Of a DNA stretch of 64,000 bases, positions 1 to 64,000 are shown piece after piece. The notes under the pieces are model-generated. The model saw only the letters and a list, made by a program, of their open reading frames with translations. It had not been told where the DNA came from and did not search any database. This stretch comes from Coniferiporia sulphurascens (lineage: Eukaryota > Basidiomycota > Agaricomycetes > Hymenochaetales > Hymenochaetaceae), in NCBI GenBank assembly GCA_002794785.1, contig NBBA01000002.1, positions 682,001 to 746,000 of the forward strand, written 5' to 3'. Made by a program: the position numbers and the translations under genes. Numbering within the stretch: the first letter of the stretch is position 1; every line of letters starts with the position of its first letter.

Positions 1-440
1 GAAGGGAGGCTGGCAAAGAGACAGGTGATCTTGCCCACGACGGGGGATCAACTGCGGCTTATGAGGGTTAAGTCGAATGTAAATCAGGCCGAAGGGCACA
101 CCAGACTTACTTTTGGCAACCTGTTGAGGGCCGGTTACTTTCTTGTATTTCACGGTATACACTTCTTGCCAGATCATATTTGACGGGACGGTGCCCCCTG
201 GAGACTTGCGAGCATCATGTTGGTGTACTGCCCCATAGATAGTCATATCCAAAGGGAGAATATGACCATCCATGTTGAATTCTAGATGCCAATTGCTGCC
301 TTTGTTCTTGAGTGCAGCTGCATAAGAAGGATTCCAATCTGATGAGCCAGACATTGGTCCTGCAGTACCCAATGCAGGATTAGGTGTTGCCACACTTGCA
401 CAGGTTCCATCTGGTGTCTGCGCCTCCACCTTTGAACCAT
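1..440 (-). CDS. UFD4/TRIP12-type HECT E3 ubiquitin ligase, internal exon, cut by window edge
   Basis: On the reverse strand an open frame from 440 down to the window edge reads a run containing NWHLEFNMDGHILPLDMTIY, then GAVHQHDARK and NMIWQEVYTVKYKKV. This pattern (LEF-x-MDG-x-x-LPLDMTIYGAV, then IW-x-x-VYTVKYKKV) is what I know from the region upstream of the HECT domain in UFD4/TRIP12 ligases, which ubiquitinate ubiquitin-fusion and other substrates. A 3' splice site (ttcttaacag) abuts the exon at 441, and a consensus donor GTAAGT lies at 105-110, so the exon is probably 111-440. Positions 1-104 are also stop-free, so their status is open. The HECT catalytic domain would lie beyond position 1. 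No frame damage is visible. The identification is by motif memory only. Confidence 0.62.
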
Positions 441-1572
441 CTGTTAAGAAGATGGATCAGATATGATGCAACTTATTTTGGACCATATAAGCCATACCAG
501 CAGCTACTGAGAGTGTGACTGTATTTTCTACAGAGCCATCAAAACCTCCTCCTTAAATACCTGAGTACTATAAGTTATACCAAAAGAGTGAGCAACATTT
601 TCTTACTAGGGCTTTCCTTCCAGCAAGTAATTTTTCCCTGTGATTCTCATTTTTGGCAGGGTCTTGCATGACACATCACTTTGGTTATTTGGGGACTGGT
701 CAACTCCCAGAAAATATCCCAAAAGTAAAATGTCCATGTGAGGTAAGTCCCTGGCAAAGTGAGCGATTGAGGGCTTGTAGAGGCAATAAACAAGCTGGGC
801 AGGTTTATGCAATATGTGAGAAATATTTCCTTATATATCTCTGTTTGTGGATATTTGCCTGTCATGTGACAAACTTCTATAAATTTGACTCAGGGTCTTC
901 TGCTTCTTTTCCTTTTACCACCATCATCCCATTTGCAAATATTCCACATTTGGGATTTTGGTTATCCTAGATCATAAAAATATGTCTTGGGAAGTGGAGA
1001 AGGAGACTGATAGATAATACTACTTTCTCCCCTCCATATTCACTCCCACATAGCATGCTTGCAATGCATCATCTCTTGACTTCAGATTTCTGCACCATTA
1101 CTTCTTCCTCCCAGAAGGACCCAATGCTTATCATGCTTGTTGGTTTGCATGTCCTTGGGAGTACATCATTAAAGCCATATCTGGCCTGTCCCTCATTTGA
1201 CTTTGGCATTGCTTTCCAAAATAGCCTTGCCATTGTCACCAGTGCATATCACATTTTATAAACAATCTATGATGTAATTCTTTCCATTTATTTTGACTGA
1301 CTCTTAGATTCATCCACCATTCCATTTGAACATCTAGGAGGTCTACTCATGTAGGTGAGTAAGGTTTCACAAATCTGTTGAACATCTCTTTATAGCTAAT
1401 TTAGTTATGCACTCACTAAAAAGACTTTAGTGACAGCTCCTGCTACCATGCCCATAGAGTGTTTCTTTTTTATAGTTGCTTAGGATGTTTTGGTCCCACT
1501 GACCACTGATTTTCCAGCTTTTATGCTTCTCTTCAGTCATACTTACATACACCTGACTTGAAGAGTTAGATG
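441..1572. other. No recognisable gene; AT-rich intergenic or upstream introns of the HECT gene
   Basis: Short open frames on both strands resemble no family I know and lack coding character. On the reverse strand around 475-545 a short open stretch could be a further upstream exon of the HECT gene, but the splice sites are not convincing. Confidence 0.4.
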
Positions 1573-1830
1573 TCTTTTTAAATCTACGCACGTTGTGGTA
1601 GATGATGAGGTGCAGTGGTGAGGATCAGGCAAAGTGGGTTATCAGCATAAACCGATGTATTTCTAGGGCGAGACCAGCTCCCCTTATATACACGTTCCGT
1701 GGGCTAGTACTACTATAACTATCTAGCTCCTATATCGTATGGCGTTATCATTGTGTTATTGTTCACTTAGTAAGGTGGTTGTTCATATGACCACGTACTA
1801 TATTTATATTGTTAGTTATATTTATTTAAT
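1573..1830 (-). repeat. LTR-like repeat, copy 1 (inverted relative to 47813-48065)
   Basis: About 255 bp read on the reverse strand match 47813-48065. Shared landmarks, in order, are TTAAATAAATATAA, GGTCATATGAAC, AACACAATGATAAC, a TATA box (GTATATAAGG), GAGCTGGTCTC, AAATACATC and ACCACTGCACCTCAT. The TATA box followed by pyrimidine-rich sequence suggests an LTR or promoter-bearing end of a retroelement. No TG...CA boundary or target duplication could be fixed. Confidence 0.55.
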
Positions 1831-1934
1831 ATGTCTGTATATTATAACCAAATAGAACATATTTTCTCTGAAAGGACTAGACAAAGAATTTGATCAACCA
1901 TATGACCAGCAGCATCAGGGAGATTATCAGTCAG

Positions 1935-2216
1935 AGATAGTGGGAAATAGTCAGATATAGTCAGAAATAGCTGGAAAATAGTAGGAGATAGTCATAAATA
2001 GTGAGAAAATAGTTGAAAGTAGACAAAAAATAGTGAAAAATAGTTGGAAAATAGTACAAAATAGTGGAGAAAGGGGGCTATATAGCACTATTATAGTGCT
2101 ATATAGTGCTATATAGTAAGGGGGCCTACTATATATGACCAAGTAGGGCTGGATTAATCTATTTTACCTATGGGCCCTATTTTAATTATATAGTGTTATA
2201 TAGTACTATATAGTAT
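1935..2216. repeat. Degenerate AATAGT tandem array with a perfect palindrome
   Basis: From 1935 to about 2070 the word ATAGT recurs roughly every 9-13 bases, over a dozen times, separated by purine-rich spacers. It is followed by a perfect inverted repeat: 13-base arms (CTATATAGCACTA at 2078-2090 and its complement at 2094-2106) around a 3-base loop. More TATAGT-GCTATA copies continue to 2216. No gene overlaps it. Confidence 0.75.
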
Positions 2217-2232
2217 TTTGGGTTTTTCCTGA

Positions 2233-3031
2233 TGCATTCTCCTCATCCCCCTTCATCTAGAGTGCACCAAGTCTCATGCGGCCATTTGGTATCTCACTAC
2301 TACGCACACCCTTCTCCCCCTTTGCACTATGCGCAAGGGGGCCATCACTTCCTCCTTCATTTCCCAGGTTCCCCCTGGGTGCAAGTGAGTCCCCCGATAC
2401 ACGCACCCTCCATGGATTCCCCTCCCTGTCCTTCGATGGGTGAGCATTGACCTGGCGATTGACCACTCCCTGGAAGCCCGGGACACCCTCATCCAGTCAC
2501 ATCATGGTCTCATCGACTGGCTGTGCGCGGACCCCTCCCACCTTCTCATCTACACTGATGGATCCCGCAAGGGCTCATCTCCCACTTCATACTCTGGCAG
2601 TGCTGCAGGAGTATGGTTCTATCTTGGTGAGGCCATCCTCACCTGCGAAACGTACCTAGGCCCATTCGTCCATTCTATGGACTGCGAGCTTGCCGCTCTA
2701 GCTGATGCCACTTGGCTCCTGGCTCTCTCTCAACCCATCCCTACTGCAGTTACTCAGGTAGAGATATACACTGACTGCGAAGTGGCCCTCAACCTCATCG
2801 CCAACCCTCTCCTGGCTCCTGGCATCTCAGTTGCCCTCAGCATTCGCAAATTCCTTAAGGCTGCTACCAAGTGCCTGCCCAGTGTCAATTTTCATTTACA
2901 TTGGGTTCCAGGACACACAGATGTTGAAGGCAATGAATTTGCTGATGTTCTTGCCACTGGTATTGCTGATAACCCCCCCAGACACTACCCTGTTTCTGCA
3001 CACTGTCTGCTTCCTCCAGGAAGCTGCCTCC
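2233..3031 (+). pseudogene. LINE (non-LTR retrotransposon) ORF2 C-terminal fragment with RNase H domain
   Basis: The frame starting at 2233 reads the post-RT region (AAIWYLTTTHTLLPL), is broken by TGA at 2389, and is open again from about 2440. It then shows RNase H landmarks: IYTDGSR, a MDCELAAL acidic helix, IYTDCEVAL, and HWVPGHTDVEGNEFAD. These are the four acidic positions and the His of LINE-type RNase H. The frame is cut at 3031 by insertion of element A's 5' LTR. The family is Tad1-like, but this copy is not close to the full-length LINE at 30596 by eye. It is a dead fragment. Confidence 0.8.
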
Positions 3032-3459
3032 TGTTACAAATTTCCCTTAACTCATTGCCTTTATCAGCATTAGTCATCTTTGTTGACTAATTCTACTTAT
3101 ATGCTGACTGATCCTAGTCTCATGATCAGTCAGACTCTTCTACCAGTTTCTATTACCTTCCATGCTGACTGACCCTTGTCTTTACTCAGTCAGCATTCTA
3201 TCATATTCCATAGGTTTCTATACATGTATATAAGAACTCGCTTTCAGAGCACCAAGCCTTAAGCTTGTGCTCTTCATTCAATAAGAGCCTACTCATTCAC
3301 TATCTCCTCTGTGGGATATTAAGTCACCAGTCACCAGTCCATCAGTTTACTAGTCCTTGGGGAAACCCTTGCTCAATTATCGTCTCGTCTCTACCTTGTC
3401 TCACTCAGTTGATCCTCGTCGATCACTTACTAAGCCTTACCTAATCAGTAGGCTTAACA
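3032..3459 (+). repeat. 5' LTR of element A (LTR-A family, 428 bp)
   Basis: It begins TGTTACAAATTTCCC and ends GTAGGCTTAACA (TG...CA). The same sequence recurs as a solo LTR at 48376-48802 (+) and 57194-57619 (-), and as the truncated 3' LTR of element A at 8957-9188 (-). A TATA box (TATATAAG) lies at 3227-3234, and the predicted RNA start is near 3261. Confidence 0.93.
3227..3271 (+). promoter_or_regulatory. LTR-A promoter: TATA box and predicted transcript 5' end carrying the self-primer
   Basis: TATATAAG at 3227-3234 lies 34 bases before AAGCTTGTGCT (3261-3271). That 11-mer is the exact reverse complement of the primer-binding site at 3462-3472. The spacing fits RNA starting at or next to 3261. 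Inference: the transcript 5' end serves as the primer. Confidence 0.6.
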
Positions 3460-3461
3460 CT

Positions 3462-3472
3462 AGCACAAGCTT
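3462..3472 (+). other. Primer-binding site of element A, complementary to its own RNA 5' end
   Basis: AGCACAAGCTT starts after a 2-base spacer (ct) from the LTR end, which is the normal PBS position. It pairs over all 11 bases with AAGCTTGTGCT at 3261-3271. In Tf1-type elements the first 11 bases of the RNA prime reverse transcription in this way. Element B (49780-49790) has the same site. Confidence 0.65.
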
Positions 3473-3522
3473 TCAATACTTCGCCAACATGTCTGTGTTC
3501 AGGCAACCCCAAATAGCCCAGC

Positions 3523-4773
3523 ATGAGTTCAACACAGATCCCAGCACCTCCTAAAGATGTCGTCTGGGACCCTGGGTTCGAAGTTTTTGTCCTACCAAAG
3601 AAAGGAACACTAGGCGTCAACAAATACTATTATTTTAACATCAAAGACAACAAGTGGAGATACCACAATGACCCAACCAACACTAGGAAAGATCTCCTCC
3701 TTCATACCCTGAATTACCAAGAATTTTGGTCCAAAACCCAAACCATATCAGTACTAGGAACAGCGAAAGGGAAAGAATCACTTTCCAGACCAGTATCACC
3801 GACACCACCACCAACACCAACCCAACCCAACACACCAATCATGGCCAATAAAGAACTCAAAATCAGAGCCCCCAAAGCCTTTGACGGAGTCAAATCCGAA
3901 GATGCATGTGCATTTCTTCGTATCTGTCAAGACCAATTCTTGTTAGCACCAAAAAAATTCGATGATGACACCAAGAAAATTTTATACACACAATTGTACA
4001 TGTACGATGGCAAGGCTGCCTCCTTTGCCAATGATATGTCAACAGTTGCCCAAGAAACAGACGCAAACGGCAAAGCAAAAGGACATGGCACATGGACCAC
4101 ATGGAAAAAGGCGTTTATGGATACCTTCATTACTACCAGTGAAGCGGAAGATGCCAGACAGGAGCTCCTCCACATCCGCCAAGGCCAAGATACTGCTGAC
4201 AACTATATCAGTCACTTCAAATCTGCGGTAATCAAATCAGAAGTCAAAGATGAGAAAGCCCTTATCACCATGTTTAAAGAAGGACTCAACAGAGGCCTAC
4301 TCATGCACTTCTATAGCAGGGACACTCTCCCCGATAAACTTACCACTTGGTATGAAATTTTGTCCTGAATGGATAATCAATGGCATCAGGGTAACACAGA
4401 TCGGAAACCAACCCAGTTCAGGGAAAACTGCTTCTGAAAAGCATTCGATAAACCCAACCGCCCATCCAAGCTCACAGATGAAGAAAGGGCATGTTGCCTT
4501 GCAGAAGGAAAATGCCTTGCCTGCAGGGAAAAAGGCCATAATGCAAAAGACTGCCCTAAATACCCTTGCAATGGTAAATCAACCAGAACTACCCAGACCA
4601 TGGTTCAAAAAGTAGAAGAACCTGCACCTCATATCATTGAAACACCCCCACCGCCACCCCCCAAAGAAGAAACCCCAGAAGATGTCGCTGCCACAATCAA
4701 GCGTCTCATGTCATCCCTTTCAAGGAAAGAACAAGAAAAGGTTTTCGAAGCCTTCGATGGAGAGGATTTTTAA
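3523..4773 (+). pseudogene. gag: gag of element A (capsid domain and zinc knuckle), interrupted
   Basis: ATG at 3523 starts an open frame to TGA at 4366. The same frame continues with another TGA at 4435 and ends at TAA 4771-4773. The central part is a retrotransposon gag/capsid-like region (W-x-x-WKKAF-x-DTFITTSEAEDARQEL). A CCHC zinc knuckle of spacing C-x2-C-x4-H-x4-C lies at 4513-4554. The C-terminus reaches the TTTTTAA site at the gag-pol junction. Gag would package the element RNA in cytoplasmic particles. Two in-frame TGA codons make this copy non-functional. Confidence 0.88.
4767..4773 (+). other. Putative -1 ribosomal frameshift site at the gag-pol junction (TTTTTAA)
   Basis: Gag ends in TTT-TAA. 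A -1 slip of the Phe codon onto the preceding TTT gives reading of TTA-AAG and continues into the pol frame without another stop before the protease. The same T5A3G junction with the same frames is present in element B at 51093. Confidence 0.55.
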
Positions 4774-7609
4774 AGCGGAGGATCAGATGGACGCTGTCCC
4801 CTCCAATTGTCATATCAACTGTAATTAATGCGGATCCAAATTCTAAATCAATAAAAATACCCATTGAAATTCAGTCATATGATAAACTCATCCCTACCCA
4901 AGCACTCATTGATTCCAGAGCTGAAGGACAATTCATTAACTCATCTTTTATCATCAAACACCATATCCCAACCCGCAAACTTACCAACCCAATCCCAGTC
5001 CTTAATGTGGATGGCACCCCCAACAAACAAGGACTAATTACAGACTATACATGGTGGCGCATGGTTATGGGCAATAAAACATTCACAGCCAAACTTCTGG
5101 TTACAGTGCTTGGAAACAAAGACCTCATTCTAGGCACCACTTGGTTAAAAAACCGTAACCCCCAAATTGATTGGCGACAGGCTACACTTCAAATCGATAA
5201 AATCAACCCAGCAACTCAAATGGCACAACAAACTACAAAAAAGGAACTTCCACTAGAACAATTGGTACCACCACAATACCATGAGTTCCTTCCTTTATTT
5301 GAGAAGACGAAATCGGAACGATTCCCTCCCTCTCGGCCATACCATCATGCTATTGATTTGAAACTGGATTTCATACCCTGTGACTGCAAATTATATCCTC
5401 TACCCATGCATCACCAGCAGGCTTTGGATGACTTTTTAGCAGAAAACTTACGAAAAGGATATATTCGAACATCCAAGTCCAGAATGGCATCACCATTTTT
5501 CTTTGTGGATAAAAAAGACAAATCACTGCATGGGATCCAAGACTACCAGGCACTCAACAAAGGGACTATTAAAAACGCATATCCCCTTCCCCTTATCTCA
5601 GACTTAATGGATCGGCTAAAAGGTGCCAAATACTTCACTAAACTTGATCTGCATAATGGCTACAACAATATTCGTATCAAAGAAGGTGACCAGTATAAAG
5701 CCGCTTTTAAAACAAACAGAGGACTATTCGAACCCACTGTCATGTTTTTTGGTCTTTGCAATTCACCAGCCACTTTCCAAGCCTTCATGAATGATATCTT
5801 TCGCATTGTTATCATTGAGGACCTCATCCTAATCTATATGGATGACATCCTGATCTTTTCAGACAATCTCGAAGATTTACGTTGTAAAACCAGACGTGTT
5901 CTCCAGATACTCAAAGATAACAATTTATATTGCAAACCAGAAAAATGCCTTTTCGAAGCCAAAGAAGTCGAATTCCTCGGTGTCATTATTCACCCTGATA
6001 CCATCTCCACTGATCCTACCAAACTCGCAGGCATTCTTGAATGGCCGGTACCAAAAACAGTTAAACAATTGCAAAGTTTCCTTGGATTTTGCAATTTCTA
6101 CAGATGTTTTGTTCCAAACTTCTCAGAAATCACACACCCCTTACATGCGTTAACTCGAAAGGAATCTCAATGGCAATGGACCCCCATTTGACAACAGGCA
6201 TTCGAAGAATTAAAGAAACAGTTTTCATCACAACCTACCATCCTCATCCCTGACCCATCCAAACCCTTTGTCATCGAGACAGATGCATCTAAAGTCGCTA
6301 CAGGAGGAACACTACTCCAGGCCAATAGCAATGGTGATCTTCAACCATGCGGATTTATTTCTGAGTCACTTGGTCCTGTGCAGCAATGATACGAAGTTTA
6401 TGATAGGGAATTCCTTGGCATCATTTGAGCCCTTACCGCATGGCATCACTACCTTCTTGGATCACCTCATACTACAACCATATGGTGTGATCACAAAAAT
6501 CTATCATACTTTCGGGCAGCATGACATTTGACTCCTTGGCAATCTCGATGGAATCAACTTCTCTCTGAATATAACGTTGTCATCATGCATAAACCGGGTA
6601 AATTAATTCCAGGGTCAGATGCACTATCTCGCAGACCGGATCATGGTGAAGAACCACCGGAGGAACGTGTCCTTCTTCCAGATACCCTATTCATTGGCGT
6701 AATTGACATATCACTCTGAGATGAAATAAAACGGGAACAAACATTGGATTCACTTGCTAAATCGATTTGACTTGCGAAACAACATAAATTCCCTTCACCT
6801 TTTCGTTTTTCCCTAGAAGACTGGGAAGAAAGCCAAGACATTCTCACCTTCAGAGGGAAAGTCTATGTTCCAGATAAAGTGGAATTAAAGCGAAAGATTT
6901 TACAGTTATTCCATGACTCGCCATCAATCGGACACCATGGTGCATTTCAAACCACATCAGTTGTTCGACAACACTACTGGTGGCCAGGCTTAACTGTCTT
7001 CACTCGGAATTATGTTGCAGGATGTGCCTCATGTCAACAAATGAAGATCAATACTCATCCAACGGCACCACCCTTATCTCCAATCCCAGCCCACAAGGAA
7101 GCACTTCCCTTTCAACATGTTGCAATTGATTTCATCACCGATCTACCAAGTTCACAGTTGTTTGACTCAATAATGGTAATCATCGACCATGACTCAACAA
7201 AAGGTGTCATCCTGGTACCTTGTAACAAGACAGTCGACGCGCTTGGAACTGCTAAACTGTACCATGACAATGTGTATAAACGCTTCGGACTCCCCAAGAC
7301 AATCATATCAGATCGAGGACCACAGTTCGCCTCACAACTTTTCCAGAAGTTGTGTGAAAGACTTGGTATCAAATCCCGATTATCCACGGCATATCACCCA
7401 CAAACAGATGGGCAGATGGAAAGGACAAACCAAGAAGTTGAAGCATATCTTCGGATATATTGTGGAAATTCCCCGACTCAATGGGTAGATGCACTTCCAG
7501 ACCTCGAATTTTCCCATAATATCCAGATACAATCTGCGATCAAGACTTCTCCATTCATGGTGATGTTTGGATATAACCCAACCCTGATTCCACCAGTGAT
7601 AGAGGAAAC
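4774..7609 (+). pseudogene. pol: pol of element A: protease, reverse transcriptase, RNase H, integrase (5' part)
   Basis: Read in the -1 frame relative to gag. The protease active site is at 4911 and reads D-S-R-A instead of D-S-G-A (AGA for GGA at 4917). RT carries YMDD at 5835-5846, and an RNase H region with ETDAS follows near 6276. The integrase has an HH-CC zinc domain (CASCQQMK near 7024), the DRGPQF motif, and the E within DGQMERTNQEVE. In-frame TGA codons at 6189, 6388, 6427, 6529, 6717 and about 6768 break it, and all can be explained by CGA-to-TGA changes. The frame stops at 7609, where the C LTR is inserted; the missing C-terminus is at 11665-11111 on the other strand. Confidence 0.9.
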
Positions 7610-8956
7610 TGTTAGTAAATTGATGAAAATTGTGATTGCCGGATCGACAGATTAGCAAGATCGACATAGCAAGACCTGTAACTCTAATTGATACCAGGAA
7701 CCTATGCCAACGCTGTAAAGATGCAGATCAAGTAGCATGGAAAGCATTTAACATTGCATGTGCAACAGTAGGGCAGAATGCAGGATATGACAACTGTCAA
7801 ATTACATTCAATCATACTACAAGGGAACAACAAGTGGCGGAAAGGCTAGAAGTAATAATTGAACATAGAGCAACTATGTTCTCATACCAATTGAATAGAT
7901 ATGTAATCAGTGCTTACACAAGAACCAAGATTTATAATCAGCCACATAATGAATTATGTTATCAAAGGGCAGTTATTACATCAACCAATTATGCAGAAGC
8001 AGCACACCAAATAGTACATACTATCAATAAACAATTACAAGAACAACTATTCGCATACAAAGCCAACTTCATAGCCAAAGGACACACAACAATAGATCAA
8101 AAGGAACCAAATCAAAGACAGGAGTTAGTACCAATAGATAAGGAGATCATAATATGATGGTTCAATGATGAACCATCATATAGAGTCACACCTGGGTATA
8201 GCAGGATAACAAATATAAACGCTATAGGGCCTGAGGAGCTCTTTATGCCAGTAGATGATAGGACACCAGAACGAACCCCTTTCAATGTATCAATGGAAAT
8301 GACTCAAGATTAGTCTATGGTAATAAATAACAAGCCACAACAAGATAAGATTAAGAAGGATAGCATAATCGCTGAGCCACACAAGTATATCTAAGTGTTT
8401 GGCTAAGAATAGCCAATGGAAGCATGGTGATCAATTGAAGATGCAATTGATGGGAGCCAAGTATAGTGCATCACATAGCAGAACCAATTAGGAAATAAGG
8501 AGAAGCATCATAGGTATAGTAGTATCTGAGAATGGTTAACTTAGGTATTATACTGTATGACTTGATGGAAACTCAGGGAAGGTTCTGGCATAAGATAAAG
8601 ATAGCATGGTAGGCTGTAGAATGTACCGGAATATGTAACTGACTCATAAGAAAGCTAAGAATAGTAAATAGCATGTACAGGATTGTACTGGAACATTCTT
8701 ATGACTTATAAAGTGAGAGTAGTATGTTGTAGTAGCTACCGGAACATAGTAAATAGACTACAACATGTAGGGTATAAAAGCCCAATGTAAAATTGTGGTA
8801 AAAAGCAGTTTAATTCATCTCTTGTCTCTTACCACCATCATCAGCTCTAACACTCTAGCAAGTGCAGGGTACCAAGCCTACCCTAAACTAACTAGTATCA
8901 TTGTGTGAATCTGTTATCACTTGTTTCTAACCCTTAATCAGGGAGTGAATCTAACA
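7610..8956 (+). repeat. C-family LTR, copy L1 (1347 bp), inserted in element A integrase
   Basis: It begins TGTTAGTAAATTGATG and ends GGGAGTGAATCTAACA. The 5 bp before it are GAAAC, which recur beside the far end of copy L2 (11665). A TATA box (GGGTATAAAAGCCC) lies near 8773, leaving a very long U3 that contains an open frame. On the right it joins inverted LTR-A sequence without a target duplication, so this LTR is a recombination product. Confidence 0.88.
7636..8313 (+). pseudogene. LTR-embedded ORF of C family, copy in L1 (broken)
   Basis: The frame is open over about 173 codons, is broken by TGA at 8155-8157, and then runs open to TAG 8311-8313. The ATG used in copies L2 and L3 (start of the MARP stretch) is ATA here. 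The product would match the intact 215-aa frame at 19000-19647, with a CQRC motif near the N-terminus. No family was recognised. It lies wholly in U3 upstream of the LTR TATA box. Confidence 0.7.
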
Positions 8957-9188
8957 CTTAAGGCTTGGTGCTCTGAAAGTGAGTTCTTATATACATGTAT
9001 AGAAACCTATGGAATATGATAGAATGCTGACTGAGTAAAGACAAGGGTCAGTCAGCATGGAAGGTAATAGAAACTGGTAGAAGAGTCTGACTGATCATGA
9101 GACTAGGATCAGTCAGTGTATAAGTAGAATTAGTCAATGAAGATGACTAATGCTGATAAAGGCAATGAGTTAAGGGAAATTTGTAACA
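8957..9188 (-). repeat. Truncated 3' LTR of element A
   Basis: The reverse strand from 9188 begins TGTTACAAATTTCCC and follows LTR-A to just inside the R region, ending at CCTTAAG where L1 abuts. Directly before it on the reverse strand is a purine tract (AAAAGGGGAGGTAA, 9189-9202), the plus-strand primer site. Confidence 0.85.
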
Positions 9189-9263
9189 TTACCTCCCCTT
9201 TTAGGGATGATATTTCATCACAAATATCAAGAAAAATAAAGGAAAAGGAAGGAATAATAAAAG

Positions 9264-9822
9264 TGTTAAGCTCAATGGTTATGCGGTGATCAATGTCGGG
9301 GCTTCCTGATCGTCGGGACGGATGGTACGGCAACGGGGCTTCCTAGATGTCGTAAGTCGAAGGTGATTGTCGATGGGGGCTTCCTGATTGGCGGTGTGGT
9401 GTGGTAGGCTTCTGAGGGTGAGTCGGGTTACGACGAAGTGACTAATAGCCAATAGGCACACAGTAGACTGGTGGTAGCAGATAATGGGCTTGTATGAACA
9501 AAGAGCACAAGCTTAGGCCTTGTGCTACTGAAGTTACATGCTTATATGCTACTTTATGTGTTTGCTACTGTAGCGACTTGGTTAGGTGTGTTTACCAGAC
9601 TGTGAAAGGTCATGGAAACTCAAGGAATGCCTTGGTAATACAAGTATGGTGATCAGCAAGCAAAGCATGTCATGATGGTGCAATAAGGCGTCATCATGGC
9701 ATCTTATGGCGTAAGGTGAATAAGGATGAGTAAGGCAGAGAAATGGGGGAGTTGCGCTGACTGATGATGACGAAGAGGAAGTGAGTCAGTGCAGTAGAGG
9801 AAAGTAAAGGAAAATTGTAACA
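9264..9822 (-). repeat. Solo LTR-B with 5-bp target duplication AAAAG
   Basis: Reverse-strand TGTTACAATTTTCC...GAGCTTAACA, 559 bp, inserted in the 3' untranslated region of element A. AAAAG stands on both sides (9259-9263 and 9823-9827). Confidence 0.9.
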
Positions 9823-10238
9823 AAAAGAGACATGGTAAGCCCAATAGGCACAAAATTAACATGCATAAAGAATAAGAGGGAATGGTGTTCCCCCAAAGTG
9901 GGTATCCACCAAGAATGTGATGAAACATTTTACAAGTACATGCTGATTTGAGTCAGTTGTCATGGGCAATAAAAGGGTTTAAAGGACGGTTTTGGGATAA
10001 ATGGGCGCAGAAGGAGAGAAGAAAGCGCACTAATCATGATAGTTTTATGTCATTCCGGACATTAGAGGGAGTTGATCCGTCTTAGTCAATCTGCATAGTC
10101 CAAATTATACCCATCAGTGAGGTTACCAAATAAGTGATCGGCCATTCCTGGGTATGAGTAGGCGGATTGGGAGGCACCCAACTCAGGGGTGCTTGGCATT
10201 TGGGGTATTGTTGTGGGAGGGCAATGGTCGATTGTGAC
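9823..10238 (-). other. 3' untranslated region of element A
   Basis: This is non-coding sequence between ORF3 and the LTR-B insertion. It has no gene and contains scattered purine tracts. Confidence 0.6.
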
Positions 10239-11060
10239 TCATCCAGTAGGGCTAGTAGAGATGTATGGTGGTGGTGCAGATGATGGATTGCAAACTGAGA
10301 GGATAATCTCCTCTGGAGTGTTCAGTTCATGAACTAGGTTGGCGATGCGCTCGGTGCGTTCTTCCATGGTATGGGAATCTGGCATCCTAGTAGGGTACAT
10401 ATGACGTAACGCAGCTACAACCTGTTCTGCACCTTCGTGACCAGGGAGAGCATGTTGCGATGGGAAGGCCCCAGGTAACTGGGGAGAGGACGTGACCGGG
10501 GGGGAATCGGCTGATGATGGGGTTGAAACGATCGGCGGTGGAACAGGGTGTATACATTCCGGGCATTCGGATTGCCAATGGCCTGGTTCTGCTGCATTAC
10601 AGTGAGGGCAGATGTATTGTGGGCAGCACCATTTGTGATGGTCCAGGGATTGGCATTCCCAACAAGCATTACAATCAGGGGCAGGAGTTGAGTGACGGCA
10701 AATGGGAGTTGTTCGTGGGAGAGTTCTTCCCAAGGAGGGATCAATGTTGTTGAGCATTCTATGCCCATTACCACGAATGATTTCGTCAATGATCATCCAG
10801 TTAGAGGCCTGAGCATGGCGAACAATACAACAGTTGTGGGTACGTATGTGTTCCAGTCCAGTGAGAAGGCTCTCTGTATGTGCAAGGAGGGAGTCTTGTT
10901 GTAGGAATAGCTGGCGGAAGCGATCGAAGCGAGTTCCAAGGAAGGCACGAGCGACCTGAGGACAGAGAGCCGGGTTGGAGAGAATGTGTGAGAGTGTAGT
11001 CTGGGTCTGGGTGTGGGCCCAGTTGTGGTGAATACACTCAGAGAGGGATGAAGACGACAT
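10239..11060 (-). CDS. ORF3 of element A: tandem zinc-knuckle protein downstream of pol
   Basis: A 273-aa open frame starts at ATG 11060, about 50 bases after the pol stop. The N-terminal half is helix-rich. The middle (about 10558-10672) holds two knuckles in tandem, spaced C-x2-C-x4-H-x4-C, four residues, then C-x2-C-x6-H-x4-C. The same array occurs in element B (54968-55636) and in a third copy (57620-57774). The C-terminus is Pro/Ser-rich. Its position is that of env or accessory genes in other Ty3-type elements, but there is no signal peptide or membrane segment. Function is unknown; nucleic-acid binding is inferred from the knuckles. Unlike the pol of the same element it has no stop codon. 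Confidence 0.75.
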   Translation of the reverse strand: MSSSSLSECIHHNWAHTQTQTTLSHILSNPALCPQVARAFLGTRFDRFRQLFLQQDSLLAHTESLLTGLEHIRTHNCCIVRHAQASNWMIIDEIIRGNGHRMLNNIDPSLGRTLPRTTPICRHSTPAPDCNACWECQSLDHHKWCCPQYICPHCNAAEPGHWQSECPECIHPVPPPIVSTPSSADSPPVTSSPQLPGAFPSQHALPGHEGAEQVVAALRHMYPTRMPDSHTMEERTERIANLVHELNTPEEIILSVCNPSSAPPPYISTSPTG

Positions 11061-11110
11061 AGTGAAAATGCTAGATGGGTCTGTGGTAGCGACTTGGTGG
11101 GTTGCTGTTG

Positions 11111-11665
11111 TTAGTGGATGTTTTTTGTGGTTTTATATGTGTTCAGGGTTTCTTGTGAATTTTCGAGGTCTTTTTCTGTTAACCATTGATTTTCTGAGGA
11201 GGGGTATCCTGTCCACTTGACCAAGTAACATCTTCGAGTTCCGTTGCCCCTGTGTCCCATGATTGCTTCGATTTCGTATTCTTCTTGTCCATCAATGAGG
11301 TCAGGTGGTGGTAAAGAGAATGATGGACCATGTGCATCAGTCTGGGTAAAAGGGGTAAGAAGCGAGGTGTGGAATATGGGGTGTATGCGCCATGCTGATG
11401 GAATTTCCAATTTGTAGACAAGTGAGGATAAAACCTCGGAGATAACGAAAGGTCCTTCCCTTTTTGGGGATAATTTCCGAGATCGCCCTGGAAAGTGAAG
11501 ATTTTTTGCTTCTAGCCAAACTTTGTCCCCTTTTTTGAATGGTCTGAAGTTCCGAGATCGAATTTGTAACATGTGTTGTCTAGCCAAATCGTGTGCCGCT
11601 AGTGCTTCCTTTCTTATGGATATCAGAAGACGCAGTCTGTCTGATAAGGTGGGAATGACGGTTTC
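11111..11665 (-). pseudogene. pol: pol C-terminus of element A: integrase end and chromodomain
   Basis: The frame from 11665 continues integrase after the insertion site with LTETVIPTLSDRLRLLISIR, then a GKKG-like basic region and a chromodomain (YEIEAIMGH...CYLVKWTGYPSSENQW), ending at TAA 11111-11113. The chromodomain would direct integration to modified chromatin. It is separated from the rest of pol by an inversion, so it is not expressed as a polyprotein. Confidence 0.88.
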
Positions 11666-13012
11666 TGTTAGATTCACTCCCTGAGTAAGGGATTGAAACA
11701 AGTGATAACAGATTCACACAGTAATACTAGTTAGTTTAGGGTAGGCTTGTTATCCTTCACTTGCTAGAGTGTTAGAGCTGATGATGGTGGTAAGAGACAA
11801 GAGATGAATTAAACTGCTTTTTACCACAATTTTACATTGGGCTTTTATACCCTACATGTTGTAGTCTATTTACTATGTTCCGGTAGCTACTACAACATAC
11901 TACTCTCGCTTTATAAGTCATAAGAATGTTCCAGTACAATCCTGTACATGCTATTTACTATTCTTAGCTTTCTTATGAGTCAGTTACATATTCCGGTACA
12001 TTCTACAGCCTACCATGCTATCTTTATCTTATGCCAGAACCTTCCCTGAGTTTCCATCAAGTCATACAGTATAATACCTAAGTTAACCATTCTCAGATAC
12101 TACTATACCTATGATGCTTCTCCTTATTTCCTAATTGGTTCTGCTATGTGATGCACTATACTTGGCTCCCATCAATTGCATCTTCAATTGATCACCATGC
12201 TTCCATTGGCTATTCTTAGCCAAACACTTAGATATACTTGTGTGGCTCAGCGATTATGCTATCCTTCTTAATCTTATCTTGTTGTGGCTTGTTATTTATT
12301 ACCATAGACTAATCTTGAGTCATTTCCATTGATACATTGAAAGGGGTTCGTTCTGGTGTCCTATCATCTACTGGCATAAAGAGCTCCTCAGGCCCTATAG
12401 CGTTTATATTTGTTATCCTGCTATACCCAGGTGTGACTCTATATGATGGTTCATCATTGAACCATCATATTATGATCTCCTTATCTATTGGTACTAACTC
12501 CTGTCTTTGATTTGGTTCCTTTTGATCTATTGTTGTGTGTCCTTTGGCTATGAAGTTGGCTTTGTATGCGAATAGTTGTTCTTGTAATTGTTTATTGATA
12601 GTATGTACTATTTGGTGTGCTGCTTCTGCATAATTGGTTGATGTAATAACTGCCCTTTGATAACATAATTCATTATGTGGCTGATTATAAATCTTGGTTC
12701 TTGTGTAAGCACTGATTACATATCTATTCAATTGGTATGAGAACATAGTTGCTCTATGTTCAATTATTACTTCTAGCCTTTCCGCCACTTGTTGTTCCCT
12801 TGTAGTATGATTGAATGTAATTTGACAGTTGTCATATCCTGCATTCTGCCCTACTGTTGCACATGCAATGTTAAATGCTTTCCATGCTACTTGATCTGCA
12901 TCTTTACAGCGTTGGCATAGGTTCCTGGTATCAATTAGAGTTACAGGTCTTGCCATGTCGATCTTGCTAATCTGTCGATCCGGCAATCATGATTTTCATC
13001 AATTTACTAACA
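11666..13012 (-). repeat. C-family LTR, copy L2 (1347 bp), inverted
   Basis: Reverse-strand TGTTAGTAAATTGATG...CTAACA followed by GAAAC at 11665-11661, the target duplication of the insertion in element A. Its 5' part is nearly identical to L1, whereas its last ~60 bp match L3 rather than L1 (TTTCAATCCCTTACTCAG against TTTCTAACCCTTAATCAG). This chimeric pattern fits reciprocal recombination between inverted LTRs. On the other side it abuts element D without a duplication. Confidence 0.85.
12309..12956 (-). pseudogene. LTR-embedded ORF of C family, copy in L2 (one stop)
   Basis: ATG at 12956 begins the MARP frame, with CQRC shortly after. TGA at 12465-12467 interrupts it at the same place as in L1, where L3 has a sense codon. 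The frame otherwise continues to TAG at 12309-12311. It is the same unknown protein as 19000-19647. Confidence 0.7.
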
Positions 13013-16000
13013 AGCAGATTATTAGGCATGGAGCGCAAAGTAAGTTTACTCCTAACCCAGAACAATGGATTAGGCGAGGAAAAGACAATAGTGATGATTC
13101 CTCATCCTCAGATGATAGTAATATCCTAATATGAAAGAGAGGACTTGCACATGGAAGCTCAGTTACCACCAGTGCCAAAGAGAAAAAGTCCCAATCACCC
13201 CCAGGAGAAAAGGAATGTGAGGAGGAAGGAGAACCTTCGTCAAACCCTAGGTCATTCGAAAAAGAGGAGACTCCTGAAAAAGAAGAGTCATCCAAAGAAT
13301 CAGGGCCGTCAACCAAACACAAGAGATCAATATTGGTGAGCCCATCTCTTGCTAGGAAGAAATCCAAGGGAAAAACTGAGTCGGGGAGTGAAAGCGGACA
13401 GTCCATCTGCAAAGATACTAGACATGAGCATGCAAAAGAAGAATCTGATAAAGAATATAAACAATTACGAAGAAGTGGGGTTAGTAGAGAAGAAGCTACA
13501 AAAGCAGCAGATCAAGTATATGATAATATATACTATCCAATCAATCCATTAAAGGAATTACCAGGAATGCCTGATTTGACTAGCAAATTAGAAGGTATGC
13601 AATTAGATGGAGAAACAATAAAGAAGGTAATTGTATGTGGAGAGGGAACTTCGCTTGGAGAAAAGGAACAACCAAACATTAATGTAAGGAGGAATTGGAT
13701 ACCTCCAAAGGTGCTAAAATGGCAGGAAACAATAAAGGCAAATCGGCCTATGGATGATGATAAGACAAGGAAGAAGCTGATCAAATATAGTAGCATAGCT
13801 CAGAAATACTCTCAAGAAAAAGCCATTAAAGAAGGAAGATCAGCAAACACACCAGAGAAGACCTTCAAAGATTTAGTACCCAAAGAATTATGGGACTATG
13901 AAGACAGATTCAGTAAAGATAAAGCAAAACACTTACCAAAAAGTACTGATTGGGATATGAAAATAGATTTTGTTGAAGGCACAGTATTACCAAATAGAAG
14001 ACCAGTATATCCCCTGTCAATTACTGAACAAGAGGCCATTGAAGAATTCATCAAGGAAAATATAGAAAAAGGTTGGATTAAGAAATCAAACTTGCAAATA
14101 GTGGCACCAGTATTCTTTGTAGGGAAAAAGGACGCTGGGGCCAGAATGGTAACAGATTACCAGGAGATTAACAAAATCTGTAAACCGGACCCATTCCCCA
14201 TACCTATAATGCACACACTACCTGATGCATTATCTAAAGCAAAAATATTTATGACATTGGATTTAAGATCAGGATACAACAACATAAGGATTTGACCAGG
14301 AGACGAATGGAAGGCAGCATTCAGAACACATAAAGGAGTGTTCGAACCTAAGGTCATGATGTTTGGCATGATGAATTCACCAGCAGTATTTCAATGAGCA
14401 ATGAATGAGTTATTCGCAGACTTACTTAATAAGGGAGTATTAGTATACTTAGATGACATAATCATTTACTCAGTTAATGAACAAGAACACATTAAGCTGA
14501 CTAAACAGGTATTACAACGATTAAGGAAGGCGGATTTTTATTGTAAACCAGAAAAATGTTACTTCAACAAGAAAGAACTCGACTACTTAGGATTCGTAGT
14601 CAAAGAAGATGGATTAAAAATGGACCCATACAAGATTAAAGCCATACGAGAATGGCCGGAGCTCAAATCAAAGAAAGAAATAAGAAGATTTATAGGATTT
14701 GCCAACTTTTATAGAAAGTTTATAGCAAACTATTCATTAATAGCTCGACCATTAACGAAACTCATGAGCACAACAAGAATGTTTACATGGGGAGAAGAAC
14801 AGAAACAGGTGTTTCAAAAGCTAAAAGAAGAATTTTGCAAGGAACCAATGTTAACAATGCCCAATCCAAACAAGAGGTTTATAGTAGAAACTGATGCTTG
14901 CCAAGAAGCAGCTGGAGCAGTATTATCACAAGAAGGAGAAGATGGTAAGTTAAAAATGATTGCTTACTATTCTAAAACCTTTTCTGCTATGGAACAAAAC
15001 TATCATATAACGGAACTAGAATTATTAGTGATAGTATTAGCCTTTGAACAATGGAGGCATCATCTAGAAGGGGTCCAACATATGACACTAGTGTTAACAG
15101 ATTCACAAAATTTAAAAGTATTTGCTGATCTAAAGAAGTTGAACAAGCGAAAAGCCAGATGGGCTTTAACATTAAGCAACTACAACTACGAAATACAGTA
15201 TAGATCAGAAAAGAAAAATACTAGAGCAGACACTTTATCAAGAATGTATGGAGGAGATAAGTTAGCACTGACACAAGAAATGGCTATCTTACCACTAGAA
15301 AGGTTTACAGATAAAGTATATCAACCACTGTCAATAAAAGTCAATACAATAACAACTCATTACGAAGAAGTTCAGAGAGAAGATGCAGATATTGTATCTG
15401 AAATTAGGAACACCTATAAAGGCGAAGGATGGAAGGAAGAACTGGAAAGCCAAGAAAAATACGATAAACGAAATGGGCTTTACTTCCTGAACCATAAAGT
15501 ATGGGTACCTCCTGATGAAGAAATAAAGACAAAGATACTATTGAAGTATCACAACCATGTTACCACTGGGCATCCAGGATGGATGAAAACCCAAGAATTA
15601 GTAGGGAGAAACTTTAGATGGCCAAGAATGAAGCCATGGATCAAACAATACATGCAAACATGTGATACATGTCAAAGGGCAAAAGCACCTCAAGGAGCCG
15701 TACAACCACCACTACAACCGTTACCAGTGCCAGAATTACCCTGGGAACATATGACATGTGATTTTATAACAGGATTACCCCTTAGTAAAGGAAACAATGC
15801 CATATTTGTAGTAGTCGACCGATTAACCAAGATGGGAGTATTTATCCCATGCCATGACACGGTAACAGCTAAACAAACAGCAGACATGTTTATCAAATAT
15901 ATATTCACAAAATACGGAATGCCTAAGAAGTTAACAGCAGATAGAGGGCCCCAATTTGCTAGCAAATTTTTATTAGCAGTTTGTAAACAGTTAGGAATCG

Positions 16001-17079
16001 AAGCAGCACTAAGCACGGCCTATCATCCTCAAATGGATGGACAAACTGAAAGAATAAATCAAGAATTGGAGCAGTATATAAGGTACTATGTCAATTATCG
16101 ACAGAATGATTGGGAAGCATATCTCAGTACAGCGGAATTTGCATACAACAATAGAGAACATTCAGCAACAAAGATGTCACCCTTCTATTGTTTATATGGA
16201 AGACACCTGATGCTAGAAATATTACCAGGAGAAATCAATCAACCAGAAGCAAGAATGTATCTAGAAAATATACAGACAGTCCAAAAACAAGCTAGAGAAG
16301 CAATGGAAAAATTGAATGCCCAAATGAAATTATATGCTGATAAAAGCAGAGGTAAATTACTGGAAATACAAGTAGGTGATAAAGTATTGTTGGATGCAAG
16401 AAATTTACACTTAGCAGTACCAACAAAGAAATTCGCGAATAGAAATATAGGACCCTACAAGGTAATCAAGAAACATGGTCCAGTTAACTACGAATTGGAA
16501 CTACCATATGAATTAAGAATACATCCAGTATTCCATTCAGGGCTATTAATAAAATACAAAGAACAAGGTTATCCAGGAAGAGAATTACCTGAATGGCCGG
16601 AACCAGAATTAATAGCCAAAGACTTTGAATATGAAGTAGAAAAGATATTAGACACAGCCAGAAGGAATAGGGTAGTTAAATATCTTATAAAATGGAAAGG
16701 ATACGGAATAGAAGACAATACATGGGAACCCTTAAGTGGACTTACTCATGCAGCAGAAATGGTAGCAAAATTCCATGATGACAACCCAGAAGCAATAGAA
16801 CCACCGAATCTAACAACATGGGTAAATCAGAACCTTATACTAGCTAGAAGAATAAAGGATTATCAAAAGAGAGCTAGATGGTTAGCACTGGAACAAATGC
16901 CAGGGTGGATATCAAGAGCTTTGGAAAGGAGACCAAATGACGAACCAGGATTGGTTAGAACACCAAGAAACAGGAGTACAGCGGAACTGTTAGGACCAAG
17001 GGTAACCGTGGTTAGCTGATGGAACAAGTAGTTGAGATAGAGTTGAGGCGTGTGATTGAGTCAAGAATAAGTCAGTAGA
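13013..17079 (+). mobile_element. Ty3/gypsy chromovirus 'element D', 5'-truncated internal region
   Basis: It starts inside gag next to inverted LTR L2 and ends after the pol stop, where LTR E begins. AT-rich codon use and few lesions set it apart from elements A and B. No LTR of its own can be assigned with certainty. It could be the internal part of the C or E family, whose ends lie nearby. Confidence 0.85.
13017..17019 (+). pseudogene. pol: gag-pol of element D (gag end, RT, RNase H, integrase, chromodomain)
   Basis: One frame runs from the junction to TGA 17017-17019, broken only by TGA at 13130, 14293 and 14396. The first ~130 codons are an acidic, Ser/Lys-rich gag or linker region. RT follows, with VYLDDIIIY at about 14446 intact, then RNase H (ETDACQEAAGA) and TELELL. 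Integrase has an H-x-H and CDTCQRAK zinc domain, CDFITGLP, ADRGPQFAS, and the E in DGQTERINQELE. The C-terminus has a GPF-like basic domain and a canonical chromodomain (YLIKWKGYGIEDNTWEPL, ~16620-16790). I see no D-S/T-G protease motif. The two RT stops are explicable as CGA-to-TGA. Confidence 0.9.
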
Positions 17080-18473
17080 TGTTGGTACTTCACTCAGGAG
17101 AAGTCTGAGAGAATTGAGAAGGTGAATTAAACTGGGGGTCTAGGCTGGTCTAGGCCCTCCTTATATACATGAAGAAGAAGCTCCGCTTGAAAGCAGACAC
17201 TCCACAAGGCTCTGCAGTTGGAGCTATGACGCCTCACAGTGTCATCATAAGCTCCACTGACTTGGAGCTGCGTACCAGTGCAAATGACCTCATTAGAGGA
17301 TCATATGAGAAATAACTATCTACGATTGGCCGTTGGTGCTCCACTGAGCTCCTCTGTGTGTCATGCGCTCCACTATGCTCCACTATGCTCCACTATGCTC
17401 CACTGAGCTCATAGGGACGTCATATGGTATCATAATGACTTCACCATGATGCTTAGGCTGTGCGCATCACCCCACTGTTCTGCATGCTACCCTGTAGTCT
17501 TATGTGCCAGTGGCTTCTTGTTGAGATGCTGCCTAACAGCTTGATGATTGGTAAGTCGTTAACTTGTCTTGTTGGCCTCCTGTACTGGTTCCTCCATGTT
17601 ATCCTGTCAACTTGGACAATTGTCCATTTAAGGTTTGTGGCTGGCTTCAGTAAGCGCTTCGGTTCCTGCCGAGTGTGGCTTAATCACGTAATGCGATATC
17701 AGCTAAAGGTCCGTAGGCAGGTACCCTTCAGTTGGTGTCCTGTCGTCGATCACATTGTCCGGCGGTTCGTTAATGTGGTTTATCCTAGCGATACGTTGCG
17801 TGTATCCTGGAGGTGGTGCTGGGGGTGATCCATTTGATAACCATAATGTTATCATGTAAAGATTAACATTGCCGATCTGCTGATCGGCAGTCATCGATCC
17901 CTTTGCTGATAGATTCTTGAAGAGGGTGATTACCTTTGCGCGTAATCGGTGAGCGTTAGCTAGGAATGTGTTATCCTGCAACATCCTGTACAGGAAGGAT
18001 CCTGAGACCACTCATAGGTCACATTCCTTGTCATGTATGTGTGGGTTCACTATCATCTGGACATGGACATTGTGCAAAAACTCCTGTACATCGAAGATGT
18101 ACATTTGTATTGTGTGCATTACCCTGACCTCTGTGCCATCGCCTATAGGGTCTACAGCATGATCTGTAGTTACCTGGCAGTTTGTGTATCCTGCCATGTA
18201 AAAGCATTCAGTTATTACCATGTTAAATGCTTCCCATGATTGATTGTATGCGGTCCGGCATCGGTGGCAGAGTCTTGATGAGTCAAGAGTCTTTAGTGGT
18301 CGCTTGAGCATCGTGATTGGCCTGATGTTCCCAAGAAGTCCTGGTTTTCTAGTTAGTTCCATCCCCATGTTGAATGATCGCTGGATAGTCTCTGTGGGAG
18401 TCCCTTCCTGTATTGGTAGTCGCTGGTGTCGTTGTCTAAGCTTGTAAGCAAGCTTATTCATCAATTCCTAACA
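17080..18473 (-). repeat. E-family LTR (~1394 bp), diverged relative of the C LTR, inverted
   Basis: On the reverse strand it begins TGTTAGGAATTGATGAATAAG, resembling the C LTR start, and ends GAAGTACCAACA. It has a TATA box (GTATATAAGG, 17157-17166 reversed) and, like C, a GGTGAATTAAACTG-type segment after it and a U3-embedded ORF. A short tandem of GCTCCACTAT units lies near 17365-17405. No 5-bp duplication is seen at its edges (GTAGA against GGAAC). Confidence 0.65.
17703..18464 (-). pseudogene. LTR-embedded ORF of E family (diverged homologue, one stop)
   Basis: ATG lies at 18461, only 13 bases into the LTR. The frame is open for 150 codons, has TGA at 18012-18014, then stays open to 17703. 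It aligns with the C-family ORF in order: RPxxxLDSSRLCHRC (C: LIDTRNLCQRC), GYTNCQVTTDHA (C: GYDNCQITFDHT), and near the end PGYTQRIARIN plus DDRTPTEGY (C: PGYSRITNIN, DNRTPERTPF). It shares the CxxC and overall length but identity is low, so the frame has been kept while the sequence diverged. Function unknown. Confidence 0.65.
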
Positions 18474-18943
18474 GGAACCATATGTAAGCAGACCTCCTGA
18501 TTACAAGGCTAAACTGATCCAGGTGTCTAATAAAGACAGACCTCCTGATCATGAGGATAAACTGATCAATAGGTCCAAAAAGGATGGACGACCTCTAATT
18601 CACAAGGATAAAACTGATACAGGACCATCTAAACACGATGAAAAGGTGTCGAATATAGCACAACAGACTCCGGACCCCGAGGAAAAACTGGTCAAAAGGA
18701 TCCTAAAGAAAGTTTCATTTCAAGAAGAAAACTTAAGCGGATCAACAGAAGTGGACTCAAATGGAGACCCACAATCTGATCAAGAATCTGACAGATTTTA
18801 TGAGCAACTATTAGCTTATTATAACTCACCAAGTAGTAAAGAATTCTCTGTGAGCCCAAGGTTGTTAAAGAAGTAGACAAATTTTCATAAATAATTGATC
18901 AATTTTTCATTACATTGCCAAAATTTGATCTTAAGAAGGGTGG
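18474..18943 (+). mobile_element. 3' internal end of a C-type element with Lys/Asp-rich ORF end and polypurine tract
   Basis: An open frame (18523-18876; begins MSNKDRPPDHEDK) ends in TAG before an A/T-rich stretch and AAGAAGGGTGG (18934-18943), a polypurine tract that directly precedes LTR L3. The first codons contain a degenerate repeat of the DRPPD-x3-KLI type. This is the expected end of an internal region whose 3' LTR is L3. The protein is charged, low-complexity and not recognised. Confidence 0.6.
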
Positions 18944-20289
18944 TGTTAGTAAATTGATGAAAATCGTGATTGCCAGATCAACGGATTAGCAAGATAGACA
19001 TGGCAAGACCCATAACTTTAATCAATACCAGGAATCCATGTCAATGTTGTAAAGATGCAGATCAAGTAGCATGGAAAGCATTTAACATTGCATGTGCAAC
19101 AGTAGGACAGAATGTGGGATATGACAACTGTCAAATTACATTTGATCATACTACAAGAGAACAACAAGTGGCAGAAAGGCTAGAAGTAATAATCGAACAT
19201 AGAGCAACTATGTTCTCATATCAATTGAATAGATATGTAATCAGCGCTTACACAAGAACTAAGATTTATAATCAGCCACATAATGAATTATGTTATCAAA
19301 GGGCAGTTATTACATCAACCAATTATGCAGAAGCGGCACACCAAATAGTACATACTATCAATAAACAATTACAAGAACAACTATTCACATACAAAGCCAA
19401 CTTCATAGCCAAAGGACACACAACAGTAGATCAAAAGGAACCAAATCTAAGACAGGAGTTAGCACCAATAGATAAAGAGATTATAATACGGTGGTTCAAT
19501 GATGAACCTTTGTATAGAGTCACACCTGGGTATAGCAGGATAACAAATATAAACGCTATAGGGCCTGAGGAGCTCTTTATGCCAGTAGACAATAGAACAC
19601 CAGAAAGAACCCCTTTCAATGCAATAATGGAAATGACTCAAGATTAGTCTACAGTAATAAGTAACAAGCCACAACAAGATAAGATTAAGAAGGATAGCAT
19701 AATCGCTGAGCCACACAAATATATCTAAGTGTTCAGCTAAGAATAGCTGATGGAAGCATGGTAATCAATTGAAGATGCAATTGATGGGAGCCAAGTATAG
19801 TGCATCACATAGCAGAACCAATTAGGAAATAAGGAGAAGCATCATAGGTATAGTAGTATCCGAGAATGGTTAACTTAGGTATTATACTGTATGACTTGAT
19901 GGAAACTCAGGGAAGGTTCTGGCATAAGATAAAGATAGCACGGTAGGCTGTAGAACATACCGGAATATGTAACTGACTCATAGGAAGCTAAGAATAGTAA
20001 ATAGCATGTACAGGATTGTACCAGAATATTCCTATGACTTATAAAGCGAGAGTAGTATGTTGTAGTATCTACTGGAACATAGTAAATAGACTACAACATG
20101 TAGGGTATAAAAGCCCAACATAAAATTGTGGTGAAAAGCAGTTTAATTCATCTCTTGTCTCTTACCACCATCATCAGCTCTAACACTCTAGTGAGTGAAG
20201 GGTAACAAGCCTACCCTAAACTAACTAGTATTACTGTGTGAATCTGTTATCACTTGTTTCAATCCCTTACTCAGGGAGTGAATCTAACA
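18944..20289 (+). repeat. C-family LTR, copy L3 (1346 bp), 3' LTR of a C-type element
   Basis: TGTTAGTAAATTGATG...CTAACA, preceded by a polypurine tract, so it is in 3' LTR position. It differs from L1 and L2 at scattered sites but keeps the LTR ORF fully open. A TATA box (GGGTATAAAAGCCC) lies near 20102. The right flank is CAGGC; no partner duplication was found because the left end of the element is rearranged. Confidence 0.88.
19000..19647 (+). CDS. Intact LTR-embedded ORF of C family (215 aa), unknown function
   Basis: ATG at 19000-19002 (57 bases into the LTR) to TAG 19645-19647, uninterrupted. It lies in U3, about 450 bases upstream of the LTR TATA box. Visible features are a CxxC (CQCC here, CQRC in L1 and L2), a long helical, Gln- and Asn-rich central part (NYAEAAHQIVHTINKQLQEQ), and a C-terminus with PGYSRITNIN and DNRTPERTPF. 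There is no signal peptide, transmembrane segment or known enzyme motif. A full element would carry it twice, once per LTR. Homologous frames lie in L1, L2, E and L4. I do not recognise the family. LTR-located accessory genes (for example nef or sag types in retroviruses) are only a positional analogy. Confidence 0.65.
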   Translation: MARPITLINTRNPCQCCKDADQVAWKAFNIACATVGQNVGYDNCQITFDHTTREQQVAERLEVIIEHRATMFSYQLNRYVISAYTRTKIYNQPHNELCYQRAVITSTNYAEAAHQIVHTINKQLQEQLFTYKANFIAKGHTTVDQKEPNLRQELAPIDKEIIIRWFNDEPLYRVTPGYSRITNINAIGPEELFMPVDNRTPERTPFNAIMEMTQD

Positions 20290-20361
20290 CAGGCGAAGTT
20301 ATATTACATCAGCTTAATCACAGATAGGTTCTCACGGAGGGAGCCACATAGCATCAAGCTA

Positions 20362-20424
20362 CTGCTGACTAAGCTAACTTTTTGAGAGCCCCTAACCGGA
20401 TAACTGGAGGGCTTCGCCTCCCAA
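20362..20424 (+). repeat. 63-bp inverted repeat, left copy
   Basis: It starts CTGCTGACTAAGCTAACTTT and ends GGGCTTCGCCTCCCAA. The reverse complement stands at 25742-25804 with about 55 of 63 positions equal. The pair brackets 5.4 kb including gene-family copy 1. A third, partly deleted copy in the right-hand orientation lies at about 42531-42597. No target duplication was found. Confidence 0.75.
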
Positions 20425-20446
20425 ATATCCACAGCAGGCAGTGCAG

Positions 20447-21430
20447 TTAGTACGTAATGCGGGTTCTGCCTGTGCTAATTCCGTGTTGTCTGAGCTTGAA
20501 GTTGCAGGCTGTACCTTCCTCAGGCTGTGGTGCCTTCCTCTGTTCGGGTCCCCTCACCGCGGGAAATTCGCCGATGCGCGCTGATGAGTGGCGCTCACAG
20601 CGTGGACAGCACCGGTAGTAGCAGTCTACGTGTGCACGCGCAAAAATGTCGCCGACGATGCCATCACCCATACGCAAGAACACACGATGCGACAGTCCAT
20701 GACATGACTGTATCTCAAGGATAAGAATCTGGCCACCTTTTGACGAGGCTCGCGAATTGTGAAATGATACTAGGGTTGACCGCTCATTACACCTGTGACG
20801 AGGGCGACGAGTTCTGCCCGTCACCTGAATCACGAAACCGAGCACAATTCCATTGGCATCCTTGTGCCGAGCGGTGGACGCTCAGTGAGATACCATGGTG
20901 AGTAATATTATACTGTTGGATCTCGAAATCGCACGCTACGGTCTGGTGGGGAAGCTGCCTCTTGATTCGAACCTGTTCAAGAAAATCACATCGACGTAAG
21001 GCTAATTTCTAGCTAGAAGCACCTTTTTTGTCACCGCGAGTACGATGCTATGGATGGAAAGATGAGTTTAAAAAAATATAACGACCCGCAATCGTCAGAA
21101 ATACCAACGCGTCTACACATGTCATGAGCGCACAAAATAATGCATCGACGACATCACCCTCCTCGAGCGGAGCCATACGACCGGTCAATATAAGGTGGAA
21201 CAGTGTCTCCTTCCGGTTGCGTATCGCGGCCTTGACATCGAGATTACTACAATCGTACAGGCCACGGCCACGCACATGGTTCTCCCCCATCACGTTTAGC
21301 AACCCGGAAAACGGTGAGTGGAAAGAGAAGCGAAGTGAACCATGCGCCATGCGTGAGGATGGAAATGTCGTGCTATGTTGAGAAGTACGCTTTGGCGGGA
21401 AGACGCGATTTGGCCCTATTCTAGGCACTG
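20447..21430. repeat. Duplicated block R, copy 1 (possible coding remnants)
   Basis: This block matches 25860-26840 and, over its first part, 42665-42780. Reverse-strand frames with similar peptides in both copies (FLRMGDGIVG and FLRMGNGIVG; FSFHSPFSGLL; DCSNLDV; ETLFHLILTGRMAPLE) suggest an old small gene. Starts and introns cannot be fixed. No known family. Confidence 0.5.
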
Positions 21431-22650
21431 ATGCGTGTCAATATGATACTTGCATTGGCTCGATAGCGGGCGCAACGAACAAATCTGCGGAATTGGTCCA
21501 ACGGGATGGATTCTGTACTTGGCGGCCTACAAAGAACAGTCGATCATGCAGTCAGTTTCTCATTAAACCAGGTGACAGCCGGAATCTAACTGAACCCGAA
21601 TGCATTTTTATTTTCAAAATATTCCCGATACCTTTACAAGTGGATGGTTAGGTAGGTCAATAATTCAAGATTTCGCCCCGATTGTCGGGCTCCGCAGTAT
21701 CTCCTTTTATGTAATGCCGAGCCGCGGCTCGCTCTAAGCTTGCCTTTTTCACGTGTGCCCAGTCACGGCTTTTACGTTACATTTTCTCAGAACATAAAGT
21801 CATGTGGCCTGGGGCATCCCGGCAAGACGCGATGAAAGTGAGCATCCGACTGCTAACTTGAGCAACAACCCTCAGAAGGTGATTGGTCTTTCTGGTGTTA
21901 CCCTGACACTTATTGTCTTTGGGGAGAGGGGGGGGAGGCAGTGATTATAATGATAGGGCCAGCTGCGCTGGCAGGGCCCGATACTTTTTTTAGTGTACTG
22001 TAGTGCTGATATATCTTGAGGACTGATCCAAGGCCGCATTGTGGCGAATGGTATTTATACTAGGCTGATCAACCAGAGCACGGGCATACAAACCTCAGAA
22101 GAGAACACTTGAGCAGAAAGACGTAAGCATAATGACAAGACGTCCACCAATTAAGATACAGAATGGAATGCCACGGTCCCTGTCTTCCGGGTAGACCGAC
22201 GCCAAATGACGCCCAACCGGGGGCACTGTATGTGCCCCATAAAATTATACTCCACTGACCAGCCGCCAAACTGCATAATGGACATGTCAACACTGCGCGT
22301 CGACTCACCATCCACACTTCTGCTAGCGTGATCCTGCAACGCAGACGCCCATTATATGCACCTAGTCAGTTCAAGGACGTGTCACTTCAGTACAGGGCAC
22401 AACCGTGATTTTTTAGAGCCTCACGGAATTGCGGCAGCATCTTATTATGATGATCGATCGTCATTGGGAATCCAACGGAGAGGATCATTGAGTTTTTTGA
22501 CGGCCGGAGACTCTGTGAAGACCCAACGACCTAATTGATGAAGACCACCGACGGGTCCTTGACGGCGACATTGTTTTTTTATCTTCTTAAAAAATTGGAA
22601 GTAGAGCCGTGTGTCAGCCTCCAGAGACCATATATGTACATGGTAACAAC
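21431..22650. other. Spacer of the duplicated unit; no gene recognised
   Basis: It holds a hairpin motif GCCAGCTGCGCTGGC at about 21960, also present at about 43022. Segments at 22356-22560 match 38300-38370 and 38840-38980. No credible coding frame. Confidence 0.45.
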
Positions 22651-23037
22651 TTATTCTAGGGCTTGCACACGCCGACTTGTGATGTTTCCCATTCCGACTG
22701 GCATCCATCCTGTCAAAAAATCCCAGATGATAAGCCCACTTCCTTTCCTCAGCTCCTCATTGGCGCGATGTCTTAAATACAGGACACACGACAACGCAGT
22801 ATTTAGTGCAAATGTGTATTGCCTGCTCTCTGGATGATAGACTAGCCTCGTAGCGGTTCCCCATGTAGTCGTAATTTGAGTAAATGGAAGCTTTGTACAT
22901 TTATTCGGTGCAATAGCTCTCCTGTACTCTGTCAATAGTTTTACTGAAAACGAGTGACTATCCGGACTGACTAAAAACTGTTCATAGTCCAGCTCGGAAT
23001 GCTCCCCGTTGGCCCGCCAATAAATTGGCGCTCCCAT
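22651..23037 (-). CDS. Hypothetical 128-aa protein, repeated in degenerate form near the other family copies
   Basis: ATG 23037 to TAG 22651-22653. The frame contains LIIWDFLTGWMPVGMGN near the C-terminus and one hydrophobic stretch (YTFALNTALSCVLYL). Related but disrupted sequence lies at about 26935-27660 and 39010-39745, always downstream of a copy of the five-exon family on the same strand. The frame may be an exon of a larger gene. Function is unknown. Confidence 0.4.
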   Translation of the reverse strand: MGAPIYWRANGEHSELDYEQFLVSPDSHSFSVKLLTEYRRAIAPNKCTKLPFTQITTTWGTATRLVYHPESRQYTFALNTALSCVLYLRHRANEELRKGSGLIIWDFLTGWMPVGMGNITSRRVQALE

Positions 23038-23286
23038 GGACCCGAACTCTTTGTCCCTCTAATATACATTTAACAAAAGTCTTTGGTGGGCCGGTCGGAC
23101 TCGCCCAGCCACCAGCCAGTACCTTGCTTGAGCTTGGCTACAGGGACAAGTAGTGCTGACGACTGTGTGGTACTATACAAGGGAAGAAAACAAAGATAAA
23201 TCAGCCGATTGTTTTTGTGAGTTGATTCTCAAATAAGCAAATTTGATTTTTACGCTCACCTTTTCTGACCGCAGTTTGAGACGCTT

Positions 23287-25707
23287 TCAATTTTGGATCC
23301 TATCAGGCTCGTATTCGCTCTCTGTCTCGCTCCCGCCCTTGCCCTCGCTTTCACTCCCATCCTCGCTTTCACTCCCATCCCCGCTTTCACTCCCATCTTC
23401 GCTTTCACTCCTAGTCCCGTCTCCGTACAAGAACAAGCGCTCTTCTCTATCTCGCTCAAGCGCTTCCCGGATCTTTACGCCCAAGTATCCCTCCGACTCC
23501 CTCTCCCACTTTGTGAAGGGCACATTCCTACGCACATCCTTGTCTGGGTCTAGGGGCGACCAAGCGTAAGGACCTGTTGTGTCAAAACGCTCTTGACCGT
23601 CATCCACGATGCTGGGATACATCTCCAAAGCACATCGCAAAACGTAGATTTCATGGTCTATCTTCTTTTGGGAGCACGAGATATCGGTCCATTTCCTTTC
23701 GGAAATTGTGGTGTACGTCATCCGGGCGCGGGGCTGATCACCTGCGATGTACAAGGGCCCTCCCCCCGCGTCGTGTCCGGCAAGAATCGGGATATAATGT
23801 GTGGAAAAGGGAATGGCATATGATACTCGGAGAAAATGACGACTGTGCTCGGAAAATGATAGTAGCCGCTGCGTTGTCATACACGCCCTATTATGGCATT
23901 TATAATATTTGTTCTGTGAGTGTGAGCGACTATAAGGGACGGAATGCACAACATTCAATCAAACTTCTCACAGGGACAATGTGTACCAGGTTCTCATGGA
24001 TATCACGGTGTCTGAAAACTGTCCAACCTCTTTGACGCCCCTCTCTCTTTCTAGCATGTGCAACGCAGACTTCTTCGGTTTCCTTCACTAGTGATTCACA
24101 TTCTGAAGAAAGCCCAAATGTGGTTCCGGAGAGCGATTTCAAAATAGCGGCCCGACAGTACCCGTCCATGGTAAGCATCAATCTGACACTGTGACGCGCA
24201 CGCTTAGAAAATGCGCTGTTATCGCTGTGCATGAAAATCAAGTTTGCAATTATTTGAAAACTGCGTTATAAAGAGCTGCTTACTCATCGGCGTAAATCGC
24301 TAGGTTACGGCAAAAAGTTTCCAACTTCCCGGGGGGAATAACATATCTGTTGAAACCAAATGCGCAGGACCGTTCATTCAAGGTCCGACTCATGACTAAT
24401 TTCGACGGACGAGCAAGCCAAAATAGAAGCGGGTACAAGTCAGGGTTTGGGTACATGATCTGAAGGCGCCGCAGATCTATGTTGTAAATATTGTCTGTTT
24501 TAGTTCGCCTCCCTATGCCAGTAAGGACCAAAAGTGATATTTGGTGAGTCCGCAAAAGACGCATAGTATATACGATGTCGTCAATGTTGTCATGAGCAAG
24601 GAGCGACTGGAAAACTTTTGAGTTTATTGCTTTCGGAAGCCTTTCTGCATACCTGTGAACGGAAGATTAGGTGGAGAGAGATGATATCTTCACTACAGAC
24701 TTACCAGACGATAAACTCCATTATCCTACAGAGTTTGTCCATCAGGAAGACAAGACCATAGGTGAACAGATGTATAAATTTGTGTTCTACTAGATACGCA
24801 ATCAATCGGTCAAGAAGCGCATCAACCATGTCCCATTCGAAAGCTTCCGGATCTTTAGAGATATTTACGAGTAAATCATCCAGGAGATTCAACGAGTTCT
24901 CCGAGAGAAAATACCAATTCCTTTCGCCATCCATAACAATTCGTGCAATATACCGTAGAAGTAAAAATGAACGGCTGCTATCACTATTAGTAAAAACGTC
25001 AGTGATAAATTTGCAACATTAAACAAAATATCAATGAAGCACCTTAGACATTCTCTAACAGCGTCGAACGCCTGCTTTTCATTCTGCCTTAAACGAATAT
25101 TCTTATCAAGTTCCCAAGCAAGCCCATGTATTTCTGTGTCTGCAAGGGAGACAAGGGCTTTGCGAGAGCTGTTCAGCAACATACCATCGCTATCGACCCA
25201 TATAGCGGTATTTTTGTGAAAATGTCCTATGATTCGAGTCGCATCCATGCTGTTGAGAAGGCCTCTAACATGCTGGTCTTTGAACGCAAAATCGGTGATA
25301 CGATCCAGGGCTTGTCGGCTTGTTGATGGGACTTGTGAGCTAGGCGCCGTGTCAGCCAGGAAAATCAATGAACATTCTACTATAACACACGTAGCATATT
25401 TGATCAAGCGCTTGCAGTCTTCTTCGAGCCTTTTATCCTCTGCTTTGATTGTCTTGCTGAGAGATGCGGAGGTTATAACCTCGCAGCGTCTTTGTATCCT
25501 GGTTGCCGTTACGCGAGGCCCACGGCCAAACGTTTCTGCAACCCGACCAAGTTGTCCTTCTAGACGCCGCCCCAAGCGACCGTATATGTTCCCGATAATG
25601 CGCCCGGGACCAGGGAGATTGTCTGCAGTTGCGTTTGTGCTAACTGACACTATAGAGCCCTGATCTGAGTCCATGTCGGAGACGTTTAAATAGTATCTAT
25701 AGTCCAT
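23287..25707 (-). CDS. Five-exon hypothetical gene family X, copy 1 (possible DM9-like C-terminal domain, acidic tail)
   Basis: The start is ATG 25707 (MDYRYYL). Exon 1 runs to about 25040 and an intron follows with a CTGAC branch-like site. Exon 2 ends at a GTAAGT donor (~24706), exon 3 spans about 24650-24285 (donor GTAAGC), exon 4 about 24230-23972 (donor GTGAGA), and exon 5 23913-23287. Exon 1 is helix-rich (LPGPGRIIGNIYG, TSRQALDRITDFAF, ALVSLADTEIHGLAWELDK). Exon 5 has a C-x4-C pair, then LAGHDAGGGPLYIA and EIYVLR, which remind me of DM9/DUF3421 repeats; this is weak. The tail is a run of ESEDGSES-like acidic repeats. Introns with consensus ends are conserved in all three copies, arguing for a real gene. 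Function unknown. Confidence 0.55.
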
Positions 25708-25741
25708 GTTGCTTGTATGTCTGTAGACACCGTTTCGGTTA

Positions 25742-25804
25742 TTGGGGGGCGAAGCCCTCCAGTTATCCGGTTTGGGCCCTCCAAAAAGCTAGATTAGTCA
25801 GCAG
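25742..25804 (-). repeat. 63-bp inverted repeat, right copy
   Basis: Reverse complement of 20362-20424 with about 8 differences. It lies 35 bases upstream of the start codon of family copy 1, so it may also overlap that gene's promoter. The equivalent site upstream of copy 3 (42531-42597) is conserved. Confidence 0.75.
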
Positions 25805-26880
25805 GGGCGTGGTGGTGGTGGCTGTGTGGCCCCCTTGAAAGAAGGCTGTACCTTGCAGTACCTTGCTCAACTACAGTACCGTGTTGTCTCAGCCTGAAGT
25901 TGCTGTCTTCTCCAGGCTGTCCATCTTTCCCAGTATGCAGTGCCACCCTCTGTTTGGGTCTGCTCACCACAAGAGATTTTGCAGACGCGCGCCGACGAGT
26001 GGCGTTCAGCACCGGTAGCAGCGTCCACGTGTGCATGCGCAAAAATGCCACCGACTATGCCATTACCCATGCGCAAAAACATTACACAGATGCGGCGGGC
26101 CGTGACATGACTGTATCTCAAGGATAAGAAGCTAGGTTACCTTTTGACGGGACTCGAGAATTGTGAGGTGATACTGTAGGGCTGACCGCTCTTTACACCT
26201 GTGACGAGGGCGACGAGTCCTGCTCGTTACCCGACCCACAAGTCCGGAGCGCGTTATCATCCTCGTGTCGAGTGGAGACGTTCAATGAGATACCATGGTG
26301 AGCAATATCATACTTTTGGATCTCAAAATCGCACGCTGTGGTCTAGTGAGGAAGCTGCTTTCTGGTTTGGTCCTATTCAAGAAAATCACACATCGACGTA
26401 AGGCTAATTTCTAGCTAGAAGTACTTGTTTTTGACACCGTGGGTACGATGCTATGGATGGAAAGATAAGTTCAAGCAAACCCGCAATCGTCAGAAACACC
26501 AATGCGTCTATGACGCACGGTCTACATATGCCATGAGCGCACGAAATATATATCGACGACGCCACCCCCCTCGAGCGGAGCCATACGACCGGTCAATATA
26601 CAGTGGAACAGTGTCTCCTTCCGGTCGCACACCACGGCCTCGACATCGAGGTTACTACAATCGTGCAGACCACGGCCAGGCACACAGCCCTCCTCTTCCA
26701 CGTCGAGCAACCCGGAAAACGGTGAGTGAAAAGAGAAGCGACGTGTGCCACGCGCCGTGCGTGGGGACGGAAATGTCGTGGTACGTTGAGAAGTACGCTT
26801 TGTCAGGAAAACGCGATTTGGCCTTAATTTGGACACTGGTGCGCGTCAAGAGGACTCCGGCGAGTCCTTGACGATTGACG
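25805..26880. repeat. Duplicated block R, copy 2
   Basis: It matches 20447-21430 with many substitutions and small indels. The same reverse-strand peptides as in copy 1 are recognisable but broken. No intact gene. Confidence 0.5.
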
Positions 26881-27856
26881 AAGAGATAGACTTTTGTCTT
26901 CTCAAGTAATTGGATGTCAAGCCGGGCGACAGCCTCCAGAGACTATATGCACATAGAAACCACTTATTCAGCGCTTGCACACACCGATTTGTCATGCTTC
27001 CCATTCCGACTGCCGCCCATCCAGTTAAGAAATCCCAGATGATAAGCCCAACTTTTCTTTCTCAGTTCATCACTGGTGCTATGTCTTAGGCTGCCGAGGA
27101 CTAGGTGCATCAGTGTGAGGGACGGTATGTCATCGGAGTCTAGAGCGGATAATCATGCCTACTTTGTTTCGAATAAAATGGCGACCTGATCAGCGTGAAT
27201 TGTTGAGATGGCTCCTGCGAGCCGTAAGCCTTTTCGTTTATTTCTTTTGCGGAAGCATGGCAATGGATAGAGGTTTGCGACGGATTCATCAGACATTATG
27301 AGTGTTCCTTCGAGTGAGAGCGCTCTTGCTACTTCCCATCTGATTAGCGTGCTCCGTTTATTTCATTTTCTTAGCATAAATACAGGACACACAGTAATGC
27401 AATATTTAATGCAATCGTGTCTTGCCTGCTTTCTGGATGATAGGCTAGCCGCGTAGCGCCCATGTAGTCATAATTTGAATAATCTCTGTACATTTATCCG
27501 GTGCAGCAACCCTCTTGTGCTCTGTCAATAGTTACACTGGATACGAGAGCTCTCTAACTGGAGTTGAAACCGTCCCAAGTCCTGCTCCCCAGGCACCCCA
27601 TAGTCCCGCCAGTAATATTAGCGTTCTCGTAGACCCGAACCTTCCATCACTATATTATACATTTAGCGAAGTCTTTGGTGAGCCGGTCGGACTCATCTAG
27701 CCACCAGCTAGTACTTTTCTCGAGTTCGGCTACAGTGACCAGTAGTGCTGACGATTGTGTGGTACTATACAACGGTAGAAAACAAAGATAAATCAGTCGA
27801 ATGTTTCTGTGAGTTGATTCTTAATTAAGCGGGTTTAATTTTTATCCTCACCTTTT
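26881..27856. repeat. Degenerate duplicated spacer, including remnants of the 128-aa frame
   Basis: It resembles 22540-23280 and 38970-39960 segment by segment (CTTTGGTGAGCCGGTCGGACTC, the TGTGTGGTACTATACAA motif, GAGTTGATTCT). Frames are disrupted. It also carries a segment absent from copy 1 but shared with copy 3 (27085-27370 and 39180-39470). Confidence 0.5.
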
Positions 27857-30317
27857 CTAACTGCATCCTGAGACGCTTTCAATTTGGGTCCAATTAAACT
27901 TGTCTTTGCTCTCGGTTTCGCTTCCGCCCTTGCCCTCGTTTTCACTCCCATCCTCGTCTTCACTCCCATCCTCACTTTCGCTCTCACCCTCATCCTCGTC
28001 TTCGCCTTCACTCTCTTCTTCGCCCTCACTCTCGTCTTCGCCCTCACTCTCGTCTTCGTACCACTCCGGAGTAAAACCCTGATGTCCTTCAAGCATTTCT
28101 CGGATCTTTACACCCAAGTATCCCTCAGACTCTCTCTCCCGTTTTGTGAGGGGCACATCTTCAAGTTCATCCTTGTCCAGGTCTATTGACAACCAAGCGT
28201 AAGGACCTGTTGCATCGAGACGCTCCTGGCCATCATCCACGATGCTGGGCTGCATTTCTAAAGCGTATTGCAGAACGTAGACTTCATAACACGTCCCTTC
28301 TTGGGAGAAAAAGGTTTCGGACCATTCCCTTTCGGTTATTGCGGTGTACCCGTCCCAGATGGAAAGATCATATGCGATATACGATGGAGCTCCCTCTGCG
28401 TCACGTCCAGCAAGAAATGGGTTATAATCTGTAGAAAACGGAATGGCTTTTGATACTCGGTGGATAAGAAGACCGTCCTTGAGAGGTAATCGTAGCCGCT
28501 GCATTGTCACACACGCCCCATTATGACATTTATAAAATCCGTTCTGTGAGTGGGAGCGACTATGAGGGACGGAATGCACAACATTCAATCAGACTTCTCA
28601 CAGGGATAACGTGTACCAGGTTCCCATGGACATCACAGTGTCTGAAAACCGTCCTATCTCTCCAACGCTCCTCTACAGCCTCCCTAGCGTTTGCAACGCA
28701 GACTTCCTCGGTTTCCTTCACTAGTGATTCACATTCTGAAGAACGCCCAAATGCGGTTCCGGAGAGCGATTTCAAAATTGCGGCTCGACAGTGTCCGTCC
28801 ATGGTAAGCAACAATCTGACATTGTGTCGAGCACGCTCAGAACATGCGCTATTATCGCTATGCATGAAAATTAAGATTGCAATTATTTGAAGATTGCGTT
28901 ATAAAGAGCTGCTTACTCATCGGTGTAAATCGCTAGGTTACGGCAAAACGTTTCCAACTTCCCAGGGTGAATAACATTTGGTTGGATTCCCAACCATTCA
29001 CTCAAGATCCGACACATGATTAGGTCCGGCGGACAGGCAAGCCTAAATAGAAGCGGATACAAGTCAGGGTTTGGGTACATGTTCCGAAGATGCCGCAGAT
29101 TTATGTCGTAAATATTGTCTATTTTAGCTCGCCTCGCTATGCCAGTAAGGATCCAACGTGATATTTGGTGAGCTCGCAAAAGACGTTCAGTATTTACGGC
29201 ACCGTCATAAACAAGGAGCGACTGGAACCATTTTGAGTTCATTGTCTTCGGAAGCCTTTCTGGATACCTGTGAACGGAAGGTTAGGCGGAGAAAGATGAG
29301 ACCTTCACTACAGACTTACCGGAAGATAAACTCCGTCATACTGGAGAAGTTTTTTTCAAAAGAGCCAACTAAATAGAGAAGTACATCGGTAGATGTATAC
29401 TCTCTCTCTGCTTGATACGCAAACATCAGGCCAAGAAGTGTATCAACCATGTCCCATTCGAAAGCTTCCGGATTCTCAGAGATCCTTATGAGTAAGTCAT
29501 CAAGCAGATACACCAAGAGAAAATGCCGTGCACTTTCGACATCCATAACGATTCGTGAGAAATACCGTAGAAGCAGAAATGAACGGCTGCCATCACTATC
29601 AAAAGCGTTAGTGATAAATTTCCAACATTACCAACATAACAAAATATCAGCGAAACACCTTAGACACTCTACAACAGCATTTAACACCTGGTCCTTATTC
29701 CCCCCCTCCCGAATATTCTTATCAAGTTCCCAAGCAAGCCCATGTATCTCTGTGTCGGCAAGAGAGACAAGAGCTTTGCGAGAGCTGTTGAGCAACATGC
29801 CATCGCTATCGACCCATATAGCGGTATTTTTGTGAAGACGTCCTATGATTCGAGTCGCATCCATGCTGTTGAGAAGATTTCTGACATGCTTGTCGCTGAA
29901 CGCAAAATCGGTAATACGATCCAGGGCTTGCCGACTTGTTGATGGGACTTGTGAGCTAGTCGCCATGTCAGCCAAGCAAATCATTTTACACTGTACCATA
30001 ACACACGTAGCATATTTGATCAAGCGCTTGCAATCTTTTTCGAGCTTTTTACTCTCTGCTTTGATTGTCTTGCTGGGAGATGCGGAGGCAATAACCTCGC
30101 GGCGTCTTTGTATTCTGATCGCTGTTACACGAGGCCCATGGCCTAACCTTTCTGCAATCCGACCGGCTTGTATTTCCAAAATCCCTCCTAGAAATCCGTA
30201 TATATTCCCGATAATGCGCCCGGGACCAGGGAGATTGTCCGCAGTTGCATTCGTGCTAACCGACACTATAGAGTCTCGATCCGATTCCGCGCTTAAATAG
30301 TATCTATAGTCCGCCAT
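27857..30317 (-). CDS. Five-exon hypothetical gene family X, copy 2
   Basis: The start is taken at ATG 30317 (MADYRYYL), matching copies 1 and 3. A longer in-frame start at 30389 is possible but not conserved. The exon pattern is as in copy 1, with the same donors (GTGAGA before exon 5) and a CACTAAC branch site in intron 1. Exon 5 keeps the C-x4-C pair (CHNGAC) and LAGRDAEGAPSYIA. The acidic tail is longer than in copy 1 (ESEGEDESEGEEESEGEDED and more), so the repeat tract varies in length. No obvious stop inside exons. Confidence 0.55.
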
Positions 30318-30581
30318 GTCGCATGTGCGTCTACAGGGACCGGTTCTGTTATATGTTTCTATCAGGAGTCGTCGCAGTGGAGAGGTCAAGCAGGGCTGCA
30401 GCGAAGGAGGAGGAAGCCACGAACGCGCAAGACCCGTCCGCTGCGCTTCTTATATTGTTGTTCCTCATCTTGACCTAGGAAGTGCATAGCGAGAAGAAGT
30501 GCGCCTGGCCATTAACACGAGGCGGGCTGTGTGCACAGTGGATTTTAATTCCCGATACATTTAGGTTGAGGGTTCTGTCGT

Positions 30582-30595
30582 GTTTTAATTCAGGG
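30582..30595. other. Target-site duplication of the LINE, left copy (14 bp)
   Basis: GTTTTAATTCAGGG, repeated exactly at 37293-37306 after the poly(A) tail. Confidence 0.92.
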
Positions 30596-30790
30596 CAACC
30601 CCTTGACCTCTGACCACCATCATCTCACCCTAAGCACAGCCACATTCGCCGCCCCTAAACTCTCTGGGTTAACCACCCACACCTGGTCCTCCCCCACAGT
30701 AGACATCCGTCGAGCTGTTTTTCACTCAACTTCACCACTCCCACTTCCCTTTCCTCCATATCCCCTACCCCCTTTATTTTTCTTTCCCCC

Positions 30791-33157
30791 ATGGCGAACT
30801 CTCCTAACCCGTCTTTCAGCAGCCAGACATACGCAAACACCCCAGACGAAATGCATCATTATAATTCTCAGTCACCTAACATTCCAGCTTCTCACTCACC
30901 TCCTCGTCCTCTTCCGTCTCCACCTAAAGAAAACCAAGAAACTGACAAAAACATCAATATAACAGGATACCAGCAAACTGTACCGTCGTCCCAGTCTCCC
31001 TCTGTCCTATCTATGCCTACCTCTCAGGACCCTTCCTTCAACGCACACTTTCAAGACTTTTCCTCTACCTATGCCAATTATTCAGATATCACCCTTGCAG
31101 CCCCGGTGGCCACCCCTATGGACGTTGTCTTTCCCCTCGACTCACAATCCCTCATACAAGCAGCCTCCCCTTCCAACACGACTCATCAGGCTCTCTCACA
31201 CGCCCCAGCCCCTATCATGTCACATCAAACCTCTATCCAGTCACATTCATCTTCTTCCTCTGAAACTCAATCCCATCATCAATGTCGCCTCCGATTCACT
31301 CCATCACCCGACGAGTCTAACCTGGAGGATCAAATTATCATTTCTGAATCTCGTAATGCCATGGAAAACATTCTTGCCCCTGGATCATTTGCAGAGTGGA
31401 CCCTATCTATCGAACAAATTTTAAACCTTATTGCAAAAACTTGGCCGTCCAAATACAACCAACATCTCACCAACCATTCTATGAACTCACTTGCCAACGC
31501 AATCCAACTCTTTCACCTCCATTTCGTTCCTTCTAACACGAAAGTCTCTGTCATTCACCCAGCCGACCCTAAAACACCAATTACGTATCAAAAGATCACC
31601 ATTGACGACGCAGGACAGTTTGACTTCAAAGTTCGAAACCCCATCCTCTTTCCGGATTCTATTCACGACAACGCTTACAACAACGACGACAAACCTGCTC
31701 ATGCCGATACTTTTTCAGAAAATAACATTTCTACTATCTCAGCTATGATTAACACGCTTCAAACAACGCTTCAAGATCAGAACAAAAAACAGGCTCAGGA
31801 ACTTGAATCCCGTCTTTTTTCTAGAATTGTTCAGTTGGAAGAAACAGTCGCATCCATGGAACTCCCATCTCATCGTAATCCGGCACCACCTGCACATGAT
31901 AATCGTCACGTCTCCTTTGCTGATAATGACCAAGAACCAGATAATGTCAGCCATGGCTTTATACAACCTATCATTCAATCGGAAAACACCTCTCAAGCTC
32001 GACCGCTAGGCCCAAGACAGCGCACCCCGTCTCCCGTGCTTATTCGTAACCCCATAGTCAACCAACCTATTAGCACGATTTCATACAAGGATCACCTCGG
32101 ACTTAATATGCCCACCAACCAACCGAAACTACTACCGTCGGCTCCCGCATCGATTTCCACTCTCACCAGATACGTTGCTAGGTTCCAAGGCCAAAATATT
32201 CCTTTATCCATTAGGCCGAACTCAAAAACCCTCATAGACCGTATTCAACTCAAACTCGATCGCATCCCAACGGCTAGGCATATTCGAATCATCGGAGCAG
32301 ACTGGAACATGGCTGGCAATTGTATCTTTTCCTTCCCCAGCAACATTTCAATCAACTCGATTAACACAATCATCCCCATACTAAAAGAGGCATTCGAACT
32401 ACGTCCGAATCATCCGCTTACGATTACACGCGACACCAAATGGTCCAAAGTTATTATTAGCAACATTATCACGTCTAACGGTCCCAACATGCCAATCTTT
32501 ACTGAACTCGAAATCTTACGTTCCCTTCTTCTCAATGATCTATTCCGCTCTCTCAAAATTACTCAACCTCCTCGATGGGCATGCAACCCGGAATTTATCA
32601 CGAAATCTCGCTCCTCTATATCTTTCGCCTTCGAAGACCCAAACGGAGACCTTCTTCGTAAAGTTACATCTTCCGTCTTCTTTATTTTCGGCCAATCCAC
32701 TGTCCCAGTCGAATGGAAACCAAAACCTCGTTTTTCTCAATGCACGAAATGTTGGAAATTCGGACATCTCACTATTCAATGCAATCAACCACTTGGATGC
32801 CGCTATTGCGCGTCTAAACGTCACCTTACCTCTCAACACCGTGAAATGTGCTCAGGATGCTCTAGTGCTCGTTATCAAGATAACCAACCTTGCGATCATT
32901 TCTTCTGTGTTAATTGTTCAGGCGCTCACCCAGCTGACTCCATCGATTGCCCACAACGGGCTTTGTATTATAATCGTTTTCCAGCTCCAGTCCGAATGAC
33001 GCTCTCATCTCCACCTTCACCGACATCCATCAATCCGAATCTCATTAACGTTCACCCATCACGCCACAATCTTTTCTCTAACACTTCCTCTACTCGTCCA
33101 TCTTCACCTTCCATGCACATCGACCCGCACAACTCAGTCAACGATGATACCCTATGA
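30791..33157 (+). CDS. LINE ORF1: nucleic-acid-binding Gag-like protein (788 aa)
   Basis: ATG 30791 to TGA 33155-33157. The first ~300 residues are Ser/Pro/Gln-rich and disordered. A short region around residues 310-355 is a likely coiled coil (MINTLQTTLQDQNKKQAQEL). The middle part (~450-620) resembles the RNA-recognition region of Tad1-type ORF1. Cys/His knuckles sit at the end: C-x2-C-x4-H-x4-C from residue 651, then CRYC and CVNC-type knuckles to ~730. It would bind element RNA. The stop codon overlaps the ORF2 start as ATGA. Intact. Confidence 0.88.
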   Translation: MANSPNPSFSSQTYANTPDEMHHYNSQSPNIPASHSPPRPLPSPPKENQETDKNINITGYQQTVPSSQSPSVLSMPTSQDPSFNAHFQDFSSTYANYSDITLAAPVATPMDVVFPLDSQSLIQAASPSNTTHQALSHAPAPIMSHQTSIQSHSSSSSETQSHHQCRLRFTPSPDESNLEDQIIISESRNAMENILAPGSFAEWTLSIEQILNLIAKTWPSKYNQHLTNHSMNSLANAIQLFHLHFVPSNTKVSVIHPADPKTPITYQKITIDDAGQFDFKVRNPILFPDSIHDNAYNNDDKPAHADTFSENNISTISAMINTLQTTLQDQNKKQAQELESRLFSRIVQLEETVASMELPSHRNPAPPAHDNRHVSFADNDQEPDNVSHGFIQPIIQSENTSQARPLGPRQRTPSPVLIRNPIVNQPISTISYKDHLGLNMPTNQPKLLPSAPASISTLTRYVARFQGQNIPLSIRPNSKTLIDRIQLKLDRIPTARHIRIIGADWNMAGNCIFSFPSNISINSINTIIPILKEAFELRPNHPLTITRDTKWSKVIISNIITSNGPNMPIFTELEILRSLLLNDLFRSLKITQPPRWACNPEFITKSRSSISFAFEDPNGDLLRKVTSSVFFIFGQSTVPVEWKPKPRFSQCTKCWKFGHLTIQCNQPLGCRYCASKRHLTSQHREMCSGCSSARYQDNQPCDHFFCVNCSGAHPADSIDCPQRALYYNRFPAPVRMTLSSPPSPTSINPNLINVHPSRHNLFSNTSSTRPSSPSMHIDPHNSVNDDTL

Positions 33158-36100
33158 ATCATACGGCCTTACGAATACTCCAGCTAAATGTAGCAAAAAG
33201 CGGACCTCGGACTACACGACTCCTCAATAACCCAAATTTACACATTCTCGTTCTTCAAGAACCATTCATTGGTTTCTCTGGTCTTAACCGCTCCGACTCC
33301 AATCCTGACGGAACTCCCATTTTTCTCCCTATTAAACACCTGTCATGGGATTATTTCATTCCTTCTTACGACACTAACTCTCCAATTAAACCTCACGTCA
33401 TAACTTACGTCAGAAAAGCCTTTCCGCATTTATCAGCAATTTCACGACAAGATATTACGAATCACAAAGACTTTATGACAATTGACGTCACCTACTTAAA
33501 CAAAACATTCCGCCTTATCAACTGCTATAATTATGGGTCCGGCATTTTGGGCGATAACATTCGCTTCCTTACTGACATCGAACTCGACTACGATATTCCT
33601 ACCTGCATCATGGGCGACTTCAATCTACACCACCCTGAATGGGGCCTCCCAAATACTACTAATCGTCGTACATCTGCAGACGCCGAAAATCTCCTAACAT
33701 GGACTCAAGATCAATCTTTATTTATCCTTAATGACACCGACTTCCCTACGAGAAAAGGACAACACCGACAAGCTGACTCAATTATTGATCTAACTCTTCT
33801 TAACTTCTCAGCTATCCTTTCCGATTTCTTCTACGATTGGACCTGCGTTGACATGGCAGCATACTCATCTGATCATATTCCAATTACACTCGCTTATCTT
33901 CCGATTAATACTGACTTTCAACCTGACGACCCAACTGTTTCGTATAAATACGATCCCGAACGCAAAAAAGAATGGATTGAAAAATTCAGTTTTCATCTCG
34001 ACGACCAACCTCTTCCCATTTTTACGACTAACGAATCCGTTTACGAATATGCTAATAAACTTTCGGAAAAAATCCTACTAACCATTTCTGAAATTATGCC
34101 GCAGACTTCATCAACAGCTTTTACATACTCATACTGGTGGAACGACGAATGCGCTCAAGCAATCCGTGCTTTCCGCGACTGTTCACAAAACTTCGAAAAA
34201 GAACATCTGCACAAAGAAGCACACATCATTTTCAAAAAAGCGAAACAATCATGGGCCACCTCCGTCCTTGAAGGAGCATCATCCTACGACATTTACAGAT
34301 ACGCCAAATGGTCCTCTGGAAAACGAAAAACTCGCACACCACCCATTCTTCATCAAAATCAATTCGTACATACACCAGAAAAACAGGCCGACGTTTTCCA
34401 CCAATCCTTTTTCTCAAATAATCCAAAACCAAACGTCACCGCCCTCCCCGACGATCCCCCAAAGAAACCTACTAGATCTTCGCCGCGCATCACACAAAAT
34501 GAAGTTGATTCCTGTCTCAATCTCACTCACAACAATTCGGCTCCAGGCATTTCGAACATATCTTATGCATATATCAAATGGATTAACGCAGTATATCCTT
34601 CCATTTTATTAGAATTGTTTAATGAATGCTTTTCTCGTCATATTCACCCATGGAAAAATGCTAACATCATACTTATTCCCAAACCCAACAAAACTGACTC
34701 TAGCAACCCTAGATCATATCGACCCATCGCCCTCCTCGAATGTATAGGTAAAATTCTGGAAAAAATAATCGCTAAACGCCTCACTTGGGATATTGGCTGT
34801 TACAACCTCGTTTCCACCATACAATTTGGAGGCCGTTCTAATTCTTGCACCATCGACGCAGGCCTTTCGCTTATACACGACATTCAAATCGCCCACAAAA
34901 AGAAATTATGCGTATCAGCTCTCGCCATTGACATCAAAGGCTATTTCGACAACGTTAATCACGCCCGACTCTTACATTCATTATACCTCTTAGGTTTCGA
35001 TGAAAAAATCATTCTCTGGACACAAGCCTTTTTATCAGATCGTCATATTTCTTTTAAAATTGACAATTTTACCTCAGACCAGAAACCCATTCATAACGTC
35101 GGTATCCCACAAGGTTCCCCTATTTCACCAATTCTCTCCACAATTTATACTTCTTTCATTCTTAACTCATTCAATTTATCTTCCGACACCTGTCTTAAAG
35201 CTTACGTCAACGATCAACTCATCCTAGTATATTCTGACTCATACCAAGAAAACATTCGCCTTCTTAACAAAGCATTTACCATTATCTCCAACAAACTTGA
35301 TGACTTACAACTTTCTATTGACCATTTAAAATCAGACCTTATTCATTTTATTAGACACGGTTTCTCTCCAACTTCCCTTCCATCTATTATCCTCCCAAAC
35401 AACCACGGTCTCCCAATAACCATCACGCCGTCCCCAGTCATTCGATGGCTTGGCTTCTATCTAGACCAACGACTCAACTTCAACGACCATATAAACCGCA
35501 TGTGCATGAGGGCTCGCTCTACCACCATGGCCTTACGCATACTCGGGAACACGATTCGAGGCCTGTCTTTCGCCAACTTCCGCACTTTACATTTCTCCAA
35601 CATTATCCCCGTTCTTACATATGGTTTTCAATTATGGTTCACCGGCATCCGACAACAATCCAAACTCAATAAAATGAGCGTAGCCCAAAACCAAAGTATC
35701 CGCCTTCTTACAGGCACCTTCCGAACTACTCCGTCGCACGCTCTACATCGCATCGCACACATCCTTCCAATACCTATCCTTCTCCAGAAACACAATCAGT
35801 CCACCGCTCTTCGTCTCAACCGTCTTCCCCTCAATTCTCAACTTCTCAATCGACTTCCGTCATCCTGGCCTCGACTTCCTACTTCAAAACCCCCCATTAC
35901 CTCTCGACATAAATCCACTTCATCTAAACCAAAAACCCAACTTCACCGCCTCGCATTTCTATCAGACCCGCATATAGAACATATTCAACCATATCTCGCT
36001 CATCCGTCTCAACATCTTCCGTCTAATTCATCTCAATACCACTATCAAGCTTTATCTTATCACCTCGAGTCCGGAACATCTTCCTCTGATCATAAAAATT

Positions 36101-37101
36101 TCCAAAAAAACAAAATCATTCTTCTACACGATTCGCTATCAAAAAATATTCACAATTTAATAATTTATACAGACGGGTCAAAAAATTACAAAAACAACCA
36201 ATCCGTCACCATTTCATCCTTCGTCATCTACCATAAAGGTCTTATAGTCGATCTTGGTCATTTTTATTGCTCACCCTCAGGCTCATCGTTCGACGCTGAA
36301 ATGTATGCTCTCGCCAAATGTACCGAACGCATCACTCTCTTTCGAAAACGTCATATTTTCTCCACAATTCATATTAACAACATCCACTTTTTCTCCGATT
36401 CATCCTCATGTATCCCCGCTATCATTGACTTATCCCCTCACGCGGCCCAATGCTCTTCAAAAATCTTTCGCACTTTTACAGACACTTTCACATCCAATAC
36501 TCGTCATCATATCCACCTTCATTGGTCCCCAGGTCATCTCGACATCCCGGGAAACGTCATCACCGACAACTTAACTCATTTTTCACCAATTGGCCGTCCA
36601 TTTCTATTAAAAACATACGCAGGAGAGAAGGAAGATATCAACCTTCGCGCGATTACCTCATGGTCTCACCTAATTCAAAACACCAAAAACATATCGGAGT
36701 CCGCGTCATTCAACACTATAACCGGAATACCATCTTCGAAATTACCGCAGTTTTGGAAAAAATTCTACTACCCTCGAGACATATCTTCGCGGATCTTCCA
36801 TGCAATCACTGGACACGGCCACTTTGGCGATTACTACAGGCGCTTCGTACCAACCGAATCTATTTCATGCCCGTGCGGTTCACCCATACAGACAAGAGAT
36901 CACATTATTCGACGATGTTCTCTTCTTAAATCCGCTTGCATACAAGCATTCGGGAATGTCATACCACCTCCGGACCACATTCTATTTACAAAAGAATCAT
37001 ATCTACAAAAACTTGCCTCCTTTTTCAATTCCTCAAACGCTTTTACAAAATCATTCACAGTTCACGACCCAATTCCTATTTCGCGGTTTTTTCCACCTTG
37101 A
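33154..37101 (+). CDS. LINE ORF2: APE endonuclease, reverse transcriptase, RNase H (1315 aa), RT active site altered
   Basis: ATG 33154 to TGA 37099-37101, no internal stop. The N-terminus is an AP-type endonuclease (LRILQLNVAKSG, QEPF at ~residue 32-36, MGDFN at 153, SDHIP near 239). RT spans about 480-760, with RSYRPIALLECIGKILEKII, AIDIKGYFDNVNH and GIPQGSPISPIL. The catalytic YxDD is YVND here: AAC at 35209-35211, residue 686. RNase H follows near 1005 (IYTDGS, DAEMYALAKC, SDSSS, HWSPGHLDIPGN). A C-terminal CPCG...DHI...C knuckle lies near 1240. GTCGAC to GTCAAC is a single CpG transition, and loss of the first catalytic Asp should abolish reverse transcription. Confidence 0.92.
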   Translation: MNHTALRILQLNVAKSGPRTTRLLNNPNLHILVLQEPFIGFSGLNRSDSNPDGTPIFLPIKHLSWDYFIPSYDTNSPIKPHVITYVRKAFPHLSAISRQDITNHKDFMTIDVTYLNKTFRLINCYNYGSGILGDNIRFLTDIELDYDIPTCIMGDFNLHHPEWGLPNTTNRRTSADAENLLTWTQDQSLFILNDTDFPTRKGQHRQADSIIDLTLLNFSAILSDFFYDWTCVDMAAYSSDHIPITLAYLPINTDFQPDDPTVSYKYDPERKKEWIEKFSFHLDDQPLPIFTTNESVYEYANKLSEKILLTISEIMPQTSSTAFTYSYWWNDECAQAIRAFRDCSQNFEKEHLHKEAHIIFKKAKQSWATSVLEGASSYDIYRYAKWSSGKRKTRTPPILHQNQFVHTPEKQADVFHQSFFSNNPKPNVTALPDDPPKKPTRSSPRITQNEVDSCLNLTHNNSAPGISNISYAYIKWINAVYPSILLELFNECFSRHIHPWKNANIILIPKPNKTDSSNPRSYRPIALLECIGKILEKIIAKRLTWDIGCYNLVSTIQFGGRSNSCTIDAGLSLIHDIQIAHKKKLCVSALAIDIKGYFDNVNHARLLHSLYLLGFDEKIILWTQAFLSDRHISFKIDNFTSDQKPIHNVGIPQGSPISPILSTIYTSFILNSFNLSSDTCLKAYVNDQLILVYSDSYQENIRLLNKAFTIISNKLDDLQLSIDHLKSDLIHFIRHGFSPTSLPSIILPNNHGLPITITPSPVIRWLGFYLDQRLNFNDHINRMCMRARSTTMALRILGNTIRGLSFANFRTLHFSNIIPVLTYGFQLWFTGIRQQSKLNKMSVAQNQSIRLLTGTFRTTPSHALHRIAHILPIPILLQKHNQSTALRLNRLPLNSQLLNRLPSSWPRLPTSKPPITSRHKSTSSKPKTQLHRLAFLSDPHIEHIQPYLAHPSQHLPSNSSQYHYQALSYHLESGTSSSDHKNFQKNKIILLHDSLSKNIHNLIIYTDGSKNYKNNQSVTISSFVIYHKGLIVDLGHFYCSPSGSSFDAEMYALAKCTERITLFRKRHIFSTIHINNIHFFSDSSSCIPAIIDLSPHAAQCSSKIFRTFTDTFTSNTRHHIHLHWSPGHLDIPGNVITDNLTHFSPIGRPFLLKTYAGEKEDINLRAITSWSHLIQNTKNISESASFNTITGIPSSKLPQFWKKFYYPRDISSRIFHAITGHGHFGDYYRRFVPTESISCPCGSPIQTRDHIIRRCSLLKSACIQAFGNVIPPPDHILFTKESYLQKLASFFNSSNAFTKSFTVHDPIPISRFFPP

Positions 37102-37257
37102 TTCATAATAGTTAAAAATTCAGAAACCCAAACCTCCTACCTTTTCACAGCCTTAAAACCAGAAACTTCATACCTTGTTAATCTCCTTAGACACGACACC
37201 TCCTACTGTCTCATATCCGCGTCTTTTACTCTGTAATGTAGCGGTATACAAATGCTG

Positions 37258-37296
<39 letters not shown>

Positions 37297-37540
37297 TAAT
37301 TCAGGGACTGAACCACGATGACAAAGCTTAGTAAGCTTTTTTACAAATTTCCGTAACGTCGGACTATTGTCTACTTTGGCATACTGTAACTTTAGAAAGT
37401 AATTTGCTTTATGCGACATGTCGACTTACTGCTCCATTCTTTTTCGTCCTCTCGGTTCATTGAGTCTGTCTTGCGTGATGCTCGCTCTGGGGTCCAGTGC
37501 TCCAGCAGCCTGGTCAACATATATATTCACAAAATAGATT

Positions 37541-38095
37541 TTGAAAACAAGATTACAGGTCTTATTTTTCATCGGCATCGCTCCCGGTTATATTTCATGC
37601 TCAGACGCAGGCTCGCATGATAACGAACTTGAACGAAGCGATCGCCACTTTCTTGCTCATGTTCACAATCTTTTTGTGGACCAACGGAACAGGTGCCACC
37701 CTCTTCTACTTTTACATGGTAGCTGCTTGGGGAGACTATGCATTCATCAGCGCCAACATGATTCCCTTATACCCGTTGCTTCTCCTATTTATCGCCCGGG
37801 GCTGCTACCGCGACTCTAATGGCCTCTACGTGGAATACTCTCGCAAGTATGCAGATGCCTTTCATTGTTTTCCAACTTCAACTTCCGCACGAGTGAGCAT
37901 ATGGCCGATCTAGGAGTCCTTGGCCTTCTTCAAGCACATCGCTTTCACGGATCTCGTCTGCTCGTACGTCTCCTCACAGCAGCTCCAGACATTGCTTCAC
38001 ATGTCTGTCACACGGTCGTTGTGCTCGGCGTATCCGGCGCATTGGTTTTAGCTAGCCATACTCTGAGATATTCTTTGTTCAATACGGCTTGCAAG
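37541..38095 (+). pseudogene. STT3 (oligosaccharyltransferase catalytic subunit) pseudogene fragment
   Basis: One frame reads FFIGIAPGYIS and a corrupted version of the SVAGSYDNE motif. After a frameshift near 37620, EAIATFLLMFTIFLW and LFYFYMVAAWGDYAFI follow, then a second shift to FRTSEHMADLGVLGLLQ near 37880. These are well-known STT3 segments, including the conserved loop before and the TIXE-like region after the WWDYG-upstream membrane helices. Similarity fades after 38095. Frameshifts and lost Arg/Tyr residues show it is dead. A functional STT3, which is essential, must exist elsewhere. Confidence 0.78.
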
Positions 38096-38375
38096 TTGTG
38101 TTCTTTCTCGTCGTGACTCCTTTTTGTGGTCCTCCGCCGTTTCGTGTCAGTCAACGAGGGTTTGGAATAGTATTGGCAGCGCCATGTTTGGCTCTAACTT
38201 ATGCACTTTGTATGGGATTATACCTATGGCAGGCTGACTATTATATCCTCACCAAAGTGACCAAACACATTCGGTGGTCCCTTTCTTCTGCCAATGGGTA
38301 ATCAGACGCCTATTCAGTTCAAGGACGCGCCACTTTAGTACAGGGCTCAAGCGTGATTTTAAGAGCCTCACACAC
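38096..38375. other. Junction between STT3 pseudogene and duplicated unit 3
   Basis: From about 38300 it matches 22365-22425 (TTCAGTTCAAGGACG...CAGGGC). A 70-codon frame before that is not recognised. Confidence 0.4.
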
Positions 38376-38827
38376 GGCGCCGGAAATGCTATTTGCTCCG
38401 ATGAAATGTTGCATGTGGCCGGGACGGAGAACGTAAAGTTTTATCTTTCAAAGAAATCCTTGGTGAAGCCCTGCAGAATACGACATATATTGTGTATATC
38501 TTGTGTGAAGATCTTTGTATCTCGGGTCCATTGAGAAATTGTGCTGGATTCCCTTGGTAGACTTCATGTGTACAGCCGATTTTCACTGATTCTCATTGTT
38601 TTGTTGAAAATCGGCAATGTATTTGAAGTTTACCAAGGGTAAAACCACACATTTTCTCATTGTCGGATCTAAGATACAAAGGAAGAAAATTTCACATAGA
38701 AAACACACAATGGACTTAATATTTTGTGAGGACATCACTAAGGATCTGTTTGCAAGAAGTAATTTTCCATTTCCCATCCCAGCCACATGCATCAATCTGA
38801 TGGCAAAAATGACATTTCCGGCGCCGG
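38376..38827. repeat. 450-bp foldback (inverted-repeat) element inserted in duplicated unit 3
   Basis: The left arm (38376-~38577) and right arm (~38600-38827) are inverted copies of each other at roughly 70 percent, with ends GGCGCCGGAAATG and its complement CATTTCCGGCGCC. The arms meet near CCGATTTTCA...GAAAATCGG. The paralogous unit at about 22420-22450 runs through without this block and so acts as the empty site. No coding capacity. Confidence 0.75.
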
Positions 38828-40088
38828 TACAGCATTGCAACAGCATTTTAACGTGACGATCGATTGTCTCTGGGAGTCTGACGGGAGGACCCTTGAGTTG
38901 TTTGATGGCCGGAGATTCTGTGACTCGGCGAAGATCTCAACGACCTAATTGATGAAAGTTCCGACGAATTCCTGACGAAGAGACTGACTTCTGTCTTTTC
39001 AAACAACTGGAATGTCGAGCCAAGCGCCAGCCTTCAGAGACCATACGCACTTGATACTACTTATTCCAGAATTGCACACACCGACTTGTCATGTTTCCCA
39101 TTGCGACTGCCGTCCATCCAGTTAATAAGTCTAAGATGATAAGACCACCTCCTTTTCTCAGTTCCTCACTGGTGCGATGTATTAGGCTTCTGAGGACTAG
39201 GCGCATGAGTAGAGAGGAATGTTATGTCATCGGAGTCTAGAACGGATACTCATGCCTACTTTGTTTCAAATAGAGAGATGAGCAGCATGGATTGTGGAAA
39301 TGGTTCCTGCGCGCCGTAAGCCCTTTCATCTATTTCTTTTGCGGAAGCATGACAGTGGATAGAGGTTTCCGACGGATTACTCAGACATTATGAGCGTTCC
39401 TTCGAGTGGGAGCGCTCTTTCTACTTCTCACCTGATTAGCGTACTCCGTCTACTTTATTTTCTTAGCATAAATACAGGACACAGGGAAATGCAATATTAA
39501 ATGCAACCGTGCCTTGCTTGCTTTCTGGACGATAGGCTAGCTGCGTAGCGGTTCCCCATGTAGTCGTAATTTGAATAAATAGAAGCTTTGTACATTTATT
39601 CGGCACAATAATTCTCCTGTACTCTATCAATAGTTTTACTGGAATCGAGTGACTATCGGACCGGAATTAAAACTGTTCATAGTCCAGCTTGGCAGGCCCC
39701 CTGTTGACCCACTATTAATATATACATTCCCGCTTCCGTCACTATAACATATATTTGACGAAAGTCTTTGGTGAGCCGGTCGGACTCATCTAGCCATCAG
39801 CCAGTATTTTGCTGAGCTTGGCTACAGTGACCAGTAGTGCTGACGATTGTGTGGTACTATACAAGTGAAGAAAATAAAGATAAATCAGCCGAATGTTTCT
39901 GTGAGTTGATTCTCAAATAATCAGGTTTAATTTTTATGCTAACTTTTTCCGCTCATATTTTAAGGCGCTTTCAGTTTTGAATCCTATCAGGCTTGTACTT
40001 GCTCTTACTCTAGGTTTCGCCCTTGCCCTCGTCCCCGCTTTCATCCCCGCTTTTGCTCTCTCCCTAGCACCCACCTTCTCCCTCGCTC
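38828..40088. repeat. Duplicated spacer of unit 3 (degenerate)
   Basis: Collinear with 22440-23280 and 26880-27850. Remnants of the 128-aa reverse-strand frame are present at about 39480-39745 but broken. No other gene seen. Confidence 0.5.
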
Positions 40089-42503
40089 TCATTCTCTCTT
40101 GCTCCCGCGTTCACTCTCCCTTTGCGCCTCATACCTTCCTTCTCTCTCATCCTCGCTTTCGCTCCCACGCTCACCCTCGTCTTCACTCTCACACTCCTTT
40201 CCGCTCCTAGTCCCGCCTCCGTAGCACCACGGGCGCTCTTTTCTATCTCGTTCAAGCGCTTCCCGGATCTTCATGCCCAAGTATCCCTCCGAATCTCTCT
40301 CCCATTTTGTGAAGGGTATATGCTCAAGTCCACCCCCATCCGGGTTTAGAGGCGACCAAGCGTAAGGACCCGTTGCATCGAGACGCTCCTGACCATCATC
40401 CACGATGCTGGGTTGCATTTCTAAAGTGTACCGCAGAACATAGACTTCATAGCGCGTCCCTTCTTGGGAGAAAACGGTTTCAGACCATTCCCTTTCGGAA
40501 ATTGCGGTGTAGTTCCACAGGCCTTTGATACGATAGTTTGCGATGTACATGGGCTCACCCTCCGCGTCGTGTCCGGCGAGTAATGGGCTATAATGCGTAG
40601 AAAAGGGAATGGCCTTTGATACTCGGAGCCAAAGACGACCATCCTCGGAAGGTAATTGTAGCCGCTGCGTTGTCACACATGCCCCATTTTGACATTGATA
40701 AAACATTTTCTGTGAGTGGGAGCGACTATGAGGAGCGGAATGCATAATAACCAATCAGACTCCTCACATGGACAATATGTACCAGGTTCCCATAGATATC
40801 ACAGTGTCTGAAAACTGTCTCACCGCTCCAATGCTCCTCTCTAGCCTTTCTAGCCTTTGCAACGCAGACGTCTTCGGTTTCCTTCACTAATGATTCACAT
40901 TCTGAAGAACTCCCAAATGTGGTTCCGGAGAGCGATTTCAGAATTGCGGCTCGACAGTAGCCGTCCATAGAAAGCAGAACTTCGACATTGTGCCGCGCAC
41001 GTTCGGAAAAGACATTGTTTTCACTATGTATGAAAATCAGGTTCGCAAGTATTTGGAAGTTGTCATAAAGAGCTGCTTACTCATCGGTGCAAAACGCTAG
41101 CTGACGGCAAAACGTTTCCAGCTTCACAGGCGGAATGACATATGGAGCGTCGTTGAAAATATTTTGAAATCGCTTTCCTGTCCATTCATCTAAGATCTGA
41201 CCCATGATTAGGTCCGGTGGACAGGCAAGCCTAAATAGAAGCGGATATAAGTCGGGGTTTGGGTACATGTCCTGAAGGCGCAGCAGATCTATGTCGTAAA
41301 TATTGTCTATTTTAGTTCGCCTCGCTATGCCCGTAAGGACCGAACGTGATATTTCGTGAGCCCGTAAAAAGCGTTCAGTAATTACGGCGCCGTCATAAGC
41401 TAGGAGCGGCTGGAACATTTCTGACTTTATTGTTTTCGGAAGCCTTTCTGCAAACCTGTGAATGGAAGGTTAGGCGGAGAAAGATTGAGACCTTCATTGC
41501 GGACTTACCAGAGGATAAACTCCGTCATACTGAAGAATGTGTTTCCCAAGAAGGACAACCCAAAGAAGAAAAAAGAGTTTTCTCTTACTAGATACGCAAA
41601 CAATGGGCCAAGAAGTGTATCAACCATGTCCCATTCGAAAGCTTCCGGATTTTCGGAGAATCTCATGAGTAAATCATCAAGGAGATTCTCCAAGAGAATA
41701 TTCCGTGCCCTTTCGAAATCCATAACAATTCGTGCAATATACCGTAGAAGTAAAAATGAACGGCTGCTATCACTATTAAAAAACGTCAGTGAAAAACTTG
41801 GAACATTAAGCAAAATATCAATGAAGCACCTTAGACACACTCTAACGGCGTCGAACACCTGATTTCCATTCCGTATTGCACGAATAGTCTTATCAAGTTC
41901 CCAAGCAAGCCCATGTATTTCTGCGTCGGCAAGAGAGACAAGAGCTTTGCGAGAGCTGTTGAGCAACATGCCATCGCTATCGACCCACGCAGCGGTATTT
42001 TTGTGAAAATGTCCTATGATTCGAGTCGCATCCATGCTATTGAGAAGTTCTCTGACTTGCTTGTCGCTGAACGCAAAATCGGTAATACGATCCAGGGCTT
42101 GTCGGCTTGTTGATGGAACGCTCGAGCTAGGTGGTATGTCAGCAAGGCAAAGCAATGTACATTGTACTATAACATACGTAGCATATTTGATCAAGCGCTT
42201 GCAGTCTTTTTTGAGCTTTTTATTCTCTGCTTTGATCGCCAGAAGGTCTCTGGCAGTTTCAGAGGTAATAACCTCACGGCGTTTTTTTATCCTGATTGCC
42301 GTTACGCGAGGCCCACGGCCCAATGTTTCTGCAACCCGACCAAGTTGTCCTTCTAGACGCCGCCCCAAGCGACAGTATATGATCCCGATCGTGCGTCCGG
42401 TACCGGGGAGATTATCCGCAGTTGCGTTTGTGCTGACTGACTCTACAGAGCCTTGATCTGAGTCCCTGTCGGAGGCGTTTAAATAGTATCTATAGTCTTC
42501 CAT
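40089..42503 (-). CDS. Five-exon hypothetical gene family X, copy 3
   Basis: ATG 42503 (MEDYRYYL). Exons 1 and 2 read as one open frame of 332 codons to about 41508, although an intron at ~41810-41860 is likely by comparison with copies 1 and 2 (its donor would be GC rather than GT). The GTAAGT donor at ~41508, the acceptor ttcacag near 41456, the donor GTAAGC near 41090, and GTGAGG...CTCACAG around 40710-40768 are consensus. Exon 5 keeps CQNGAC and LAGHDAEGEPMYIA. The acidic tail has become more basic (ESERGSKRE). Function is unknown and intactness likely. Confidence 0.52.
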
Positions 42504-43971
42504 GTCGCTTGTGCGTCTGTGGACACCGTTTCGGTTATTGGGGAGCGAGGCCCTCCATCCGGTGGGGCCTCCAAAAAGCTAGATTAGTCAGGAGGATCGT
42601 GGTGGCTGTGTATCCCCCCTTCCCGTGAGAACATGCTCCTATCCCTTGAAAGATGGTACCTTGCTCAACTACTTTACCGTGTTGTCTGAGCCTGAAGTTG
42701 CTGCCTTCTCCAGGCTGTCCACATTTCCCAGTTGCGGTGCCATCCTCTGTTTAGGATTGCTCACAGCAGGAAATTCTATTGAACCAAATATATTCTCAGC
42801 ACTCGGTGTATCGAGCGTAAGCAGAGTGAAGCAAATACCTAAGTATATTCTAGGTGATAGATAGGTAAATAAAAATGAAATAAAGTGGAACACTGAACCA
42901 TTCACCTCAGCGATCGGTGTATCGAGCGTGAGGTGGGTATATGCGTGTGAATGAGAATAAACGCGCGTATCGGAGTGTGAAACAAACTACCAAAAATAGA
43001 AGATAAAAATATAATGACAGGGCCAGCTGCGCTGGCAACGCCCGATACCTCTTTCAGCGATGGTTGGCAGATGTCATCATACAAAGACTGTTTATTATAT
43101 GCATTGAAACGAGCGGAAGGTGGGGGAAGGATTGCGACAGAGTGCATGAGAAGGACGAAACCTTTCGCATTGGGACTCGCTCACAACCGTCCGCTGAACC
43201 TTCCAACGGCGAATGTGCAAACAATTGCATCATGTACGACTCTTGCACTCGTCGGCGATGTGGACAGCTGAGCTTGGATAGCTTCCATGTTCGCGGAGAG
43301 AGGTACTGGAGCAGAGTGGAACGCAGCATGGCACGATGCGATGCGACTAAGTCAATCTCACACAAATTCGGCCAAGTCGTTTCATTCAGAATATGTACAA
43401 AATTTCCCACGCACGACGCGAAGTGTCATCATATGTGCAAACAGCTGTAATCATTCATCGTCAACGATGTGGCGGTATTGGAGAAAAAAGGGTCCCAATG
43501 GATATATCTCAACCTCTCCGAAAGGAAAAGACGAACCTGCCCCATGAGGCCCGCACCGAGCGCGACTTGACCTTCAACCCGATTGTGACTTGACATCAAC
43601 TAGCTATCGGACCCCCAAGCTTCATTTCGACAAAACTGTATGGCACTGTTCTTCTCACAAGATCCGAGGATGACAGAAGTTTCTTTCCCTGGACGGCACA
43701 AAATGTTGCGTCTGGCAGGCGACAAGGAATGAACCGCCCTTCATCGCGCCATCCTCGCGCTGGATGTGGTCACTTCGAAAACACCATTCCGTTTTCTGCT
43801 GGGCCGTTGACGCCTTCCTTCGGTTCCTCGGCGATTTTACTCTGCAATCGTCGCGCCAAGCTTCTCTCACTTAGTGTATAATATACCGCTGTGTTTTCCG
43901 CATGCATGTCTCCGCTCTTTCCCCCTTTGGATTCGTAGGGCTTGCTATCGGCTTTCCGTCCTGCACTCATC
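42504..43971. other. Intergenic: family X upstream region, block R remnant, permease 5' region
   Basis: 42531-42597 is a shortened copy of the 63-bp inverted repeat, and 42665-42780 matches block R. TCGGTGTATCGAGCGT occurs twice (about 42802 and 42912). The GCCAGCTGCGCTGGC hairpin lies at about 43022. 43060-43960 has short frames only and probably includes the permease promoter and leader. Confidence 0.45.
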
Positions 43972-46937
43972 ATGGTTGATTTCAAGACCGCGTTCAGTCG
44001 CAGTAGGACGGCGAATTCCACTTTGGATGACGCTACCTCTGTTGATAACGAGAAGAAGGAGGAAAATGGTCCGGAGACAGCGCTGGACATCCGGTCTTTC
44101 ACTACAGATCGCGCTGAGCAGACGACGGCTGTAGACTCATCTTTAAATCCAGGTGCCCTTTCACCTGAAGAAGGTGAGCGAAGCTTATTCTTCCTGCAGT
44201 GTACTTTCGGATTACTGAGCAAAGCGAGCAGATGCAGCCGGAGGCATGGGCCGCCATCTCGGTGTATTCAGCTGCACGCTCCTCATGTACATAGACTTTT
44301 GCTTATCAGTGATACGGGTCAGGACTGACCTGATCGAGTTTAGCGTCGGTCGCATCATCGGTACAGGAATCTTCTCCACGCCTTCCTCCATCCTCACTTC
44401 GGTCCACTCCGTCGGCGCCTCTCTCATGCTGTGGGTGCTGGGCTTCGCGCTCTCCTTTGCAGGGCTCTTCGTATGGTTGGAACTAGGTACGATGTTCCCG
44501 CGTTCGGGCGGCGAGAAAGTCTACCTCGAAGCTGTGTACAGGCGACCCAAGTCACTCGCGACTGTCTTCTTCGCCTCCCAGGCCATCCTTCTCGGATTCA
44601 ACGCGGGCGGCTGCATCGTGTTTGCTGAAAAGTCCGCATTTTTCCCTGCTTTCTGGGGCGAGCAGTACCTACTTTAGCAAAAGGCTGATTTATTGGATGC
44701 CCTCGTCCACCTTTTTTCTCTCTGATTAGCATTTTAGTCTCCGCGGGGCACGAAGCAGGGCGGTGGACAGAGCGTGGCATCGCATTGGGAGGCATGTGCT
44801 CGGTTTTCTCCTCTCGTTAAGCCTAGTTCTTATTGGGGCGTTACTGTAGTGATTTTCTTCGCGACGATTCTTCACGGATTCACCCCTAGACTCGGAATAT
44901 GGCTTATGAATGTGCGTTTAGCGCTGGTCTCGTCACATAGGTTTGCTTCCTATTGAACGTAATTAAATTTACACAGGCCCTGAGCGTCTTCAAGATATTC
45001 ATTCTGGTCCTCGTCATCGTCACGGGTGAGCTATCAGCCAGGTCTCAATTGCTTTCCTCAGTTTCACACTGACGCGCCGTTGAATCAGGCTGGGTCGTCC
45101 TTGGCGGACACACACGTGTCCAAAATCCGCAGGCGAACTTCCACAAAGCATTCGCAGGCAGCTCGCACAGCAGCAGCGATGTGAGTAATAATGCCTCGGT
45201 CGTCTCTCCTCGAGGCCAAGCGCTGATTCACGTACAAAATTTGCATCCTTTTGCTACCCACAGTACGCGACCGCAACATTCAAAGTCCTATACACGTACG
45301 CGGGGTGGTCTAACATTAACTATGTCTTGAACGAGGTACGCGACCCTATACGCACTCTCAAGATTGCTGGTCCGCTAGGGCTCGGGATTTGCACCGTTTT
45401 ATACATACTCGCGAACATTGCGTACTTTGCGTGCGTGACCCTCTGTTTCCTTTTTATACTGTCCGTGTTTAGTGGCTTCTCTTTTGAATGTCGTTTTCGA
45501 CAGGGCAGCGACGAAGGAAGAGATCTTGGAAGAGGGGGTCACGGTCGCCTCGCTATTCTTCAAACAGGTCTTCGGTTCAGAGGCCCAAAGAGCTCTTACA
45601 GTTTTCGTTGCTTTGAGGTAAACTTTCATCTTGTACGTGCAAACTCTGACTGATTTTGTGTTGTTCATTCTTTTCCCCAGCGCTCTCGGGTGAGTAGATG
45701 TACTCGTAACTTGAGGTGGCAATTTCTGACGATTGCGGTATCATTGATCATTCGCCTCGTAGTGTATGCATTTCACTACTATTCTTCAATTCAAGGGAGC
45801 TCACTAATATCTGATTTCAGAATGTACTGACGGTGGTATGTCTAAGTCGTCTATGCTCGAAAAGAAGAGCTTTACAGTAGCTGACCAACCCCTCGTACGA
45901 AGAGTTTCGCCCAAGCGCGCGTCAACCAAGGTCTGCTACTCTAACAAACGTTTACTTGTGCAGTAGCTGATCTTGTCTGTATGTAGAGCTCGCAAAAGAA
46001 GGAATCCCACTCCCCTTCGGCAACAAGTTCTGGGCATCCAACTGGCCGACAGGAAAGTCACCCTTACCCGGGCTCATCGTGCATCTTATCCCTTCTGTAC
46101 GTGTTTTCTTACTTTGTCCTTCTGCCTCGCACTGAAGCAGTATTCAGGTCGTCGTTATACTCGCACCACCGCCTTCTGTTGCGTATCCCTTCATTCTCGA
46201 CCTCCAGGGCTACCCCAGCCAGGTCATCAGCTTACTTATTGTCCTCGTGAGTGCTGCATTAAGAACTCTCACACATCCCGAATAGCGTCCGCTTATGTGT
46301 CTCACGTATTCAAGGGTCTGTTCTATCTGCGTTGGGAAAAGCCAAATGCCATCCGGCCCTTCAAGGGTGAGCTCCGTCCACTCTTCTTCTAAATTGCTGT
46401 GTAATCTGACGCGCGTCGTGATGTTATACGCAGTGTGGTGGCCAATTGCGGTGTTTTTCCTTGCTGCGGCAGTATTCCGTAAGTCCGCATGCACAAACTC
46501 TTGCAATCCCCCAATTGAAACCAACGATTCCGTTATTGTCATCCCGGCAGTCCTCGTCGACCCATTCCTCCGTCCTTCGAACGGCGTCGGAGACACTCCA
46601 CCTCTACCTTACTACCTGTATGCGCCCCTCATGCATCTTCTCGTACTTATACGCATGAAGACGAAATTGATGCTTGCAAAACTGCGCAGGTACTGCCTCG
46701 TCGGCATCGCCCTGCTGCTCGCAGGAATTGGGTACTGGGCAGTATGGCGCATTGTGCTCCCGCGCGTATTCCGTTACGAACTCTTCCAAACGAAGGAAAC
46801 ACTTTCGGATGGAACGGTCGTCACTGTCGTAAGTGTAACCTCTCTTTTCTTTGATCCCTACGTTTTCTGGTTTGAAAAACGAGATCGCTGATAATGCTGT
46901 TTTTGCTCTTTAGTTCGAAAGCAGGAAACTGAAATGA
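43972..46937 (+). CDS. Amino-acid permease, LAT/MUP1-type (methionine or broad-specificity), many-intron gene
   Basis: ATG 43972. Exon 1 is an acidic cytosolic N-terminus ending at donor GTGAGC (44174). Exon 2 begins near 44232 (GGMGRHLGVFSCTLL). Exon 3, from 44344, has the signature VGRIIGTGIFSTPSSILTSV, typical of APC/LAT transporters. Later exons give GWSNINYVLNEVRDPIRTLKIAGPLGLGI (~45310-45430), FGNKFWASNWPTGKSPLPGLIVHLIPS (~46010-46095), GYPSQVISLLIVL, IRPFKVWWPIAVFFLAAAVF, PFLRPSNGVGDTPPLPYYL and AVWRIVLPRVFRYEL. TGA is at 46935-46937. About a dozen short introns with GT...AG ends separate them. The exon joins at 44635-44860 are unclear (a TAG appears in the expected frame near 44676), so a lesion there is possible. 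It would act as a plasma-membrane importer. Confidence 0.8.
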
Positions 46938-47431
46938 AAGTACCTCGTCCGTTATACGCAAGTTATTTTGTTGTTGGTGTGACTTTGTGCGACAGTATCG
47001 CGGGCGGGTGGTGTTCGTTTTCGCGTTCTGTTTGAAAGCTTAGGGTTAAGCCGGATGCACCAAGGGACAGACAAGTCCCAGTGCAAATGGGATATACAAT
47101 CTGGTTGCGGTGGTGTGTAAATGTAAACCAGTGCAGTTACATGTACAGTGGGCTCCCTCGCAATATGTTCTTCTTGGGCATCGTGGAAGCGTTCTCGCCG
47201 ATGATATACTGTACGCCGCACCTGCGTGTATATACACATGTATGTCCAAGAAAATTAAGAGAATGTACTTGTATACCAACATCGGCATGTTTTTAGGTGG
47301 GAAGTTATGTAGTATATACAGGGTGCGTTGCCATCAATCTTTGTAAGTCTACAATTTCACATACCTGCTATCAGGGACTTCTGCCCCACCAACCAGATTA
47401 GCCAGTTCACTGAATCTGGAAATAAGTAATA
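46938..47431. other. Permease 3' flank; no gene recognised
   Basis: Short frames on both strands without family resemblance. No tRNA fold or other RNA was recognised. Confidence 0.45.
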
Positions 47432-47812
47432 CAGTCAATCACTGGTCAATGGGACAACACCAGTCAATGGGACACCTAGCTAGAGAGTGCTATATCCACT
47501 CAATTTTCCTCATTATTTTTGCACTTTGCAACCAGGTGTGTACCTTTGACCTTGAATAGAGTAAAGCAACCTATTTGAATGAGAAATGAGCAAGAAAAAG
47601 TGAAATCACTCATAAAATCCTTAAAATGGAGATTTACCAAAAATGGTTAGGAAAACATAAAATGCAAAATATTATACATATGCAACCCAATTCTACTGAG
47701 TTTCATCACAGCACAAAGCAGAAGCAGTTCAAAAAAATGATCATTGCAATCAAAGAGGAAATGGTAGAGAAAAGGCCAAAATGAAAGATGAGGGGTGGTT
47801 TCCCCATTGTCT

Positions 47813-48065
47813 ATTAAATAAATATAATGAATGAATAAATATAGAATGGTCATATGAACGACCATCTTACTAATGGAATGATAACACAATGATAACACAA
47901 TATGATAAGAGCTATGATAGTTATAGTATATGTAGCTCATGGTAGATGTATATAAGGAGAGCTGGTCTCTACTATGAAATACATCAGTTTACACTGATAA
48001 CCCCATCTCCTCTCTTTCTTACCACTGCACCTCATTGTCTACCACAATGTGTGTAGATTTTAAAA
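47813..48065 (+). repeat. LTR-like repeat, copy 2
   Basis: Matches 1573-1830 in inverted orientation, including a TATA box (TGTATATAAGG) and ACCACTGCACCTCATTG. It lies inside the TA-flanked element. Confidence 0.55.
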
Positions 48066-48375
48066 TTGTCACTGAAGATCATGTTCCTGTTTGGGAAATG
48101 TAAATTTGTCATTGCTTAACACTTCCTTTCATTTGTGGTAATCACACATTTTGAAACCTCATGGAAACAGCCTGTCCCATTGAGTGGTGCAGGCTCAATT
48201 TCACCAGATTTTCTTCTTCAGCTATATCTCTCTCAAATGTACTCAGTTTCCTCCCAGAATTTGTACAGAGATAGCCAGAATATAACTGAATGTAGATGTA
48301 TTTTTATTTTTTAAATATTTCTCACTGAACTGCAAGAATTAGCTTATCTAGCTCCAGTGTCCCAATGACCAGTGA

Positions 48376-48802
48376 TGTTACAAATTTCCCTTAACTCATC
48401 GCCTTTATCAGCATTAGTCATCTTCGCTGACTAATTCTACTTGTATGCTGACTGATCCTAGTCTCATGATCAGTCAGACTCTTCTACCAGTTTCTATTAC
48501 CTTCCATGCTGACTGACCTTTGTCTTTGCTCAGTCAGCATTCTATCATATTCCATAGGTTTCTACACATGTATATAAGAACTCACTTTCAGAGCACTAAG
48601 CCTTAAGCTTGTGCTCTTTGTTCAATAGAGCCTACTTGTCCACTATCTCCTCTGTGGGATATTAAGTCACCAGCCACCAGTTCACCAGTCTACTAGTCCT
48701 TGGGGAGACCCTTGCTCAACTGTCATCTTGTCTCTACCTCATTACACTCAGTCGATCCTCGTCGATCGCTTAGTAAGCCTTACCTAAACAGTAGGCTTAA
48801 CA
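48376..48802 (+). repeat. Solo LTR-A with target duplication AGTGA
   Basis: 427 bp, TGTTACAAATTTCCC...TAGGCTTAACA, with AGTGA at 48371-48375 and 48803-48807. It interrupts the right inverted repeat of the DNA transposon. Confidence 0.92.
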
Positions 48803-49006
48803 AGTGATTGACTGTACTTAAGGTACAGTCTGTTACAAATTTGGAAGCCAACCAGGAGTTGGCAACACTAAAGTTCAGCCTAGGACAGAAAGGAAAAAGG
48901 TGTCTTTGTTGCTGTCAGATAGACTAGGGCAACAAAGGTGCAGAAAGTGAACAGGAATAGCACAGGGATTATGTAAGAATGGATCTGTACAGTAGGAACA
49001 TGTTCC

Positions 49007-49215
49007 TGTTATGTTTTTTCCTTACCTTCGCCTCATGGCACTGACTCATTCCCTATTTGTCATCACCCATCAGCATCACTCCCCCATTTCTCCTCATTTG
49101 TTCCCCTTGATGTCATAGCATGCCATATGATGCCATGATGACACCTTATCACACCATCATGATGTGCTTGGCTTACTGATACATTCCTTGTGTTTCCATG
49201 ACCTTTCATGACATG
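49007..49215 (+). repeat. 5' LTR fragment of element B2 (left border of the nest)
   Basis: It begins TGTTATGTTTTTTCC, a variant of the LTR-B start, preceded by GTTCC (49002-49006). GTTCC recurs after the last LTR of the nest (60004-60008). It is cut at 49215 by element B. Confidence 0.7.
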
Positions 49216-49777
49216 TGTTACAATTTTCCTTTACTTTCCCCTTATTGTGCTGACTCATTTCCTCTTCATCATCACCAGTCAGTGCAACTCCCCCATTCCT
49301 CTTCCTTACTCATTCCTATTCCCCTTACACCATAAGATGCCATGATGATGCCATATTGCACCATCATGACATGCTTTGCTTACTGATAGCCCTACTTGTA
49401 TTACCAAGGTATTCCTTGTGTTTCCATGACCTTCCATGGTCTGGTAAACAACCCTACACAGGCCGCTACAGTAGCAAACACATAGAGTAGCATATAAGCA
49501 TGTAACATAGATCACACAAGCCCTAAGCTTGTGCTCTTTGTTCATACAAGCCCATTATATGTGCCTCAGTGCCATCTGTGTGCTCTACCTCATCATCTGG
49601 CACTTCATCATAACCCAACTCCTCTAAGAAGACACTGTGTACCTTCTTGACAATCAGGAAGCCCCATCACTGATCACCACCACCTTATGACATCTAGGAA
49701 GCCCAGTTGTTGTAACCATCAGCCTCGATGATCAGGAAGCCCCAATGCCGATCACCATGTAACCGTCGAGCTTAACA
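49216..49777 (+). repeat. 5' LTR of element B (LTR-B family, 562 bp)
   Basis: TGTTACAATTTTCC...GAGCTTAACA. TATA (CATATAAG) is at 49491, and the predicted RNA start AAGCTTGTGCT at 49525-49535. The last 170 bp contain three spaced AGGAAGCCC units. Confidence 0.92.
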
Positions 49778-49779
49778 CT

Positions 49780-49790
49780 AGCACAAGCTT
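49780..49790 (+). other. Primer-binding site of element B, self-complementary to RNA 5' end
   Basis: AGCACAAGCTT, two bases after the LTR, pairs with AAGCTTGTGCT at 49525-49535 over 11 bases. That 11-mer starts about 33 bases after the TATA box. Same arrangement as element A. Confidence 0.65.
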
Positions 49791-49809
49791 TCCCAAATTT
49801 TTTTGCTGA

Positions 49810-51099
49810 TGTACCCAACATCCAAGCACCAACCCTTTGCCCAACCTGTCAACCAAATTTTCCATCCTGCAGCCCACCTACCCCATCATTGGGGCTACCT
49901 GGGACCACACCCTCAAGTGCTTTAAGAAAAAGCAGACAAACTCGAACAACTACAACTACTACTTGTGGTTACAGAATCCAAACAGTGAATACCAGTGGTC
50001 CAAAGCCAATGACGCTGATGATGTGCGCATCACCTTTCTCGCACACATACCCAACTACTGCACACTCTTCCCCAAAACCCAAACTCCACCACCCCAGATG
50101 TCGACAAACACACCACCACCCAAAGAGATTAACCTTGCCTGTCCCAACACCTTTGATGGGGACCACAAGTACACCAGACACTTCCTCTTGAGCTGCGAGG
50201 CATACCTCCATATCAACTGCCACATCTACACCTCTGATGAGTTGAAGATTAACTTCATCCTCTCCTATATGTAGATAGGGACTGCAGGGGATTGGGCCAT
50301 CAACCGTGAAACGCTCGCCTCCACCTTCGCTAAAGACCAAAGCGGCAAGGCCCTCACCACCCTTGTCAGATACAGAACGTGAGGTGATTTTAAATGCGAT
50401 TTCCGCAACACCTTCATCACCACCAATGACATTGCCGAAGCCTCTCAAGAGATCATGACGCTTCAACAGACCGGCTCAGCCGACGACTACAACAGTCGTT
50501 TCCAATCTCTCGTAACCCAGGCTGGCATGTCTGGGGACAACAACCTCATCCCCATCTACAAGAAAGGTCTAAAGCATGGCCTATTGGGACACATTCTATT
50601 GAATGCCAAACAGCCCACCACCATCAAGGAATGGTACTGCAAAGCCTCCAAGCAGGATGCCGTCTACCAATGACTCAAGGCCCTTTGTGGCCCAGGACAA
50701 GCTCCCATTAAACAAGAGAACCATTTCCATAACCTTGGAAACAACCAACAGCACCACCCGTACCAGCCTAACCAGCGTGGTGCACAGGTTAACGCTACCA
50801 ACCGTCTCCCATGTCTCTCAGAGGAGGAACGTGCCAAATGCTTATGCGAAGGATGTTGTCTCGCCTGTAGAGAGAAAGGCCACAATGCTCACAACTGCAC
50901 CAAGTACCCGCAAGGACCCAGCCAACAATGCACGATCCATACCATCGATAATGCATTTCCCATTGTCGAAACACCCAAGCCAACTCTGGAGAACCCCTCT
51001 CCTGAGCACATCACTGCGAGCATCCATAACCTGCTCAGCCACTTCGATGAGACAAAGAAGGACAAGATCTTTGATATCCTGGACAAGCAGGGTTTTTAA
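49810..51099 (+). pseudogene. gag: gag of element B, interrupted
   Basis: The frame is open from about 49837 to TAG 50272 and continues in frame after it with further stops (TGA ~50380 and 50671) to TAA 51097-51099. The capsid region has FRNTFITTNDIAEASQEI and the zinc knuckle is CCLACREKGHNAHNC (C-x2-C-x4-H-x4-C, ~50863-50905). No convincing ATG is in the right frame near the 5' end, so the start may be lost. The C-terminus meets the TTTTTAA junction. Confidence 0.85.
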
Positions 51100-54000
51100 A
51101 GAGGAAGCTTAGACGGACGTTAAGTCTTCCTGTTACCATGTCTCCAATTGTAAATTCCAATCCTTCACTCCCTGCAATGAAGATCCCAATTTCTATGATT
51201 GTGTATGACCAAACCGTCCCCACCAAAGTGCTTATCAACTCTGGCGCTGAAGGCCAGTTCATTGATGCAAAATTCATCATCAAGCATCGCATACCCATGC
51301 ATACACTTGCCCGTCCCATTACTGTTCTTAATGCAGATGGATCCACCAACGAGCACAGAACCATCACCAAGTACACATGGCGACTGGTCCGCATTGAGGA
51401 GAAATCACTACCCATGAAACTCCTCGTAACATCACTAGGCAAGGAGGATGTCATCCTTGGCCTACCATGGTTAAAGAACCATAATCCGGTTATTGATTGG
51501 CATACAGGCACTCTCTCCATCACAAAGGTCACCACTGCCACCTTGCTTGCTCAGGAACAGGTTAAGGAAACAAAACCTGTGGAACAAATGGTTCCACCTG
51601 AATATCACCAGTACCTCAACATCTTCCGCAAGAAATCTGCAGAATGATTCCTGATCTCCAGACCATATGACCACACCATTGATCTCAAACCTGATTTCAT
51701 ACCACATGATTGTAAAGTCTACCCACTGGCACCTAAAGAACTGGCAGCACTCGACAAATTCCTAGACGAAAATCTTTGCAAAGGATACATCTGTCCATCT
51801 AAATCACCAATGGCATCTCCTTTCTTCTTTGTTGGGAAGAAGGACACTAGCCTCTGCGGATGCCAAGATTACCGAGCACTTAATGAGGGAACTATTAAAA
51901 ACATGTACCCATTACCCCTGATCAGCGATCTAATGGACAAACTCAAGGGAGCCAAGTACTTTACAAAACTTGACCTCCGCTCTGGCTACAATAACATTTG
52001 GATAAAAGACGGCGATCAATGGAAAGCTGTTTTTAAAACTCCTCGCGGACTATTTGAACCAACTGTCATGTTCTTTGGCTTATGCAATTCACCAGCCACA
52101 TTCCAAGCCTTCATGGACGATACCTTCCGCTTCGTAATTCTCGAAGATGGAACCATGATTTACATGGATGATGTGCTCATTCCGGCCAACTAGAGGGAAG
52201 AACTTTACCAACACACTTGCCGAGTTCTGGATCTCTGCGCCGCCAACGATCTTTATTGTAAACCAGAGAAATGCCTATTTGGTGTACAATGCATTGAATT
52301 CCTGGGGATGATTATCACCCCAGATAACATTCATATGGACCCTGTCAAACTTGCTGGTATTGCCGATTGGCCCACCCCATGCACTGTCAAGCAGCTTTGA
52401 AGCTTTATGGGATTCTGTAATTATTACAGATGTTTCATCCCCAGCTTTTCGGATATCGTATACCCACTTAACGAGCTTACCCACACCAATGAACCATGGA
52501 AATGGACACCTGAATGAGACCAAGCATTTACTAAACTCAAAACACTTTTCCTTGACAAACCGGCATTACTCGTACCCGACCCCACTAAGCCATTTATCCT
52601 TGAAACGGACGCATCTAAGGTCACCTCAGGCACCGTCCTTTACCAGGCAAACTCTAATGGTGACTTACAACCCTGTGGATACATTTCGGAAACGTTTGGA
52701 CCTGCCCAACAGCGCTATGAGGTTTATGACAGAGAACTCCTCAGAATAATATGTGGCCTTGAAGCTTGGCGCCACTATCTACTTGGCAACGCGCACACCA
52801 CCACGATCTGGTGTGATCATAAAAACCTGTCATATTTCAGGTCGGAATGCCGGCTAACCCCAAGACAATCGTGATGGAATCTATTCCTTTCCCAGTTCAA
52901 CTGCATAATCACTCACCGCCCAGGAAAGTCCATCCCCAGTGCTGACGCACTATCTAGATGCCCTGATCATGGCAAGGAACCACTAGAAGAACGTATTATG
53001 CTACCTGACACACTGTTTATTGGCACAATCAACATTGGTCTTCAGAACTGGATTCAAGATGCACAGGAAAGTGATTCATTTGCTAAAACAATTCGGGATG
53101 CATGGGCACTAAAAATCCCGTCTCCTTTCCGTTTCTCACTCAATGATTGGACCATTGATTCCAGTCTCCTCTGCTACCAGAAATGAGTTTATGTCCCAGA
53201 CAATGCAGAAATCAAATGCGAAATCTCACGGATGTTCCATGATCTCCCATCCTTCGGCCACCCAGGGATATTCAAAACCTCTCAATTAGTGCAACAACAC
53301 TATTGGTGGCCCAGCTTAATGGTATTTGTGGGAAACTATATCAAAGGCTGCGCTGCATGTCAACAGATGAAGATCAACACACATCCGACAAAGCCGCCAA
53401 TGCTCCCAATCCCCGCGGACGCGTCCATGCTTCCATTTCAATCGGTATCAATGGATTTCATTACAGACCTACCAGTGTCTAATGGATACAATTCCATAAT
53501 GATAGTAGTGGACCATGACACTTCAAAAGGAATTGTCCTTATTCCCTGCCATAAGACAATCGATGCTCTCGGAACAGCGAAGTGTTACCATGACAATGTT
53601 TACAGGTGCTTTGGACTCCCCAAACACATTATTTCCAACCATGGACCCCAATTTGCATCTTAGGTATTCTAGACTCTATGCAAACGCCTCGGAATTAAGT
53701 CTAAACTGTCAATGGCCTATCACCCTCAAACTGACGGACAAACTGAATGCACCAATCAGGAAGTCGAGGCTTATCTGCACATTTATTGCGGCACATCACC
53801 TCATTCCTGGGCTGACTCACTTACAGACCTGGAATTCTCACACAATATCCAGACCCATTCAGTTACCAAGACATTGCCATTCACCGTCATGCTTGGGTAC
53901 AACCCTATACCCATCCCCTTGGTGATAGAAGATACCGATTTGCCATCTCTCTCACAGCACCTGCGTCTTCTCACATCAATCAGAAAAGAAGCACTCGCTG

Positions 54001-54485
54001 CCCATGACCTCACCCGCACCCATATAGCACGATTCGGAGCACGAGGCTTCAAACCATTCAAACTTGGCAACAAGGTTTGGTTAGAAGCCACCAATTTGCA
54101 TTTCCCCAATCACTCCCACAAATTGTCACCTAAACGGGAGGGACCATTTCCCATAGTTCAGGTACTGTCACCCCTGAACTATCGCCTAAAACTGCCAGAC
54201 GCATGGTGTATCCACCCCATTTTCCATGCCTCGCTTCTTTCAGCTTACTCGGAGACCGAAGCACATGGACCTCCATTCAGTCAACCCCCTCCTGACCTGA
54301 TTGAAGAACACCAGGAATACAAAATCGAGGCCATCATCTCCCACAAAGGCACTGGAAACAGATGGCATTTCCTAGTCAAGTGGACCAGTTATCCTTCATC
54401 CGAAAACCAATGGCTAGCCAAAAAAGATCTTTCACATGCTTCCAACATCCTAGAAATGTATAAAAACCTCAAAAAAATTGACTAA
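51093..54485 (+). pseudogene. pol: pol of element B: protease, RT, RNase H, integrase, chromodomain
   Basis: Read in the -1 frame from TTTTTAA at 51093. The protease site is N-S-G-A instead of D-S-G-A (AAC at 51237). RT has MIYMDD near 52155, and RNase H has ETDAS near 52605. The integrase zinc domain ends CAACQQMK. The second catalytic Asp is Asn (SNHGPQF, AAC at 53637). The chromodomain is YKIEAIISH...FLVKWTSYPSSENQW. Stops at 51645, 52191, 52398, 52515, 52872, 53184, 53660 and nearby include TGA and TAG, mostly explicable as CGA or CAG to T changes. TAA is at 54483-54485. Confidence 0.9.
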
Positions 54486-54954
54486 CTGTCTCCCCCATCT
54501 GCCTTACACCCATGATACAAGAGTAAAAGCAAACCCCCCTCATATGATCACTGCCCACATCACCCACCATCATCACATCTGGTATCTCGCCATTGTCATC
54601 CCAGGTGGCATCCTCACCCTCTCTACGCCATCAATCTCGTCACCCGCCCCCGCCCCACACCACTTGTCTCCCGCCTTCGCTTCCCCACAATCGCCAACCA
54701 CCAACCCGTCTCCCCCCTGCTTCCTCTCCAACACCGAACCCTACGTCTACCGTCACCAGTTCCACCCACAACTGACAATTCCAACCCGCCAGGACGTCCT
54801 TGTGCAACTCCAATGCACCTTCCCACAAGACTTCCCAACCATGACCCACGTCTCACACACTGAGATCGACCCTGCGTTAGCTTCCTACGAGCTACGCCCT
54901 TTTGATACTCCTCCCTCCGAGCTCTTACTTTCACTCACTGACGTTCACACTTGA
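54478..54954 (+). other. Open frame between pol and ORF3 of element B, doubtful gene
   Basis: 158 codons, Pro/Ser/Thr/His-rich, overlapping the pol end and ending 13 bases before ORF3. It has no counterpart in element A, where ORF3 follows pol by about 50 bases. Composition suggests a chance frame in untranslated sequence, though its last ~35 codons look less biased. Confidence 0.25.
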
Positions 54955-54967
54955 GCAGTTCACAACC

Positions 54968-55636
54968 ATGAACTCCTCCAACAACAACGAGACAGACTCG
55001 GAATACCGACACTGTCACCAGCGCGCTACTCGGAGGCACTACCCCCAACCCCAGCGCCCTCTTACATGGCTGCCGCCAAGGACCATCCTCCAGCATATCC
55101 TGGGGGCCCCGGACATGGACCCAGACGTCAACTGTCTCCTCTCCACCCACCCGAGAGCGCACCAGGTCAACAGGATGCATCAATGTCTTAGGACAGTGGA
55201 GGACATGCAGCGTCTAGCCTGGCATGCCCAGGAACTAACGGAGATGCTGGAGTCTCGCTTGGGTAATCTGGTCAACGACCTCCGCCTCCTGCACAACATG
55301 GACTATGAGTCGCTTGAGGAGGAGGACATTCATACAGTACTTGTTCCTCTACATCTGCAAGCTCACCTGTACCACCCAGCACCTCGCCCTCCTCTCGTTC
55401 CCACCGCACCCCCTACACCGGTGATCACTCGTCACAACTCTGCCACCCAGACGGAAACCCGCCCGCTCTTGGTTCACCCTCCGTTGCAACCATCGTCCTC
55501 GTCATCCTCGCTCTCGCATTGCTCTGCGTGTCTGTCAACTGCTCACCTCACCACCTACTGTGCACAGTACATCTGCCCTTGGTGCAATGAGGCTGCCCCT
55601 GGTCACCCTCCCAGGAATTGCCCTCAACACGGATGA
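54968..55636 (+). CDS. ORF3 of element B: tandem zinc-knuckle protein downstream of pol
   Basis: ATG 54968 to TGA 55634-55636, 222 codons, no stop, although pol of this element has many. The N-terminal part is His/Arg-rich. The middle is a predicted amphipathic helix pair (MQRLAWHAQELTEMLESRLG). The C-terminus has two knuckles, C-x2-C-x4-H-x4-C then four residues then C-x2-C-x6-H-x4-C, at ~55519-55630, ending in CPQHG. Spacing is identical to ORF3 of element A, but only the knuckle block and parts of the helix are similar. Role unknown; a second nucleocapsid-like or RNA-binding product is the simplest inference. Confidence 0.72.
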   Translation: MNSSNNNETDSEYRHCHQRATRRHYPQPQRPLTWLPPRTILQHILGAPDMDPDVNCLLSTHPRAHQVNRMHQCLRTVEDMQRLAWHAQELTEMLESRLGNLVNDLRLLHNMDYESLEEEDIHTVLVPLHLQAHLYHPAPRPPLVPTAPPTPVITRHNSATQTETRPLLVHPPLQPSSSSSSLSHCSACLSTAHLTTYCAQYICPWCNEAAPGHPPRNCPQHG

Positions 55637-56340
55637 CAGTCGGCATCACCCCCACCACCGGCACCAGTGTCCACTCCAGACAAGAATGTTCCACCCACCC
55701 CAACTCCACCCACTAATGGCAGACGCCACACGGTACACCTCTCGGACCTTGGAGCCCGTGTCCTCCTTCAGTCTTACATGGACAACATCATGGCGGGAAT
55801 TGACCTCAACGACATGGATATGGGGTCCAACAATGACAACCACTCCAACTAGGGGGTTCTAGTCCGCAATGACAGAAAACTAGCATGCGTCTGCAATGAC
55901 CCTAAACTACTACTCCTGGGTATGACCTTAAAAGGCCCAATAGTGCATTTTCTTCTTCCTTTTTTTTTTATGCCCATTTCTCTGCTTGTTATTGTCCTTG
56001 TTGGCAGCTTGCCTTTTCCTTATTGTTTATTGGCCTTCATTTGGCTGCTATAGGCACCTATGACTCGCAATCCAGGTTGGGGATTCTTTTTGCATCTTTT
56101 TTCCGCTTCTTCCCTGTCTCTTGACATTATACCATTAATTTTGGTGAAGGACCAGGATTAGGTACCAAAGGGCATGGTAACAGACCCTGCGGTGAACCTA
56201 ACATTACACTTAAAGACCTGCTAGGCCGGCTTCTTGATACACCTGGATTTTTTTAATCTTCTTTTGTGACTCGTTTCCTTTTCTCTTCTTTGTTTTATTT
56301 TTGACAATTCGGTGACTTGTCAATCCTAAATGGGAGGCAA
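55637..56340 (+). other. 3' untranslated region and polypurine tract of element B
   Basis: Non-coding, T-rich. It matches 57775-58480 of the neighbouring copy closely (ACCAGGATTAGGTACCAAAG, GACCTGCTAGGC). It ends in AAATGGGAGGCAA before the LTR. Confidence 0.75.
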
Positions 56341-56902
56341 TGTTACAATTTTCCTTTACTTTCCCCTTATTGTGCTGACTCATTTCCTCTTTGTCATCAC
56401 CAGTCAGCGTAACTCCCCCATTTCTCTTCCTTACTCATCCTTATTCACCTTACACCATAAGACACCATGATGATGCCATATCGCATCACCATGACATGCT
56501 TTGCTTACTGATAGCCCTACTTGTATTACCAAGACGTTCCTTGGGTTTCCATGACCTTCCATAGCCATGTAAACTACCTTATACAGGCCACTACAGTAGT
56601 AAACACATAGAGTAGCATATAAGCATGTAAAGTAGATCGCACAAGCCCTAAGCTTGTGCTCTTTGTTCATACAAGCCCATTATATGCGCCTCAGTGCCAT
56701 CTGTGTGCTCTACCTCATCATCTGGCACTTCGTTGTAATCTGACTCCTCTAAGAAGACACTGTGTACCTTCTCAATGATCAGGAAGCCCCATCGCCAATC
56801 ACCACCACCTTATGACATCTAGGAAGCCCCATTGTCGTAACCATCAGCCTTGACGATCAGGAAGCCCCGATGTCGATCACCACATAACCGTTGAGCTTAA
56901 CA
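56341..56902 (+). repeat. 3' LTR of element B
   Basis: TGTTACAATTTTCC...GAGCTTAACA, 562 bp. It differs from the 5' LTR at several dozen sites, many of them CpG transitions. Confidence 0.92.
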
Positions 56903-57774
56903 TGGAGGACATGCAGCACCTGGCATGGCATGCCCAGGAGCTAATGGAAATGCTTGAGTCTCACTTGGGTAACTTGGTGGACAATTTATGTCTCCTGCAC
57001 AACACTGACTACGAGTCACTTGAGGAGGAGGACATTCATATGGTACTTGTTCCTCTCCATCCTCAAGCCCACCTTTACTGCCCTGCCCCACATCCCCCCC
57101 TCATCCCAACTGCACCTATCACACCTGTAATCACTTGTCGCAACTCATCCACCCAGACAGATCCGATCCCCATCCAGATCCAACCACTGTCGCTGTTAAG
57201 CCTACTGACTAGGTAAGGCTTAGTAAGCAATTGGTGAGGATCGACCAAGTAAGACAAGGTAGAGACGAGATGATAACTGAGCAAGGGTTTCCCCAAGGAC
57301 TAGTGGACTGGTAAGCTGGCAGCTAGTGACTTAATATCCTGCAGAGGAGATAGTGAACAAGTAGGCTCTATTGAACAAAGAGCACAAGCTTAAGGCTTAG
57401 TGCTCTGAAAGTGAGTTTTTATATACATGAGTAGAAACCTATAGAACATGATGGAATGCTGACTGAGCGAAGACAAAGGTCAGTCAGCATGGAAGGGAAT
57501 AGAAACTGGTAGAAGAGTCTGACTGATCATGGGACTAGGATCAGTCAGCATACAAATGGGATTAGTCAACGAAGATGACTAATGCTGATAAAGGCGATGA
57601 ATAAAGGAAATTTGTAACAGTCGCAAACATTGTCCTCGTTAACCTCACTCTCGCACTGCTCGGCCTGCCTATCAACTGTGCACCTGACAATGTACTGTGC
57701 CCAGTACATCTGTCCATGGTGCAATGAGGCCGCACCCAGTCATCCACCTGGAAACTGCCCCCAGCACGGATGAC
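56903..57774 (+). pseudogene. ORF3 remnant split by a solo LTR-A
   Basis: 56903-57193 gives the helical part (MQHLAWHAQELMEMLESHLG). After the LTR-A and its 5-bp duplication, 57625-57774 gives the tandem knuckle block ending CPQHG and TGA. The Cys/His spacing is again C-x2-C-x4-H-x4-C and C-x2-C-x6-H-x4-C. No stop lies in the remaining coding parts. Confidence 0.75.
57194..57619 (-). repeat. Solo LTR-A with target duplication GTCGC
   Basis: 426 bp inverted, TGTTAAGCCTACTG...TTTGTAACA on the + strand. GTCGC lies at 57189-57193 and 57620-57624. Confidence 0.93.
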
Positions 57775-58480
57775 AGTCGACATCACCCCCACCACTCGCA
57801 CCAACCTCCACCCCAGACAAAAATCAACTGCCACCACCTGTGGCAAGGAACGGTAACCGCCCCCGACTAACCAAGTTAGGGGCACACATACTGGTGCAAG
57901 CATACCTGGATGATGTCACACATGGCCTCATGAGTGATGACATGGACATGGGATCCAACAATGATGATCTCTCCAACTAGGGGATTCTAGTCCGCAATGA
58001 CGATAAACTAACATTGGTCTGCAACAACCCTAAACTACTACTCCCAGGTACAACCTTAAACTGCCCACTAGTGCATTTTCTTCTTCTTTTTTTTTTACAC
58101 CCATTTCCCTGCTTGTTATCGTCCCTTGTTGGCAGCTTGCCTTTTCCTTATTGTTTATTGGCCTTTATTTGGCCACTATAGGCGCCTATGACTTGCAATC
58201 CAGGTTGGGGATTCTTTTTGCACTTATTTTCCACTTCCTCACTGTCCTCTGACATTATACCATTAATTATGGTGAGGGACCAGGATTAGGTACCAAAGGG
58301 CATGGTAACAGACCCTGTGGTGAACCTAGCATTACACTTAAAGACCTGCTAGGCCAGCTTCTTGATACACCTGGATTTTTCTCTATTATTTTTCTTTTTT
58401 TTTATGACTCATTTTCCTTTTTCTCTTCTTTGTTTTAGTTTTGACAATTCAGTGACTTGTTGATCCTAACAGGGAGGCAA

Positions 58481-59569
58481 TGTTATGTTTTTCTTTATTT
58501 TTCCCTTACTGTGCTGACTCACTTCCTATTTGTCATCATCAGTCAGCGCAACTCCCCCATTCCTCTGTATTACTCATTCTGTTAAGCTCAACGGTTACAT
58601 GATGATCAATTGTCGAGGCTGGTAGTATGGCAATGGGGCTTCCTAGATGTCATAAGTCGAAGGTGATCGGCGATATAGACGCAGTAGGCTTCGTAGGCGA
58701 GTCGGGTTATGACGAAGCGACTGGTGACTCAGTAGGCACACAGTAGACTGGTGGTAGCAGATAATGGGCTTGTATGAACAAAGAGCACAAGCTTAGGACT
58801 TGTGCTACTGAAGTTACATGCTTATATGCTACTCTATGTGTTTACTACTGTAGTGGCCTGTGTAGGGTAGTTTACCAGACTATGGAAGGTCATGGAAACC
58901 CAAAGGATACCTTGGTAATACAAGTAGGGCTATCAGTAAGCAAAGCACATCATGGTGATGCGAGGTGGTGTCATCATGGCGTCTTATGGTGCAAGGTGAA
59001 TAAGGATGAGTAAGGAAGAGAAATGGGGGAGTTGCGCTGACTGATGATGATGAAGAGGAAGTGAGTTAGCGCAGTAAGGGGAAAGTAAAGGAAAATTGTA
59101 ACACATTCTCTATTTGTGTTGCACCATAAGACACCATGACGACACCTTACCACACCATCATGACATGCTTTGCTTACTGATCACTGTACTTGTATTACCA
59201 AGACCTTCCTTGGGTTTCCATGACCTTCCATAGCCATGTAAACTACCTTACACAAGCCACCACAGTAGCAAACACATAGAGTAGTATATAAGCATGTGAC
59301 TTAGAAAGCACAAGTCCTAAGCTTGTGCTCTTTGTTTATACAAGCCCATTATATGTGCCTCACCAGATACTGCATGCTTTACCTTGTCCTCAGCTACTTT
59401 GTCTTAACCAGACTCTACTAGGAAGATACTGTGTACCTTAGTGACAATCAGGAAGCCCCATCGTCAATCCACCTCATAAATGGCATCAGGAAGCCCTGTT
59501 GCCATCACCACCATTCTCGATGATCAGGAAGCCCTGACATCGATCACTGTGTAACCGTTGAGCTTAACA
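58481..59569 (+). repeat. LTR of B2-type, 3' LTR of the third B-type element, itself interrupted
   Basis: It starts TGTTATGTTTTTC after a purine tract and ends GAGCTTAACA. At 58580 a solo LTR-B is inserted. The sequence resumes at 59104. Confidence 0.8.
58580..59103 (-). repeat. Solo LTR-B with target duplication CATTC
   Basis: 524 bp inverted LTR-B, with CATTC at 58575-58579 and 59104-59108. Confidence 0.92.
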
Positions 59570-60003
59570 GTCATAGCATGCCATACGATGCCATGATGAC
59601 ACCTTATCACACCATCATGACATGCTTGGCTTACTGATACGTTCCTTGTGTTTCCATGACCTTCCATGACATGTAAATGACCGCATACAAGCAACTACAG
59701 TAGCAAATGCATAGAGTAGCACATAAGCCTGTAAAGTAAATAGCACAAGCCCTAAGCTTGTGCTCTTTGTTCATACAAGCCCAATACTGTGCCTCACCAG
59801 CTACTGTGTGCCCCTCCTAGTCAACTGCCACTTCGTCATAACCTGACTCCTCAAAGAAGACCACCATGTACTTAGCAATAATCCGGAAGCCCTGACATCG
59901 ATCCACCTCGCTACCGGCATCAGGAAGCCCTGTTGCTGTCACCACCGTTCTTGACAATCAGGAAGCCCCAACATTGATCACCACATAACCATTGAGCTTA
60001 ACA
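59570..60003 (+). repeat. 3' LTR fragment of element B2 (right border of the nest)
   Basis: It begins GTCATAGCATGCC, which is an internal position of the 49007 LTR, and ends GAGCTTAACA, followed by GTTCC (60004-60008). The 5' border has the same GTTCC, so both ends belong to one original insertion. Confidence 0.7.
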
Positions 60004-60689
60004 GTTCCAGCATGTCCCAGAGCATGCCAGAACACAGCAGGTGTCAGATTCGCTCCCTGATTAAGGGTTAGAAACAAGTGATAACAGATTCACACAATGA
60101 TACTAGTTAGTTTGGGGCAGGCTTGATACCCTTCACTAGCTAGAGTGTTAGAGCTGATGATGGTGGTAAGAGACAAGAGATGAATTAAACTGCTTTTTAC
60201 TGCAATTTTACTTTGGGCTTTTATACCCTACATGTTGTAGTCTATTTACTATGCTCCAGTAGATACTACAACATACTACTCTTGATTTATAAGTCATAGG
60301 AATATTCTGGTACAATCCTGTACATGCTATTTACTATTCTTAGCTTCCTATGAGTCAGTTACATATTCCGGTATGTTCTACAGCCTACTGTGCTATCTTT
60401 ATCTTATGCCAGAACCTTCCCTGAGTTTCCATTGAGTCATACAGTATAATACCTAAGGTGACCATTCTCGGATACTACTATACCTATGACTAATCGGTTC
60501 TGCTGTACGATGCGCTATACTTGGCTCCCATCAATTGCATCTTCAATTGATCGCCATGCTTCTATCAGCTATTCTTAGCTGAATGCTTAGATATACTTGT
60601 GTGGCTCAGTGCTTATGCTAGCCTCCCTAATCTTATCTTGTTGTGGCTTTGTTACTTATTACTGTGGACTAAGATTGAGTTGTTTTGCC

Positions 60690-61285
60690 TATAGATTAAT
60701 GATATCAGTGAAAGGGGTTTGCTCTGGTGTCCTATCATCTATTAGCATAAAGAGCTCTTCCGGCCCTACATTCATAAGGTTTACAATTCTATTGTAACCT
60801 GTCATGACTCAATATGATGGTTCTTCATTCATCCAATGCATTAGGAGTTCTCTGTCCATGTTCATCATCTGAGGTGTTCCTTCTTCTCTTTGATCTACTG
60901 TTGTATTTCCTTTGGCTACAAAGTTGTTCATGTATGCAAACATTTGTTCTTGTAATTGCTTATTGATATTATGAACTATTTGGTTGGTGTTCTTAGCATA
61001 ATCAGTTTGTGCTATCACTGTTCATTGATAACATAAGTTATTATGTGGCTGATTACATATCCTAGTTCTGATGTAAGCATTGATTACCCACTTGTTTAGT
61101 TGGTAAGAGAACATTGTGGCTTTGTATTCAATTACAATTTCTTGTTTATCCATTACTGGTATTTCCCTTGTAGTATGATCAAATATGATTTGACAGTTAT
61201 CATATCCTGCATTTGCACCTATCATTGCACATGCTATGTTGAATATCTTCCAGCTAATTAGATTTGCATCTTTACATCACTGACA
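60690..61285 (-). pseudogene. LTR-embedded ORF of C family, diverged copy in L4
   Basis: The same frame order as in L3 is readable: GYDNCQIIFDHTTRE, ATMFSYQLNKWVINAYIRT, HNINKQLQEQMFAY, GPEELFM and DDRTPEQTPF. TGA codons at 61019-61021 and near 60807 break it, and the N-terminus is removed by the LTR-B insertion and lies near 62420-62460. Divergence is higher than between L1, L2 and L3. Confidence 0.7.
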
Positions 61286-61290
61286 CATTC

Positions 61291-62416
61291 TGTTACAATT
61301 TTCCTTTACCTTCCCTTATTGTGCTGACTCACTTCCTCTTCGTCATCACCAGTCAACACAACTCCCCCATTTCTCTCCCTTACTCATCCCTATTTACCTT
61401 ACACCATAAGACGCCATGATGACACCATATTGCATCATCATGACGTGCTTTGCTTACTGATACCTCAATTGTATTACCAAGGCATTCCTTGGGTTCCTGT
61501 TAAGCTCAACGGTTACGTGGTGATCGACGTCGGGGCTTCCTGATCGTCAGGGCTGGTAGTACGGCAACGGGGCTTCCTAGATGCCGTAAGTCGAAGATGA
61601 TCATCGGTGGGGCTTCCTGATTGACGATGTGGACGCAGTAGGCTTCTTTTAGCGAGTCGGGTTACAACGAAGCAACTAGTGGCACACTAGGCACACAGTA
61701 GACTGGTGGTAGCAGATAATGGGCTTGTATGAACAAAGAGCACAAGCTTAGGGCTTGTGCTACTGAAGTTACATGCTTATATGCTACTCTATGTGTTTGT
61801 TACTGTAGCAACTTGGTTAGGTATGTTTACCAGACTAAGGAAGGTCATGGAAACTCAAGGAAGGCCTTGGTAATACAAGTACGATGATCAGTAAGCAAAG
61901 CACATCATGATGGTGCAATAAGGCGTCATCATGGCGTCTTATGGTGCAAGGTGAATAAGGATGAGTAAGGCGGAGAAATGGGGGAGTTGCGCTGACTGAT
62001 GATGACGAAGAGGAAGTGAGTCAGCGCAGTAGGGAAAAGTAAAGGAAAATTGTAACAGTTCCCATGACCTTCCATAGCCATGTAAATGACCCTATACATG
62101 ACCCTACAGTAGCAAACACATAGAGTAGCATATAAGCATGTAAAGTAGATCGCACAAGCCCTAAACTTGTACTCTTTGTTCATACAAGCCCATTATATGC
62201 GCCTCAGTGCCCTCTGTGTGCTCTACCTCATCATCTGGCACTTCATCGTAACCTGACTCCTCTAAGAAGCCCACCGCGTACCTTCTCGATGATCAGGAAG
62301 CCCCATCGCCGATCACCACCGCTTTACGACATCTAGGAAGCCCCATTGCTGTAACCACCAGCCCCAATGATCAGGAAGTCCCAACGTCGATCACCGTGTA
62401 ACCGTTGAGCTTAACA
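61291..62416 (+). repeat. Solo LTR-B inserted in L4 (duplication CATTC), itself interrupted
   Basis: CATTC at 61286-61290 and 62417-62421. The LTR continues across an inverted LTR-B at 61498-62057. Confidence 0.92.
61498..62057 (-). repeat. Solo LTR-B nested in LTR-B (duplication GTTCC)
   Basis: 560 bp inverted copy with GTTCC at 61493-61497 and 62058-62062. It is the innermost and youngest insertion of this nest. Confidence 0.93.
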
Positions 62417-62511
62417 CATTCCTTGAGTATCTATTACATTTATGGTTCTCTCCATGTCAATCTTGCTAATCCGTCAATCCAGCAATCACGATTTTCATCA
62501 ATTTACTAACA

Positions 62512-62953
62512 GCAGGGAAGTATGCACATGCAAGGGAAAGGAATGTGCATGTACTGCAGAAAGTGGAAAGGAAAGTCATGTGCAATAGGAAAGGAAACAA
62601 AGTAATTGGAAAGGGAACACATGCACATGATGTGGCACATGCATTGGGAAGTGGTATGAGCATTGGGAAGCCAATGCCAGAGTGCTGGAAGGTCAGGGAA
62701 GTTGTAAGCTGGCCAGGCAGGCTTACAGTTGACTGCTTATTAAGCCTCATCAGTGGGCTTAACATTTTTCTTATTTCAACCATTTTCACTACTACGGATT
62801 ATGTACAAACTGTACAATCATATTATGATTAATTACAAGTCCTGTGATGATCAAATATTGCTAGAAATGCACTTCACATTATAGGGTCAGAGGATCCAAA
62901 GGGGAAAACATCTTTGAACAAAACAAAGGTCATACATTATGCATGAACTGCCT
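62512..62953. other. Short intergenic stretch, purine-rich, no gene
   Basis: 62512-62650 has repeated GGAAAGGAA and GTGCATG words. The remainder is the 3' flank of the WD40 gene. Confidence 0.5.
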
Positions 62954-64000
62954 TTAATCAAATCTCTTCAGAATATTGGGCCAGGAAGAACCACTATATA
63001 CTGAAAGATTCTTTAAATTAAAACCAACTGATCTCCCATCTGTATGCTCTGGGAGGCACATACCATGAGTACCAAGAAATGCATGATGATAGATGTATGG
63101 GAACCAAAACAAGAGTCCACCAGATGAATCTCTCAACCATCCATCATTGCCAATCCTGTTTAATAAAGATGATGTGCCCACTTTAGAAATGGATAGTAAA
63201 CTGTCTACATCCCATATCCTTAGTGTGCTGTCATCTGACCCAGACACAATTTGCATTCCATCTGGGGAGTAGGCAACAGACCAGACAGGGCCTGAATGGC
63301 CTATGAGAGGCTCTCCCATAGCACTCCCAGTCTGGGCATTCCATATTCTCAGTGTCCTGTCTACTGAGCCAGACACAATATACCTTCCACCAGGGGAATA
63401 GGCAACAGACCTCACCCAGCCTGAATGGCCTTTGAGGGGCTCCCCCATAGCATTCCCAGTCTGGGCATCCCATATCCTCAGGGTGTTGTCATCTGACCCA
63501 GAAACAATATGCTTTCCATCAGGGGAGTAAGCAACAGTATTGACAGGGCCTGAATGACCTGTGAGGGGCTCTCCCACAGTGTTCCCAGTCTGGACATCCC
63601 ATATCCTCAGGGTCTTGTCTTCTGAACCAGACACAATATGCCTTCCATCTGGGGAGTAGACAGCCGACCAGACAGAGTCTGAATGACCTGTGAGGGACTC
63701 TCCTACAGCACTCCCAGTCTGGGCATCCCAGGTCCTTAGGGTGCTGTCAGCTGAACCAGATACAATATGTCTTCCATCAGGTGAATAGGCAACAGAGTGT
63801 ACAGGGCCTGAATGACCTTGGAGGGGCTCTCCCACAGCACTCCTAGTCTGAACATCCCATACCCTCAGGGTCTTGTTTTCTGAGCCTGACACAATGTACT
63901 TTCCATCAGGGGAGTAGGTAACAGTCATCACCCAGTCTGAATGGCTGTTGAGGGGCTCTCCCATGCTACTTCCAGTTTGAGCATCCCAAATCCTCAGGGT
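62954..64000 (-). CDS. WD40-repeat C-terminus of a NACHT-WD40-type (STAND/NLR-like) protein, cut by window edge
   Basis: The frame is open from the right edge to the stop at 62954. At least six complete WD40 units of 43 residues follow one another (SVAYSPDGRHIVSGS, TLRIWDAQTG, GEPLTGHSGPV), about 129 bases each and nearly identical in sequence. After the last unit comes the tail DGWLRDSSGGLLFWFPYIYH, the ending I associate with basidiomycete NACHT-WD40 proteins. The expected N-terminal effector and NACHT domains lie outside the window. Such proteins sense non-self or cell damage; this role is inferred from the family. No lesion is visible. Confidence 0.85.
   Translation of the reverse strand, partial: TLRIWDAQTGSSMGEPLNSHSDWVMTVTYSPDGKYIVSGSENKTLRVWDVQTRSAVGEPLQGHSGPVHSVAYSPDGRHIVSGSADSTLRTWDAQTGSAVGESLTGHSDSVWSAVYSPDGRHIVSGSEDKTLRIWDVQTGNTVGEPLTGHSGPVNTVAYSPDGKHIVSGSDDNTLRIWDAQTGNAMGEPLKGHSGWVRSVAYSPGGRYIVSGSVDRTLRIWNAQTGSAMGEPLIGHSGPVWSVAYSPDGMQIVSGSDDSTLRIWDVDSLLSISKVGTSSLLNRIGNDGWLRDSSGGLLFWFPYIYHHAFLGTHGMCLPEHTDGRSVGFNLKNLSVYSGSSWPNILKRFD

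Follow-up and report, generated by a model that had tools for sequence, protein, structure and literature searches.

A reading frame under purifying selection inside the U3 region of Ty3/Gypsy long terminal repeats, probably a retrotransposon accessory gene

Vertebrate retroviruses have genes in or overlapping U3, among them MMTV sag, nef and the bel genes of spumaviruses, and these U3 genes are expressed from the 3' copy of the LTR. The MMTV product Sag has a strongly hydrophobic segment. Both such U3 genes and the presence of extra open reading frames (ORFs) in LTR retrotransposons are thus already known. CERV of the C. elegans element Cer1 is made from a spliced mRNA and is needed for the export of the genomic RNA (PMC10309623).

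The locus described here has, as in the sag, nef and bel cases, a probable accessory gene that sits past the structural genes, in U3 of the 3' LTR; unlike them, it belongs to a Ty3/Gypsy element in an apparently fungal host, and its product has neither a Pfam match nor a strongly hydrophobic segment. With CERV it shares the nature of an additional gene that takes up part of the env position, the lack of homology outside the lineage and a cysteine-rich region, whereas CERV has 517 aa and exons shared with gag and, in the available portion of that report, is not placed in the LTR (PMC10309623). The ORF3 of bdelloid elements is similarly a diverse extra ORF by gag and pol, often non-envelope, with full-length copies scarce, but in the portion of the source available it is an ORF of full-length copies, not placed in the LTR, and several versions have enzymatic or env domains (PMC5408684). 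Finally, crapaud of Podospora anserina is likewise a fungal chromodomain LTR element, and its U3 before the TATA box recombines and diverges fast between subfamilies; its LTRs, however, measure 339-443 bp with a variable U3 part of <200 bp, and the text at hand notes no U3 gene (PMC10787394).

We analyzed a window of 64,000 nucleotides, positions 682001-746000 of contig C2 in a genome of 39.35 Mb and 31 contigs. A sequence-only reading had described a homologous frame in five LTR copies of the window (L1, L2, L3, L4 and E), located between the LTR start and its TATA box, and all five copies are present where it put them. The frame of L3, which it called fully intact, is indeed open from the ATG at 19000 to the stop at 19645-19647 (225 codons in a version started at TTG). 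The features of the locus are as follows.

7610..8956, + strand: L1, C-family LTR; frame 7636-8310 with one TGA
11666..13012, - strand: L2, C-family LTR, inverted relative to L1; frame 12312-12986 with one TGA
13333..16987, + strand: first part of pol of L3's element (RT, RNase H, integrase and chromodomain, from Pfam); in-frame stops at 14293 and 14395
16988..18473, - strand: E-family solo LTR within pol, 1486 bp, TGTTAGG...CCTAACA, with GGAAC at 16983-16987 and 18474-18478
17703..18461, - strand: counterpart of the U3 gene in E; 252 codons and a stop, interrupted by a single TGA (18012-18014); its protein runs collinear with that of C
18479..18876, + strand: last part of pol of L3's element, beyond the E insertion; phase retained across E, first stop at 18874
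18933..18943, + strand: polypurine tract before L3, AAGAAGGGTGG
18944..20289, + strand: L3, complete C-family LTR, the 3' LTR of a Gypsy element; TGTTAG...CTAACA ends, polypurine tract directly upstream
19000..19647, + strand: U3 gene; open, ATG-started frame of 215 codons and a stop, N/S 0.16, omega 0.15
20106..20112, + strand: TATA box of the LTR promoter, 3' of the gene; TATAAAA in 44 of 48 aligned C copies, the remaining 4 gapped there
60042..61290, - strand: main part of L4, a diverged LTR; gene with 60% amino-acid identity to L3
62417..62511, - strand: 5' end of L4, cut off from the rest of it by a further insertion

The C unit is a true LTR, 1346 bp long in L3 and ending in TGTTAG...CTAACA, with the frame at LTR positions 57-704 and the TATA box at 1163. 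Of 44 complete distinct C copies with both flanks, 23 are flanked by exact 5-bp target duplications, against 0.19 expected from random pairing of flanks between copies, and 3 more show the duplication with one mismatch. The exact duplications mean that the unit inserts as an LTR, with the frame inside it. For the E copy, the nearly open frame noted in the sequence-only reading stands, but its LTR limit at 17080 was 92 bp off; the extra 92 bp recur next to E at other loci. L4 is interrupted at ~61291-62416 by a different repeat, of which several relatives occur in the window. The start codon position of the L1 frame reads ATA. L1 and L2 were rejected as a direct LTR pair, being inverted copies at 99% identity. 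The 5' flank of L1, GAAAC, has its match in the flank that follows L2; a second Gypsy pol breaks off at 7609 and continues on the opposite strand at 11665. This layout is consistent with the stretch 8957-11665 having inverted, with a solo LTR on one side and another copy on the other. Flanking 5-mers (GAATG) are exchanged between two further C copies on different contigs (L024 437-1786 and L045 235-1583); ectopic recombination between LTRs possibly explains this, though a single match could be chance.

L3 closes a Ty3/Gypsy chromodomain element as its 3' LTR; the pol of this element is broken by the E LTR. The Pfam domains in 14401-17019 come in the order RVT_1, RT_RNaseH, Integrase_H2C2, rve, SH3_Tf2-1 and Chromo, the portion of this ORF past 16987 belonging to the E LTR; this order, the TG...CA LTR with its 5-bp duplication and the tract beside the 3' LTR are those of Ty3/Gypsy chromodomain LTR retrotransposons. 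The pol stop is followed by 56 bases, the tract, the LTR start, 56 LTR bases and the ATG at 19000, which lies 123 bases 3' of the pol stop. With the polypurine tract placed after pol and ahead of the gene, all of the gene is in U3 and would go into both LTRs at each transposition. Among the LTR copies in the window, the tract AAGAAGGGTGG precedes only L3. The 5' part of the L3 element is missing in the window, and its pol has two in-frame stops. Of 148 candidates, 53 matches were scored; among these the pol itself is the sole close copy, the next best having 69% identity over 351 residues and the others at most 42%. A second copy of the tract with pol tail, with 2 mismatches, lies at C14:498446-498469 and is cut short upstream; the link between gene and pol thus rests on one 3' end and a 5'-truncated fragment on contig C14.

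Three other regions of the window also caught our attention. Two long adjacent open frames at 30791-37101 (788 and 1315 aa) read, from their translation, like the zinc-knuckle ORF1 and the endonuclease-RT-RNase H protein of a non-LTR retrotransposon. The open frame at 62954-63964 runs across 129-base tandem repeats, and its translation reads as WD40-type repeats. A segment of ~2.6 kb is present in three diverged copies (23129-25704, 27721-30320 and 39813-42497) with 63-91% identity in pieces.

To measure selection on the frame, we aligned 48 distinct C copies on L3, counting L3 itself, with L4 and the L3 duplicate excluded and L1 dropped for having the same sequence as L2 in the key stretch. 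Diversity (pi) at codon positions 1, 2 and 3 was 0.051, 0.040 and 0.115, and 0.061 in the noncoding rest of the LTR. Gap cells made up 0.04% of the frame versus 5% of the noncoding part, a low gap content that selecting matches spanning the frame may favor; deletions in the frame region, of 9 and 3 bases, were found in two copies. Non-CpG transitions present in at least two copies numbered 16/392 for nonsynonymous (N) and 46/176 for synonymous (S) changes, giving an N/S of 0.16, while the same count gave 1.9-2.9 in the other frames and 0.85-1.17 in the noncoding part of the LTR. The N/S of the frame was 0.07 for transitions in at least four copies and 0.31 with every variant, and the controls over all non-CpG transition counts ranged over 1.4-7.2 in other frames and 0.85-1.32 in noncoding sequence. 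The low nonsynonymous number was reached in 0 of 2000 permutations. Shared non-CpG transversions were sparser and their N/S weaker at 0.44 (singletons 0.52). A codon model with CpG codons removed gave an omega of 0.15 in the frame and of 1.9, 2.7, 2.7, 3.6 and 0.45 in the other five, the last being an antisense frame; without the transition term, the values were 0.10 in the frame and 0.32-2.1 in the others. The C copies were initially drawn from a protein search, a bias that we checked and that remains: 18 copies chosen by DNA pattern or location, the majority also in the protein-search list, showed an N/S of 0.20 in frame and of 1.7 and 2.8 out of frame. We conclude that the U3 frame is under strong purifying selection; this constraint and the location in U3 of the 3' LTR are features that it has in common with accessory genes of the sag and nef kind.

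The E family provides a separate set. Among E copies N/S was 0.37 in frame versus 2.2-2.3 out of frame; the set has six rows with one genomic copy entered twice (L036, L038), which leaves the 0.37 unaffected and affects the figure of 0.42 for variants in at least two copies. E retains a collinear homologue with constrained codons. The suggestion of the sequence-only reading that the protein is selected, and does not stay open by chance, is borne out: N/S falls well short of 1 in the annotated frame and in no other, both among C copies and, separately, among E copies. The dN/dS comparison that it proposed gave 0.15-0.32 by NG86, and 0.13-0.46 by YN00 for the pairs where YN00 ran, within and between C copies, the 85% subfamily and L4 and within E. 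The NG86 values were 0.15 for L3-L2, 0.16 for L3 against the 85% subfamily, 0.23 within the subfamily, 0.24 for L3-L4, 0.32 for L2-L4, 0.25 for subfamily-L4 and 0.23 and 0.28 for E-E; between C and E, synonymous sites are saturated and dN/dS is not obtainable. L3 and L4 form a mosaic, with an identity per 100 bases of 55-81% in the gene and 89-100% beyond it, indicating that the gene and promoter halves differ in history or constraint.

Both the ATG and the stop codon of the U3 gene are kept in 48 of 48 aligned C copies. Another ATG, at LTR position 14 (window 18957), is also kept in 48 of 48; it opens a 10-codon frame ahead of the gene and nearly coincides with the start of the E gene, whose ATG is at LTR position 13. 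The C and E proteins, of 215 and 252 aa and with a pI of 6.3-7.1, are collinear and 25% identical over 213 aligned columns (E-value 9e-19). Residues C14, C17, C32, C44 and C98 are invariant in all 48 C copies, and the columns conserved at ≥90% over the C, L4-like and E rows include C17, W25, G40, Y41, N43, C44, H50, H94 and C98. The proteins show no strongly hydrophobic stretch, and searches of Pfam, NCBIfam and PDB sequences gave no match above cut-off. A Pfam search with 12 members of the protein alignment (A3) likewise returned none above cut-off, its best weak E-value being 0.024, to Diedel, and brought up no sequence homology to known U3 products. The database relatives are two only, P0001 and P0002, the latter with 86% identity to an 84-residue L4 fragment; none was found with an E-fragment query, and none in viral contigs or plasmids. 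Structural models of the protein were of too low quality for interpretation. Given a product with no recognized domain, any function is a guess.

The fate of inserted copies can be read from their CpG sites. Of the 60 stops in the C copies, 56 are CGA to TGA changes, located at four codons; 12, 17, 14 and 5 copies bear zero, one, two and three stops, and hence 36 of the 48 bear at least one. Counted by presence, the CpG N/S is 0.86, a value flattened by saturation as nearly all CpG sites vary, and we therefore measured the decayed fraction per site. That fraction was 0.44 at protein-changing sites (25 sites), 0.50 at stop sites (4), 0.47 at noncoding sites (44) and 0.66 at synonymous sites (23). 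Changing and stop sites together did not differ from noncoding ones (P = 0.83), whereas the synonymous fraction was higher than the changing one (P = 0.0006). Since decay at protein-changing sites matches that of noncoding sequence, inserted copies look dead. Our reading is that they decay irrespective of the protein, although some constraint may persist after insertion, and that the excess synonymous decay predates insertion.

Genome wide, we counted 204 matches to the 21 bases that open C, with at most three mismatches (control 1) and L4-like relatives included, and 82 to the 23 bases that open E (control 0). The C tract plus LTR start has six occurrences at the same tolerance, and a matching pol tail is found in only two of them, the window and C14:498446; of the remaining four sites, two carry their own exact duplications. 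One E copy on contig C2 is preceded by the tract AGAGGGGGTGG, and the 50 bases just before it have 84% identity to the 3' end of the L3 element, which means that the 3' ends of C and E elements are related and that E also has real 3' LTRs. The exact sequence GATGGGGGG stands 5' of two further E copies, bringing the tract-bearing E copies observed to three. At L039 1472-1690, two E copies of contig C2 lie head to head ~209 bases apart, the + copy being the tract-preceded one. A related LTR start, TGTGAGGAATTGGTG, is preceded by GATGGGGGG at C5:427151-427174 and perhaps represents a further family. No complete two-LTR element was found, eight loci with same-strand C neighbors (L009-L016) included. 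We looked in vain for the 5' half that the L3 element lacks, using the LTR end and the expected duplication; the best candidate, L070, showed no gag-like frame on inspection by eye.

We consider it probable that an accessory gene 3' of pol has been engulfed by U3 and is expressed from the 3' LTR. The frame would then belong, as an accessory gene, to a lineage of Ty3/Gypsy chromodomain retrotransposons, and its product would serve the element. Where the LTR is solo or at the 5' end of an element, the gene is upstream of the TATA box, and the LTR's own promoter should therefore not transcribe it; a full element would express it from its 3' LTR, either close to the 3' end of the genomic RNA or by a spliced or internally started message. 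The hypothesis of a conserved splice donor in R/U5 found no support, the single recurrent GTRNGY site being present in 8 of 48 C copies. Among conceivable roles for the product we favor, though with the odds somewhat against it, that of a soluble protein regulating either the element's RNA or silencing by the host. CERV is a precedent for an extra gene of an LTR retrotransposon that can serve genomic RNA export (PMC10309623).

The scarcity of internal regions invites another account, namely that what moves is the LTR-sized unit itself, a short gene-bearing non-autonomous element mobilized in trans instead of a solo LTR derived by recombination. The 204 C-type and 82 E 5' ends against two C copies with tract and pol tail and three tract-bearing E copies agree with this, as do the loci L009-L016, where no complete copy beyond those known has a tract and where at least one copy in each of L009, L012, L013 and L014 has its own exact duplication. 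A recombination-derived solo LTR would, however, show identical structure and duplication, L3 has both tract and pol, and we regard the account as unlikely. An excess of solo LTRs is ordinary in yeasts, and in fungi generally. For crapaud, 1455 terminal repeats versus 150 full copies over seven genomes are reported (PMC10787394). A version in which the new protein family marks a lineage with its accessory gene only in the LTR, its LTR-sized units spreading in trans via a rare pol-bearing relative, seems to us similarly improbable. If true, the product would act on the unit's own RNA or DNA, and selection on the frame alongside the near-absence of internal regions would be explained.

Domestication, with the gene serving the host and solo LTR copies kept by selection, could account for the many copies with nearly intact frames and for a synonymous CpG decay exceeding that at changing sites. 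We judge it very unlikely: there are hundreds of copies, most of those aligned carry a stop, nearly always from CGA to TGA, and CpG decay at protein-changing and stop sites is like that of noncoding sequence. The frame is directly 3' of pol, the usual place of env-like genes, and were the LTR boundary wrong it would be an ordinary internal gene, gag or env for instance, an outcome that the sequence-only reading had named as refuting its claim. This is contradicted by the target-site duplications in 23 of 44 copies, and the TG...CA ends, the TATA box inside the unit and past the gene and the lack of a Pfam match above cut-off also speak against it, leaving it barely credible. An A-rich coding strand (AT skew 0.16 at 18001-20000) could reduce stops in one reading, but chance or composition is contradicted by frame-specific constraint beyond all permutations, by noncoding controls near 1 and by the E homologue, and we give it practically no weight. 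The probable reading thus stays that of an accessory gene of the retrotransposon, carried in U3.

What seems new here is a constrained orphan gene wholly within a Gypsy LTR, in an apparently fungal host and in two or more LTR families that have diverged deeply, for which the literature searched holds no precedent; that search, with subscription journals thinly covered, returned no report of an ORF inside a fungal LTR. LTRs are usually taken as noncoding, and as neutral for insertion dating and repeat libraries, whereas about half of this long LTR is a constrained gene, retained throughout the divergence of C and E, whose proteins now share 25% amino-acid identity. Gene finders may call many orphan genes in such genomes that are LTRs. 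The same copies contrast constrained change before insertion with CpG decay after it, and whatever role the orphan protein family found here may play in the retrotransposon cycle is open to testing.
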